DNA of 64,000 nucleotides from Isoetes taiwanensis (Eukaryota; Streptophyta; Lycopodiopsida; Isoetales; Isoetaceae), in NCBI GenBank assembly GCA_021234155.1, contig JAJEKV010000389.1:62001-126000 (forward strand), written 5' to 3'. The position numbers and the translations under genes were made by a program. The notes beneath the pieces are model-generated. The model was not told where the DNA came from. It was given only the letters and a program-made list of their open reading frames with translations, and searched no databases. Positions 1-64,000 of this stretch are shown piece by piece; the first letter of the stretch is position 1, and each line of letters opens with the position of its first letter.

Positions 1-1310
1 AGAATCCTTTTCGGCAAAGGAAACCAGCAAAAAATGGTAAGCGTTTTGTTTTGCAGTCTGATAAGCATGTGCAAAATGGCCCACGTACCAGCTCGAGAAC
101 ATCCAAGGGTGGAAGATATGCCAAATTTGCAACAAAAACCAGGAAAAGGTACCGCCTTAGCTATTCAAGAGAATATGCAAGAAAGTTACATTTGCAAGGT
201 TTTTGTTTTAGATTGCGTAAAGATTTTTAGAGACAGATCGATAGTTTGCTATTGGATCTAAAATATCTCTTTCTCCCAATGAAGAAGAGAAGGAATGGAC
301 TCTACATTTAGGAATGCATTCCTTTTCTCTGCATCAATTCTTTTCGAATTGCTCCCTATTTCTGCTAGGTGCAAGTATTAAGAAAAATGAACGTGAGATA
401 CAAATCTCAAATTCATTCTCATAGTCACAAGCAGTCACTCACAAATTTTTAATCATTGGACCACTATAATTGCAGTGTCTGTGGATTGTAGATTTGATTT
501 AGAAGCATTGACATCCATTCGGATACTGTCGAGCTTATGTTCCGTCTAAGAAATTGTGGAAAATGGGGAGCTATAGACACGTGCCACCAAATATACGTTA
601 GATAGATAGTGGAAAATGGGGAGCCATGGATATATGCCACCATATATGCATCAATATAATGGAAAATGGTCTCACTTTGAGGAACACTTTATATGCCAAA
701 AATGGGGCTTAACTTAGAAGCTTAAGATGCCTTGTAAATTTAATTAATATCTCATGTCACACACCTATTGCCTATTGTGGGATATGCTGAAAAGTTATTT
801 GAGGGGCATGCATCAGAATTATTTGAGAAGATGTAGCTCAATGGTGTACTCTGCTGCTAAAGACGGGTAAAAACATAAATACCTATTGAGGTTGCACAAA
901 GGGCACTTTACATAGATCTTGTTCTAGGTAGTACATTGGTGCCTTGGACAACAATTACATAATGTGGAATGAATGAGGATGGTAGCATGGCTATGCATTG
1001 CTTCAAGAATATGCAAGAGCGTGGTATAAAGTGCATGGCTATGCATTGCTTCAAGATGATATTGTCTTCCCTCTGCATACAATCATGATAATCTAGAAGT
1101 ATTTTGAAATGATGGAAGTAGAATATGGTATTGAGTCAATAGTAGACAATAATAATAATCACATGCTCGATCTTCTTGTTCGGACTCAATAGTTTGTATG
1201 AGAATGGATTTGCTTCAATCCATGCCAATCATCTTATCAATGACGACTTTGCCCAGTAATTGCAAAGTATGAGGAAGTTGATTTAGGTTTCAAATACTTT
1301 CAAGAAATGA
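1..1310 (+). repeat. Segmental duplication, copy 1
   Basis: This block is nearly identical to 4034-5372 in the same orientation, and it may extend beyond the left window edge. The offset is 4033 bp at the left and 4067 bp at the right. The difference comes mainly from about 32 bp present near 4408-4440 but missing near 370. Both copies hold the same PPR remnant at their right ends. Divergence looks like a few percent, so the duplication is fairly recent. After position 1310 the copies part: copy 1 continues into more PPR-like sequence, while copy 2 runs into the satellite array. Confidence 0.9.
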
Positions 1311-1352
1311 ATCCACATGATGATGCCTCTTTGAACAAGTGCGTGGAAGACG
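938..1352 (+). pseudogene. PPR-protein gene remnant, copy 1
   Basis: Reading across frames and stops gives blocks typical of a plant pentatricopeptide-repeat protein: a helix-turn-helix repeat piece (NEDGSMAMHCFKNMQERGIK, about 980-1040), then YFEMMEVEYGIES (about 1095-1135), HMLDLLVRTQ (about 1160-1190) and YEEVDLGFKYFQEMNPHDDAS (about 1268-1330). These match in order the C-terminal end of a plant PPR tract. In the family these proteins bind organellar RNA and act in editing or splicing. Several stops and frame changes make this a pseudogene, and the N-terminal repeats are not visible. The family call rests on motif reading only. Confidence 0.6.
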
Positions 1353-1572
1353 TTATCTTGTGGAATGCGAACTACCTGTTCCCTGCACGGTAAAGTGGTA
1401 ATTATAAATTGATGTTGTACCATATGTAATAAGATAAGACAAATATTAAATGTTTGACATGCATATGCATGCATTTGTTTTGTTTGGCATGTATAAAGAA
1501 ACATGTAAATGTTCTATATTTATTTTGTTTAGCGAGGCAATTAAATTACTACTATGGTGAGTAATTACCAAA

Positions 1573-1795
1573 CATGCAAATATATCTTTATCGCATTCAA
1601 CAAATACATCTTCTATCTAGGTATCATGTTTCGAACTTGTTATTTTTTCATGCAAATGTATCTTCATCGCATGCAACAAAACATCTATCTAGGTATCATG
1701 TTTCAAACTTGTTATTTTTTCATGCAAATGTATCTATCGCATGCAACAAACACATCTTCTACTTTATCATGTTCCGAACTTGTTATTTTTCATGG
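1573..1795 (+). repeat. 72-bp minisatellite, about 3 copies
   Basis: A unit containing GTATCATGTTTCGAACTTG, a T-run and CATGCAAATGTATC begins at 1621, 1693 and about 1764, giving a period of 71-72 bp. The repeat opens overlapping reading frames here that are not genes. Confidence 0.9.
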
Positions 1796-1934
1796 CATAA
1801 TTTTTTTTAAAGAAAATGAAAGGAAATTTGAGACCGGATGGTAAAAGGTTAGGGCAAGATTAGAACACATAATCCAGCGCCGTCCGCTCCAGAAGAACTC
1901 GCCATGGGTTCTATGCACACCCCCAGGTATAGCA

Positions 1935-2535
1935 TCTGTCAGTTCCCCTTGCTCTGCGTTCTTGGCCGCAGCTTCTTGGCCACGTCCAAACTGCAACAGA
2001 CCAAAACTCGGCCCCCAAAATGCAAACCATTCTAGAACCTAGCAAACCACAGGGTTTATGTTTCGGAGGCCCTCTCCTTATCAGATTCGGCCGGGACCTT
2101 GCGCCGTGTCTTGACGTGGAGTGGGGGTGTTGACGCCAGAGCACGGACCCTAAAATCCCCCCGAAAGCTGCTTGCCCCAAATTTCCTCTCCCCAAGGCCC
2201 TGGGGACGGACGGGCGACCTCCCCTCTCTGGAACCGTGATTTGGCCCTGCCAATGGACTCAGAACGTCGACATTGTCCTGGGGACCAAGTTCTGTGGCCA
2301 GAAGACCATCCGACCTCCAAGAAGCACCAAAGTAGCTCATGTCCAGCACACTCGTAGTCAATTGGCCTAGGATGTGGATGTCGGATACTGTCGTGGAGGG
2401 CGTGAGTATTTCTTTCTTTTGCAAAACCGACCTTGTAACTTGCTCCTTAGGGTAGTTTTGCCATTCCGGATGACTTGGCGAGGTCGATTTGCCATTCTCC
2501 TCGGTGCCCGAACGACAAAACACTGCGGTTTCTAC
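1935..2535 (+). repeat. Satellite fragment (about 0.6 kb)
   Basis: A lone piece of the 1.13-kb G+C-rich unit found in the main array. It runs from the CTGTCAGTTCCCCTTGCTC phase to CACTGCGGTTTCTAC. It has the same orientation as the array and sits in A+T-rich sequence 2.9 kb before it. Open frames on both strands reflect base composition. Confidence 0.9.
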
Positions 2536-2735
2536 TGTTATAATCATAGTCTACTAGATGCCTATCAATATACACAATGTTGAACAACCTTATACTGACT
2601 GCAAATCATTCAACCCTCAAGACAATGCAATGTCATTTCATATTGATGCTTAACTTAATATCTTTCACACAAGGGAGCCACAATATGGTCTCTAATCCCT
2701 TGTTCTTTTTTCCTTTCCTTTTTTGGTGCTGTCTC

Positions 2736-2737
<2 letters not shown>

Positions 2738-2767
<30 letters not shown>
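2738..2767 (+). repeat. (ATT)n microsatellite
   Basis: Nine to ten perfect ATT triplets lie just upstream of the splice-acceptor-like site of the papain-like remnant, and so in its apparent intron. Confidence 0.95.
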
Positions 2768-2768
<1 letters not shown>

Positions 2769-2801
2769 GTGCTAGGCCTAGATTAACATGCTTTGTTGCA
2801 G

Positions 2802-3233
2802 AGAAATGTGGTGAAAATCAATGGCTATGGCTATGTCCCCAAATACAATGAGGCACAACTTCTTAAGGCTGTCATACGGCAGCCCATCGCCGTGCGCGTG
2901 GATGCCACTTATCTCCAATTTTATAGCAGCATAACTCCTCCTCCTGCTCCCCTTCCGCCTCCTCTATATATTGTGTTGTTTGCATCTTTCTTATAAAACT
3001 TTGGATTGTATTGGCAAGGCATTTGGAGCAACTACTATTGCGATCCTTACGTTGTCAATCATGCCATGGTCATAGTTGGCTATGGCAGGGACGCAAGTTA
3101 TGGTTTAAACTACTGGATCGTGAGGAATTCCTGGGGAAGCTCATAGGGCGAGAGTGGATACGTCAGATTCTTGCGCAATGATAACACTTGTAATATCAAC
3201 TACCAACCTACATATCCCATCAAGAAACGTTGA
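2802..3233 (+). pseudogene. Papain-family (C1A) cysteine protease remnant, 3' part
   Basis: After an acceptor-like TTGTTGCAG the sequence reads NVVKINGYGYVPKYNE, then LLKAVIRQPIAV and LQFYSS. After an interruption of about 85 bp it continues GIWSNYYCDPYVVNHAM, IVGYGRDA, NYWIVRNSWGSS, GESGYVRFLRN and PIKKR-stop. This is the C-terminal half of a papain-like protease, with the catalytic His (in VNHAM) and Asn (in RNSWG) still recognisable. The Trp expected after RNSWGSS is a TAG stop at about 3145, and the Cys-bearing exon and propeptide are missing. In the family these are vacuolar or secreted peptidases. This copy cannot make an active enzyme. Confidence 0.85.
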
Positions 3234-3240
3234 GCTCAAA

Positions 3241-3870
3241 AACCACAAGGCACCCAAAAATTTAACCACTATAATAAGCCACTAAAAAACCACTATAGAT
3301 GTGGTTTTTTGTACCAAATATTTCATTCTTAATAAAAACCACATAACATAGTGGTTTTCATAACTAGTACATGGTTATGCATGTTGATTTTTTGTTATAG
3401 CATGGTTTATTAGAACCGTTATTAGTTTTTTACATTGTTTCTAGCATCGTGGTGGTCATTCATGTTGGTTTTTTAGCGTAGCCTAGTTTATTAAATTGAC
3501 AATGGTTTATAACGTGGTTTTCAACCTCATTTTAAAGATTTTTCAATTGTCACATGGCTTGGAGAAGTTGAAGCAGTCCTTAGTGTGGTTTTTATACCAA
3601 TTTAAATGCCATGGTTATTGATGCTAGTTTTCTATTATCACAATGTATGTTACAAAAAATGATTGTAGTTTGTAGCATGGTTTTCAATATAGCGTTACTT
3701 GGAGTAATCGTTCATAGGTATCACCTAAAAGGATGCGGCTATCCATACTGGTTACTCATTTAAGGCATCCAAAAACAATTGTCATAAGTAACCGTTATCA
3801 ATCCACTATAGATATAGTCCTTTGTACTTTAGCAGGCTTGCCTAAACTGACGTGATATAAATATGATGTG
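3241..3870. other. A+T-rich stretch with recurrent GTGGTTTT / CATGGTT motifs
   Basis: No coding potential. AACCACTATA-type and GTGGTTTT/CATGGTT words recur in both orientations across about 600 bp. AACCACTATAG-like words occur near both ends (about 3290 and 3805). This resembles the subterminal motif clusters of a small DNA transposon, but I could not define terminal repeats or a target duplication. Confidence 0.35.
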
Positions 3871-4033
3871 GCTTTATTTATACTGCTAGATTTCCAATTT
3901 TCTAATCGTGCGACCATGCAAATTAAAAGATTCCTATAAAAATGCCTTTGCATTCCGCCCTCTAACCGAGCATTAATTTAATTGAGCTAGAACAATGGCA
4001 ATATTATAAGCCAACTTTGCGTTTTGTGCATCA

Positions 4034-5372
4034 AGAATCCTTTTCGGCAAAGGAAACCAGCAAAAAATGGTAAGCGTTTTCTGTTGCAGTCCGATAAGCA
4101 TGTGCAAAATGGTCCACATACATTTGCAGCTCGAGAACATCCAAGGGTGGAAGATATGCCAAATTTGCAACAAAAACCAGGAAAAGGTACCGCCTTAGCT
4201 ATTCAAGAGAATATGCAAGAAATTACATTTGCAAGGTTTTTGTTTTAGATTGCGTAAAGATTTTTAGAGACAGATCGATAGTTTGCTATTGGATCTAAAA
4301 TATCTCTTTCTCCCAATGAAGAAGAGAAGGAATGGACTCTACATTTAGGATTGTATTCCTTTTCTCTGCACCAATTCTTTTCGAACTGTTCCCTATTTCT
4401 GCTAGGTGTCTTGGTAAAAGATGCGACTTCTGAGAGGTCAAGTATTAAGAAAAATGAACGTGAGATACAAATCTCAAATTCATTCTCAGAGTCACAAGCA
4501 GTCACTCACAAATTTTTAATCATTGGACCACAATAATTGCAGTGTCTGTGGATTGTAGATTTGATTTAGAAGCATTGACATCCATTCGGATACTGTCGAG
4601 CTTATGTTCCGTCTAAGAAATTGTGGAAAATGGGGAGCTATAGACACGTGCCACCAAATACACGTTAGATAGACAGTGGAAAATGGGGAGCCATGGATAT
4701 ATGCCACCAAATATGCATTAATATAATGGAAAATGGTCTCACTTTGAGGAACACTTTATATGCCAAAAATGGGGTTTAACTTAGAAGCTTAAGATGCCTT
4801 GTAAATTTAATTAATATCTCATGTCACACACCTATTGCCTATTGTGGGATATGCTGAAAAGTTATTTGAGGGGCATGCATCAGAATTATTTGAGAAGATG
4901 TAACTCAATGGTGTACTCTGCTGCTAAAGACGGGTAAAAACATAAATACCTATTGAGGTTGCACAAAGGGCACTTTCCATGGATCTTGTTCTAGGTAGTA
5001 CATTGGTGCCTTGGACAACAATTACATAATGTGGAATGAATGAGGATGGCAGCATGGCTATGCATTGCTTCAAGAATATGCAAGAGCATGGTATAAAGTG
5101 CATGGCTATGCATTGCTTCAAGATGATATTGTCTTCCCTCTGCATACAATCATGATAATCTAGAAGTATTTTGAAATGATGGAAGTAGAATATGGTATTG
5201 AATCAATAGTAGACAATAATAATAATCACATGCTCGATCTTCTTGTTCGGACTCAAAAGTTTGTATGAGAATGGATTTGCTTCAATCCATGCCAATCATC
5301 TTATCAATGACGACTTTGCCTAGTAATTGCAAAGTATGAGGAAGTTGATTTAGGTTTCAAATACTTTCAAGA
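4034..5372 (+). repeat. Segmental duplication, copy 2
   Basis: Direct copy of 1-1310, carrying a small extra segment at about 4408-4440. The right junction, just after a TTTCAAGAAATG motif, leads within about 35 bp into satellite sequence. The array therefore lies directly against the duplicated PPR remnant. Confidence 0.9.
5003..5372 (+). pseudogene. PPR-protein gene remnant, copy 2
   Basis: Same decayed PPR blocks as the first copy (a NEDGSMAMHCFKNMQE-like piece, YFEMMEVEYGIES, HMLDLLVRTQ, EEVDLGFKYFQEM), with the same kinds of stops. It stops at FQEMHPSME, where the sequence switches towards satellite, so it is shorter at its 3' end than copy 1. Confidence 0.55.
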
Positions 5373-5408
5373 AATGCATCCATCCATGGAGCAACAAAAC
5401 CACCATTT

Positions 5409-6294
5409 GGATCCCGCCTCCTGGGGTCCGGACTCTCCCCTCTTGTGAGGGAGCCCTGCAAGGTCTTGGCCTCGTTTGACTTGGGGAGGGGTGCCAGCTC
5501 AGTTGACCCGCGTTTTCGGCTGCAGCTTCACGGCCACGTCTCAACTACAACAGACCAAAACTCGGCCCCCAAAATCCAAACCCTTCTAGAACCTGGCAAA
5601 CCACAAGGTTTACGTTTCGGAGGCCCTCTCCTTGTCAGATTCGGCCGGGACCTTGCGCCGTGTCTTGACGTGGAGATGGGGGTGTTGATGCCAGAGCACG
5701 GACCCTAAAATCCCCCCGGAAGCTGCTTGCCCTGAATTTCCTCTCCCCAATGCCCTGGGGATGGACCGGCGACCTCCCCTCTCTGGAACCGTGATTTGGC
5801 TCTGCCAATGGACTCAAAACATCGACAATGCCCTGGGGACCAAGTTTCGTGGCCAGAAGACCACCCGACCTCCAAGAAGTGCCAAAGTAGCTCATGTCCA
5901 GCACACTCGTAGTCAATTGGCCTAGGATGTGGATGCCGGATACTGTCGTGGAGGGCGTGAGTGTTTCTTTCTTTTGCAAAACTGACGTTGCAACTTGCTC
6001 CCTAGGGTAATTTCGCCATTCCGGACGACTTGGCGAGGTCAATTTGCCATTCTGGAGCCTCCCCAGTGCCCGAACGACAAAACACTGCGGTTTCTATAAG
6101 GCCGACCTCAAGACGCTCCGCGGTTTGACAAGTTCTCCCGGACCGATCTGGAATCTTTTGGGCCTTCCCGAAGAGGGGCCTCTGATCGGAGGATCCAACG
6201 GTCGGATAGGGGAACCAGACTCCGGGAGGGTGGTCATTAGCATGCGGCCCCCCGGGGGAGCGTTGCCAGGAAGGGCTGCCTTGGGAACTTTTTT
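5409..6294 (+). repeat. Short satellite unit (886 bp)
   Basis: First unit of the array. It jumps from the GGTGCCAGCTC block straight to the CGTTTTCGGCTGCAG block, omitting about 245 bp that includes the A+T-rich segment. The same jump is seen in the unit at 7425-8270. Confidence 0.85.
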
Positions 6295-7424
6295 GGATCC
6301 CGCCTCCTGGGGTCCGGACTCTTCCCTCTTGTGAGGGAGCCCTGCAAGGTCCTGGCCTCGTTTGACTTGGGGAGGGGTGCCAGCTCGGTTGCCCCGCAAC
6401 GGGCTGCCCCAACCATTCTAATGCTAACCCTTTGACCTAGACTTTCTCTGAGAATTTCGAAAATTGGGCTTTGTGCTGGAGATGAATTAGGAATCCAGCT
6501 GGCAAAAAATCAGAATTTATTTTCGTACAATGCATTAATTATGAATTTATGAATGCCTTGACACTGCAAAAGCGCCCCTCGACTTCTAATTGCCACATCG
6601 GGAGGAGGACATACCCAAACTCCGTTCCGCCGGTCCCCTTGTTCCTCTTGCTCCGCGTTCTTGGCCACGTCCCAACTGCGACAGACCAAAACTCAGCCCC
6701 GAAAATGCAAACCCTTCTAGAACCTAGCAAACCACAGGGTTTACGTTTCGGAGGCCCTCTCCTTGTCAGATTCAGCCGGGACCTTGCGCCGTGTCTTGAC
6801 GTGAAGTGGGGGTGTTGATGCCAGAGCATGGACCCTAAAATCCCCCCGGAAGCTGCTTGCCCTGAATTTCCTCTCCCCAATGCCCTGGGGATGGACCGAC
6901 GACCTCCCCTCTCCGGAACCATGATTTGGCTCTACCAATGGACTCAGAACGCCGACATTGCCCTGGAGACCAAGTTTCGTGGCCAGAAGACCACCCGACC
7001 TCCAAGAAGCGCCAAAGTAGCTCATGTCCAGCACACTCGTAGTCAATTGGCCTAGGATGTGGATGCCGGATACTGTCGTGGAGGGCGTGAGTGTTTCTTT
7101 CTTTTGCAAAACCGACCTTGTAACTTGCTCCCTAGGGTAATTTTGCCATTCCGGACGACTTGGCGAGGTTTATTTGCCATTCCTGAGCCTCCCCGGTGCC
7201 CGAACGATAAAACACTGCGGTTTCTATAAGGCCGACCTCAAAGATGCTCGCGGTTTGACAAGTTCTCCGGACCGATCTGGAATCTTTTTTGGGCCTTCCC
7301 GAATAGGGGCCCCGAACGCGAGGATCCAAGCGGTCGGATAGGGGAACCGGGTTTCCGGGATGGTGGTCATTAGCATGCGGCCCGGGGGGCGTTGCTGCCA
7401 GAAGGGCTGCCTTGGGAACTTTTT

Positions 7425-8270
7425 GGATCCCGCCTCCCGGGGTCCAGGACTCTCCCCTCTTGTGATGGAGCCCCCGCAAGGTCCCCGGCCTCGTTTGACT
7501 TGGGGAGGGGTGCGGCCGGTTGCCCCGCGTTCTTGGCTACAACCATTCACGGCCACGCCTCAACCTGCAAAACCAAAACTCGCCCCCCAAAATCCAAACC
7601 CTTCTAGAACCTGGCAAACCACAAGGTTTAGGAATTTGAGGCCCTCTCCTTGTTTTCGGTACGGGACCATTAATTATGGAATTTATGTCTTGACGTGGAG
7701 ATGGGGGTGTTGATGCCCGCAGCATGGACCCTAAAATCCCCCTAGAAGCCGCTTGCTCGAATTTCCTCTCCCCAACTTCCCATGGAGATGGGGACGGACC
7801 GCGACCTCCCTCTCGAACGCGTGATTTGGCTCTGCCAATGGATTCAAAACGCCGACAATGCCCCCGGGGACCAAGTTTCGGGCCGAAGACCACCCGACCT
7901 CCAAGAAGTGCCAAAGTAGCTCATGTCCAAAGACACTTCGTAGTCAATTGGCCTAGGATATGGATGCTCCCTAGGGTAATTTCGCCATTCCGGACGACTT
8001 GGCGAGGTCAATTTGCCATTCCCGAGCCTCCCGGTGTCCGAATGACAAAACATTTGGTTTCTACAAGGTCGAAGCATGGGGGCGCCCCGGTTTGACAAGT
8101 TCTCCCGGAGACCACCCGGAATCTTTGGGCCTTCCTCAATAGGGGCCCGAGTCAAGGATCCAAGGGATGTGGATAGGGGAACCGGGCTCGTGGAGGCGTG
8201 GATGGTCATTAGCATGCGCCCCCCCGGGGAACTTGCTACCAGAAGGTAATTTTGCCTCGGGAACTTTTTT
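7425..8270 (+). repeat. Short, divergent satellite unit (846 bp)
   Basis: Third unit. It shares the same internal deletion junction as the first unit (near 7520) and the same CACGGCCACG variant after it. It has extra small insertions, and it lacks the segment that normally precedes the CTCCCTAGGGTAATTTCG block (near 7965). It is the most divergent unit in the array. Confidence 0.85.
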
Positions 8271-11200
8271 GGCGAGGCCTATTTGCGGGTCTGGACTCTC
8301 CTCTCTTGTGAGGGAGCCCCGCAAGGTCCCCGCCTCGTTTGACTTGGGGAAGGGTGCCGGCTTCGGTTTGACAACGGGCTGCCCCGACCGCTCTAATGAT
8401 AACCCTTTGACCTAGATCTTCTCCGAAAATTCGGAAAAAATTGGGAACGGGTGGCTGGAGATGAATTAGGAATCCAGCTGACAAAAAATCAGAATTTATT
8501 TTCGTACAATGCATTAATTACGAATTTATGAATGCCTTGCCACTGCAAAAGCGCCCCCCGACTTCTAATTGCCACATGGGGAGGAGGACAGGCCCAAACT
8601 CCCGTTCTTGGGGAGGGTGCTTGCTCTTTGCTCCGCGTTCTCGGCGCAGTTTCCGGCCCACGCCCCAACCGCAATGAGACCAAAACTTCGGCCCCCAAAA
8701 TACAAACCCTTCTAGAACTTGGCAAACCACATGGTTTACGTTTCGGAGGCCCTCTCCTTGTCAGATTCGGCCGGGACCTTGCGTCGTGTCTTGACGTGGA
8801 GTGGGGGTGTTGACGCCATAGCATGAACCCTAAAATCCCCCCTGAAGCTGCTTGCCCCGAAATTCCTCTCCCCAAGGCCCTGGGGACGGACGGGCGATCT
8901 CCCCTCTCCGGAACCGTGATTTGGCTCTGCCAGTGGACGACATTGCCCTGGGGACCAAGTTCCGTGGCCAGAAGACCGTCCGACGTCCAAGAAGCGCCAA
9001 AGTAGCTCATGTCCAGCACACTCGTAGTCAATTGGCCTAGGATGTGGATGCCGGATACTGTCGTGGAGGGCGTGAGTGTTTCTTTCTTTTGCAAAACTGA
9101 CGTTGCAACTTGCTCCCTAGGGTAATTTCGCCATTCCGGATGACTTGGCGAGGTCGATTTGCCATTCCGGAGCCTCCCCAGTGCCCGAACGACAAAACAC
9201 TGCGGTTTCTACAAGGCCGACCTCAAGACGCTCCGCGGTTTGACAAGTTCTAGCGGAACAATCTGGAATCTTTTGGGCCTTCCCGAAGAGGGGCCCCTGA
9301 GCGGAGGATCCAACGGTCGGATAGGGGAACCAGGCTCTGGGAGGGTGGTCATTCGCGTGCGGCCCCCCGGGGGAGCGTTGCCAGGAAGGGCTGCCTCGGG
9401 AACTTTTTTGGATCCCGCCTCCTGGGGTCCGGACTCTCCCCTCTTGTGAGGGAGCCCTGCAAGGTCCTGGCCTCGTTTGACTTGGGGAGGGGTGCCAGCT
9501 CGGTTGCCCCGCAACGGGCTACCCCAACCATTCTAATGCTAACCTTTTGACCTAGACTTTCTCTGAGAATTTTGAAAATTGGGCTTTGTGCTGGAGATGA
9601 ATTAGGAATCCAGATGGCAAAAAATCAGAATTTATTTTCGTACAATGCATTAATTACGAATTTATGAATGCCTTGACACTGCAAAAGCGCCCCCCGACTT
9701 CTAATTGCCACATCGGGAGGAGGACAGGCCCAAACTCCGTTCCGTCAGTTCCCCTTGCTCCGCGTTCTCGGCCGCAACTTCTTGGCCACGTCCCAACTGT
9801 GACAGACCAAAACTCAGCCCCGAAAATGCAAACGCTTCTAGAACCTAGCAAACCACAGGGTTTACGTTTCGGAGGCCCTCTCCTTGTCAGATTCGGCCGG
9901 GACGTTGCGCCGTGTCTTGACGTGGAGTGGGGGTGTTGATGCCAGAGCATGGACCCTAAAATCCCCCCGACAGCTGCTTGCCCTAAATTTCCTCTCCCCA
10001 ATGCCCTGGGGACGGACCGGCGACCTCCCCTCTCCGGAACCATGATTTGGCTCTACCAATGGACTCAGAACGTCGACATTGCCCTGGGGACCAAGTTTCG
10101 TGGCCAGAAGACCACCCGACCTCCAAGAAGCGCCAAAGTAGCTCATGTCCAGCACAATGGCCTAGGATGTGGATGCCGGATACTGTCGTAGGGCGTGAGT
10201 GTTTCTTTCTTTTGCAAAACCGACCTTGTAACTTGCTCCCTAGGGTAATTTTGCCATTCCGGACGACTTGGCGAGGTTTATTTGCCATTCCTGAGCCTCC
10301 CCGGTGCCCGAACGACAAAACACTGCGGTTTCTACAAGGCCGACCTCAGCATGCTCCGCGGTTTGGCAAGTTCTCCTGGACCGATCTGGAATCTTTTTCG
10401 GCCTTCCCGAATAGGGGCCCCTGAACGGAGGATCCAACGGTCGGATAGGGGAACCGGGCTCCGGGATGGTGGTCATTAGCGTGCGGCCCCCGGGGGGAGC
10501 GCTGCCAGGAAGGGCTGCCTCGGGAACTTTTTTGGATCCTGCCTCCTGGGGTCCGGACTCTCCCCTCTTGTGAGGGAGCCCTGCAAGGTCCTGGCCTCGT
10601 TTGACTTGGGGAAGGGTGCCAGCTCAGTTGCCCTGCAATGGGCTGCCCCGACCGTTCTAATGCTAACCCTTTGACCTAGACCTTCTCTGAAAATTCCGAA
10701 AATTGGGCTGTGTGCTGGAGATGAATTATGAATCCAGCTGACAAAAAATCAGAATTTATTTTCGTACAATGCATTAATTACGAATTTATGAATGCCTTGC
10801 CACTGCAAAAGCGCCCTCCGACTTCTAATTGCCACATCGGGAGGAGGACAGGCCCAAACTCCATTCCGTCAGTTCCACTTGCTCCGCGTTCTCGGCCGCA
10901 GCTTCTCGGCCACGTCCCAACTGCAACAGACCAAAACTCGGCCCCCAAAATACAAACCCTTCTAGAACTTGGCAAACCACAGGGTTTACGTTTCGGAGGC
11001 CCTCTCCTTGTCAGATTCGGCCGGAACCTTGCGTCGTGTCTTGACGTGGAGTGGGGGTGTTGACGCCATAGCATGAACCCTAAAATCCCCCCGGAAGCTG
11101 CTTGCCCCGAAATTCCTCTCCCCAAGGCCCTGGGGACGGACGAGCGACCTCCCCTCTCCGGAACCGTGATTTGGCTCTGCCAGTGGACGACATTGCCCTG

Positions 11201-14200
11201 GGGACCAAGTTCCGTGGCCAGAAGACCGTCCGACGTCCAAGAAGCGCCAAAGTAGCTCATGTCCAGCACACTCGTAGTCAATTGGCCTAGGATGTCGATG
11301 CCGGATACTGTCGTGGAGGGCGTGAGTGTTTCTTTCTTTTGCAAAACCGACCTTGTAACTTGCTCCCTAGGGTAATTTTGCCATTCCGGAAGACTTGGTG
11401 AGGTCGATTTGCCATTCCTGAGCCTCCCCGGTGCCCGAACGGCAAAACACTGCGGTTTCTACAAGGCCGACCTCAGGACGCTCCGCGGTTTGACAAGTTC
11501 TCCCGGACCGATCTGGAATCTTTTGGGCCTTCCCGAATAGGGGCCCCTGAACGGAGTATCCAACAGTCGGATAGGGGAACCGGGCTCCGGGATGGTGGTC
11601 ATTATTAGCGTGGGCCCCCGGTGGAGCGCTGCCAGGAAGGGCTGCCTCGGGAACTTTTTTGGATCCCGCCTCCTGGGGTACGGACTCTCCCCTCTTGTGA
11701 GGGAGCCCTGCAAGGTCCTGGCCTCGTTTGACTTGGGGAGGGGTGCCAGCTCGGTTGCCCCGCAACGGGCTGCCCCAACCATTCTAATGCTAACCCTTTG
11801 ACCTAGACCTTCTCCGAGAATTCCAAAAATTGGGCTTTGTGCTGGAGATGAATTAGGAATCTAGCTGGCAAAAAATTAGAATTTATTTTCGTACAATGCA
11901 TTAATTACGAATTTATGAATGCCTTGCCACTGCAAAAGCGCCCCCCGACTTCTAATTGCCACATCGGGAGGAGGACAGGCCCAAACTCCGTTCCGTCAGT
12001 TCCCCTTGCTCCGCGTTCTCGGCCGCAGCTTCTCGGCCACGTCCCAACTGCAACAGACCAAAACTCGGCCCCCAAAATACAAACCCTTCTAGAACTTGGC
12101 AAACCACAGGGTTTACGTTTCGGAGGCCCTCTCCTTGTCAGATTCGGCCGGAACCTTGCGTCGTGTCTTGACGTGGAGTGGGGGTGTTGACGCCATAGCA
12201 CGGACCCTAAAATCCCCCCGGAAGCTGCTTGCCCCGAATTTCCTCTCCCCAAGGCCCTGGGAATGGACGGGCGATCTCCCCTCTCCGAAACCCTGATTTG
12301 GCTCTGCCAATGGACTCAGAACGTCGACATTGCCCTGGGGACCAAGTTTCGTGGCCAGAAAACCATCCGACCTCCAAGACGCGCCAAAGTAGCTCATGTC
12401 CAGCACACTCGTAATCAATTGGCCTAGGATGTGGATGCCGGATACTGTCGTGGAGGGCGTGAGTGTTTCTTTCTTTTGCAAAACCGACCTTGTAACTTGC
12501 TCCCTAGGGTAATTTCGCCATTCCGGACGACTTGGCGAGGTCGATTTGCCATTCCTGAGCCTCCCCGGTGCCCGAACGACAAAACACTTCGGTTTCTACA
12601 AGGCCGACCTCAGGACGCTCCGCGGTTTGACAAGCTCTCCCGGACTGATCTGGAATCTTTTGGGCCTTCCCGAAGAGGGGCCCCTGAACGGAGGATCCAA
12701 CGGTCGGATAGGGGAACCAGGCTCCGGGAGGGTGGTCATTATTAGCGTGGGCCCCCGGTGGAGCGCTGCCAGGAAGGGCTGCCTCGGGAACTTTTTTGGA
12801 TCCCGCCTCCTGGGGTCCGGACTCTCCTCTCTTGTGAGGGAGCCCTGCAAGGTCCTGGCCTCGTTTGACTTGGGGAGGGGTGCCAGCTCGGTTGCCCCGC
12901 AACGGGTTGCCCCAACCATTCTAATGCTAACCCTTTGACCTAGACCTTCTCCGAGAATTCCGAAAATTGGGCTTTGTGCTGGAGATGAATTAGGAATCTA
13001 GCTGGCAAAAAATTAGAATTTATTTTTGTACAATGCATTAATTACGAATTTATAAATGCCTTGCCACTGCAAAAGCGCCCCCCGACTTCTAATTGCCACA
13101 TCGGGAGGAGGACAGGCCCAAACTCCGTTCCGTCAGTTCCCCTTGCTTCGCGTTCTCGGCCGCAGCTTCTTGGCCACGTCCCAACTGCAACAGACCAAAA
13201 CTCGGCCCCCAAAATACAAACCCTTCTAGAACTTGGCAAACCACAGGGTTTACGTTTCGGAGGCCCTCTCCTTGTCAGATTCGGCCGGGACCTTGCGTCG
13301 TGTCTTGAATTGGAGTGGGGGTGTTGACGCCATAGCACGGACCCTAAAATCCCCCCGGAAGCTGCTTGCCCCGAATTTCCTCTCCCCAAGGCCCTGGGGA
13401 CGGACGGGCGACCTTCCCTCTCCGGAATTGTGATTTGGCTCTGCTAATGGACTCAGAACGTCGACATTGCCCTGGGCACCAAGTTCAGTGGCCAGAAGAC
13501 CATCCGACCTCCAACAAGCGCCAAAGTAGCTCATGTCCAGCACACTCGTAGTTAATTGGCCTAGGATGTGGATGCCGGATACTATCGTGGAGGGCGTGAG
13601 TGTTTCTTTCTTTTGCAAAACCGACGTCGCAACTTGCTTCCTAGGGTAATTTCGCCATTACGGACGACCTGGCGAGGTCGATTTGCCATGCTGGAGCCTC
13701 TCCAGTGCCCGAATGACAAAACACTGCGGTTTCTACAAGGCCGACCTCAGGACGCTCCGCGGTTTGACAAGTTCTCCCGGACCGATCTGGAATCTTTTGG
13801 GCCTTCCCGAATAGGGGCCCCTGAACGGAGGATCCAACGGTCGGATAGGGGAACTGGGCTCCGGGATGGTGGTCATTAGCATGCGGCCCCCGGTGGAGGG
13901 CTGCCAGGAAGGGCTGCCTCGGGAACTTTTTTGGATCCCGCCTCCTCGGGTCCGGACTCTCCCCTCTTGTGAGGGAGCCCTGCAAGGTCCTGGCCTCGTT
14001 TGACTTGGGGAAGGGTGCCAGCTCGGTTGCCCTGCAACGGGCTGCCCCGACCGTTCTAACGCTAACCCTTTGACCTAGACCTTCTCCGAAAATTGGGCTG
14101 TGTGCTGGAGATGGATTAGGAATCCAGCTGACAAAAAATCAGAATTTATTTTCGTACAATGCATTAATTACGAATTTATGAATGCCTTGCCACTGCAAAA

Positions 14201-17200
14201 GCGCCCCCCGACTTCTAATTGCCACATCGGGAGGAGGACAGGCCCAAACTCCATTCCGTCAGTTCTCCTTGCTCCGCGTTCTCGGCCGCAGCTTCTTGGC
14301 CACGTCCCAACTGCAACAGACTAAAACTCGTCCCCCAAAATACAAACCCTTCTAGAACTTGGCAAACCACAGGGTTTACGTTTCGAAGGCCCTTTCCTTG
14401 TCAGATTCGGCCGGGACCTTGTGTCGTGTCTTGACGTGGAGTGGGGGTGTTGATGCCAGAGCACGGACCCTAAAATCCCCCCAAAAACTGCTTGCCTTGA
14501 ATTTCCTCTCTCCAATGCCCTGGGGATGGACCGGCGACCTCCCCACTCCGGAACCGTGATTTGGCTCTACCAATGGACTCAGAACGTTGACATTACCCTG
14601 GGGACCAATTTTCGTGGCCAGAAGACCACCCGACCTCCAAGAAGCGCCAAAGTAGCTCATGTCCAACGTAGTCAATTGGCCTAGGATGTAGATGCCGGAT
14701 ACTGTCGTGGAGGGCGTGAGTGTTTCTTTCTTTTGCAAAACCGACGTTGCAACTTGCTCCCTAGGGTAATTTCGCCATTCCGGACGACTTGGCGAGGTCA
14801 ATTTGCCATTCCGGAGCCTCCCCAGTGCCCGAACGACAAAACACTACGGTTTCTACAAGGTCGACCTCAGGACGCTCCGCGGTTTGACAAGTTCTCCTGG
14901 ACCGATCTGGAATCTTTTGGGCCTTCCCGAATAGGGGCCTCTGAACGGAGGATTCAACGGTCGGATAGGGGAACCAGGCTCCGGGAGGGTGGTCATTAGC
15001 GTGCGGCCCCCCGGGGGAGCGTTGCCAGGAAGGGCTGCCTCGGGAACTTTTTTGGATCCCGCCTCCTGGGGTCCGGACTCTCCTCTCTTGTGAGTGAGCC
15101 CTGCAAGGTCCTGGCCTCGTTTGACTTGGGGAGGGGTGCCAGCTCGGTTGCCCCGCAACGGGCTGCCCCAACCATTCTAATGCTAACCCTTTGACCTAGA
15201 CCTTCTCCGAGAATTCCGAAAATTGGGCTTTGTGCTGGAGATGAATTAGGAATCTAGCTGGCAAAAATTAGAATTTATTTTCGTACAATGCATTAATTAC
15301 GAATTTATGAATGCCTTGCCACTGCAAAAGCGCCCCCCGACTTCTAATTGCCACATCGGGAGGAGGACAGGCCCAAACTCCATTCCGTCAGTTCTCCTTG
15401 CTCCGCGTTCTCGGCCGCAGCTTCTTGGCCACGTCCCAACTGCAACAGACTAAAACTCGTCCCCCAAAATACAAACCCTTCTAGAACTTGGCAAACCACA
15501 GGGTTTACGTTTCGGAGGCCCTCTCCTTGTCAGATTCGGCCGGGACCTTGCGTCGTGTCTTGACGTGGAGTGGGGGTATTGACGCCATAGCACGGACCCT
15601 AAAATCCCCCCAGAAGCTGCTTGCCCCGAATTTTCTCTCCTCAAGGCCCTGGGGACGGACGGGCGACCTCCCCTCTCCGGAATTGTGATTTGGCTCTCCT
15701 AATGGACTCAGAACGTCGACATTGCCCTGGGCACCAAGTTCCGTGGCCAGAAGACCATCCGACCTCCAACAAGCGCCAAAGTAGCTCATGTCCAGCACAC
15801 TCGTAGTCAATTGGCCTAGGATGTGGATGCCGGATACTGTCGTGGAGGGCGTGAGTGTTTCTTTCTTTTGCAAAACCGACGTTGCAACTTGCTTCCTAGG
15901 GTAATTTCGCCATTACGGACGACCTGGCGAGGTCGATTTGCCATGCTGGAGCCTCCCCAGTGCCCGAACGACAAAACACTGCGGTTTCTACAAGGCCGAC
16001 CTCAGGACGCTCCGCGGTTTGACAAGTTCTCCCGGACCGATCTGGAATCTTTTGGGCCTTCCCGAATAGGGGCCCCTGAACGGAGGATCCAACGGTCGGA
16101 TAGGGGAACTGGGCTCCGGGATGGTGGTCATTAGCATGCGGCCCCCGGTGGAGGGCTGCCAGGAAGGGCTGCCTCGGGAACTTTTTTGGATCCCGCCTCC
16201 TGGGGTACGGACTCTCCCCTCTTGTGAGGGAGCCCTGCAAGGTCCTGGCCTCGTTTGACTTGGTGAAGGGTGCCAGCTCGGTTGCCCTGCAACGGGTTGC
16301 CCCGACCGTTCTAATGCTAACCCTTTGACCTAGATCTTCTCCGAAAATTCCAAAAATTGGAGATGAATTAAGAATCCAGCTGACAAAAAATCAGAATTTA
16401 TTTTCGTACAATGCATTAATTACAATGCCTTGCCACTGCAAAAAGCGCCCCCCGACTTCTAATTGCCACATCGGGAGGAGGACAGGCCCAAACTCCGTTC
16501 CGTCAGTTCCTCTTGCTCCGTGTTCTCGGCCGCAGCTTCTCGGCCACGTCCCAACTGCAACAGACCAAAACTCAGCCCCCAAAATACAAACCCTTCTAGA
16601 ACTTGGCAAACCACAGGGTTTACGTTTCGAGGCCCTCTCCTTGTCAGATTCGGTCGGGACCTTGCGTCGTGTCTTGACGTGGAGTTGGGGTGTTGATGCC
16701 ATAGCACGGACCCTAAAATTCCCCCGGAAGCTGCTTGCCCCGAATTTCCTCTCCCCAAGGCCCTGGGAACGGACGGGCGACCTCCCCTCTCCGGAACCGT
16801 GATTTGGCTCTGCCAATGGACTCAGAACATCGACACTCCCCTGGGGACCATCTGACCTCCAAGACGCACCAAAGTAGCTCATGTCCAGCACACTCGTAGT
16901 CAATTGGCCTAGGATGTGGATGCCGGATACTGTCGTGGAGGGCGTGAGTGTTTCTTTCTTTTGCAAAACCGACGTTGCAATTTGCTCCCTAGGGTAATTT
17001 CGCCATTCCAGACGACTTGGCGAGGTCGATTTGCCATTCCAGAGCCTCCCCAGTGCCCGAACGACAAAACACTGCGGTTTCTACAAGGCCGACCTCAGGA
17101 CGCTCTGCAGTTTGACAAGTTCTCTCGGACCGATCTGGAATCTTTTGGGCCTTCCCAAAGAGGGGCCCCTGAACGGAGGATCCAACGGTCGGATAGGGGA

Positions 17201-18217
17201 ACCAGGCTCCGGGAGGGTGGTCATTAGCGTGCGGCCCCCCGGGGGAGCGCTGCCAGGAAGGGCTGCCTCGAGAACTTTTTTGGATCCCGCCTCCTGGGGT
17301 CCGGACTCTCCCCTCTTGTGAGGGAGCCCTGCGAGGTCCAATCTATTATCCAAAAGAGATAAATGAGCCAATTATTGAAGTTAACATTGTAGCACTACAT
17401 AAAATTTCCCAATGATATGTTGAAAAATCCAACTTGTGCAATATCCTTTGATGCGTTTTGTACACAGCAATCATAACCTGCCCATCATGTGCTTGCATTT
17501 GCACATTTGTACAGTTTGCAAGAGCTTGACTCTAGAAAGTTGTGCCATGCATGAGGCATCCTTCGCCTGACAAATAAATACATATCTTTCCTCATCCCAG
17601 GCATGCAAGTGTATGGGCATAAATTTCAGAGAGGCATAACTGTCAAACAGAGCTTAGAAACAACACCTCCCAAGCTTTAAGAGAATCTCCTACTACATCA
17701 TAAGTGCACCTAATGAGCCATGTCCTGCAACAATATAAACAAAGCAATTCTTACATTTTCAAACCAAGTAGCTGTCTTGCCATTGCAGCTCCAAGTGATT
17801 GTGTAGGTGCTACCTAAAAATTATCCAGCCAAGCAATGTAAGAAGTGGAACATCTGAAAGCATAATTGGCCGTTGACAACCAAGGAACCTTTGACAGGCT
17901 TAATTATTTCCAAAAGCCCAACGTATATATAACACTGGAGCAAGACAAAGAAGAAACGTTGTACATCTATTGATCATATGAGAGACCTATTATTAGACAC
18001 ATTAAAAGGTACAGGCAAGTAATGTTCCATCCTGATTACCATGGAGAAGGTAGAAAATGTAATAGAGCAATAGAGTAGAAGATTAGCCAATGTATTTTAC
18101 AACTCTAGTTTGTCGTGCATTCTCCTTCTGCAAGAAGACCTCCATGAATCATAAACCCGCGTGAACAACATGCTTAAAAAAATCTGTAGAAAATCTTTGG
18201 GCATAGACACTGCTTAC

Positions 18218-18290
18218 CTGCAATAGCCATAGCCCGCCTGATTGGACTGGAGCCTTCCCATTGCTGACCAACTTTGCATGGTAATACATG
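18218..18290 (-). other. Exon-like fragment inside Helitron remnant
   Basis: The minus strand reads VGQQWEGSSPIRRAMAIA in one frame and ends at a strong donor (CAG|GTAAGC). The parent gene was not recognised. It lies on the same strand as the Helitron, as expected for a captured gene piece. Confidence 0.3.
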
Positions 18291-19255
18291 GAAAACCTGG
18301 AAAAGGAGTCACAAAACTAAGAAACATACCCGGGAACCAGCTCCATATGCATGCCACCTATCTTCTTGCACGCTCCATTGTTTCTTTAAGTATAAAGAGG
18401 TATTGAAAGTAGCATTACCATAAACGCAATTTGCCTGAAAATATCTCTGCTACAAAAATGCAGATAGATGAAATGCAATAGGGAGCTCTCTTTTAAGAAA
18501 ATGGATGAACCGTCATGAGATATGGCACACACATCCTTAGACCCGTTTTTGCAAGGTGCGCATGACATATTCCGTGAAGTTCTTTGTGTTAGAATTGTCT
18601 GGCAAAAACAGTAAAATAACCCTTGCTCTTGATGCTGCAATAACACTTTGCTTTCTCACTCTTGACTTTTGCAGATCTGGTTTACTTTAGCATTATCTTA
18701 TTCCTCATGCACCACCATTTACATCTACCTAAGCATCTCTTTCTGTTTGTAACATCCAGATATTGATCCACAATAACAATGAAGAAACACAATAAATGGA
18801 AGTAGAAATTTTTTCCAAATACCATTTTAAGCCCAAATCCAGACAGCTATGCTGCAGCACTGGCAATCTCAAGGATCATCTGAATATCCAGATCTGCTAG
18901 CTCGATTGAAAGAGTTAAACTTATGAACTGAGTAGAGAATAGATGGATTTTTATGCTGGTGTAGGAGCGTTATTTGGAATCAGTGAGCATCATTGCCATG
19001 CAATATAAAATCGTATGAAGAGCTGAGACTATCTAAAATCTCCCAAGAAGGGAACAATGCCAAATATAATATCAAAAGCCTAGCTAGGCTGCCGATCATG
19101 CCTATGGCTATGGTGTTGCTGCAAAGAGAAGAGAGAAGGGAAATACGGTCTTTATTACACTTCCCTGCCCCTCAGATCCTAGCTTAACATCCAAACTCCA
19201 TGAGAAGCGCACCCTTAGCGCACCCTTACTTGCTGCTTCGAAGACATGTTTTTAC

Positions 19256-19333
19256 CTCTCCAATATGAGCCGCAACAAAGGGAGCTCTAGATCTACACCT
19301 AAAGGATTTACCATCGCTGTCGAAATCTACCAT
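19256..19333 (-). other. Captured first-exon-like fragment (26 codons)
   Basis: An ATG at 19333 opens a 26-codon frame (MVDFDSDGKSFRC...FVAAHIGE) ending exactly at a donor-like GAG|GTAAAA. It lies about 130 bp inside the Helitron 5' end, the same place where the Helitron at 23276-26857 carries an exon-like block. The parent gene is unknown. Confidence 0.35.
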
Positions 19334-19460
19334 AGCCCTCGAACCGTGTCTGAAATAGGAGATGCAAGACGGAAGGCCTAGATATTGCCACGTGGCAGAT
19401 TTAGAGCCGTCAGATTTAGAGCGTGGTCCATTACTTGCACTAAAACATTATAATATAAGA

Positions 19461-21050
19461 TGTATTATACATGATAAAATGGACCAACAGAAGACTTGTC
19501 TTCCACAATTCAAGTACATTCCTAAGTCATGTGTGGAAGATCATACCCTTTGCAGATTTCAATGACTGGGGCAATATTGCATGGCCAGTCTCAGACCTAC
19601 TATGGCCATTTCAGTTTAGAGTTGTGGAGTGATGGTCCAGATTTTCACATTGGAAGTATCATGAGGTGTTTAAGAAACTATGAGAAGGGTTACAACGGTC
19701 ACCTCCAGGATCCTACAACTAGCCAGGCACTACATAGTGCATTGTTGGATGGAACCCCTAATAGTATTGAAAAGTTTAGCAAGGCAAGGTTTAGGAGGAA
19801 TGGACCTAATGAACATGTTGGAGCTTCAACATCTCGTGCTAAACCTCGAGATCTGCCCCGAAAGCTCCTCTTGCAACTAGATAATTGTGCTGGTCAAACT
19901 AAGAACAGGTGGATGTTTTCTTTCCTATCCTACTTAACAGCTGTGGGTATTTTTGAAAGAGTCAATTTGGGGTTCCTAATGCCCGGACATACTCATGAAG
20001 GATGTGGACGCATTGTTTGGAAAATATAGTCATGTATTGAGACAGCAGACAGTTACCAACTTTCCCAGGCTATTGGAAATATTTCATGGATGTACAAATC
20101 CATCTCCTATGGGATCTCTCATAGAAGAAGTGCCTGATTGGAAGAGTTTTGTGGATGGTTATGCTCTCGACATGGAAGGACATTCTAGACCTCTTCAATT
20201 CACTTTTTGGGTGAGAGAAGGAATTCCAATCATGCAATGGAAAATGAGACCTTCAGAGGAGAAGTGGAGAGGTGGGGCAGAAATTTGACACAGGGATGCA
20301 AATGGCAAGCCTATGATACCTCCTGGTCAACTAAAAGCTCTAAAACCAACTGAAGAAGTCAAGCAATTGGGATTGACTAAGGATGGCATCAATGACTACA
20401 TCAAGCATTTGCAAACTAATTCAGATAAGACTAATCGTGCATTGATAGATTATTGGAAGAAGGTGGTCAACTTGTTGGATGAGGTAGACACATCCTCAGA
20501 AGAGCTGAAAGAAGGGTGGTTCCCTAAAAGTAAGTGGAAAACATTAGCTGGTGCTGACGAAGATGATGGTACCATTAGTAGCATTGTGAAGGCATATGCT
20601 CATCCTCAATCTGATAAACACTATGTTGGTCCTAAGAAGGATAGGCCAAAATATCTAGGCATGGATTGTTATGAACCTTCTACTGACGTGGAGTGCCACC
20701 AATTTGTAGTAGTAAAACCAGCAGATCTAGAGACCTATCCAGTATGGTTGGGATACACTATCTCAGATATTTGCAAAGAAGAAGGTGATGTTAACTTCAA
20801 TAAGGTGCGCATGGAATGGTGGTGTCCAGTACATCAGTTGAGTAATGTCACCGATAAAGAAAGATATTCAGATTGTTGGACAAAGAGGTGGAGGAGAAAT
20901 CCTAGTGATCTTGATCTTTGGCTAGACATTGAAACCGTATTGTACTCGTGGACTACAAAAACTATTCCAAGTAAAACAGCGAGAGTTACAATACCTCAGG
21001 ATGTAAGGGATAAGGTTCTCATATCATTGGGGATGCTGGTGGAAAAATGA
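19461..21050 (+). pseudogene. DDE-type transposase (DUF7869-like), copy A, 5'-truncated
   Basis: Starts in mid-gene at CIIHDKMDQQKT, right at the Helitron edge. It then reads the core LDNCAGQTKNRWMFSFL and MPGHTHE-DVDALFG, and a C-terminal region with YPVWLGYTI, RMEWWCP and KERYSDCWTKRWRR, ending at 21050. The Asp of HDKMD, the Asp of LDNCAGQTKN and the HTHEDVD motif are the expected acidic/His active-site set of this plant and animal transposase-like family. Frameshifts are visible near 19530 (two extra bases), 19998 (one extra G splitting HTHE from DVDALFG) and 20290. Homology to copy B continues past the stop to about 21265, probably the element's 3' region. Confidence 0.75.
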
Positions 21051-21263
21051 AAAACAGTTACTATGTATCAATCACAGTTAATAAAAGTTGTGTACTACTT
21101 GAGTTTCATGATATATGATTTTGTAATTTGAAGTTAAGGTGTGAATTTATATTAAGGTGTGTGATTATATGTTAACGTATAGTGACTTTTATCAAGTTAC
21201 TAAAAAACTTGCAATATGAAATTTGTCTCAAAATCAAGACATAAGCCCAATTTAATTGAATGA

Positions 21264-22517
21264 TGGTTATTAGGAATCCAGCTGGCAAAAAATCAGAATT
21301 TATTTTCGTACAATGCATTAATTACGAGTTTATGAATGCCTTGCCACTGCAAAAGCGCCCCCCGACTTCTAATTCCTACATCGGGAGGAGGATAGGCCCA
21401 AACTCCATTTCGTCAGTTCCCCTTGCTCCGCATTCTCGGCCCCAGCTTCTCGGCCACGTCGCAACTGCAACAGACCAAAACTCAGCCCCCAAAACGCAAA
21501 CTCTTCTAGAACCTGGCAAACTGCACGGTTTATGTTTCGGAGGCCCTCTCCTTGTTAATTCGATCGGGACCTTACGCCGTGTCTTGATGTGGAGTGGGGG
21601 TGTTGAGGCCAGAGCACGGACCCTAAAATCTCCCCAGAAGCTGCTTGCCCTGAATTTCCTCTCCCCAAGGCCCTGGGGACGGACGGGCGACCTCCCCTCT
21701 CCGGAACTGTGATTTGGCTCTGCCAATGGACTCAGAACGTCGACATTGCCCTGGGGACCAAGTTCCGTGGCCAGAAGACCACTCGACCTCCAAGAAGCGC
21801 CAAAGTAGCCCATGTACAGCACACTCGTAGTCAATTGGCCTAGGATGTAGATGCCAGATACTGTCGTGGAGGGCGTGAGTGTTTCTTTCTTTTGCAAAAC
21901 CGACCTTGTAACTTGCTCCCTAGGGTAATTTCGCCATTCCGGACGACTTGGCGAGGTCGATTTGCCATTCCGGAGCCTCTCCGGTGCCCGAACGACAAAA
22001 CACTGCGGTTTCTACAAGGCCGACCTCAGGACGCTCTGTGGTTTGACAAGTTCTCCCAGACCGATCTGGAATCTTTTGGGCCTTCTCGAAGAGGGGCCCC
22101 TGAATGGAGGATCCAATGGTCAGATAGGGGAACCAGGCTTCGGGAGGGTGGTCATTAGCGTGCGGCCCCCCGGGGGAGCGCTGCCAGGAAGGGCTGCCGC
22201 GAGAACTTTTTTGGATCCCGCCTCCTGGGATCCGGACTCTCCCCTCTTGTGAGGGAGCCCTGCAAGGTCCTGGCCTCGTTTGTCTTGGGTAAGGGTGCCA
22301 GCTCGGTTGTCCCGCAACGGGTTGCCCCGACCGTTCTAATGCTAACCCTTTGACATAGACCTTCTCCGAAAATTCCGAAAATTGGGCTGTGTGCTGGAGA
22401 TGAATTAGGAATCCAGCTGGCAAAAAATCAGAATTTATTTTCGTACAATGCATTAATTACGAATTTATAAATGCCTTGCCACTGCAAAAGCGCCCCCCCG
22501 AATTCTAATTACCACAT
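21264..22517 (+). repeat. Satellite unit plus start of the next, interrupted at 22517
   Basis: One full 1.12-kb unit (21264 to about 22391), followed by the first 125 bp of a second that stops at ...TAATTACCACAT. The missing continuation (ATCGGGAGGAGGACAGG...) is found at 35049, after a 12.5-kb insertion. It begins where homology to the transposon copies A and B ends. Confidence 0.9.
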
Positions 22518-22699
22518 TCTGGGAAAGGACTCGCAAGAGACACAAAACCGGCTCTCTTTGCCATGTTTTTTGCACTTTGTCATGTTTTTGCATTTGCGAG
22601 CTCTTTTGCACCATATTTTTCATATTGTATATTCTTTCCTTGATTTTTTAGTTATGGGGAGCTTCGTCCATTATTTTGCCCTGCTCACTCGATCGTTTT

Positions 22700-23275
22700 T
22701 TGTATCCTGCTTTCCGTCGGTATATAATCTGATGTGGTTTTGGGGATTATAGCATTGTTTATATTGTTATTAAGGCGATCGTGTTTTACACTTTTTCTAG
22801 CCGTTGGGCCTCTTTTCTCGTATTTATCCTTGGGCTTAAAACATAACTTTATTGTCTTTTTTGGGGACTTCATTTGTAGCTCGCTATCATTATGCATTGT
22901 GCTACCCTTATACATCATATTTGCTATTTAGCTATATTTGGACACAAATTTCTGTTTATCATGTGTTTTCTTCCACCCGCTGGGTGATGCTTTTCTCCAC
23001 CCCCCCGGGTGATGCTATCCCCTCTTTTTTCACGAATTGTTGATTTTTTCTCATTTCTAATTGCTCACATCAATTTGGGTGCTTGTAGTTTTGCAGTTTG
23101 CCGCTTCACCATTATGCACATTCTTGTTCTCCTTAATCGTTAATGGGTGCCTTCTACATGTTCCCATTCTTCTCGCGCTCACGGTCGTTGGCACTCCTCT
23201 TCGTCTCACCCTCGCTACACGCTTCGTCACCTGACTCGACACCTGGCGGTTCGCGGTGGCTGGGCTTATAGTTTA
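22700..23275. repeat. Inverted-repeat arm, left outer part
   Basis: Reverse-complement match to 31141-31840, for example the AAGGCGATCGTGTTTTACA block near 22771 against its complement near 31800. It is separated from the inner left arm by the Helitron at 23276-26857. Confidence 0.8.
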
Positions 23276-23347
23276 CTAGTAATGGTGCCCAGCGTTGCTG
23301 GGCATAATTTGAAAATCTGTAAATGCTGAAAACTTGTACGTTTGCAT

Positions 23348-23424
23348 AGAGAAACTTCTGGGCCCTTGGATCATCTTGGGAGCATAGAGAAACTTCTGGG
23401 CCCTTGGATCATCTTGGGAGCATG
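23348..23424 (+). repeat. 38-bp tandem duplication
   Basis: AGAGAAACTTCTGGGCCCTT followed by GGATCATCTTGGGAGCAT is repeated twice without a spacer, inside the Helitron close to its 3' hairpin. Confidence 0.9.
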
Positions 23425-25477
23425 TAGGAATAATTGTTGAGGTTGTTTCCATATTTGAATTTAGGTTGTTCATATCTACAAAAGTACACATTGCAGAGCT
23501 AAGGCATAGTATAGTATAAAAGCTAGGGCTACGAATGATATGTTTGCTAATTAAAAGTGAAGAAAGCCTAAGACATTTTTTTGCATGACAACATTATCTT
23601 TTTTGTTACTGCACTGGTTGCTATTAATGTTTGAAAAAGTAAAGGAGCTTTTGCACGCCCTTCCGAGTTCTTCATGCATTCATGCAAAGCCCTTTTGAGA
23701 AGGCCTTAAGAGTTGTCAAAAGCTGGATGGTCCCATGTACAATGCAAATATACTGTATCTCACAGTTAACTTGAGCAATTGGTTAACAATAATCTACAAA
23801 TACAATCCTGGCACCAATGAACCAGCAACTCCAGATCGGGGATTCTGAATTAACTCTGTTCATATCATGATAAGTCTCCCAAGATAAGCAACTGGATGTT
23901 AATTCAATGCTTTTTTGAATTATTGCATATTCACTGGATCTTAATGCCTGGCAATTATTGCCCACATACATGATCCACTTCCACATTTTGAATCAGGTTA
24001 TAGAGAGTTCAGTATAGCTTTAGATGTTCAGTGTAGCATTGAAGTTGTGGGAAACGTATAACCAACCAGTAACATCAATGAAATTAAATTTGTAGATGTA
24101 CGAACACAATGATAATCTCTCGGTTCTTGAAGTGGCCAAATTAAGATACAATTCAAGCACACAACCAAAATCTAATGCTATATGCTACCTCTGTCTGCAC
24201 ACATCTTCAGCATCATATATCTTACCAACTGCACTGGGTACCACCATGTTCTTTTCTTTGTCATACCTGCATTGAAGTAAGGGACGTGTAAACAACCAAC
24301 AATTAAATTAAACACGTCCAATAAAAAAAACAATATCAGCTAAATTAGATTTGCAGATGCACAAACACAATGAGAGTCTCCCAATTTTTTTTGAACCGGC
24401 CAAATTAAGATACAATCTAAGCACAACTAAGCGAAAAGGCAGAGACACCCTAAATCTAAATCAATCTACTACCTCTAGTTTTGCATGCACCTTCAGCATT
24501 CTGTACCCTTGCCAATACGTCCAACTTATCATATTTTACGAAACAAATCATCTACTTGGGTAGGTCTTCTAGTAGCATTGCAACAACCATAATGACAAAA
24601 CCTGTGGAGTTCCCCAATCTTGGAGCTTAGAACTTTGCCAGCTATAATAGTTGTCATTCAAATCCTAACCTGCATGAACAAATAATTTCGCACCGCGACA
24701 ACTAAAGCTTTGCCATAACTTCTTCACGGAGTAGCAAGGATGAAGCACATCCTTCTAATGAGGTCCTCCATCATATCTACACTGTAAAATCATGATAAAA
24801 GGCCTATTCACTACAATAAAAGAAGAAAAGTAAAGGTTATGATGGAACACACTGTATCTGTAGGAGGAGATCATTGCAGAAGTAACTAAGGGACTCGTAT
24901 CTCTAGCTTCCTTATACAAAACATAGCCAACAACCCAACTCTTCTAGCAAAGCCATGAAGAGCCAAAGAGAATTTAACTTTTGTATTCATGATGGGCGTG
25001 CACCGCCAATCTGTGCCATTTTCTTGGGTCAGAGTAAAATAAATACATGTAGCAACAATTGATAGAAAAAAAAATTTGATAGTTTCACCATATGCATGCT
25101 TGCCTAGATGAGTTGTACAGCAGTCTTGTACTAAAAGGTAATTTGCAATAGTATCAAGAACTTCAAAAATATAATTTGATACCACAAACACGATGTTACT
25201 TGGGCAAAACCTCAATGCCGGCGGACGGTTTATGTGCAGAAACCTTTCCAATCCACCTGAGACCTTCTGCAATGTTGAGGCAGAGCTATAGTTTATTTTG
25301 TTTGAACATCAAGATGTTAATTTATCTTTGATGTTTTGGCAGTCATATATCATCACAATATGGTAAAATCTGCAAAAGAAAACATACTGTTCAACATCTC
25401 GTATCAGATTGCTCAAATCATAAACGAAGACATCCAGCTGATTGTTACTTGAATGGGTATTGTAGGTAGATTAAAAC

Positions 25478-25554
25478 CTTCAGATTTGCAAATTCTATCA
25501 AACGTCCATAATCATAATCATGTAATATCATAGGCATTGATTGGCCGTTGTGAG
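25478..25554 (-). other. Exon-like fragment inside Helitron
   Basis: Bounded by TTTTGCAG on the 5' side and AAG|GTTTTA on the 3' side. One frame reads AHNGQSMPMILHDYDYGRLI followed by EFANLK with no stop. The parent gene was not recognised. A neighbouring block at about 25578-25620 (FNKLMQWQGSNGED) also has an acceptor and donor, but the two do not join in frame. Confidence 0.35.
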
Positions 25555-26523
25555 CTGCAAAATGCTTAAAAGGAAAAGTTACTGGTCTTCTCCATTAGAG
25601 CCTTGCCATTGCATAAGCTTGTTAAACCTGCAAAAGAAGAGGTTCAAGATTATTTGTTAATGGCTTAAAAACCATGCAAAGCAAACGGATTATCTCACTA
25701 TCTGGGAGTGTGCCGCAGTATTGCATATACATGGTGCCCTGGAGAAATATCTACAACAAACAAACAGATGAAGATCCTAAAAGGCAAGGGATTAAAAGAT
25801 GCACCTCAAGTAAATTGTAGGTAGAGTTGGCAAAATTTTGTTTGCTCAATAAAAAAGAAGCCTTGCAGCAACCGTGCCATGCACCTCTTGCAGCACTCGA
25901 TACCCAGCAATCATGCCATGCACCATTTCTAGATCAAATGCAATGCTTTGTCTTCAGCTTGTGAAGAAAAGTACCTTGCCAGCAAGAATGGGTGGCGAAT
26001 ATCTAAAGGGCTTTGATCTTCATTGATAGCATCTTAGTTCTAAAGAAGGAATGGATGGTATGGCCTTGCTTGAACTGGCAGAAATGGCATCATTTTCATC
26101 CACTTACACCGTTTACTACTGTGATGCTCCTTGCTTGAAGTCCCCTGCTACAGATTCTACAAACAAATAATATTATGGACCGTTATGATGCAAGATTTCC
26201 TTTGTGTATATGTGGATGTTCTTACCTAAAGAGCAACGTCGTCATATTGCTCATATGAGCCCACTGGTTCCGGAAGTGAATAAATACAGGCCTATCAAGT
26301 AAAAGGTGCACATGGCTTCACCATTTCTAAGAAACCACAGCACTAAACCATCCCATGTCATGTAGTAAATATTCCAATAGAATCTATGGTCTGATGTGAA
26401 AACGATGCAGAGTATTCTATTCTGGTGATGGTGTGATGCTATTTCATCAGAGCAAACAGAGTTCCGCTCATCCCTTATGGTAGTGCCGCTTGTCCTATAT
26501 TAACGGCAATGGCCCATGGTTAC

Positions 26524-26595
26524 CTTGATCGAGGAAATAGCATAGCTGGTGCCAGAAAGCAGAAAGTTGAGCTTAGAAGAAGTAGGCGCTGCCAT
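26524..26595 (-). other. Captured first-exon-like fragment (24 codons)
   Basis: The ATG at 26595 opens MAAPTSSKLNFLLSGTSYAI-SSIK and ends exactly at a donor AAG|GTAACC. It lies about 260 bp inside the Helitron 5' end and is transcriptionally co-oriented with it. It looks like the start of an organelle- or membrane-targeted protein, but the parent gene is unknown. Confidence 0.4.
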
Positions 26596-26857
26596 ATTTG
26601 TGGGCGGCGGTAGCAGACCCGCCAAGGATTTGCAAGCAAATTGGAGATCACTGTCTTTGAGCACTGTTCTTCAGTTTGTCTCGATAGCAAGCTCCAAGCT
26701 CCATGTTGAATAACAGCTCCCGGTTAACCCTAAAACATCCAAATCGAGCGAGAAGAAAAAATCAGGGGCTATCTAGACCGTTAATTCGTAGGTCGAATCT
26801 GGGCCACCCAAATTAGGGCTGGGTCCAACACTTACACAATAACATTATAATATAAGA

Positions 26858-27750
26858 TGAAGTTACGCCTCATTTTGTGCTCCGAATTACCTTTAGTTTC
26901 TTTCTTGACCTTCCTTTTGCTCGGTGCTAGTAATTCCTCTTCTCTCTCAGTAGTACCTTATTCTCTTTGAATTGTTTCCAGGCACGGGAGGGGCTTCTTC
27001 CTGCCTGGTTTGGCCAATTTGGCGTTTCTTTCATGCTGTCCTTTCTCGGCCTTTAGCCTTCATCCTGTGACCTTCGTCCTCGATCCTAGTTTGTTAAGGA
27101 AGTCCTTTGGTATTCGGGCAGTTTGTTGGTTTCATGCGAGTCCCATTCTAGAATCCCATCGATCCGAGACATCGGATCGCCATTCTAGAATGGGGCGAGT
27201 ATATATTTACATGCATGCTTGGCGGCGCATGCCGATTACAGTTGGGGAGTTAAGCTATTTTAGTGGCGTTTACGCCCCGACTTCTCATTGGGCTTCCTCT
27301 TCTCTCTCAGCAGTACCTTATTCTCTTTGAACCCACCCTCCCCCCCTTCTTTGTTATTGTATTTTTATCGCGTGGCACGCGCATAATCATCCCCTCCACT
27401 CTGGGAGGCTTGTTTTGTCTTGTTGTTTTGTTGGTGATGTGCAGGTACAGGTTAGCGAGCGACATCTGTTTCGACTTTTCCATTCGTGGGTTTTGGGAGC
27501 GATTTTTATGCCTTACGTTTGTCCAAGCCCCTTGCGAAGGCTTATCACTAGGGTTTTTCCGAAAACCGAAAAGGGGTTTTTAATCCGGTGATAAGCTTTT
27601 CGGCGGTACACTAACCGATCTCTATTAGCATTGTATTTTGTTGGGGTCCAAATGATATAATTGGATTTTCCCTTTATTTTGTATGGGTAGTTCGCATGTG
27701 TGCGGCTACCCACTATCCACCATTGTAGAAAATCTGCTAAGATGAATGAA
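26858..27750. repeat. Inverted-repeat arm, left inner part
   Basis: Reverse-complement match to the segment that begins at 27758, with the closest match from about 27010 to 27750 (against 27758-28512). The arms meet around a 7-base loop (27751-27757), flanked by GATGAATGAA and TTCATTCATC. The arms differ at many positions, so the repeat is not freshly made. Confidence 0.9.
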
Positions 27751-28685
27751 GTCTAAGTTCATTCATCTCAGCAGATTTTCTACAATGGTGGATAGTGGGT
27801 AGCCGCATCACATACGCTTAACTACCCATAAAAAATAAAGGGAAAATCCAATTATATCATTTGGACCCCAACAAAATACAATGCTAATAGAGATCGGGTT
27901 AGTGTACTACGCTGAAAGCTTATCACCGGATTAAAAACCTCGCCTTTCGGTTTTCGAGGAAAACCCTAGTGATAAGCCTTCGCAAGGGCTTGGACAAATG
28001 TAAGGCATAAAAATCGCCCCAAAACCCACCTGAATGGAAAAAGTCGAAAACAGATGCCGCCGCTAACCTCGCACTCGCGACATCACCAATAAAACAACGA
28101 CAAAACAAACCTCCCAGAGTGGAGGGGTTACGGATTACGCTGCGCCACGCGATAAAAAATACAATAACAAAGAAGGGGGAGGGTGGGTTCAAAGAGAATA
28201 AGGTAATCGGCCGAGAGAGAAGAGGAAGCCGATGAGAAGTCGGGCGTAAACGCTACTCTAAAAATAGCTTAACTCCCAACTGTAATCGGCATGCGCCTAC
28301 CGCAGATGCATGAAAATATGATGCTCGCCCCATTCTAGAATGGCGATCCGATGTCTCGGATCGATGGGATTCTAGAATGGGACTTGCATGAAACCAACAA
28401 ACCGCCGAATACCAAAGGACTTCCTTAACAAACTTGGATCGAGGACGAAGGTCACAGGATGAAGGCTAAAGGCCGAGAAAAGACAGCATGAAAGAAACGC
28501 CAAATTGGCTAAACCAAAGTGTGAAGAAGCCTCGATGTCGGGAAAGGACTCGCAAGAGACACAAATGCCGACTACCAAAGAACTTCCTTAACTATAAGCC
28601 GAGGGGAAAGGACAAGCAAAAAGAACTCAAAAACACCCGCGGAATGGTTAGAGAAAATTCAACATGTAGCAGAAAAAGAGAGCAT

Positions 28686-28965
28686 CACCCCAATAGGGTG
28701 GAGAACAGCAGCGCCCAACGGGTGGAAACCACCACGAGAAAGAAATATCGCCACCCCTCGATTTTGGAAATAAACAAAGATCATCCCGCAGTGGAGATAG
28801 CATCACCCAACGGGTGGAAAACAATTATGCATCACCCAACGGGTGGAAAACAATTACGTAAAAAGAAATATGCGTCACCCTGGATGTAGAAATAAACAGT
28901 ATCACCCGCAGGTGGAAATAGCATCACCACCATGGTGGAAAAAAGCGTCACCCAACGAGTGGAAA
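28686..28965 (+). repeat. Cluster of short CACCCaaCGGGTG palindromes
   Basis: Repeats of the form ATCACCCAACGGGTGGAAAA occur at about 28686, 28712, 28801, 28830, 28873, 28898, 28920 and 28947. The stem halves co-vary (CACCC..GGGTG, CACCACCATGGTG, CACCCGCAGGTG). Complementary changes suggest that the palindrome, rather than the exact bases, is what is kept. Related copies lie at 22975-23010 and 31384-31680. Confidence 0.7.
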
Positions 28966-30466
28966 ACAATCATGTAAAAAGAAATATGCATTGCAAAATA
29001 ATGCTAGACAATGTTATTAACAACATCACTAAAGATGATAAATAGACATGAATATCACCATCACGATGGAAATAAACAGCACCACCCAACAAAAAACGGT
29101 CCATAAAAAAAAAACGCGACATCTAGAGAAAGATAAGCATCAATGTAAAACCCTAAAAAAGAACATCAAGAATACGAAACAAACTAAATGTGGCCATTAA
29201 AATGTGCCCAATATAACAGCTTGTATATAACAACGTAAGACACGCCATGTCTAGATAAAGAGAAGCATAAAAAGGAAAAAATGGTCCAATAGAAACCCAT
29301 GTCGCAAAATCTCAATGTGGTGCCAAACGCAATATGCATCATATCCAGATAAAGTTAAATAGCAACACCATGCACAAATTAGAATGTGCCCAATACAATA
29401 CCTTGTGAACAACAATGTAGGACACCCCATATCTAAATAAAGAGCATAAAAATGAAAGATAATCCAATATAAACCCATGTCGGAAAATCTCAATGCAGTG
29501 TCAAACGCAATATGCATCCTATCTAGATAAAGCCAAATAGCAAATATGCCAAAGATATGTAATGAGCATACCAAATAGAAAAAGATCCGCTACAAGTGCA
29601 AAAACCCTCAATAGACAGCTAGAACCGCCAGGTGTGGAGTTGGGTCGCAAAGCACATAGCGGGAGGAGAAGAAGAGGAGCGCCACCACCACCCAAGCAAT
29701 CGGATAGGATAAAGGACGTAGAGAGGAAGGAGAGGAGCGAAAAAGAGGTCACTGGAGGTCGGGCGATAGTGACGGCCGTGCATGTGAACGAAGGCAAGCG
29801 AGATAAAGAAATCATATGAGCACGGGCAAGTGGGTCTCGTTTGGAGTGGCAGGGGGAGAAAGGGAACCAGGGTCCGAAGAGTCTGGTTCAAACGCGAGGG
29901 AAGCTTCGCGTTGACGACGAGAACCAAAGTACGAAGCGAAGTCATGGAGAAAAAAGCGAAGTTGAAGAAGAAGAGCCGAAAACGCCGCTATGGATCGGCA
30001 TCACCAATGACCAAAAAGGGAGGAACATTAGAGGACAAAACAATGAAAAGAAAAGGAGGCCGCCACGATGATGAATCAAGGAAGGGCCCCGCATAGTTGA
30101 TCGATTTGAATACAAATGCCGGACCGAAGTCCGTGAATGGGGCTACGGACCGAAGTCCAAGAATGTGGCTATTATCCCTTCCGAACCTGTGGCCAATATC
30201 TAAAGGGAGATAAGTCAACAAAGGAACCCTTCATCATGGATCTCCAAAAAGAATAACGATAAATAAGAAGGAAGAATAACAAGTAACCGAGATAATAAGG
30301 CAAAGAGGAAAAACTTACGCATAGGAATGCAAAAATGCATAGACATAAAGATCGAACGAGAAACATGGAGATGTTGAGTAGAGTCGCACACCACGTAGCG
30401 AGCGCGAGAGGACGAGGACTGCCAGCAACCGTGAGTACGAACCTCAACATGTGGACCCTGCATATC

Positions 30467-30493
30467 GAGCCAAAAAAAAAAAAAAAAAAAAAG
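30467..30493 (+). repeat. Poly(A) tract
   Basis: More than 20 consecutive A within the right arm of the composite element. It could be the tail of a retroposed sequence, but no retroposon body was recognised. Confidence 0.8.
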
Positions 30494-31011
30494 AGGAAAC
30501 GGGGAAGAATGATAAAAACTAGGGGCTAAAAGAACATGAAAAGTCAACCATATCTAATAAAGCAACGTCTCAAAACTTACACAATGAGTATGTAATATCA
30601 TATATAGGGAGCAAAGCTATGCACGAAAAATCAGCCTACTGCGAACATGACAAAGTGGAGCTAACGAAAACAAAGAAGCTCCCAAATCCATAAAATTGGT
30701 ATACCGAGCAATATCACTCGTCACCCATGTTCAAGAATAGAAAATATAACTTCATGAAGCAACAAATAAGTGCGCTAATAAAGTGAACAAAGGAACCAAC
30801 AAACACTAGAGCTCCCCGATGATCATGCCAAAAAAGAAGAAAAAATCTTAAACACAACCCCCAAATATTCAAAACCCAGTATCGGACCAAACCAAATATA
30901 GAATATACATATAAGAAATTTAGCCACAAAGGAGAAAGAGGTGGAAAACATGTCACAAAATACTTGAATGGAACAGAAAAAGTCGCAAAAAATTTTTTAA
31001 TAGAACGACGA

Positions 31012-31058
31012 GAGAGAGAGAGAGAGGGAGAGGGAGAGGGAGAGGGAGAGGGAGAGAG
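31012..31058 (+). repeat. (GA)n/(GGGAGA)n simple repeat
   Basis: An AGAGAGAGAGAG run followed by about five GGGAGA hexamers. Confidence 0.95.
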
Positions 31059-31383
31059 TCGCCGCGAAACCTCCAAGGGTTGAGTTGGGTCACGGCTAAC
31101 GAGCTTAATGGAGCGCAACAATAAAATGAGGCTTAACCAGATAAACTATAAGCCCACCGCCACTAAAAACCTGTGGGTCGAAGCCGGGCACTAAGCACGA
31201 GCGAGGGTGAGATTTAAGAGGAGCGCCAACCACAAGCGAGAAGAAATGGAACATGTAGAATGCACCCATGAGCGACATTAAGGAGAACAAGAACGCATAA
31301 TGGCATAAGCGGGCAGATCGCGAAAACGACAAGCACTCAAAAGGAGGTGAGCGATTAGAAACGATTCCGGAAAAAAGAAAGGA

Positions 31384-31680
31384 CAACATCACCCAGGGGG
31401 TGGAGAAAAGCATCACCCAGCGGGTGGAAGAAAAAACATGATAAACAGAAAATTGTGTACAAATAAAGCTAAATATCAAATATGATGTGCAGGGGTAGCA
31501 CAATGCATAAGGATACCCGGGGGATGGAGAAAAGCATCACCCAGCGGGTGGAAGAAAAAACATGATGAACAGAAAATTGTGTGCAAATATAGCTAAATCT
31601 CAAATATGATGTGCAGGGGTAGCACAATGCATAAGGATACCCGGGGGATGGAGAAAAGCATCACCCAACAGGTGGAAGAA
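31384..31680 (+). repeat. 124-bp tandem repeat with palindromic CACCC..GGGTG cores
   Basis: CATCACCCAGCGGGTGGAAG begins at 31411 and 31535, and a variant begins at 31659, giving an exact period of 124 bp over about 2.2 copies. Each unit also holds ACCCGGGGGATGGAG. The element's left arm carries the reverse complement of part of this (22975-23010). Confidence 0.9.
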
Positions 31681-31840
31681 AAAGACAATAAAGTTATGTT
31701 TTAAGCCCAAGGATAAATACGAGAAAAGAGGAATGCAAGCCAATGAACAAATCAACAAGAAAAAACCACAGACAAGAGCCCAACGGCTAGAAAAATTGTA
31801 AAACACGATCGCCTTAAGAACAACATGAACAATGCTATAA

Positions 31841-34800
31841 TCCCCAAATATATGGAATACTCGGAACACAAGCCATGTAGCAATATTGAAAATAACTAAG
31901 ATGGCATACACAAGTCAGGTAACAATACGTAAACAACTGGCAACAGACATAAAAAGACAAAGTGCAACCTGGCAAATGTGGTGAATAAATCTCGGGCAAT
32001 CAAAAGAATGAAACCATGAGAATGCAGCATATAAAATAGAAAAACAACAGCACAGCCCGAGGAAACAACACATAGGCCACAGAAAGAAACTAAAGTAAAA
32101 ATGCGGGCCAGAACATAAACAAGAAATCAACCGGAATAACCCAGACAACTGTTGAAGAGTGCGGTGCATCAAAAAACAAGATAAACCACAAGTGCAAAAA
32201 ATAAACCCCAACAACTATGGAAAACCTGGAATGTAGAAGATAATACCACCCGAATAACGTATACCACCTGAGCCAAGTGTAGTGCATCACACATAAGATA
32301 CAAACACAAGTGCAAAAGATAAAACCCAAACCACCATGGGAAAATCCTAAACACAGAAAAGAATGCCACATATAACCACATGGGAACCACAACATAAAAA
32401 AAAAATAACATACAAAAGAGATACATGTCAGAGAAATAACACGCAATAGAGGCCATACTGCAACCTACCATGGAAATGGAATGCATCAATGTAAAAAGGA
32501 CAAATGCAACCCAGAAGATGGTCGCCACAAATCCATAGGCAATAAAAAAGATAATAAACCAAGAGACTGCAGCGTAGAATTATGAAAACAAGACAACATC
32601 CCAAGGAAACGACCACAAGACAAACCGAGGTAAAAAGTGAGCCAGAACATAAACAAGAGAAAAACAGCGCGAGGAGAGCATAGACCCATTTAAATAGTAT
32701 GGTGCATCGAATCCACGATAAAAACACAAGTGCAAAGAAGAAAAATCCGAAAACAACGAGGCATAGGTGAGAAGTAAAACTTTTAACTAACAATACGCAA
32801 AAGTTGACAGAAGGTTCCGAATATTGCCCACAAAAACAACTCAACAGTGAAGATGACCTTCCCTAAAAATGAGAAGACCGCTATCAAAATAGATCACGTG
32901 AATGCAACATAGGGATAATAGCAAGGGAAACAACAAGAGTGACGAAAACATAAGGTGCCAGAGATGAAAAGGACAATAGATGTAGTACGTATTAATGAAG
33001 GCGAAGAAACCCATAGAAATATGTGAATGAGCATGCAGAACAACGTATGGAAAAATGAATCGGCGTAAGTATCCAATGAGACGTAAAGTATAAGAGCAAC
33101 AACTGATATCACAATGAAAATAATGATTCAAAGATTAATATTAGGATCAAATTAGGCTAATATGGGCAAACACCATATAAGGAATCAAGTATACCATTTC
33201 CCGGATTAGCATGCCACAAATGACCAAACGCACTGTATAAGTCAAAAACAATTTATACTTGCAAAAAGACATCGTATAGAAAACACACCGCAAATTATAA
33301 TTAAAAACCAGACAACTCACAAGTAAAACATACCGGAGGGAATACAACCATGTAGGTGTGATAAAGAAACAAAGGCGTAAAGAAAATATAATAAACTGTA
33401 TATTTAAAAAGCTAAAATAAATGACTGAACGAAGGCAGTATAGAGAGTTCCATAGAAAACGATGTGAAGGAAGCATAAGGTGGAAGGTAAAATTAAGCAG
33501 AATTAGAAGAAGAGAACATGAAACATGGGCTCAGTATCTATCTAGGTAGGAGATTTGTGCTAAAAAGTAACAAAAGTGATGTTGGTCTATGAACCAAACG
33601 AAAATCTGAAAGGCGAAATCAGTATGTGGCCAGCTAGAGTAACCACACGACCTGCTGCAACCACTTGCACAACTCCCTTTTTACAGGCCCATCGATCCGG
33701 CATGTGAATTGGCCCGTTTATACAGCTCTGCGAATCAGATCCTATTTAAGCATGGAAAAAGTAGCGGCATGGATGACAAAATCTTCAAAGGCAAAACTGT
33801 GACTGTCAAAGAAGAATGATGCCATGGTTGAAAACCTCCGCTGGGACCGGTGAAGAGGGGCTTGAGCAAGTGATGTAAGCCTAGAAACCTGTGAAGGACT
33901 TGTGGCGCCAGATAATGCACAATAAACCGAGGCTAGAATTCGATGAAGGAAAATGCCAGTGAATTAGTGGATGGCTAAAAAAGCTCATGCAAGTGTAGAT
34001 GTAAAGGGCAAACATGGAATTTGGGCTGTCTGAGGAAAACGCAGAAAACCTGAGGATGGAGGTTGATTACAGATGAGAAATGGAGGGGAAAACCTGCCTG
34101 ATACCCCAACGATCCAAGAAAGCGGAAACTCCCCGCACAAACCGAACTCGCGAGAGATGCCAAATATAAATTGATAGAGCGGAAAATCTCAGCTATACAG
34201 CATCGGAACTGCAACCCTCGTAAGTGATCTCAAACGGGCTGCAACAAGCTAAGCAACCTGATGTCCGACTCTCGTTGCAAATAATGCCACGACCTTGGCT
34301 GTGGCGAAGCTTCTTGAAGCAGAAAACATCCAAACACAAATCAATAACTTAAGTGCAAAGAAAATGGTAAAAAGAACTCCACTGGCATTCAAAACTGGCA
34401 TAGAAAAATAGAGGAGATGGCCCATCAGATGGCGTGGTCGATGAAGAATAGGATTATTGAATTCCGTCATGCATGAACAATGGCCAGGCGACTAAGAGAA
34501 CTCCATAAGTTCCATTGCCCATAACATAAATGCATGCACAAATCACCCAAGACCAAATTGGAAAATAAGCACCACAGAACTCCGTTACATAATCAAAACC
34601 TCCTCAACGATATAATTCCGCCATGAGCATGAATCACAAACAACAAAAAGTAGCTGTAATCAATAGAGAGTACAAACAAGCATCACAAATCTCTATGCCA
34701 CACTATGCTAAGTAAATGATCATGCATGGGAGAGAAATAAGAGCTTACCTTGGAGAGAAATAAGAGCTTACCTAGAAAAGGACGATGGTGAGGGCGAATA

Positions 34801-35006
34801 AGAGGAAAAATACAAGAGCTGACCTGTCAAAGGGACAATGGTGATCAGGGCGAAAAGAAGGAAAAGATCGAGGATGAGGAGGATGCCGATGACGAAAGGA
34901 GGGAAGCAACGGCAACAGAAGGGAAGCAACGAGAATAGAAGAAGAGCTGCTGTGAGAAGACGCCGATAATCGGTGCGAAAGAGGAAATAACCTTATATAG
35001 CAGCTC
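31841..35006. other. Gene-free part of composite element
   Basis: A+T-rich on a plus strand that is also A-rich. It yields long T-rich, hydrophobic frames on the minus strand, none with a recognisable domain. Small local duplications occur (for example GAGAGAAATAAGAGCTTACC twice at 34730-34775). I see no gene here. Confidence 0.6.
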
Positions 35007-35048
35007 GTCCTTTCCCAGAATGGCGATCCGATGGCTCGGATCGATGCT

Positions 35049-35641
35049 ATCGGGAGGAGGACAGGCCCAAACTCTGTTCCGTCAGTTCCCCTTGCTCCAC
35101 GTTCTTGGCGCAGCTTCTTGGCCACGTCCCAACTACAACAGACCAAACCTTGGCCCCCAAAACGCAAACCCTTCTAGAATCTGGCAAACCACAGGGTTTA
35201 TGTTTCGGAGGCCCTCTCCTTGTCAGATTCGGCTGGGACCTTGCGCCGTGTCTTGATGTGGAGTGAGGATGTTGACGCCAGAGCACGGACCCTAAAATCC
35301 CCCCGGAAGCTGCTTGCCCCGAATTTCCTCTCCCCAAGGCCCTGGGGATGGACGGGCAACCTCCCCTCTCCGGAACCGTGATTTGGCTCTGCCAATGGAC
35401 TCAGAACGTCGACATTGCCCTGGGGACCAAGCTCCATGGCCAGAAGACCACCCGACCTTCAAGAAGCGCCAAAGTAGCTCATGCCCAGCACACTCGTAGT
35501 CAATTGGCCTAGATGTGGATGCCGGATACTGTCGTGGAGGGCGTGTTTCTTTCTTTTGCAAAACCGACCTTGTAACTTGCTCCCTAGGGTAATTTCGCCA
35601 TTCCGGATGACTTGGCGAGGTCGATTTGCCATTCCGGAGCC
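35049..35641 (+). repeat. Satellite fragment, continuation of the split unit
   Basis: Resumes exactly where the unit at 22392-22517 was cut (ATCGGGAGGAGGACAGG) and ends at CCATTCCGGAGCCT. Together with 22392-22517 it forms most of one satellite unit. Confidence 0.9.
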
Positions 35642-36555
35642 TATATTGCGCATTTGAAGCATGGAACCAAACCAAACAATACGCGCTAGTCAGGCGGCAT
35701 TCTAACAAACAATTTTTGCAAATCCCTAAATGCTCCTGTTTTTGTCAATCTTTTTTGCTTTATAAAGATATTTCACGGCACATGAAAAAAAGCGGATAGA
35801 GAAGCTACTGACAATTTTTATCATATCAATTGTAGCATTCACATACGCGAGAGTAGCAAAATATGGCTACAACAGCAAGTTGTAGTGGAAAACTCATAAG
35901 TGCAGTTCTACAAACTAAAATTTGTAGTGGTTTCATGGCACATTGGTCGCCAACAGCCCAAAGGATAAAATGCATGTGACATCTAGGATCTGGATAACGC
36001 GCATCAAGCGAGTCTATGGGCAATTCATGCTGCACCCATGTATGCGCACAAAATCTTTGTAAAACGTTGGTCAATTTGCCAACAATTTACATAGATTTGG
36101 GTACAGCCCACATTGAAATTGGAATTAATGATTCCAGGGAGTTTTGGTAGAAAGACGGCATAATACTTTAAATTAGATAACACAGGTAGATCGGTTAATC
36201 AGCTCAACAACGATCACATCATGTTTGTGTATAGAGTAAAAGCGAGAAGAGTGAGCACATCTGCTGCTTCATCACATCCGCAACAACTGGCAAAGGGACA
36301 ACTTCGTTTTACAGCCCCTCCACCTGATGTGGCACATATCCAGACCGCACAATCTAGACATCAAGGGCTGGGATAATGCCATGCCAGAGGAGGGGCTGCA
36401 AAATGAAGACTACCCCTGGCAAAAGCTACTCGTGCATCACATGACCAACAAAAGACCACATGAGCTGTTGAAATACATCACATGTATTAATATGTGTAAA
36501 GACGAACATTTATTTTAACACGATGCATCATTCAACATTTCCCAAGAGTAACCAT
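35642..36555. other. No feature seen
   Basis: A+T-rich sequence without repeats, motifs or frames that I can support. Confidence 0.5.
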
Positions 36556-37622
36556 AATCCCATCGATCCGAGACATCGGATCGACATTCTAGAATGGGGC
36601 GAGCATGCATGTCTTGCATGTATGCATGCGGCGCATGCCCTTTCTGGTTGGGAGTTCGATATTTTAGGCGCGATTCTGCATCAATGTCTCATCGGCGCTT
36701 CCTCTTCTCTCAGCAGTACCTTATTCTCTTTGAATTGTTTCCAGGCAGCCTGGTTTGGCCAATTTGGCGTTTCTTTCATGCTGTGGCATGTCCTTTCTCG
36801 GCCTTGGCTCTTCTTTAGCCTTCATCCTGTGACCTTCGTCCTCGATTCCAGTTTGTTAAGGAAGTTCTCTGGTATTCGGGCGGTTTGTTGGTTTCATGCG
36901 AGCCCAATTCTAGAATTCCATCGATCCGAGACATCGGATCGACATTCTAGAATGGGGTGAGCATGCATGTCTTGTATGCATGCATGCGGCGCATGCCCTT
37001 TCTGGTTGGGAGTTCGCTATTTTAGGTGCGGTTCTGCATCAACGTCTCATCAGCGCTTCCTCTTCTCTCAGCAGTACCTTATTCTCTTTGAACCCACCCT
37101 CCCCCCCTTCTTTGTTTATTGTATTTGTCGCCTGGCACGCGTGACCAACCCCTCTATTTGAAGAGGTTTTTGTTTTTGTCGCGCGGCACGCGTGATCAGC
37201 CCCTCCACTTTGGGAGGTTTGTTTTGTCTCATTTTTTGTGTTGGTGATGTGCAGGTACAGGTTGGCGAGCGGCATCTGTTTCGACTTCTCCATGCGTGGG
37301 TTTTGGGAGCGATTTCTATGCCTTATGTTTGTCCAAGCCCCTTGCCGAAGGCCTACCACTAGGGTTTTTCCTCAAAAACCCGAAACGACGGGGTTTTTTA
37401 ATCCCGGTGATAAGCTTTCGGCAGGTACACCAGCCAAACATCTATTAGCATTGTATTTTTTGGGGTCCAAATGATATAATTGGATTTTCCCTTTATTTTT
37501 CGTGGGTAGTTCGCATGTGTGCAGCTACCCACTATCCACCATTGTAGAAAATCTACTGAGATGAATGAGAAGCCTATCTACGGGCAGTTTGTTGGTTTCA
37601 TGCGAGCCCCATTCTAGAATGG
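36556..37622 (+). mobile_element. Further copy of the composite-element terminal region
   Basis: Homologous in direct orientation to the inner left arm (about 27010-27750), including the TGGCCAATTTGGCGTTTCTT block and the CCACCATTGTAGAAAATCT end block. A 362-bp internal tandem duplication places the ATCGATCCGAGACATCGGAT motif and the following 150 bp at both 36558 and 36920. No coding sequence is recognised. This copy is single-sided, unlike the palindromic pair at 27754. Confidence 0.8.
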
Positions 37623-38278
37623 TGAAATACATCACACATATTGATATGTCTCAAAGACCAACAAAAGACCACATCAGCTATTTTGACACGATGCATCATT
37701 GACAATTTCCCAGCTTTAGCCCAACAAAGTAAGCATAATAATAATGCTGCTTATTAGCAAAATGTGATTTTGCTCTCTTGTTCATTAAATATTAGAAAGG
37801 TTGCATGCAAAATATTGGATGTCTAAATATTGAATATCAGGTTACCATGAGATGGTTGCATTTGATATTCTAATAGCATCGAAAATATGGCTTGTAGGTT
37901 TTATGCATTTTTGTGGTGCTATAAAGCTTGACCTTAAAAGTTTGTATGTTATGTCTGCAAAAGTCTCATTTCCTCATGCATCTCTTAAAATGTACATGCC
38001 ATCCAAAACAGGTGTACATGCATTGACCTCAGCTAGAGGTGGAATTTCATCTCCATGAGGGAGGAGTTAAATTGAAGTGCTTTGGAGAAAATGCCTTCCA
38101 AGTTTGCTCTTCTATTCTACTTGCTACATACTTAATCAATATTTATGAGAATTTAAGAGAAATAGCTCGTCTGTATTGTATTGTATTGTATTCGGAATTC
38201 TCTACATTTTGATATACTTGTGGCCATTTTGAAGATGCTTGCTTCACATTTGGGCATGTGGTTAAATTTTTATTATAA
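37623..38278. other. No feature seen
   Basis: A+T-rich sequence between the element copy and the Helitron 5' end. It shows only a short TGTAT repeat (about 38172-38190). No gene is supported. Confidence 0.5.
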
Positions 38279-38629
38279 TCTTATATTATAATGTTATTGT
38301 GTAAGTGTTGGACCCAGCCCTAATTTGGGCGGCCCAGATTTGATGAAATCAATGGAGGAGATAATGCCACGTCAGATTGTTAAATAACATGTTTTTTTTT
38401 TCTAGGGTTAGCGAGGGCGGCAGTATCACCTTCGAGCTGCTAGCTCCTCCTCCAGAACGCATCTTCATATTTCTTTCATGTTACTGCAAGAACAGAGCCG
38501 CGGGAACTCATTACTGATCTTCAATTTCTGCTTGATTTTCTGCTTGATTTCTGCTTGAGAAATTATGAATAGGAAGCGCCAAGTTTCTTTCATGTTTACT
38601 TGATTCTACAGGTATTTTGCGAGCATGTG

Positions 38630-38861
38630 GCCGTTTTTGACGCCTGAAGAATCAAGAATCATTAGAACACCTAATCTCACACCTGTGTATACTACCTGTG
38701 ATTTAACACCAAATGGCTTGCCACTGCCATTCAAGTCCCCAAGAATGATGCGTAGTGCTATTCGGTACATATCCACCCAATGGCCGTATTGGAATCGTAC
38801 AGAGGGAGCTGATTATTTTTTTGTGGTGCCACATGACTTTGGAGCCTGCTTCCACTACCAG
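38630..38861 (+). pseudogene. IRX10L: IRX10-like xylan xylosyltransferase (GT47), captured exon
   Basis: Reads PVYTTCDLTPNG, LPLPFKSPRMMRSAIRYI, QWPYWNRTEGADYFFVVP, HDFGACFHYQ, and ends at a proper donor (CAG|GTAACA). This is a signature stretch of plant IRX10/IRX10-like exostosin-family GT47 proteins, Golgi enzymes that extend the xylan backbone. A few residues before PVYTT differ (LTPEESRIIRTPNLT in place of the usual LTPEEADWFY-like run). Only the middle of the protein is present, so this is a gene fragment carried by the Helitron. Confidence 0.9.
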
Positions 38862-38899
38862 GTAACACATCTTCTTTAAATTGCAGTTCACATTGTAGA

Positions 38900-39177
38900 G
38901 CGCTGCATAATGTCACACAGAATGCATTATATTTTGGAGGACTTCTCTTTGCATAGCAAGATTTGATTTCATGGCATAATACAAACTGGACATGACTGTT
39001 TCTACTCTAGCTCTGTTAAAAGCACAATGGGAGTAATCAAGCGCTGCATAATGTCACACAGAATGCATTATATATTGGAGGACTTCTCTTTGCATAGCAA
39101 GATTCATTTCATGGCATAATACAAACTGAACATGACTGTTTCTACTCTAGCTCTGTTAAAAGCACAATGGGACTAAT
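38900..39177 (+). repeat. 141-bp tandem duplication in the captured intron
   Basis: GCGCTGCATAATGTCACACA starts at 38900 and again at 39041, followed by near-identical sequence through AAAAGCACAATGGGA. It lies between the first and second IRX10-like exons. Confidence 0.9.
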
Positions 39178-39239
39178 CTGTTGATTACTGAACAGACATG
39201 TACTTACACTTATGATGCTGATTCACAATAAATTTTCAG

Positions 39240-39460
39240 GAAGAAAAAGCTATTGAAAGGGTATCCTACCGCTGCTTCAACATGCAACATTGGTTCAAAC
39301 ATTCAGGCAAAGCTACCATGTATTCCTGAAGGAGGGATCCATTGTAATTCTACCTTATTGCTCACCTTATTCCACCAAGTATGCCACGCTCAATTTTTGT
39401 TTATTTCAGAGGTCTCTTCTATGATGTGGGCAGTGATCCGGAGGGAGGCTATTATGCCAG
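39240..39460 (+). pseudogene. IRX10L: IRX10-like captured exon 2 (frameshifted)
   Basis: Flanked by TTTTCAG and AG|GTGAGG. It reads EEKAIER, then in a shifted frame GILPLLQHATLVQTF and LKEGSIVILPY, then in a third frame AHLIPP-MPRSIFVYFRGL-FYDVGSDPEGGYYAR. This is the next part of the same IRX10-like protein, in order. One base is missing after EEKAIER and another frame change occurs before AHLIPP, so the fragment is not functional. Confidence 0.88.
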
Positions 39461-39576
39461 GTGAGGCTAATACTTAGCCATGCCAACTTAAGTAGATATA
39501 ATTTATATATAGTTACAGAATGCATGACATTTACCTACTTTTTCTGGACGTGCACCTACTTTTTCTGGATGTGCAG

Positions 39577-39655
39577 GGTGCACGTGCAGCTGTCTGGCAG
39601 AAGAAAGGCATTGCAGATGATTTGCAGATGGTGTTTATCTAAGCTTCAAAATACT
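39577..39655 (+). pseudogene. IRX10L: IRX10-like captured exon 3, start only
   Basis: After GTGCAG the frame reads GARAAVWQKK, the expected continuation of GGYYAR in this family, and then diverges (GIADDLQMV). The rest of the gene (the conserved CLCPLGWAPWSPR part) is absent from the element. Confidence 0.75.
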
Positions 39656-39929
39656 TAGGGTAAGGCATTGCAGATGGTTTGCAGATGGTAGCGAAGTTTA
39701 TCATTTCTGATTTTGCTGCATTATGCAGATAGAATCAAAGCCAACTTCAATCCCTATGGAAGCACCATAGGATCCACTTGAGGATGCCAACTTCAATCTC
39801 ATCATAATGGTTTGTGCGGTATGTCTTTTATGTTAGACTTCATTTTCATTCCTGTTTGTATGTTATTTCATAATTAGACAAATGATATGAGTTTCTCTAT
39901 TATGATGAATGTTTACATTGCTGTTTAAA

Positions 39930-40040
39930 GTTTAGAGATGTTGAAAGGAATACTGACCAGCATATTCCTATTGTTGCTCTTACAGCTCAAGCATCATGCG
40001 AAGACAAAGTCAAAGATCATAGAGCTTGCTTTTGTGTAGA
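39930..40040 (+). other. Possible receiver-domain fragment
   Basis: One frame reads RDVERNTDQHIPIVALTAQA followed by SCEDKV. The PIVALTA core resembles the beta-5/alpha-4 part of response-regulator receiver domains of hybrid histidine kinases. It is too short to be sure. It would be a second captured gene piece in the same Helitron. Confidence 0.25.
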
Positions 40041-40734
40041 TACCAATTTCAATTCTTAAGGTATGTATGTATATGTTTAAAAGGGGTTTAAATTCCTCTC
40101 CTTTCCGTTTTTCAAAGGCCTGCCAAACAGGGCAGAGCTATTAAATCACATTAGCATCCAGTGGCAGCATGATGACACTTATTCTGTTGGATTCAAGATT
40201 TCCATTTCTGTAAATAAGGCTAAGCACTTACAGCATGTAAGGTCATTCTCAGATCAGACTATTACAATATTCCTGTGCTGTAAGGTCATTCTCAGATCAG
40301 ACTATTACAATATTCCTGGGAAGGCAAGTAGATGCTATTTATCAGAACAATCTTCCTGCATTTGATATTTATTTAAATGCAACAATTTGGGCCAGTACAA
40401 CTTGATGCATTTGGGGAGCATTTTGAAGAAATGATTATGCTTTTAACAGGTTCAGTTTTAGACGTTGGCATTAGTATGCCATTCGTGTCATCCTTGGAAA
40501 CAAGATTACACCTTGGAACGATGTAACACCTCATAAAAATATACTAAAATAAGATTACGCCTTGGAGCATTATACCCACCTTAAATATTCATTAAGGATA
40601 AAATTTGCTATGCGCTATCGTCAGATCATGTCAGGTATGGCATAGTTTTGTAATAATTATTTAAAAATTGGCGTTGAACTCGAAACGTTATATTGTGATT
40701 ACTTATTTTTCTTGGTGTCTACATTTTGAAATGC

Positions 40735-40965
40735 AGATATCCAGATGATGTTGAACTTTTATGGAAATCTGATCTTAGAAAGCCATATCTAGCCAATGCA
40801 GCAGATTTCATGCAAAGATACAACACAACTACAATGATGAAAATAACAATGTGCAAGATATGCTGTCTATGAAAGTCATGCAAACTGTTATAGTTGGAAC
40901 AGAAGGAAATATCACACATCATTATAACTTGGATGGGTTTCCAGCAAATTCATATGCTCAATATG
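40735..40965 (+). other. Unidentified exon-like fragment
   Basis: After TGAAATGCAG the frame reads YPDDVELLWKSDLRKPYLA followed by NAADFMQRYNTTT. A later piece in another frame reads HHYNLDGFPANSYAQYVL. The sequence looks protein-derived but the family is not recognised. It is a third likely captured fragment within the Helitron. Confidence 0.3.
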
Positions 40966-41261
40966 TGTTGTCCTGGCCCTCAACAATGACAACTTACTAG
41001 AATATTCCACTTGACATTAAATAGGACAATGATGCATTTGTTACTTTAGAGCGAGGTATGAGAATATAAGCATACGACATTCTCAACTACCCCCTAGGAA
41101 TGTGGATAGACAATTAAGAATTCATTTCCTCTATTATATTAGAAACTGGATTTGTCCTATAGGGAATGATGCATGTTCATCTAGAGGACAATGATAAAAG
41201 GTTTGTAAACCCACCAAAACCAAACCAAAACCCATATGCATTTAATTGTCCTATTCAATTG

Positions 41262-41303
41262 TCTTATACTATAATATAAAACTTTAGTGCGTGTGTGCAT
41301 GTC
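41262..41303 (+). mobile_element. Additional Helitron-type 5' terminus
   Basis: TCTTATACTATAATATAAAA followed by CTTTAGTGCGTGTGTG resembles the 5' ends at 38279, 26857 and 19460. The preceding base is G rather than the expected A. No matching plus-strand 3' end was found other than the outer one at 42127. Confidence 0.45.
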
Positions 41304-41309
41304 TGTCTA

Positions 41310-41460
41310 TCTTGGATCTAAGCATTAGACAAGGGTTCAAGTCCTATTGGATACACAATAACCTTAGCCCATCAACGCTAGATCTAAGCATAAGCCGAGG
41401 GTTCAAGTCCTATTGGATACATAATAACCTTAGATACACAATAACCTTAGCCCATCAACG
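41310..41460 (+). repeat. Tandem repeat, about 66 bp, two copies plus partial
   Basis: GATCTAAGCATTAGACAAGG then GGTTCAAGTCCTATTGGATA is repeated with few changes, followed by a third partial ATACACAATAACCTTAGCCC. Confidence 0.85.
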
Positions 41461-41533
41461 ACGGGCTTGGTTTGTTGTTATAATATGTAAGATCGCATTG
41501 GAACGGACAAAATCCTAAGACATTATATTTACA

Positions 41534-41563
41534 CTAGAAAAAGTGCCCAGTGTTTTTGGGCAC
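41534..41563 (-). mobile_element. Helitron-type 3' terminus, minus strand
   Basis: On the minus strand a hairpin with 7-bp stem GTGCCCA...TGGGCAC (41543-41563) is followed after a few bases by CTAG (41534-41537), with host A at 41533. It has the same layout as the two confirmed ends. Its 5' end was not located. Confidence 0.55.
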
Positions 41564-42285
41564 AGATTCTATTTTAAAAGAGGGATATTAATCACATGTT
41601 ACCAACTCTTATAAAGTCTAAATGGTGGAAGCCTTATAATTTAAAAACATTAAAGGTATAAAAGTGCAAAAACTATTTGAAAGTCTCTTACTCTGCAACT
41701 TGACTTCCAAAACTCACAATGGTTTAAACCTTTGTATCTATTGCACGCTTAGAAAAGGTAGTCAAATGTCTAAAACCATCTACATGTGTTATGAAAACAA
41801 TTCACAAGAGAAACAAAACATGGAGAAAGCATCAAACGAGAAATATAACAAATTGTAAATCTATCATATTCTAAATGTTGTCTCATATGTTTCACAAAGG
41901 GTTAACATCATCGTATGCTTAATATCCATGCATCCTATAAGGCACCATTGCGAATTTCTTATAAAACAACTATTTATAACATCTAAATTGAATTTCTAGC
42001 ACCACGCTACATGAGATTCCATATTAGGACAAAGAAGCTCTAAAGTTTATAATATGTTCCAAATGATATGTCACGCGCTTTTCTTCTTTATGATCATATG
42101 CCCAGCAACGCTGGGCACCATTACTAGTATATAAATACAAGAATTTGGCGCCGGCTCCATGTGCACCCCTGGGAGTCGGACCCAGGTGCAGCCTTTGATG
42201 CGGCGCCCATGGTGTAGAGGGAACACCGACCTCCGAGGGGATCGGTGCTCCATCTACATCCTGGGCATGAGATGGATGGAGCGTT

Positions 42286-42306
42286 CCTTTTTTTTTTTTT
42301 TTTTTT
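42286..42306 (+). repeat. Poly(T) tract
   Basis: About 20 consecutive T. It may mark a minus-strand retroposed tail, but no body was recognised. Confidence 0.8.
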
Positions 42307-42309
42307 GAG

Positions 42310-44890
42310 ACACGCACCTTGTTCACGGAAGCAGTTCTTTGTAGGCGACGTTGGTTGTTGTCTTGTTGGTGTTGGACTCGTCGAAAAGGATGAGCACGTC
42401 TTCTTTTTGCATATCCTCATCTCAGTGCTGTGAATTGACGATGGAAAAAAGCAGCATGTTTCATGTGTTTGAGAGATTGAATTGTATAACTAGTATACAA
42501 ACACACCTAGAATTTGCCTTTCTCTTGTTGCATTCGTAGTCAATACCAGTGGTTGCATTGTTTTGTTTGGCGTTTGAGCCTGGCTCTTGACTGTTATTAT
42601 ATTGAAGCACACAGTTAGTAAGCGTCACATACGATAATAAATTGAGAACCTAAATCCATAGTTCATACCTAGTGTGAGTTTGAGAGGTATAGAAATTTGT
42701 TCATCTTCTCTTTCTGTACCAGTCTTCTTTTTTTTTTTGGCCTGGTATTCTCGTTGCTGTTCACGATGCTTCAAAATTTTCTCTCCGTCATTCATCATGA
42801 ATCTGTTAAAAGCGAAACGCAAGAAATATCAGTTAAATAAACAATGGATATGAATAAAGGGAGCTTATTTAAGATGGATATGCATTGTACTTGCCTTGGG
42901 CGGCCCCTCTTCTTTGCCACTGATTGATTTTGGCCACCTTGGCCTTTCATGTTGTGACCCTTCAGTTGCTCAGCAGTGTTAACAAATTGTCCAAGGGAAG
43001 ATGTGTAATATTACGTCATTATCTGGTAATCCCAAAATATTGCAATAGTTAATTTGTACCTAGTATGCCTCATTTGCATATTGGACAACAATTTATTCAG
43101 CTAAGTTTGTGCATTGACGGAAATATGTTTCTAGAATAATAAGATGTAATAAAGCATACCCAAGTGTCGCCTTCGGTGGTGTGCTATAGGAAGTCAACTT
43201 AATCTAAACTCAATTCCAAACGACCTTAAAACTGCAAATTCCTGCATTTTTCTATGTGGTTTGCTGCTATATGGTCATGGTCAATAAAGATTTGTTCTAG
43301 GAATGATTTATTATTTCCTCTAAAAATGATCTAACCCCAAAATAGTTGAAGGAGTACTCAATATATTCATTTTGAATTTGGATTTTGGTTCGCAGACTAT
43401 ATTTGATGAAAAAATGGTTTGAGGGGTGAGAAGTGGGCAGAAGGATCAATCACGGCAAGAAATTTGTATAATTTGTAAGAAATTACCTTAACGAGCACCA
43501 CAACTCCCTTATTTATGTCAGTTATAATCAATTCAGACACCGAACTAATGATTTGGACTAAAGGTACAAATCATGAGGATATTTCTTACATGATATTAAT
43601 CATGGAAAATCCAACCTACTTGAACTATAGCATCCCAAAGGACACTATGATAATTATCTGGCACATAGAAACAAAGGACTAAATAAAGGTCACCTATAAG
43701 ATGCATATGTCTAAGATATAATTTATACAGCTGTATATTCGACTCAAGGATAGAAAATTATGAAATAAGCATATTACCTTTAACGTGATCCAATGCATAT
43801 ATATATGAAGTACTATAATAGTTATGGCCAATACTGCATGTTGATGCAAAAATGTTCAAAACTACAAAGAGTACATACTCATTCCATAGATTCATCAATC
43901 ACAGCCCAGAATTTTCATTGTTTGTAAGAAATTACCTTGGTGAGCAACGAGTGAGATCAATGAAATTGTGCATTCTCCATATGTCACGATCAATTCAGGC
44001 AACAGAGTAAATGATCTACAATAAAAAAATACGAATCGTCATTACATTTTCACATCAACGTCTTGGTTTTACTAAATTATCTCATCGACATATTTCTGGC
44101 ATTATACCAATAACGGCAAAGGCAACCTATTTAAATTGTGTGGCAAATAAAACCAGAGGATTAAACAAAGGTCACATATAAGATGCATATGCTTTGACTA
44201 AGTGAGACTGCTGTACAAAGCACCTGAAGCATTGGTATTCAGATCGTTAAGCTTTAAATAAGAATTGCAAAAAAAAGTTTAAAGGATGAATTCATTTTGA
44301 TGCCGTATGCTCATAATTTGTAGTCTAGATCTCTAAAAGTTTTCTATTCTCTTACGTAAGTTAGATCGTCGTTAATAGATTTCGTCTAAGAATGATATGA
44401 GGCAAACATACGCACAAATCAGATAGGCACTTAGTATATCAATCTTGTTAATTTGGGATTTTCAGGTTTGGCCAAAAACTTTTTTGGAATTTTTTTTAGC
44501 ATGATTTCCTAAGATTTCAGGGTTTTTAGACGCCGGAAAAAATTCCGATTATCCAAAAATTGCAGGAAATTAATTTGTTATGATTTTTGGGGCTTTGGGA
44601 TTTCGTGGCTTGGGGTATCCATCCCCAAGATTTCTTTTCTTGCTTATCGGCATGGTTGCCACGGTTGTTTTGCATATGGAGTTGCAAATCGAAATTTTAT
44701 TCTTTTTTTCAAAACATTCCGGCCCAGTAATGGCATCGAGATGCATCGTGCAGAGACAGCTAATCCAAAATCCGTGATGGTATGCAGATGCAAGGTTTGA
44801 GCCTTTGAGATTCTACATGATCGGGATTGAATAGAGTGTTTTTTGGGGTTTTGTTTGAAGCGATGCAACTCTGTATCTTTATTTGTCTGC
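42310..44890. other. No gene seen
   Basis: A+T-rich sequence with only short frames. I see no motif, repeat structure or splice-bounded frame that I can support. Confidence 0.5.
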
Positions 44891-44892
44891 AG

Positions 44893-45225
44893 GTGCTGTA
44901 TGGTAGAAGTTATGGATTCAGTGCCTCTCAAACCTCGAAGGTCTTGCAGCGAAATGAGGTATTCATCTACTTGAATCATGTAACTGATCTCTTAGGGATC
45001 TTATTTGGAATATTTATGTCAGTGCATTTTATTTTCTGTAAGGACAAGGCATATCAGATGTGAAAACTGATGAATCTATTATTTCTGATGTTCTAGCTTT
45101 TCTTCATTCACCATCTGGCATGCTATTTCTAAGTATTGCAGAGGTTTGGAGGTTCGATTTTGTTTTTAATCTTGATCTTCCTCGGGGTATATGCATCGGG
45201 ATTTGCTGCATCAAGAAACCCTAAG
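44893..45225 (+). other. Exon-like pair with a membrane segment
   Basis: Block 44893-44958 (after CTGCAG, before GAG|GTATTC) contains, in one frame, VLYGRSYGFSASQTSKVLQR, and in another an ATG reading MDSVPLKPRRSCSEM. Block 45142-45225 (after ATTGCAG, before AAG|GTGAGC) reads RFGGSILFLILIFLGVYASG followed by FAASRNPK, a clear transmembrane helix. A basic N-terminus plus one helix would fit a type II Golgi protein, but the ATG frame joins only if the acceptor is shifted by two bases. A third block at 46060-46136 has splice borders but a stop in the joined frame. It is a gene remnant or a gene start of unknown identity. Confidence 0.35.
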
Positions 45226-45634
45226 GTGAGCATTTGTTCCTTATCTTCACATGCATATTGTTATATTTGTGAACCTCAGCTTAGGAAAATCTGTACTTGC
45301 TTTGTTTGCACAGCCTAGAAGTGCAATCCTATTAAGCTTTTGAATCTACTGCAGAACATGAGGGAACTTGATTTTTTTCCCCTAAGGCTTGCATATGGCC
45401 ATCATAGTTTCAAATTCATCTAAGTCCAGAAAATCTATTACACAATGGTACTAAGTATTTAAACAGGCATAAAAGGCTTGAAATGTGAGGCCAAAATTTA
45501 GAGATGTCTGGCTTTCAGGGGCAATCATACCTTTGTACAGAGCACTATATTTTGATAATTAGTACCTCTCAAATTGTAAGTCCTTGGTGCTTCTGCTTTG
45601 TATTTTCTATTTGGAGTCTCGCCCATGACTTAAG

Positions 45635-45835
45635 GAAGGAAGGAAGGAAGGAAGTTTATTTTAACGTCCACGGAGGCCAGAGGCCTATGAGACGACACAG
45701 AACAGGCAAAAAAGCCAAAAACCCCAACACAAAAAACAAACAATGTAACTGTACAGTAGAACCCTACTACCGGGATGAAAAAACCCCCACTTGGGAGGAA
45801 AAACCCTAACAGTAGGCTCTCAAATACCATGCCCC
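45635..45835 (-). mobile_element. LINE-like 3' end with (CTTC)n tail
   Basis: On the minus strand a T/G-rich stretch is followed by a GGCCTCTGGCCTCCGTGG stem-loop, a GTTAAAATAAA stretch and then (CTTC)5. This is the usual look of a plant non-LTR retrotransposon 3' terminus. The 5' part with reverse transcriptase is absent, as is common for truncated copies. It lies between exon-like blocks on the other strand. Confidence 0.45.
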
Positions 45836-46136
45836 AGAAGAGCAAGTCTGACGGCCGAAATCTGCAGGATGTAAGCTCCCAGTCGCGCTACCATAGGTGA
45901 TGCGAGTAACTGATGTAGCGGTGTGTCAGAGCATCTAAGATCAGTGTAAGAAGACCCATGACATTTTGGTCCTTCAAGTTGTATGCTTGATACATCTACG
46001 TGGTCGACTTGAAGAAACGTAAGTAGCTAATTGTTTGCTGCTTGATTCATCCTTATCAGGTGTGCTGCAAGCTGATATCTTCAGAGCATATGGGTTAGCA
46101 GGAAGCGTACAAGTTCTGCCTGCTCCAAACCATGAG

Positions 46137-47304
46137 GTGGGTATTTTCTGTTCCTTATCTTCTATAAGTTAGCCAGAAAGTGACATGTAGCTAAAGCTCG
46201 ACAAGACTATCTTCCTTAAAGTAGATCTTTCGAGCTTCATATCTTTACCCCATATGCTTTGTGATGCATTTCTACACAATTGACATGATAGATGCACGTC
46301 CTTGCTAAGGTAGAAAATCCATATCTCTTTTATGCACGACTATCTATCTATTTATAGCAGTTTAAACTAGAGTAAACAAGCGACATTTTGATGTACCATT
46401 TGATGCATTGTTAGTCTACTTAACATTGCTATATCTTGCCTAACGTGAGGATACCGCACTATCTGCTCTTGCATATATGTCAAGTGATTAAATCTAGGCA
46501 TGTGCAAATAAATTGCAGCTAGATATCTGCAATTCCTTGCGTGCTTCTTTGGCAACAACCTTAAAGAAAACAAGTTCAAGAGAAGGTAAAGCATTTTCAA
46601 GCTGTGGTACAGATTTAAATCATGCCATTAACAGGTTCAAGTTGTACATGTGTGACTTCTTTGGTTAAGCCCTAGGACATGATAAAAGTTGATGCCTATC
46701 TTTTACTTACTTCCTGCACTAAATTTATGCTTTTTTTCAAAAGATGACATATTGTCAACCCCCTTGAACCCCCAAATTCCTCCAAATCTTTGTATCATCT
46801 ACGTATTTATCCATGTTCTTAAAAACTGGTCTTATTGAGTATGACTCCTTTTGTCTGAATTTCATGACATTCACATGGCTCTCTTATCATAAATTGTGGC
46901 AGTGTTTGGCTGAGAGCTCACATAATTTGGCAAATGGGTGTGATTGTATTGTCTTTCCGTCTTATAACCATCATCCAATTAAATTGGGATTATGTCAACT
47001 CCAAAATCACGCCAACCTGCTATTGTCTTCTAGGGGGTTTTTGTTTTTTTTTAATCTTTTTTTTTGGACTTCAAAAATAACATAAGGTTGCGATTCACGT
47101 GTGACTTTTCATATGCGAATTGAAATATACAGAAATGAAGAGCAAGTTGCTAACATAGATGAGACCAAAATTGCTTGCTCGATAGATGATAATATTAGGT
47201 TCAAATAATAACAGATTGCATTATTTGCGAGGCAATTCCAGACTCGAAATTATCGATACATGGCACAAATATCATACAAAAATATCATATATTCCAATAA
47301 AACA
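46137..47304. other. No gene seen
   Basis: A+T-rich sequence downstream of the exon-like blocks and of the phosphatase-like remnant. I see nothing specific. Confidence 0.5.
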
Positions 47305-48074
47305 TTAAGGGATCAATCCATGTTTTTCCACGTGTTTAACAAGGTGTGGTTCCATGTCAGCCGTTCTATCCAGTTCTGGGTACGAATCTAACACTTCACC
47401 CACCGTCATCCCCATAGCCAAATTATGTATAATAGACACAAACTTCACCAGAAAATCATCTGTCGCAAAGTTTTTTGGATCGTAAGATGGTGGGTTCAGG
47501 GCCTGTGTTTGATTGTAGAAGCATTTGAGAGCATCATCATCCACTATGATTATATCATCCTTATTCTCGATACCAAGTTCGTCCACCATGTTACTCAAGT
47601 GTTTGATGAAGATAGGCTTGCCTGTTGGATCCTTGGGATTAGTGAACTTCACACATTTGTTCTGATCCCAAAGGGTCAACCAATGTCTACGATTTCCCAA
47701 AGTGCCTCCAAAGTATCCTTGATGTTCCTTAGTTCCATGGATGACCAAATACCAACTCGAAATAACCTGAATGCCTCGTCTAGCATCTCCTTCAAGTGCG
47801 GCCGCGGATAGATCCACTTGGTGTTTGATTCTACTGGTGTCTGATGAAACTGTTCTCTAGCCACTTTATTTTTCGGAAAAGTCTTGCAAAGGACTCCGTT
47901 TAGGTCGAACACCACAACCTTCTTAGAAACGCAATGGAATGAAACATCAAACATGTATCCGGTCAGCAAGATACGATAACACAAACAATACAAACGCGCA
48001 AAGCGTGATTTGAAATAGTCATAACCAAATCGCGCTTCGGCAAGTGATTTAGTTTGACAACGAAAAATAATCAA
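47305..48074 (-). pseudogene. FCP1/NIF-type HAD phosphatase-like gene, one frameshift
   Basis: The minus strand reads KKVVVFDLNGVL (HAD motif I, with Asn where a second Asp is usual), WIYPRPHLKEMLDEAF, VGIWSSM (motif II), then after a one-base shift near 47698 LWDQNKCVKF, KPIFIKHLSNM (motif III Lys), and IIIVDDDALKC (motif IV), ending HVEKHGLIP. Motifs I to IV in this order are those of the FCP1 homology domain, whose known members dephosphorylate Ser/Thr of proteins such as the RNA polymerase II tail. The start at 48074 lies right beside two copies of the local palindrome (48077, 48119). The Asp-to-Asn change and the frameshift argue that this copy is inactive. Confidence 0.75.
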
Positions 48075-48076
48075 AG

Positions 48077-48130
48077 CACGCTTGGCGCGATTTAATTCAA
48101 AGGTAATACAAATTAAATCACGCGTGGCGC
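48077..48130. repeat. Two palindrome copies upstream of the phosphatase-like gene
   Basis: CACGCTTGGCGCG (48077) and CACGCGTGGCGC (48119), variants of the CACGCCTGGCGTG family, each next to an A/T-rich ATTTAATT or TTAAAT word. Degenerate copies lie at 47994 and 48030, within the first part of the reading frame. Confidence 0.75.
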
Positions 48131-48241
48131 TATTTCGTGGGCAAGGCCATACCTATCATCTTCAGTTTTTTTGCCGTCATCGGCGTCATTCTCCCCTTTG
48201 CCACCCTTAATCTTCGTCTTCTTTCCGATTTGTTAGAATTG

Positions 48242-51200
48242 TTATTTTCTATTAGTTTTATTTGCGTCCTTCACAACTGACATTATTTTACTATTGATTT
48301 GGCAAACCTGTGAATCACTAGAGCCGCCTTCGTTGCCTTCATTTTCGGTTTCCCTGTCAATTAGTTCATTGTTAACCTGTGAATCTACTCTATTGTTGCT
48401 TGCATCACCCGCAATGTGGGCAAGGATATTCCCTAAGTTCGCCGCCATCCGCGATTACTTTGAGCAACCGGTTTAGCGACTATTTGTTCATTCGCTTTTT
48501 CCTTATCGGCTGCAGATTACTAGTTCCCTCTCCAGAGCAACGCCCACTTTCGAATTGGACAAGTCTACGAGACTTTTGATTGCTGATGATTTCAGGTTGC
48601 CATAAGGGCCTTTAGGAGACTTGGCAAGCACATGCATGAGGAATGGTTCAAGAAAGTCTTTGGCCTGCTCATCACTCACAAAGCAGTGACATCTTCTTGC
48701 ACCCATAAGAGCCTCTCGGGCAATATAACCTCCAACATGAAGCTCCAAGCAGGTTGTATCAATTGGAGCAAATGCCTCGACGAGGTAAGCAGCCATAGAC
48801 GGGGGAAATCCATTTTTATTTAAGGGGCCCTTCTCCTTAGTTTGTAGCTCGTACTTGATTTCCCCACTTAGGAGGGGGTCCCGATCCTCATCCTCTTGAC
48901 TCATCCTGTTCTGACTGATCCTGATCCGTATGAAAGAATATAGTTCTTAAGTCTGGATCATCTAGAAGAAAACATTCCCATGCACTGCTATTGTCACCCT
49001 TGGCCTTAGCAATATCATATTCGTCGTCTGATAGCATGGCTATCATAATGAAGATCACATGTGCCATCTTTCGTGCTGTTCGCAGCTCATTATCCTTAAC
49101 ATCATATATTAGGCATCCCTCCCTAATAACTTTGAGGCACTCCAGATCATGAGCAGCGGATAGTGCATGCAGATGTGACTCACCTGAAGGACAAACGATG
49201 ACAATAGTGAAGGACCTCTCAGTTGTCAATCCTATACAACTGGTAAAGAAGTTGTTGTAGTCCTTCTGGTTCATGCCCATATCTCCTCTCCCACCCCTGC
49301 TGTCCAACACAAAGAGTGATATATTTTTAAGGCCAGAAGTTGAATCTGGCAAGAGACCTTTGTACCCAATGGAGACTGAATACTGGACAATGTCGTCTTC
49401 TCTCCAAATCTTCTTCACAAGGGCCACTTTTCTTCTCAACTCAGCCCATTACCTTAGGGGTAGAGTCTCCTTATGTTTTGTATTTTTAGCCTTCCAATTC
49501 TTTAGGAAGTCCTTTGACCAGAATACAAACTTCTTGATGTCATCATTCTTGACCTTGTATTTGTCCAAACAATCCAATTTGAGATAATGCCACATCCCCA
49601 GATAGTCTTTGTAACTTCGGCTCCTACGGTGACTTCATTGTCACGATACATCCTTTACATGGCTGCAAAGACTCAACGAAGGACATCCTATCCTTGGTGA
49701 AAGCACCCTTCTTGTATAAGACTTCCTTCTTTAAGCACTGGTCTAAAACCCAAATGGTCTCGGTGGCGTCTAGCCCCCGAAGTCTTTCTCATCTCTGTCA
49801 CATTCAAGTCAAAGATGCTTACATCAAGGGGAGGCACCCTACCCATAGTATCGGCGGCTTCCCTTGTGCATAAGCGCCCTGAATTCATTCCACTTGAGCC
49901 ATACTGCCTCCTTACAAAATACAATCTTATACGAGTCTGTTGGTCCTGACCAGCTGGATGAGCTTTCAGAAGGATCTGCAATGTCATCACCACCTTTTTT
50001 CTTTGACTTTCTTGCGGTCTTCTTCTTCTTTCAGATAATTGTTCATGATGCGAGTCCGCTCAAAGCAGCCTTGAATGCCTCAGACTTTGACCCGCTCTGT
50101 CTGGTGGGCAATGGGCAGCCATATTCCACCCACTGTTGACGGGCGTGGCGCAGTTGTTCAACGTATGGACTGCAATAGTACAGACATTGAATCAGTATCA
50201 TAGAATAGAAACACGTCGGGCGCGATTTGAATAGAATTGATCAAGAGAAAAATCACGCCTGGCGTGAAATGAGTAAAGTTACTAATGCAATTCACGCCAG
50301 GCGTGCTTTCAAATCAAACCAATTCACGCCAGGCGTGTTTTCAAATCAATCGAATTCACGCCAGGCGTGTTTTCAAATCAATTGGTTGATTTGAAAACAC
50401 GCCTGGCGTGAATTCGATTGATTTGAAAACAGCCTGGCGTGAATTGGTTTGATTTGAAATCGATTGATTTGAAAACACGCCTGGCGTGAATTGGTTTGAT
50501 TTGAAAACACGCCTGGCGTGAATACAATTTATGAAACCAGTTTGTATAGAAATGTCTTCCCCATTTCATTCAAAGTTGCACTAATCTCAGCCAAATCTGC
50601 AGGTGAAGTATTGGCATCCAAGATACGACACCTCCTATACGCATAGTGATTGTAGAACACTTTTTGGCTTGTTTGTTCGTTCGCCCGATGATGGCCTTTT
50701 GTGCCTCAACGAATCTTTGCCCGTCGATGATGACATATTTAATATCATCACTTGATAATAGCTCCTGGACGTTCGTCCACACAGCAGGCTTGTTCGAGAT
50801 CATATCCCAAGGTAGCACATCCGCTGGCATAGGCATTTGACCTGGATTACTAATCATGCTCTGAACAATCTCCATGGCATGTGCTGGATCATATCTTCTG
50901 CTAACATAAATGGAGCTTGGTGAACGGATGAGGGACTTCACATGGATCGCAAAAGTTTCCTTAAGACCCAATGGATAATGGTCAGAGTATTTATTCAAAC
51001 TTGTTCATGGCCTCTAGGCTGCGCCCACTGGCCATCTGTTCATTCTCAAAAACAAGCCTCCATGCCTTCGACAAACTGCAGGTTGAACATCCTTCCCTAG
51101 ATCTAGGACCCTCTTAGAAGCTTTCAAGTCAGCTAATTCCCTAGCTTGCTGCAAATAGTGACTTGGTGTCGGTTTAGTGAACATGCCTCTACGCACAGCT

Positions 51201-51690
51201 GTAACCCCTTGGCAAATAGATATTGGCGTAACTGCTACATTGGTTGGCCAACCATACTTAAAACATGTCTCACCGTTCACATCTGTCTTCATGAACATAT
51301 CCTTGTATGCAGTAGCTCTACAGTGAGTAAGTCTGAGCAGATGTTTCTTCTGCTTCTGTGTAATCTCCAAGAGCAATTTACAGTTGGTGTCATCCTCTTC
51401 CTCACAAGAGATTAGGATCCCTTGTTTGGCCATCTTGTCTGCTTCCTTTTTCCTCGAGAAGAGAGTTAAGTCGAGCTTGCCATTTGTCTTGGCAAGGTCA
51501 ACGTATTCACGGCACCCTCGCCCATTTCCTCTTTAGGTGGTGGTCGATTGGTTGCTATAAGAATCGGCCCTTCATCATCTAAGGTGAGATCATATGGTAT
51601 CGTGATTCGGGTCGTCTGCCCTTGCTTTCTTGGCAGGATTAGAACCCGAATTATTAGGGGTTTTCTTCCTCTTGAGCATTGCAAATGAAG
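48242..51690 (-). pseudogene. Broken gene: ParB-like domain plus permuted DNA-methyltransferase-like domain
   Basis: Minus-strand pieces in order: basic N-terminal part (51690-51014); a ParB-like stretch (50998-50570) with RRYDPAHAMEIVQSMISNPG, then IKYVIIDGQRFVEAQKAIIG; an intron-like gap filled by palindromes (50540-50175); a block after an acceptor at 50174 (VEYGCPLPT, KSKKKGGDD, VWLKWNEFRALMHKGSRRYYG); DYLGMWHYLKLDCLDK (about 49600); then LFVLDSRGGRGDM with FTIVIVCPSGESH (49439-48888); then CLELHVGGYIAREALMGARR, CHCFVSDEQAKDFLEP (48904-48503). The last two blocks sit where DPPY and FxGxG motifs sit, in that order, in beta-class DNA methyltransferases, but the catalytic motif would read DSRG. 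Frameshifts lie near 50640 and 48895, with others likely. The function is inferred from fold-like motifs only; no family was recognised outright. Confidence 0.45.
50212..50520. repeat. Two-directional array of CACGCCWGGCGTG palindromes
   Basis: Copies start at 50212 (variant), 50254, 50293, 50325, 50357, 50398, 50429 (truncated), 50476 and 50508, spaced 32-41 bp apart. Left of about 50384 each is followed by TTTTCAAATCAAT. Right of it the same flank appears reversed (ATTGATTTGAAAA), so the array itself is an inverted repeat centred at AATCAATTGGTTGATT. It fills an intron-like gap of the broken gene on the minus strand. Confidence 0.95.
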
Positions 51691-51727
51691 ATGAGCACTT
51701 TTTAGAGTACTTTTCAGAACAAGAGAT

Positions 51728-51778
51728 CATGCTTGGCGTGCATTTAAACCTAAATTAGTACAAATCACGCTTGGCGTG
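51728..51778. repeat. Two palindrome copies upstream of the broken gene
   Basis: CATGCTTGGCGTG (51728) and CACGCTTGGCGTG (51766), 38 bp apart, directly 5' of the first coding block of the minus-strand gene at 48242-51690. Confidence 0.85.
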
Positions 51779-52690
51779 TTGGTAGCTCCTATTATTGACC
51801 ATGCAATTATTTTGCATCCACATTTTAAGCTACATACCCTTCATGAATCCATATTTCACACTATTTAACCTCATTGAACATTGCTATCTCCAACTGTCTA
51901 ACACCGCTATATTCTATATATAAAACAGAGCAAAATTATGTTCTACAGAACGGACAATCAGAGCATTAACTGATGTTAATACTTAAAATTCATGCAAAGC
52001 ATAATAACTCAAACTCATGCAAAGCATATTAAGTGAAAGGAAATATCTCAAATTCATGCAAGCATAATACTCTCCACACAGTGTGTATTCTGTGGCAAAT
52101 TAAATACCTTGAATAGGGTTTACGTGTATTCTGTGGTATTACGATCAACGCCCTCCAAGCTTGAGAAGTGCCGGGTTTTGGGATTCCTCTTCCACCGCTT
52201 CCCCTGCGCCCGTCCCTCGACCTCGATTCGCTTTAGAAGACATCTCCGGAGTCGCCTAGTAACAGAGTCGGAAGGTCGCTCGGATACGCGCTCGCTCAAG
52301 CTGCTCGAAGAAATAGCTTTTTCTACCTGTACGAGAAATAGAGAAATTTGAATTTCAAGAAAACACAAAATGCAGTTTCGAAATATTCTTGACACATACA
52401 AATAATAATGACGAAGACCCGTCCGTGAGACTTCTTTCATTAAGTTTTTAAAACCAATCTACCCAAAACGTATCCCGCCAAATTTATCCCGCCTAAACGT
52501 AGTTAACCTAATCTTTCTTCTAATTGATTTTTTCGACCGCCCGGAGTTTCCATAGCCTTGACTTCTCAAATCAGCTTCAGGAGACTCAAATCAGCTTCTC
52601 AAGAATGGCTCTGCACTCGGGTACTCATCTCATTCCAATAGCTTGAACATTAATTTCCAATAGTAGGTGTCTGAATAGCAATTTTCTGCA
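51779..52690. other. No clear gene
   Basis: Sequence with repeated CTCAAATTCATGCAAAGCATA words (about 51985-52070) and a more G+C-rich part at 52140-52310 without a recognisable protein. Confidence 0.4.
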
Positions 52691-52945
52691 GTGTCGAAGA
52701 TGAATGTTTCATGTTAACTACAAATCAGAAAAGGAAAGTAGGATTATGCAAGATCGACTCCATCGATCCGACTGTAAACTGTCATGGAATTCGCTTTCGG
52801 GGATAAGTATGTCCGAAGTTACAATGATTAATCACGCTGCGCTATGGATGAAGCTTTACCTCATGAGACACACCGGTGGGGATACGGTTGGAGAAAGTGT
52901 TGGAACATTTGTTGCATGGCCAAGAAACCGCTTAAAAAGGTATGT
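52690..52945 (+). pseudogene. Transposon N-domain-like fragment
   Basis: The plus strand reads ...HAALWMKLYLMRHTGGDTVG followed by ESVGTFVAWPRNRLKR, ending at a donor-like AAG|GTATGT. A short VGxxVAWP-type motif occurs in the N-terminal part of many plant transposon-associated proteins, and a related CIMAWP occurs in transposon copy B (about 56630). The rest of such a protein is not visible. Confidence 0.35.
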
Positions 52946-53072
52946 AACATGTATTACATTGTAGAAATATAGAAGTAGACAAAATTTGTTGTATTCATTG
53001 GAAAAAGATTACAATTGTATATAATCACGGATAAAACCGGATAAACCGGACAAAATCCCGGACTCTTTTTTT

Positions 53073-53690
53073 TCAAGCCCGGTCATGAGTAGGCGGGCTA
53101 TCGATCTCCCATTTCCATTGCGGGGCATAGTGAATTCTTCCGGTAAAACCCCAAAAAAACACTGGGGCTCTAGCTCCACCACCCCCCTGCTCCACCTCCA
53201 CCTCCACCTCCTGCTCCTGCTTTCCGCTGCCCTGTTGAACCTCCAATGCATCATTATAGCGCCGCCATAGTGGTTCCATTGGTTGAGCCATCTCCATTGC
53301 ATCAGATACCGCCTGTGGTAGTGGTTCGTGTTGGGGCATCCGGGCATAGAGGCTAACCACTAAGAAACGAGCTCCTCATTTTGAATCTCGAAATGACGGA
53401 TGCGAGATTCACTCTCGATCAATGCATGTACCGCATTCTCGGTGATTAGATAAGAGGGCCGACCTCGGATGCGATTGCAAGGGCCCCCGAGCCCAGATCT
53501 ATGATTGCCCCGCGCTCCGCGCCATCATCATTACTTGATCCAAGTACTCGGGGGTTGCAAGATCGGTGCTCCACCGGACGGGTGCTCGGCTGCGGTTCAA
53601 CCGAGTGGAGATTGGAGCCAAACCGAGCTGGGCTGTGTGATTGCTGGCCCAAATGTAATTCCAATGCATCTTCGCCACCAACAAGGGTGA
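53073..53690 (-). other. Decayed reading frames, possibly one gene remnant
   Basis: The minus strand shows frame-broken, protein-like text: MHWNYIWASNHTAQLGLAP (about 53670), LITENAVHALIESESRIRHF-EIQNEELVS (about 53455-53370, helical), and a Glu/Gln/Val-rich tract (EQEVEVEVEQGGGGARAP, about 53215-53155). Stops separate the pieces. The family is not recognised. Confidence 0.25.
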
Positions 53691-53868
53691 TTAATGTAAC
53701 TTGGCATCTATCAATAGGAAGTGAGCGGAGTATCGCGATTCATTCCGGGCGTGTTATATTTATTTATTTATAAACTTAGAAACTAAGAGACCCGGCGTGT
53801 TTAGCGTAAAAGTTGAAAGTAGGGATACAATTGTTTGCATTTCGCCGTGTAAACCGCTATATAGGAAA

Positions 53869-54058
53869 AACTAGACGCCGGCGTGCATTATTCGAGAGAG
53901 GGGAAAAAAAACAGACAGATAGATAAGTAAATAGATAAAGGCCAGGCAATTATTTACACGCTGCGTGTAAATAATTGCCTGGCCTTTATCTATTTACTTA
54001 TCTATCTGTACAGGTTTTTTTTTTCTCCCTCTCTGCTGAGTGCACGCCGAGCGTGTAT
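53869..54058. repeat. 190-bp near-perfect hairpin
   Basis: The centre is at 53962 (TTACACGC-T-GCGTGTAA). About 50 bp on each side pair almost perfectly (GATAGATAAGTAAATAGATA and GGCCAGGCAATTATTTACACG and their complements). Beyond that the arms still match through the A8/T10 tract, GAGAGAGGGG, and the CGCCGGCGTGCA / TGCACGCCGAGCGTG ends, with small indels. Outer and inner tips are themselves members of the local palindrome family. Confidence 0.95.
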
Positions 54059-54087
54059 TCATGTTGAAGGCTAAGGTTACCATAAAA

Positions 54088-54100
54088 CACGCTTAGCGTG
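54088..54100. repeat. Palindrome copy CACGCTTAGCGTG
   Basis: A single perfect-stem copy (CACGC TTA GCGTG), 33 bp beyond the end of the large hairpin. Weaker relatives lie at 53745-53815. Confidence 0.85.
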
Positions 54101-54683
54101 TTTCAAATATTATCTTTCAGATTTTTCTAATGCTTTCTACTACACTTATTCATAATAGAAACTTGCATGCAATAGCATGATTAATTCAGGAAGAGAAACT
54201 CAAGAATTTACTCGAAACAAAAAGAAGCAGATGAAGTTTATAAAAAACTATTCTGGTTTTCATAAACATCATCTGCTTCCTCTGCCTCGAGCAAATGCAA
54301 AAGCTTGTCTTCTTGGATTAAACCTGCCATTGAGATGCAACTTAAAACTAAATGAAAACTAACCTTGAGTTCTGAGGCTGGAAGGATTCGAAGAACGGAG
54401 GACTATGCTTGTGGTTTTAATTCCGAGGCTTTTCGATTCATGAGACCTTAGTCCTCTGCTTTTGGTTTTAATTCGAGTCTCCGATTTCCTGCGCTACGAT
54501 GCTGAGAACAAAAGCTGAGTCTTTTAGTAAGTTAGGAATTGCTGAAACCAAACATCTAACATTGATGAATATAAATCTGCTCACCAAGATTTCGGGACGG
54601 CGGATCCAAACACAGCAGAAGCGCAACCGGCAAATCGTATGAAGGAAGGAAGAAAATGTAGGAACTTTGAGAGCGTAAAATGG

Positions 54684-54756
54684 ATTTATATAGGCACAAT
54701 TAGAAATAAGTTAGCGTGAATAATTGATTGCTTGAATTAACACGCTTTGGCGTCAC
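54684..54756 (-). promoter_or_regulatory. Promoter with TATA box and palindrome element
   Basis: On the minus strand, in transcription order: GTGACGCCAAAGCGTG (54756-54741), then TTCACGCTAA (54720-54711), TTTCTAATTG, then TATA box CTATATAAATCC (to about 54682), then a C/T-rich leader. Order and spacing match the promoter at 55886-55950. A donor (CTTG|GTGAGC, 54588) and a possible acceptor near 54514 fit a 5'-UTR intron. No long frame follows, so the gene it drove is lost or unrecognised. Confidence 0.55.
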
Positions 54757-55448
54757 GGTCTTCCTTGAGACATGACATGTATATGGTATATATGGAGAAT
54801 ATTGCATTTCATGCAATAAATTCTCCACTGACATTTTATTCCATTTATTGCATTCGAAAAAATAGAATTTAGAAATTTTATATAGGCTAAATTAAAAATG
54901 ATTTTAAAGGCAAAATTATGAAGGCTAAAAAATGACTTGTAAGGTTGGGGAATTGTTTTAGGTCGTATAGGAAAATTTCCTATGGTTCTTGTGGTTTGAT
55001 TTATAGTGTTCAGAGACTTTGTTGAGACAAAATTCTGAGATACAAAATTTTAGAGAAAACAAAGACGAACAGAGACAAAATAATTGGAGAAAACAATTGG
55101 ATTTAATTCAAATAATTTTTATGTACGAAAAACTGTTTTGAAGAACACTTGTTTGAAGAAAATTTTATGAAAACTGTTTGATTTCATTCATAAAAGTGAT
55201 ATGTACAGTAGGTAAGCCCGAAGGCTTGTAAGCAGGTGCCCAAAGGCTTTTCACAAAATTACATGAAAAATATGCCCGGAGGCGTGTGCAAAGCTTCTGT
55301 AGCAAACCAAAAAACAAAAGGGCCTGGAGGGATCTCGCATCATTGATCTTCGACGCCCGGAACAAAGAAGAAAGAAAGGTGTTAGAAAAGAAAGAAAGGT
55401 GAAAAAAATAAAAAAGAACATGCAAACCTGGCTCATCTCTCGACCATT

Positions 55449-55834
55449 CTAAAAATCGGTCAATTCTCGACCTTCCTCCTCATCCTCTTCCTCCCCCTCC
55501 TCCTCCTCTTCCTCCTCCTCCTCTTCAGAGATTTCATTCTCTGTTTCAGGGTCAAGCCAACCCTGAAGCAGAGCGGTTTCATGCTCTTGGGAGGACATCT
55601 CCTCCTCTTCCTCCAACTCCTCCTCTTCCTCCTCTTCAGAATCAGAGGAATCAGAGGAGCTCAACTCCTCCTCTTCCATGTCAAAATCAGAATCATCCTC
55701 TAAATCGGAATCAGAGGAGAATTGGGCAAGAAAAACTATGGGGGGGGGAAGAGAGGGGGTTCTTCAACCTGACGTCTCTTTGACGAGACCTCGGGTTCTT
55801 CATGAAGTTCGAGCGCTGAGGCTGAACGCTTCAT
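55449..55834 (-). pseudogene. Acidic, Ser/Glu-rich nuclear-type protein, one homopolymer frameshift
   Basis: The ATG at 55834 begins MKRSASALELHEEPEVSSKR with a basic SSKRR cluster, a possible nuclear signal. A run of nine C (minus strand, 55740-55748) then shifts the frame into a stop. Immediately after, the next frame reads FLAQFSSDSDLEDDSDFD, then EEEELSSSDSSDSEEEEEE, an MSSQEHETALLQGWLDPE island and a second Glu tract, ending ELTDF at 55449. Very acidic tails of this sort are common in histone chaperones and nucleolar proteins, but nothing family-specific is visible. The one-base error could be a sequencing slip, in which case the gene is intact (about 129 residues). A TATA box lies about 52 bp upstream. 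Confidence 0.55.
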
Positions 55835-55885
55835 GGCGGGCAGAAAAAAAAATTGGGACAGAATGGTCTTGAGAGCGTGAACCGG

Positions 55886-55950
55886 ATTTATATAGGGTTA
55901 ATTAGAAATTAGCGTGAATAATTTATTGCCTCAAATAACACGCCAGGCAT
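55886..55950 (-). promoter_or_regulatory. Promoter of the acidic-protein gene with palindrome element
   Basis: On the minus strand: ATGCCTGGCGTG (55950-55939), TTCACGCTAA (about 55918-55909), TTTCTAATTA, TATA box CTATATAAAT (55895-55886), then the leader and the ATG at 55834. The same elements in the same order occur at 54684-54756, which makes chance unlikely. Confidence 0.6.
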
Positions 55951-56299
55951 ACGAAATTCCCGCCAGCTATATTATCTAGGGTATATTATTATGGATAATA
56001 AATTCTCACGTCTATTAGTTATATGTCTTTTCGTAATCATATATCCAAATTTTCGATAATTAAAATTTGGATATATTTATATAAATGTCATTTCCTTGTT
56101 GTTGCCATGAAAATTCTTGTTTTAAATGATTTCGTTTACGCCCATTGTTATTATTATATTAAACCTATTTCCAAGGAATTTCTTGCTTTTAAAAAATTTT
56201 GATTTACCTCTACATATTCCATAAATGTACGTACTTTTTTTATCTTATGGTGTAATAATTTTTTCTTACTCATTGACTAAAAAGGGTGCAATTTGCCTA

Positions 56300-59188
56300 G
56301 GTCAATGGTGCCTCTCCAACTCAAGATGGTGAAAAGAGCAATATCAATGAAAAACCAACTACTAGCAAGAATGTTGAAGAAAAACAATTAGTCCTCTATA
56401 GTAGGGTGCAATGGAGGAACAAGAAGGTGAGAATCATGCACAAGTGCAACAAGGAAATAGTAGGCCAAGGAGTCATTGTGCTAGCAGATCCTGGTCAAGC
56501 TGTTAATGATGAAAGGCTAGGGGAAGACAATATTGGTATTGCAATTTCGATGTTGGAAGACAACTGGAAAGGTAAAGGTTTGGGTGACAAGGAATGTTTT
56601 GGTTGTGTCAAGCAATTGGAGGTTCCTTGCATCATGGCATGGCCTATAAGTAGTGTTCAATTTGTGGAGGATTATATTTTTCCGAGCCCGAGGTTGTTGG
56701 GGACAATGATTGTCTTGATATTGATCCATTGGCGGTTGGAACTCTAAACCTAGGCAAAAGGGGAGAAGTATCGGTTGCCGACATTATCCTAGCAAAAGAG
56801 CCAAGTTGATTAGTGACACCAAACGTGAGACAATGGTGAAGGTTAGGGGCTCAGATTGTTGTTGGAGTGATTGTATGCAATTCTTCACAATAGAACAATT
56901 GGTGGAAGCAAGAGCCACTTTTCAAGAGTACACCGTTGATGATGAGAGGAGGACCTACATGTACACAATCTTCGAGCATGCACTTCAAGATGAAAGAAAC
57001 CCAAAGAAAAAGATACCCTTTGCTAGGCAAATGGATATGTGCAAAAGCATGGCGAGTATCCATGCAATTCCAACTTCTTCATGGCATAATTGGCAAAAAA
57101 AACAGGCAGAGGGGAACAGGATTGCTTTACATGGAAATAATGGTTTGTTGAGACCAACAGCTAGGACCCTGGCTGCCAGGGAGATATTTGAAAAATATAT
57201 TGATTTCAATGCAGAGTCTATGCCACACAAAGCGAGAAGGGATGAAAAGGGAAGAGCAGCGGTTGTTGAGAAAAGGTTGCCATCACATTGTACTCAAAAG
57301 AGTATTTTGGAAGAAGTGAATTCCCTACTTCGAGAATTGGGAATTCTTCCAATATCCCAACCTAGCTTTAGTAGGTTATGGAAGAAGCATTTCAATCATG
57401 TCACCATAGCAACTTCAAACAACTTTGCAAAGTGCAATTTATGTGCTAAGTTGAAGGAGACTCTTGATAAGACTGTGCAACCTAGTCAAAGGGCTAGGAT
57501 AAGGGAGCATATGAAGGACCATATGACTGACCAACTATCATGTAGATCATGTTATTGGATGTGGAGGACTTTATCTGCATTGGAACCCAATAACTATTTA
57601 TGTATTATACATGACAAGATGGACCAGCAAAAGACTTGTCTTCCACAATTCAAGTACATACCAAAGTCATGTGGAAGATCATACCCTTTACAGATCTCAA
57701 TGACTGGGGCAATCTTGCATGGGCAGAATCAAACCTACTATGGCCATTTTAGTTTGGAGTTGTGGAGTGATGGTCCAGATTTTCATATTGGGAGTATCAT
57801 GAGGTGTTTGAGAAACTATGAAAATGGATACAATGGTCAGCTCCAGGACCTTACAGCTAGCCAGGCACTACATAGAGCATTGTTAGATGGAAACCCTAAC
57901 AATATTGAAAAGTTCAGCAAGGCAAGGTTTAGGAAGCATGGGTCTAATGAACATGTTGGAGCTTCAACTTCACGTGCTAAACCTCAAGATCTACCCAAAA
58001 GGTTTCTCTTGCAACTTGATAATTGTCTTTGGCCAAAATAAGAACGGTGGATGTTTTCTTTCCTATCCTACTTAACATTTTGTGGGGATATTTGAAAGAG
58101 TTAATTTAGGGTTTCTTATGCCGGGCATACCCATGAGGATGTGGATGCATTATTTGGCAAATATAGTTGTATCTTGAAGCACAAAACAAAGGACCAACTT
58201 TCCTAGGCTAATGGAAATCTTGCATGAATGCACTACTCCAAACCCTATAGCTTCTCTCATAGAAGAAGTGTCCGATTGGAAGAGCTTTGTGGATGGTTAT
58301 ACATTGGATCTTGAAGGTCATTCCAGTGCCTCTGCAGTTCACTTTTTGGTGAGAGATGGGATTCCAATCTTCCAATGGAAGATGAGACCTTCAGAGGATG
58401 AGTGGAGAGGAGGGAGGAAATATGGCGTAGAGATGAGAATGGCAAGCCTATGATACCTCTAGGTCAACCAAAAGCTTTAAAACCCACTGAAGAAGTGAAG
58501 CAATTGGGATTGACTAAGGAAGGAATCCAAGACTATATAAAGCATTGGCAAACCAATCCAGATGACACCAACCGTGCCTTGGTGGCTTCTTTGGAAGAAG
58601 GTGATTAACTTTGTTGGGGGGAGATAGACACATCCTCGGATGAATTGAAAGAAGGGTGGTTGCCTAAGACTAGGTGGAAGACCTTAGCAGGTTTGAGGAT
58701 TTTGATGACATTTGTAAGTAGCATTCGCAAGCAATATGCTCCTCCTCCTTCCGACAAACACTATGTTGGTCCTAAGAACGATAGGCCAAAGTTTCTAGGC
58801 ATGGATGCTTATGAACCTTCCATCGACTTGGAATGCCACCAATTTGTGGTAGTAAAGCCATCGATTTAGATACATATCCGGTGTGGTTGGGGTTCACTAT
58901 CTCTCGATATTTGCAAAGAAGAAGGTAATATTAACTTCAACCATGTGCGGGTGGAATGGTGGTGTCCGGTGCATCGGTTGACCAACGATCGGATAAAGAA
59001 AGGTACTCGATTGTTGGACAAAGAGATGGAGGAGAACCGAAAGTGATCCCGATCTTTGGCTAGACTATGAAAGTGTTTTGTACTCATGGACTCCAAACAC
59101 TATTCCAGCTAGAAATGCGAGAATTACAATACCTCAGAATGTCAGGAAGAAGGCTATGATATCATTGGGGGTGCTTGAAGAAAGTTGA
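56300..59188 (+). pseudogene. DDE-type transposase (DUF7869-like), copy B
   Basis: After an acceptor-like TTGCCTAG the frame reads VNGASPTQDGEKSN, MQWRNKKVRIMHKCNKEIVG, GVIVLADPGQ and LEVPCIMAWPIS. A frame change near 56690 leads to the long frame ending at 58041: SIGCRHYPSKRAKLISD, a zinc-binding-like CNLCAKLKE...CRSCYWMW, the catalytic-type HDKMDQQKT, then LDNC. Further frame breaks follow (58025, 58120, 58215, 58600, 58700, 58860), with DVDALFG, DWKSFVDGYT, WKMRPSEDEW and MEWWCPVHRL-like pieces, to a stop at 59188. It is fuller than copy A and about 85-90% alike by eye. It lacks the Helitron at 57600/57601. Flanking 3' homology with copy A runs to about 59385. Confidence 0.75.
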
Positions 59189-62100
59189 ATAACTATGTAA
59201 ATTTTTGTTATCACGTTTTTATGATATGGTGCTATATTGTGAAATATTGACTATTTTGTAAATAACATGATATTACGTTTTCATAATTTTGAGGTGAAAT
59301 GTGTGAATTTGAATATGCTACTAAAAACATGCAATATGAAATTTGTCCCAAAATTAAGACATAAACCCAATTTAATTGAATGATGGTTTTATCAATGTTT
59401 CCCTATATCCTCTTGCATGAAGGTGCACAGTTATGTTTCTTAGAGTATTATTACTTGAGATAACTTACAACTTTAACGGTTGCTAAGAAGACACTCCCAT
59501 TTGCAGAGGTTAATATACCCAATTTGATCTATGCATTTCAGAAAAGCAATTTGACTACAAATTTATCATATTTGGATAACTGCCTTATGGTCAATCCTTT
59601 CAGTTCTATTTCTGCTACTAATTTCTGTACTGCTATTTCTATAGTGATTTCTACTATAGCTTCACATGTCTATTATCAGTGGTGCATCTGTATTCTCTAT
59701 GTTGCGTACAGATCATGGGCACATGCTTAGACTGTTAGACATTATTGGAGCATCTTATACTGGCTGATACCAGGTAATGAAGTTGCATAAATCTTCATGG
59801 TTTTTGCCGCAAATTATCCTATGCACTGCTAATTTTTGGTATTCAATCAACACACAGTCACACTTTGTGCTCACACTTTGGGAACAGCCCAAAATTGAAG
59901 GCGCAGGTTCATGGCAGCATAGTTAACAAAGGAATTCCATTGCATGCACATGGAAGGCAGAGTCACCAGCAATATCCCAAGGTTGCAGATGGTTGATAGT
60001 CTTCCAAACCTGTAGATTACGACATTCAAGCATGAAGCATGCCACTTGAGCAAGACCTTTCCTTGCACAGTGCTAAGCAACTGCCGCACTCGGACCCCTG
60101 TTATACTTCAACATCTCGGTAAGGTGCAATACTTCATAGCCAGTATTGAATTTATTGCTGCAAAAATGAAATCATCCAAATGCTTCCACTTTTGGTTATT
60201 CTTTTTTATTTTCATCTTTGATTATCAATTAAGTACATCTTTTTAATTCCCATCTGCCATCAAAGACAACTTGGATAGACATTAGAGTGTGCAAGGCGGA
60301 GAAATGTCCGGGACACATTTTCATGATTCTGATTGATAATATAGGCGTTCACTTTTCCAATCAACTCTCGGGCCTTCCAAAGGTTCGTGACACAAGATAA
60401 TGTCATGATTGGACGGGTTCAACAATGAGCAGAATACAGACTGAGAATGGCAAGGAGCATTTAGATATGAATGCTCTGGCTTTTTTGAAAACATAACAGT
60501 AGACCTTTGTTCTCTGAATGTAAAATTTTCGCTTTCTAATGCAAGTTTATCTTATCCTATTGTGTTTTGCTATAAGGTCAGAATATGCATGCTAATACTC
60601 TTTGATACTAAAGTTTCTTGCAAAGTGGATACGGCCATGGCAAGCTTCCTCCTTCATATCGACATTAACAAATAGGAAATAAGATTGTATCCTAGCTTCA
60701 ATCCACAGTTCGCTCTTTAGATAGACTCATGCTTGGAGATGATGTGTTTTGTCAAAATATGAGTTCTTTTTCTCTTAAATATTTAGAATTTAATTGGCCT
60801 ATGTTCTTGATTGTATGCATTGTTGGTCCGAGCAAACATGTATCGAGCTCTGCGTTATCAAATCTGAAGCCGAACAATGCATTCATGTTATCTTCAAAGA
60901 TCAAATAGTTTGATGAAGGTATGAGGATAAATCTTGCATCATGTGGTCATACACAGTTCAAACCACGTTTTTCCACGTTGCAGATTGGGCTATAGCATAG
61001 GTGCCTTACAACTTGGAGTCTCTTTCTGTCTCGGATTTCAAAGCACATCTGAGACACAGCCATGGGTGTTTTGGAAGATCAGTCTGGCCAGGTAAATGAG
61101 CTATCTGGCCAAGTGAGGAGAATTCCGTCCTTAAATCATGATGCAGCATTGTTGTTAGGTTCTTTATTTAGCTTCTAAATGGATCGATTAGGAGTTAGGA
61201 TTTTAAGATGGTATTTTGATTTATTTAAGGCATCATTTACAGAAGAATCCTCCTTTTCAATGTGGAGCCAATGGGCAGATAAATGTCTCTGCTTTTATAA
61301 CAACATTTCTTCTCTCAGGCTCTGTTAGCGCAATGTATTGAGGTGATCTTTAATTTTGACGTTTGCCTCTTCCAATCTTCAGAGGAGTCGACTCAACTAA
61401 AAGAGTGAATGCATTCGTTTTGAAGGTAAATCCTTAGATTACAAATAGAAGTATGAAAATAAGCCTCCTCCAGCTCTGGAATTTCACCCACGTGTTTATG
61501 CTGGCTCTAACAACAACTTGCTAGGAACAAATCGAATGCAATTACAATATATATGAACCTGTTAAGAATCTGAAAAACAAGATACTGAGATAGACTCATC
61601 TGAGGTGAGAATGTCTAGGTTCAACTAAACCATAAAACAATCTTCTGAGCTTATGAATCCTATCTTCAAAAAGGATAGTGAACGATTTTCTTAGTCCTAA
61701 AGTAAAATATTTAATGAACACATGGAAGATGCTATTTAATTTATGATCCGTTAATTTATTCTATTTAGATAGCCCATTGTCCATTGTTGTCTGTGATTTT
61801 GATGCAAGAATAAATTCAAGCTTGCGTGAATCTGATTGTTTCTATTACATCTCTCGCAAAGTTTGACATGTTGGAAAAAGTATTTTTTCTTTGTTTCATC
61901 TTCGAGGCAAGTTTGGTGTAATTATTGTTGCTGTCGTTGCACTTATGGCATATGTAAGACAAAGAAACTATGCTATATATTCTAGGTGCAAAACCATGTG
62001 AAAAACAACAAAATGTATCACGAAGAGAGCCATTCTAAAAAAAGCCAAAGTTTCATATAGCAGAAGAAAATGGTGTATGCCATAATGGTACTAAATGTGC

Positions 62101-64000
62101 TTAAAATGGTGTATGCCTATGTGTTTTATGGGCTATTGCAAGTAAAGAGGCTAGCGTCTCATCCTACTCATGGCCCTTTACATATAATAACAATGTCACA
62201 CTGTGAACCCATGATGCATTAACGTCGTGGGAGCCTTTAACTTATGATTTTTGGCATTGCCTTATACATTTTCACCTCCATGTCAATTTTAACTTCATGA
62301 CTTCTGGCATTGCCTTATGGATTTTTACATTTCCTGTGAATGTTCTTAATGGAAATTGGCATCATTACAGTGACAAGTGAGATCAATGACATTTTCATAA
62401 CGAAACCTTCGCTCTAAAATAAAAGCGCCCCTCAGTTAGGCTTGCTAGAGTCTAATATTGCCTCTTTCCACAAAGAAAGTATTTTATGTACCTAAGAAAC
62501 AATGGTTGACTATAGAATTGTAGTTAGGCTCGGCAACGCCAATCTGGAATTATATTGCTCAGATATGTATCTACTGGAGTAGTTAAGGTTCATAATTCAA
62601 AGTCAACTTTGTAATACATCATATCATCATAGAAATCTCAGCTGCATCATTGAAACTCAGAACATTGCTTATCATTCAAACTCAAAACGTTGCTTATCAG
62701 ATGTGCAATGTCATCAAATACTTAGGAACAAGGTAAGATCACAATATTGTGATGCAATCTTTGAAAACATGCATTGAAGAAAGAAAGATGGCAGGAAACG
62801 CACTCTAGAGCATAGTATCTTCTCATCCATGTAGAGATCTGACTGCCAGCTGAAATGCTTACTACTGCTTTGTTCGTTTGTAATATAAATTTAAAATGAT
62901 AGATGAGATGAAGCATTATTTTCATTTGTACACCTAACTCCACATCTAACATTCTCCCTAATTTGTTGGATCCAGGCTTATTAAAAGCAAGGAGCAAAAT
63001 TTTAAGAGCAATAAGATGGATCAAATAAAGTCATAGTATAATCTACGTGATCGGACAGAGTTGATGATTTGTTATAGAGCAACTATCTTGAAAGGTTCGT
63101 CTTCTATAATGGTGAACGATGGTTTTAGGCCTATTTACAAATGCATTCTAACAATGTAACAGCTCTGTCTCTCTTTGTTCATTCCAAAAACTAATCTCAT
63201 GTCGTATTTCGCTTCCTTTTCTTTAATTCTTGCAAGTATGCATTTATTGCTTGGCTCATTTAACCCAGAAGTAACTTCAAAAATGCGTAGCTAACTAAAG
63301 ATTTGTATTTCGCTCTTCTTGGGAATGAGAGGTGCATTTACAAAATTCTCTAATCATTATGCTTCTATGGCCTAATCAAATCCATTGGATTAACTCACTT
63401 CCTTCTCAACCCCATTATCTTATGTTCCCCAACCATTGGTTTCCCACATAAATAAATTCGTTCCATCTACAAATGCATAAGTTAAAAACAACACATTTAA
63501 TTCTTATGTTAGAGCAACTCAACACAACTACATCTACAACTTTCAAGCAAACATTACTTATAATTGACATACACAATTTCAAGTATAACTATTGTTGCCT
63601 TCACATTGCAATGCAAATTCTTATAGGTTGCCAAAGCCTACCAATGCCTGACCATAACATCATTCTGGTAGACGTATCATATAATAAAAAACAACGCACT
63701 AGAAGATGCTCCCAGTCACTTGAGATTTTTGTACAATGGTTGGTTAAATTTGTCAGTGAATCTTAACACTAGAGTCGTCACATGATGAACCAGAAAAGGT
63801 GCATTTGCACTGTTTGCTTTAAAATTCATATAAAATCAAAGGTTCAATAATCAGTCAAACCCTTCTTATATGTTAATATATAGCAGTCACATTGCATGGG
63901 AAAAATACCTAAAAATCTATTGGTCCCCATTTATGAGAGTTACACTTAGGTAAACCCAAGGGGGTCAAGTCTGTTTCGCTACATGTTTAGATAAAGTAAA
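59189..64000. other. No supportable gene
   Basis: A+T-rich sequence without repeats or recognisable protein. The first 200 bp share the 3' region of the transposon copies. Only short frames occur beyond. Confidence 0.5.
61062..61178 (+). other. Small open frame (38 codons), doubtful
   Basis: ATG at 61062, MGVLEDQSGQVNELSGQ...LFSF, with a donor-like CAG|GTAAAT inside at about 61092. It could be a first exon (MGVLEDQSGQ). No family was recognised and no ribosome or promoter context is visible. Confidence 0.15.

What the first reader, a model, noticed from the sequence alone, without database searches (positions are those of the whole stretch)
48242..51690. A plant locus with a ParB-like domain followed by a permuted methyltransferase-like domain
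Seen: one frame-broken minus-strand gene in which a stretch with IKYVIIDGQRFVEAQKAIIG (the shape of the ParB/Srx 'DGxxRxxA' core, preceded by RRYDPAHAMEIVQSMISNPG) is followed by LFVLDSRGGRGDM + FTIVIVCPSGES and then by CLELHVGGYIAREALMGARR. Known: beta-class N4/N6 DNA methyltransferases have DPPY first and FxGxG last, and ParB-methyltransferase fusions occur in phages and mobile elements of bacteria. Inference: a eukaryotic, possibly mobile or domesticated, relative whose catalytic motif has changed to DSRG and so would bind DNA or cofactor without methylating. I know of no described plant system of this type, but I could not search.
Basis: partly seen in the sequence, partly recalled or inferred. 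Interest (0 to 1): 0.8.

Follow-up and report, generated by a model that had tools for sequence, protein, structure and literature searches.

The report
Quillwort transposon carrying a ParB-like helper
The broken gene is one worn copy of a helper gene carried by an abundant jumping gene in a quillwort; it resembles a protein that binds and marks DNA but has lost the marking site, and each branch of the jumping-gene family carries its own repeated palindrome that such a protein might recognise.

Summary
The gene lies in a 12,423-bp DNA transposon (46966-59388) with inverted ends and a perfect 4-bp target duplication, in an assembly matching Isoetes taiwanensis. A DUF7869-like transposase lies on the + strand; the accessory gene runs divergently: ParB-like block, linker, methyltransferase-like block, then a HAD/NIF block. 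A sister family in the same genome, with a related transposase, carries an undoubted N6/N4 methyltransferase (DLPY, FSGSG). Window-type copies have D(S/N)(R/C/M)(G/T) instead, yet show purifying selection: probably a maintained non-catalytic lineage. New here: in 39 fetched loci each lineage has its own palindrome array (CACGCCWGGCGTG; CGCGCCWGGCGCG; GTATTCCGGAATAC), mostly in introns and intergenic DNA. Best model: a VANC-like, sequence-specific self-recognition and anti-silencing protein. ParB-methyltransferase accessory genes are already reported in algal transposons; a land-plant case, the lost catalytic motif, the added block and the palindromes appear new, but key sources were not readable. 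Homology of the window lineage to ParB and methyltransferase rests on weak profile scores; no usable structure was obtained.

The parts
46966..59388 (.). Complete DNA transposon, 12,423 bp, flanked by a 4-bp target duplication (TTAT)
   Evidence: TIRs paired; duplication read; the accessory-side end agrees with the homology breakpoint in L009, L013, L014 and L016, while homology in L012 and L010 stops earlier, at 46998 and 47227
46966..46996 (+). Terminal inverted repeat, accessory-gene side
   Evidence: 34-nt arms 46963-46996 and 59358-59391, 91% complementary; 28-mer with up to one mismatch 1470 + 1489 times in the genome, reversed control 0
59358..59388 (-). Terminal inverted repeat, transposase side
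46962..46965 (.). Target-site duplication TTAT, left copy
   Evidence: 4-bp duplications in 11 of 11 elements read
59389..59392 (.). Target-site duplication TTAT, right copy
56725..59188 (+). Transposase gene, in pieces (56725-58041, 58178-58453, 58402-58608, 58609-58869, 58997-59188)
   Evidence: ORFs; DUF7869 PF25273 halves at 4.9e-5 and 0.0011, both under the curated cut-off; first piece 56% identical to the L048 transposase over 403 aa and 20% to the L050 transposase over 364 aa, E 2.8e-12
50541..51685 (-). Accessory gene exon 1: N-terminal part plus ParB-like block (core DGQRFVEAQKAI near 50.7 kb), frame-broken
   Evidence: 58% identical to L019 exon 1 over 348 columns plus a 46-column piece at 78%; phrog_1033 ParB-like 0.11 and DndB 0.061 on L019 exon 1
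50232..50540 (.). Intron 1 (inferred) carrying seven exact CACGCCWGGCGTG palindromes between 50254 and 50520
   Evidence: intron inferred from the gap between homologous stretches
48263..50231 (-). Accessory gene exon 2: linker (NEF...QGLD), permuted methyltransferase-like block (FVLDSRG, then ELHVGGYIAREAL) and tail, frame-broken
   Evidence: five stretches 55-77% identical to L019 exon 2; motifs across subfamilies
47305..47930 (-). NIF/FCP1-type HAD phosphatase-like block (motif VVFDLNGVLCKT), probably 3' exon(s) of the same gene
   Evidence: PF03031: first part 6e-7, 29.7 bits over the 21.8 cut-off; second part 0.0018, 18.4 bits, under it; fusion inferred, no transcript
51728..51778 (.). 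Two weaker copies of the palindrome (2 and 1 mismatches) upstream of exon 1
19460..21268 (+). Fragment of a second copy: transposase end and TIR, 80.6% identical over 1830 columns
   Evidence: blastn; TIR 21246-21265

Best explanation
The locus is a decayed copy of an abundant cut-and-paste DNA transposon of Isoetes that carries, head to head with its transposase, an accessory gene of the ParB-methyltransferase kind known from algal transposons. In the sister (I) lineage the protein should bind a palindrome (GTATTCCGGAATAC), often repeated at 41-42 bp, and methylate adenine-N6 or cytosine-N4 in its own element. In the window lineages (subfamilies A-D) the methyltransferase fold is kept as a non-catalytic DNA- or cofactor-binding part, the recognised palindrome is CACGCCWGGCGTG or CGCGCCWGGCGCG, and a HAD phosphatase-like block has been added. 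Most likely action: like VANC of Arabidopsis VANDAL elements, the protein recognises arrays in non-coding parts of its own family and keeps these copies from being silenced, or regulates their transcription. SHOWN: element, ends, target duplication, transposase similarity, intact sister enzyme, motif loss, selection, palindrome partition. INFERRED: fold of the window lineage, binding to the palindromes, anti-silencing, fusion to NIF.
For: Element: TIRs, and 4-bp duplications in 11 of 11 elements read. Sister enzyme: PF01555 in G000, 150 of 1444 candidates scored, every listed row over the cut-off; L050 with a 473-aa exon 1, DLPY, FSGSG, and a divergent transposase with DUF7869 6.3e-9. Homology between lineages: methyltransferase-like block of four subfamilies (14 rows) versus sister score 24.2, 0 of 70 column-shuffled decoys as high, 207 columns; linker 20.9, 0 of 100; ParB-like block versus sister 21.3, 0 of 60, versus viral ParB 25.5 and 23.5, 0 of 60 each. 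Selection: dN/dS 0.15 (L019-L021), 0.05 (L118-L120, dS near saturation); between A, B and C/D pS 0.79-0.90 against pN 0.24-0.36. Palindromes: A-type 52 in 17 A loci, none in the 22 others; C/D-type 23 in 11 C/D loci, 1 in 3 B loci, none in A and I; I-type 25 in 8 I loci, none elsewhere. In the window all 13 near-matches lie inside the element; 0.47 expected in the whole window. Precedents: VANC (PMC5735166); Ectocarpus Sola1.
Against: Pfam, NCBIfam and PDB sequence searches find neither domain significantly in the window lineage. First methyltransferase comparison 3 of 60 decoys as high; against viral enzymes 19/60 and 17/60, later 9/70 and 4/70. Whole protein 22 of 60. Enlarged ParB-like set versus sister 6 of 60; sister ParB-like block versus viral ParB 38 of 60. 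One pair of unrelated blocks (linker versus sister ParB-like) also beat all 30 decoys, so the decoy test is lenient. Models had pLDDT 48 and 36; Foldseek with the first gave nothing at E <= 0.001. Palindromes are inherited with each lineage, so the partition alone does not prove a protein partner. 5 of 17 A loci lack an exact A palindrome, and of these L006, L007 and L016 do span intron 1; L016 and L007 keep 2-mismatch relics, L006 one, L021 one, L008 none. 5 of 11 C/D loci also have none.
Confidence: 0.55

Rival explanations
1. The transposon is real, but the accessory protein of the window lineage is an unrelated coding sequence; the ParB and methyltransferase resemblances are short motif coincidences.
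For: No Pfam match; most profile scores against known families are near decoy level.
Against: Three blocks match the sister protein in the same order, the linker and methyltransferase-like blocks above all decoys; same opposite-strand layout beside a related transposase.
Confidence: 0.2
2. The palindromes are sites for the transposase, or for host factors (splicing, silencing), not for the accessory protein.
For: Binding by the accessory protein is untested; transposases also bind repeated sites (recalled); CCWGG holds a symmetrical CHG site and the flanks CG sites (read from the sequence), so host methylation could be involved.
Against: Arrays are internal, mostly in introns of the accessory gene and between the two genes, not at the ends (positions against ORFs); lineages A, B and C share nearly the same TIR but not the palindrome.
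Confidence: 0.25
3. The window lineage is still a working methyltransferase with an unusual catalytic motif.
For: The motif region is highly conserved (FVLD in 14 of 14 aligned rows, DS in 12 of 14), as expected of an active site too.
Against: Both the DPPY-type motif and FxGxG are changed while the sister keeps both; no N4/N6 enzyme with DSRG is known to me (recalled, not searched).
Confidence: 0.1

Closest known systems
ParB-methyltransferase accessory gene of Sola1-1_Ec32 (Ectocarpus) and the green and red algal relatives cited with it
   Same: Gene on the strand opposite to the transposase, ParB-like domain and N4C/N6A methyltransferase domain, 1104 aa, in a large DNA transposon; proposed to bind and mark its own element (PMC12477816, section 5 part 2)
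   Different: Lycophyte host; window lineage has lost both catalytic motifs and has a NIF block; family-specific palindromes are not mentioned in the passages I read. The two primary sources (Iyer 2011, Petroll 2025) are not held
VANC anti-silencing proteins of Arabidopsis VANDAL transposons
   Same: Transposon accessory protein with family-specific short motifs arrayed in introns and upstream regions, changing between subfamilies (PMC5735166, abstract and passages)
   Different: Protein relation not compared; YAGTATTAY is not a palindrome and its arrays have one orientation; binding and loss of DNA methylation are shown there, only inferred here
TET/JBP-carrying fungal DNA transposons
   Same: DNA transposon carrying a DNA-modifying accessory gene (PMC12730594, passages)
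   Different: Different enzyme class and hosts
Bacterial ParB-parS
   Same: ParB-like block and clustered palindromic sites (parS as palindrome recalled)
   Different: ParA and a helix-turn-helix were not sought; no evidence of a partition function

Membership tests
Beta-class N4/N6 DNA methyltransferase (PF01555), window lineage | Match to the family profile | tested here: not met
   No PF01555 hit for window or paralogue proteins
Beta-class N4/N6 DNA methyltransferase (PF01555), window lineage | Catalytic (D/N/S)PP(Y/F) motif | tested here: not met
   14 aligned copies: DSRG 8, DSRT 2, DNRG 2, DSCG 1, DSMG 1; window itself DSRG
Beta-class N4/N6 DNA methyltransferase (PF01555), window lineage | FxGxG SAM motif after the catalytic motif | tested here: not met
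   H(V/L)GGY in 14 of 14; the order of the two regions is as expected
Beta-class N4/N6 DNA methyltransferase (PF01555), window lineage | Same fold | tested here: inconclusive
   Profile comparison with the sister enzyme 0 of 70 decoys, earlier 3 of 60; model pLDDT 36
Beta-class N4/N6 DNA methyltransferase (PF01555), sister lineage L042-L051 | Profile match, DxPY and FxGxG | tested here: met
   L050 PF01555 2.1e-17 over cut-off; DLPYG and FSGSG; Prob 99.3 against viral enzymes
ParB/Srx (PF02195) | Profile match | tested here: not met
   G000 search no match, 2 candidates scored
ParB/Srx (PF02195) | GxxRxxA-type core and fold | tested here: inconclusive
   DGQ(H/R) core; phrog_1033 0.11, DndB 0.061; 0 of 60 decoys against viral ParB; sister block versus viral ParB 38 of 60; model pLDDT 48, no fold match
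Sola1 DNA transposon | 4-bp target duplication | tested here: met
   11 of 11 elements; that Sola1 makes 4-bp duplications is recalled
Sola1 DNA transposon | Transposase related to Sola1 transposases | not testable with these tools
   No Repbase sequences held; only DUF7869 similarity
NIF/FCP1 phosphatase (PF03031) | Profile match over cut-off | tested here: met
   29.7 bits, cut-off 21.8, for the first part
NIF/FCP1 phosphatase (PF03031) | DxDx(T/V) nucleophile and acid-base motif | tested here: not met
   DLNGVL: second Asp is Asn (by eye); the motif rule is recalled
VANC-like anti-silencing system | Family-specific motif arrays in non-coding parts of the element | tested here: met
   with the exceptions named in the report
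VANC-like anti-silencing system | Protein binds the motif and removes silencing | not testable with these tools
   needs EMSA/DAP-seq and methylation data

The most novel reading that the evidence does not exclude
A prokaryote-type ParB-methyltransferase module has become, in a land-plant transposon, a fast-diversifying self-recognition system. Each transposon lineage encodes its own version and carries its own palindrome array with near helical spacing. One branch keeps a working N6/N4 methyltransferase and writes a bacterial-type base mark on a plant nuclear genome; another has discarded catalysis and works purely as a parS-like self-tag, with an added phosphatase-like arm that could act on RNA polymerase II.
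Probability: 0.3. Interest if true: 0.88.

Novelty: new variant of a known kind. Interest (0 to 1): 0.68.

Why it matters
It would give a land plant with very many copies (1444 first-look candidates, 150 scored) of a bacterial-type DNA methyltransferase gene and its non-catalytic sister in one nucleus, plus candidate recognition sites that can be tested at once. It links two open questions: whether N6-adenine or N4-cytosine methylation is real and directed in plants, and how transposons evade silencing through sequence-specific proteins. Family-specific palindromes give clear, falsifiable protein-DNA pairs.

Tried and rejected
Direct domain searches (Pfam, PHROGs, NCBIfam, PDB sequences) of window ORFs and better copies gave no significant ParB or methyltransferase hit; PDB sequences gave none for the sister exon 1 either. 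SPT8 propeller, PTB, gp37 and similar low matches were rejected as chance. Relatives in viral contigs: none confirmed for L019 exon 2 or L050 exon 4, so nothing there suggests a viral origin. Phage tblastn of L050 exon 4 found phage methyltransferases (729 records; 20 shown, 25-33% identity), and of L050 exon 1 nothing. I expected the Rhodobacter phage enzyme to be a ParB fusion; Pfam shows no ParB domain in it. P1 ParB shows no PF02195 match at 0.1, so ParB proteins of a Leptospira phage and of two viral contigs were used.

Domestication was set aside: a repeated element, 2959 TIR matches. Endogenous virus was set aside: TIRs, 4-bp duplication and a transposase-like gene. Rfam: no match in the window at gathering scores.

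Rows dropped: before, 7 named stretches (L001 and L005 duplicates of the window; divergent or out-of-frame stretches of L003 and L047), L042 as a duplicate of L050, and loci lacking one of the two sister exons (L043, L049); L086 and L087 were not used. The DM2 alignment has 14 rows: 7 of subfamily A, L017 and L018 (B), L118 (C), L119 and L120 (D), and 2 of the 7 loci L111-L117 (L113, L116; the other 5 were too short or had no motif found).

It showed that my earlier wording 'DSRG, DSRT or DSCG in all readable copies' was wrong (DNRG twice and DSMG once also occur) and that L006, L007 and L016 span intron 1 without an exact palindrome; both are now stated.
Full report
WHAT IS THERE. The host assembly held as G000 has 1,658,258,908 bases in 1110 contigs; the published Isoetes taiwanensis assembly is 1658.30 Mb in 204 scaffolds and 909 contigs (PMC8566536, passages), so I take the species to be this quillwort. 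Both ORFs are repetitive: 150 matches (150 of 3635 candidates scored) and 151 matches (150 of 3274 scored).

ELEMENT. Homology between copies stops at 46963-46969 in L009, L013, L014 and L016; in L012 and L010 it stops earlier, at 46998 and 47227. A 34-nt inverted repeat pairs 46963-46996 with 59358-59391, 91% complementary. Both ends of the window element and of ten other pairs from G000 show perfect 4-bp target duplications, 11 of 11, outside 5'-AACCATCATY...RATGATGGTT-3'; for the window this gives 46966-59388 with TTAT on each side. The TIR 28-mer with up to one mismatch occurs 1470 + 1489 times, its reversed control 0. The + strand gene at 56725-59188 is transposase-like: two pieces match DUF7869 under the Pfam cut-off, and it is homologous to a protein that passes the cut-off in the sister element. 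The accessory gene runs the other way. The 4-bp duplication, large size and opposite-strand ParB-methyltransferase gene recall Sola1-1_Ec32 of Ectocarpus; Sola1 membership itself could not be tested.

ACCESSORY PROTEIN. A better copy gives ORFs of 397 aa (exon 1) and 677 aa (exon 2) (L019). Exon 1 ends in the ParB-like block, with FVVIDGQHSVEAQRALI; only weak hits fall there, phrog_1033 (ParB-like) at 0.11 and DndB at 0.061. Exon 2 has a linker, FVLDSRG, a middle part, then ELHVGGYIGRQAL. I sort the copies into subfamilies A (window), B, C and D; L019 (A), L017 (B), L118 (C) and L119 (D) are 48-73% identical over this block. In the 14 aligned copies the motif is DSRG 8, DSRT 2, DNRG 2, DSCG 1, DSMG 1, and H(V/L)GGY in all 14. 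By eye a NIF/HAD block follows in all four subfamilies; Pfam was run only on the window copy (6e-7 over cut-off for the first part, 0.0018 under it for the second). Its motif is DLNGVL or close to it, so it too may be altered. That it belongs to the same message is inferred.

SISTER LINEAGE. A search of G000 with PF01555 scored 150 of 1444 candidates and every listed row passes the curated cut-off. Of the fetched loci, L042, L044 and L048-L051 read DLPYGF and FSGSG in ORFs (L045 DLPYGF in a partial ORF, L043 has FFGSG and no first half listed); the L050 exon scores 2.1e-17, and the sister profile matches viral enzymes with Prob 99.3, 0 of 60 decoys. Upstream in L050 lies a 473-aa exon with LGGNHSFKARRQL, and head to head a transposase with DUF7869 at 6.3e-9, related to the window one (20% over 364 aa, E 2.8e-12).

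ARE THE TWO HOMOLOGOUS? For: methyltransferase-like block of four subfamilies versus sister, score 24.2, 0 of 70 shuffled decoys, 207 columns; linker, 20.9, 0 of 100; ParB-like block versus sister 21.3, 0 of 60, and versus viral ParB 25.5 and 23.5, 0 of 60 each. Against: first methyltransferase set versus sister 3 of 60, versus viral enzymes 19 of 60 and 17 of 60; four-subfamily set versus viral enzymes 9 of 70 and 4 of 70, though the aligned part is the SAM-motif region in the expected register; enlarged ParB-like set versus sister 6 of 60; sister ParB-like block versus viral ParB 38 of 60; whole protein 22 of 60. Controls with unrelated blocks: 17, 6, 13, 39 and 9 of 60, 18 of 30, and one pair (linker versus sister ParB-like) 0 of 30, so the test is lenient. 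I read this as probable homology, carried by the same order of three blocks and by gene layout rather than by any single score.

SELECTION. In the linker-plus-methyltransferase-like region dN/dS is 0.15 for L019-L021, 0.05 for L118-L120 (dS 3.4, near saturation), 0.21 for L119-L120, and 0.31-0.58 within B, where few changes exist. Between A, B and C/D pS is 0.79-0.90 (saturated) against pN 0.24-0.36. So the lineage without the catalytic motif has been kept as protein. The sister exon 4 gives 0.01-0.03 in five pairs and 0.26 in one close pair.

PALINDROMES. Seven exact CACGCCWGGCGTG lie at 50254-50520, in the inferred intron between exon 1 and exon 2; all 13 near-matches in the window are inside the element, 0.47 expected in the window. 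In fetched loci: A-type 52 in 17 A loci (12 of 17 have one), 0 in 3 B, 11 C/D and 8 I loci and in the 51.6 kb of window outside the element; C/D-type 23 in 11 C/D loci (6 of 11), 1 in B, 0 in A and I; I-type 25 in 8 I loci (6 of 8), 0 elsewhere. Of the five A loci without an exact copy, L006, L007 and L016 span intron 1; with up to two mismatches L016 has 8 sites, L007 6, L006 and L021 1 each, L008 none. B copies show mixed half-sites such as TCGCGCCTGGCGTGT. Genome-wide, TCACGCCWGGCGTG occurs 1013 + 1052 times with control 1 + 1, and TGTATTCCGGAATACA at 3392 places with control 0. By hand count, on contigs up to C292, where the printed site list ends, 8 of the 10 A loci listed (the window's own included) have a site within 2 kb; C35 and one of two on C112 do not. 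In the eight loci whose positions were printed, short spacings are mostly 31-34 or 39-42 bp, about three and four helical turns, with others at 64, 73, 78 and 84; copies are related, so this is descriptive. Compared by eye with the ORFs, sites fall in introns and in the region between the genes, except one each in L119 (5080) and L120 (4721), inside the unconserved tail of the exon-2 ORF, which may be read-through into an intron.

HOW IT PROBABLY WORKS. The pattern is that of VANC in Arabidopsis VANDAL elements: a transposon accessory protein whose short target motifs are arrayed in introns and upstream regions and differ between families (PMC5735166, abstract and passages). I infer that the accessory protein binds its family's palindrome, that the I lineage also methylates there, and that A-D act by binding, perhaps with the HAD block touching transcription. 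Binding and anti-silencing are untested.

NOVELTY. ParB-methyltransferase accessory genes in algal transposons are in print. My searches of the held library listed no land-plant case, as far as titles and abstract starts of the listed rows show; the lists were capped (10-20 rows of up to 744 papers). The key sources Iyer 2011 and Petroll 2025 are not held, so priority cannot be settled here. The two Isoetes genome papers were seen only in passages.

Noticed in passing
19460-21268: A 1.8-kb fragment of another copy of the same transposon (transposase end and TIR, 80.6% identical) with its own end near 21268.
   Followed up: partly
28000-36000: Very strong AT skew (+0.43 to +0.47 in 2-kb windows at 28-34 kb, +0.21 at 34-36 kb), unlike the rest of the window; not identified.
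   Followed up: no
6000-18000: GC-rich stretch (0.51-0.57) with three related minus-strand ORFs beginning KPQCF at 8489, 10778 and 16391, and a fourth at 21376: another repeat family.
   Followed up: no
L050, 4797-5537: Six ATTCCGGAAT palindromes at 41-42 bp spacing (5027-5233) between the divergent accessory and transposase genes of the sister element.
   Followed up: yes
47305-47930: HAD/NIF block with DLNGVL beside the accessory gene of subfamilies A-D; by eye not seen in the 1.4-3.1 kb downstream of the methyltransferase in sister loci L049-L051 (no search run).
   Followed up: partly
L110-L118: Subfamily C has many copies above 90% identical to the query, several with long open frames, so parts of this family look young.
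   Followed up: no
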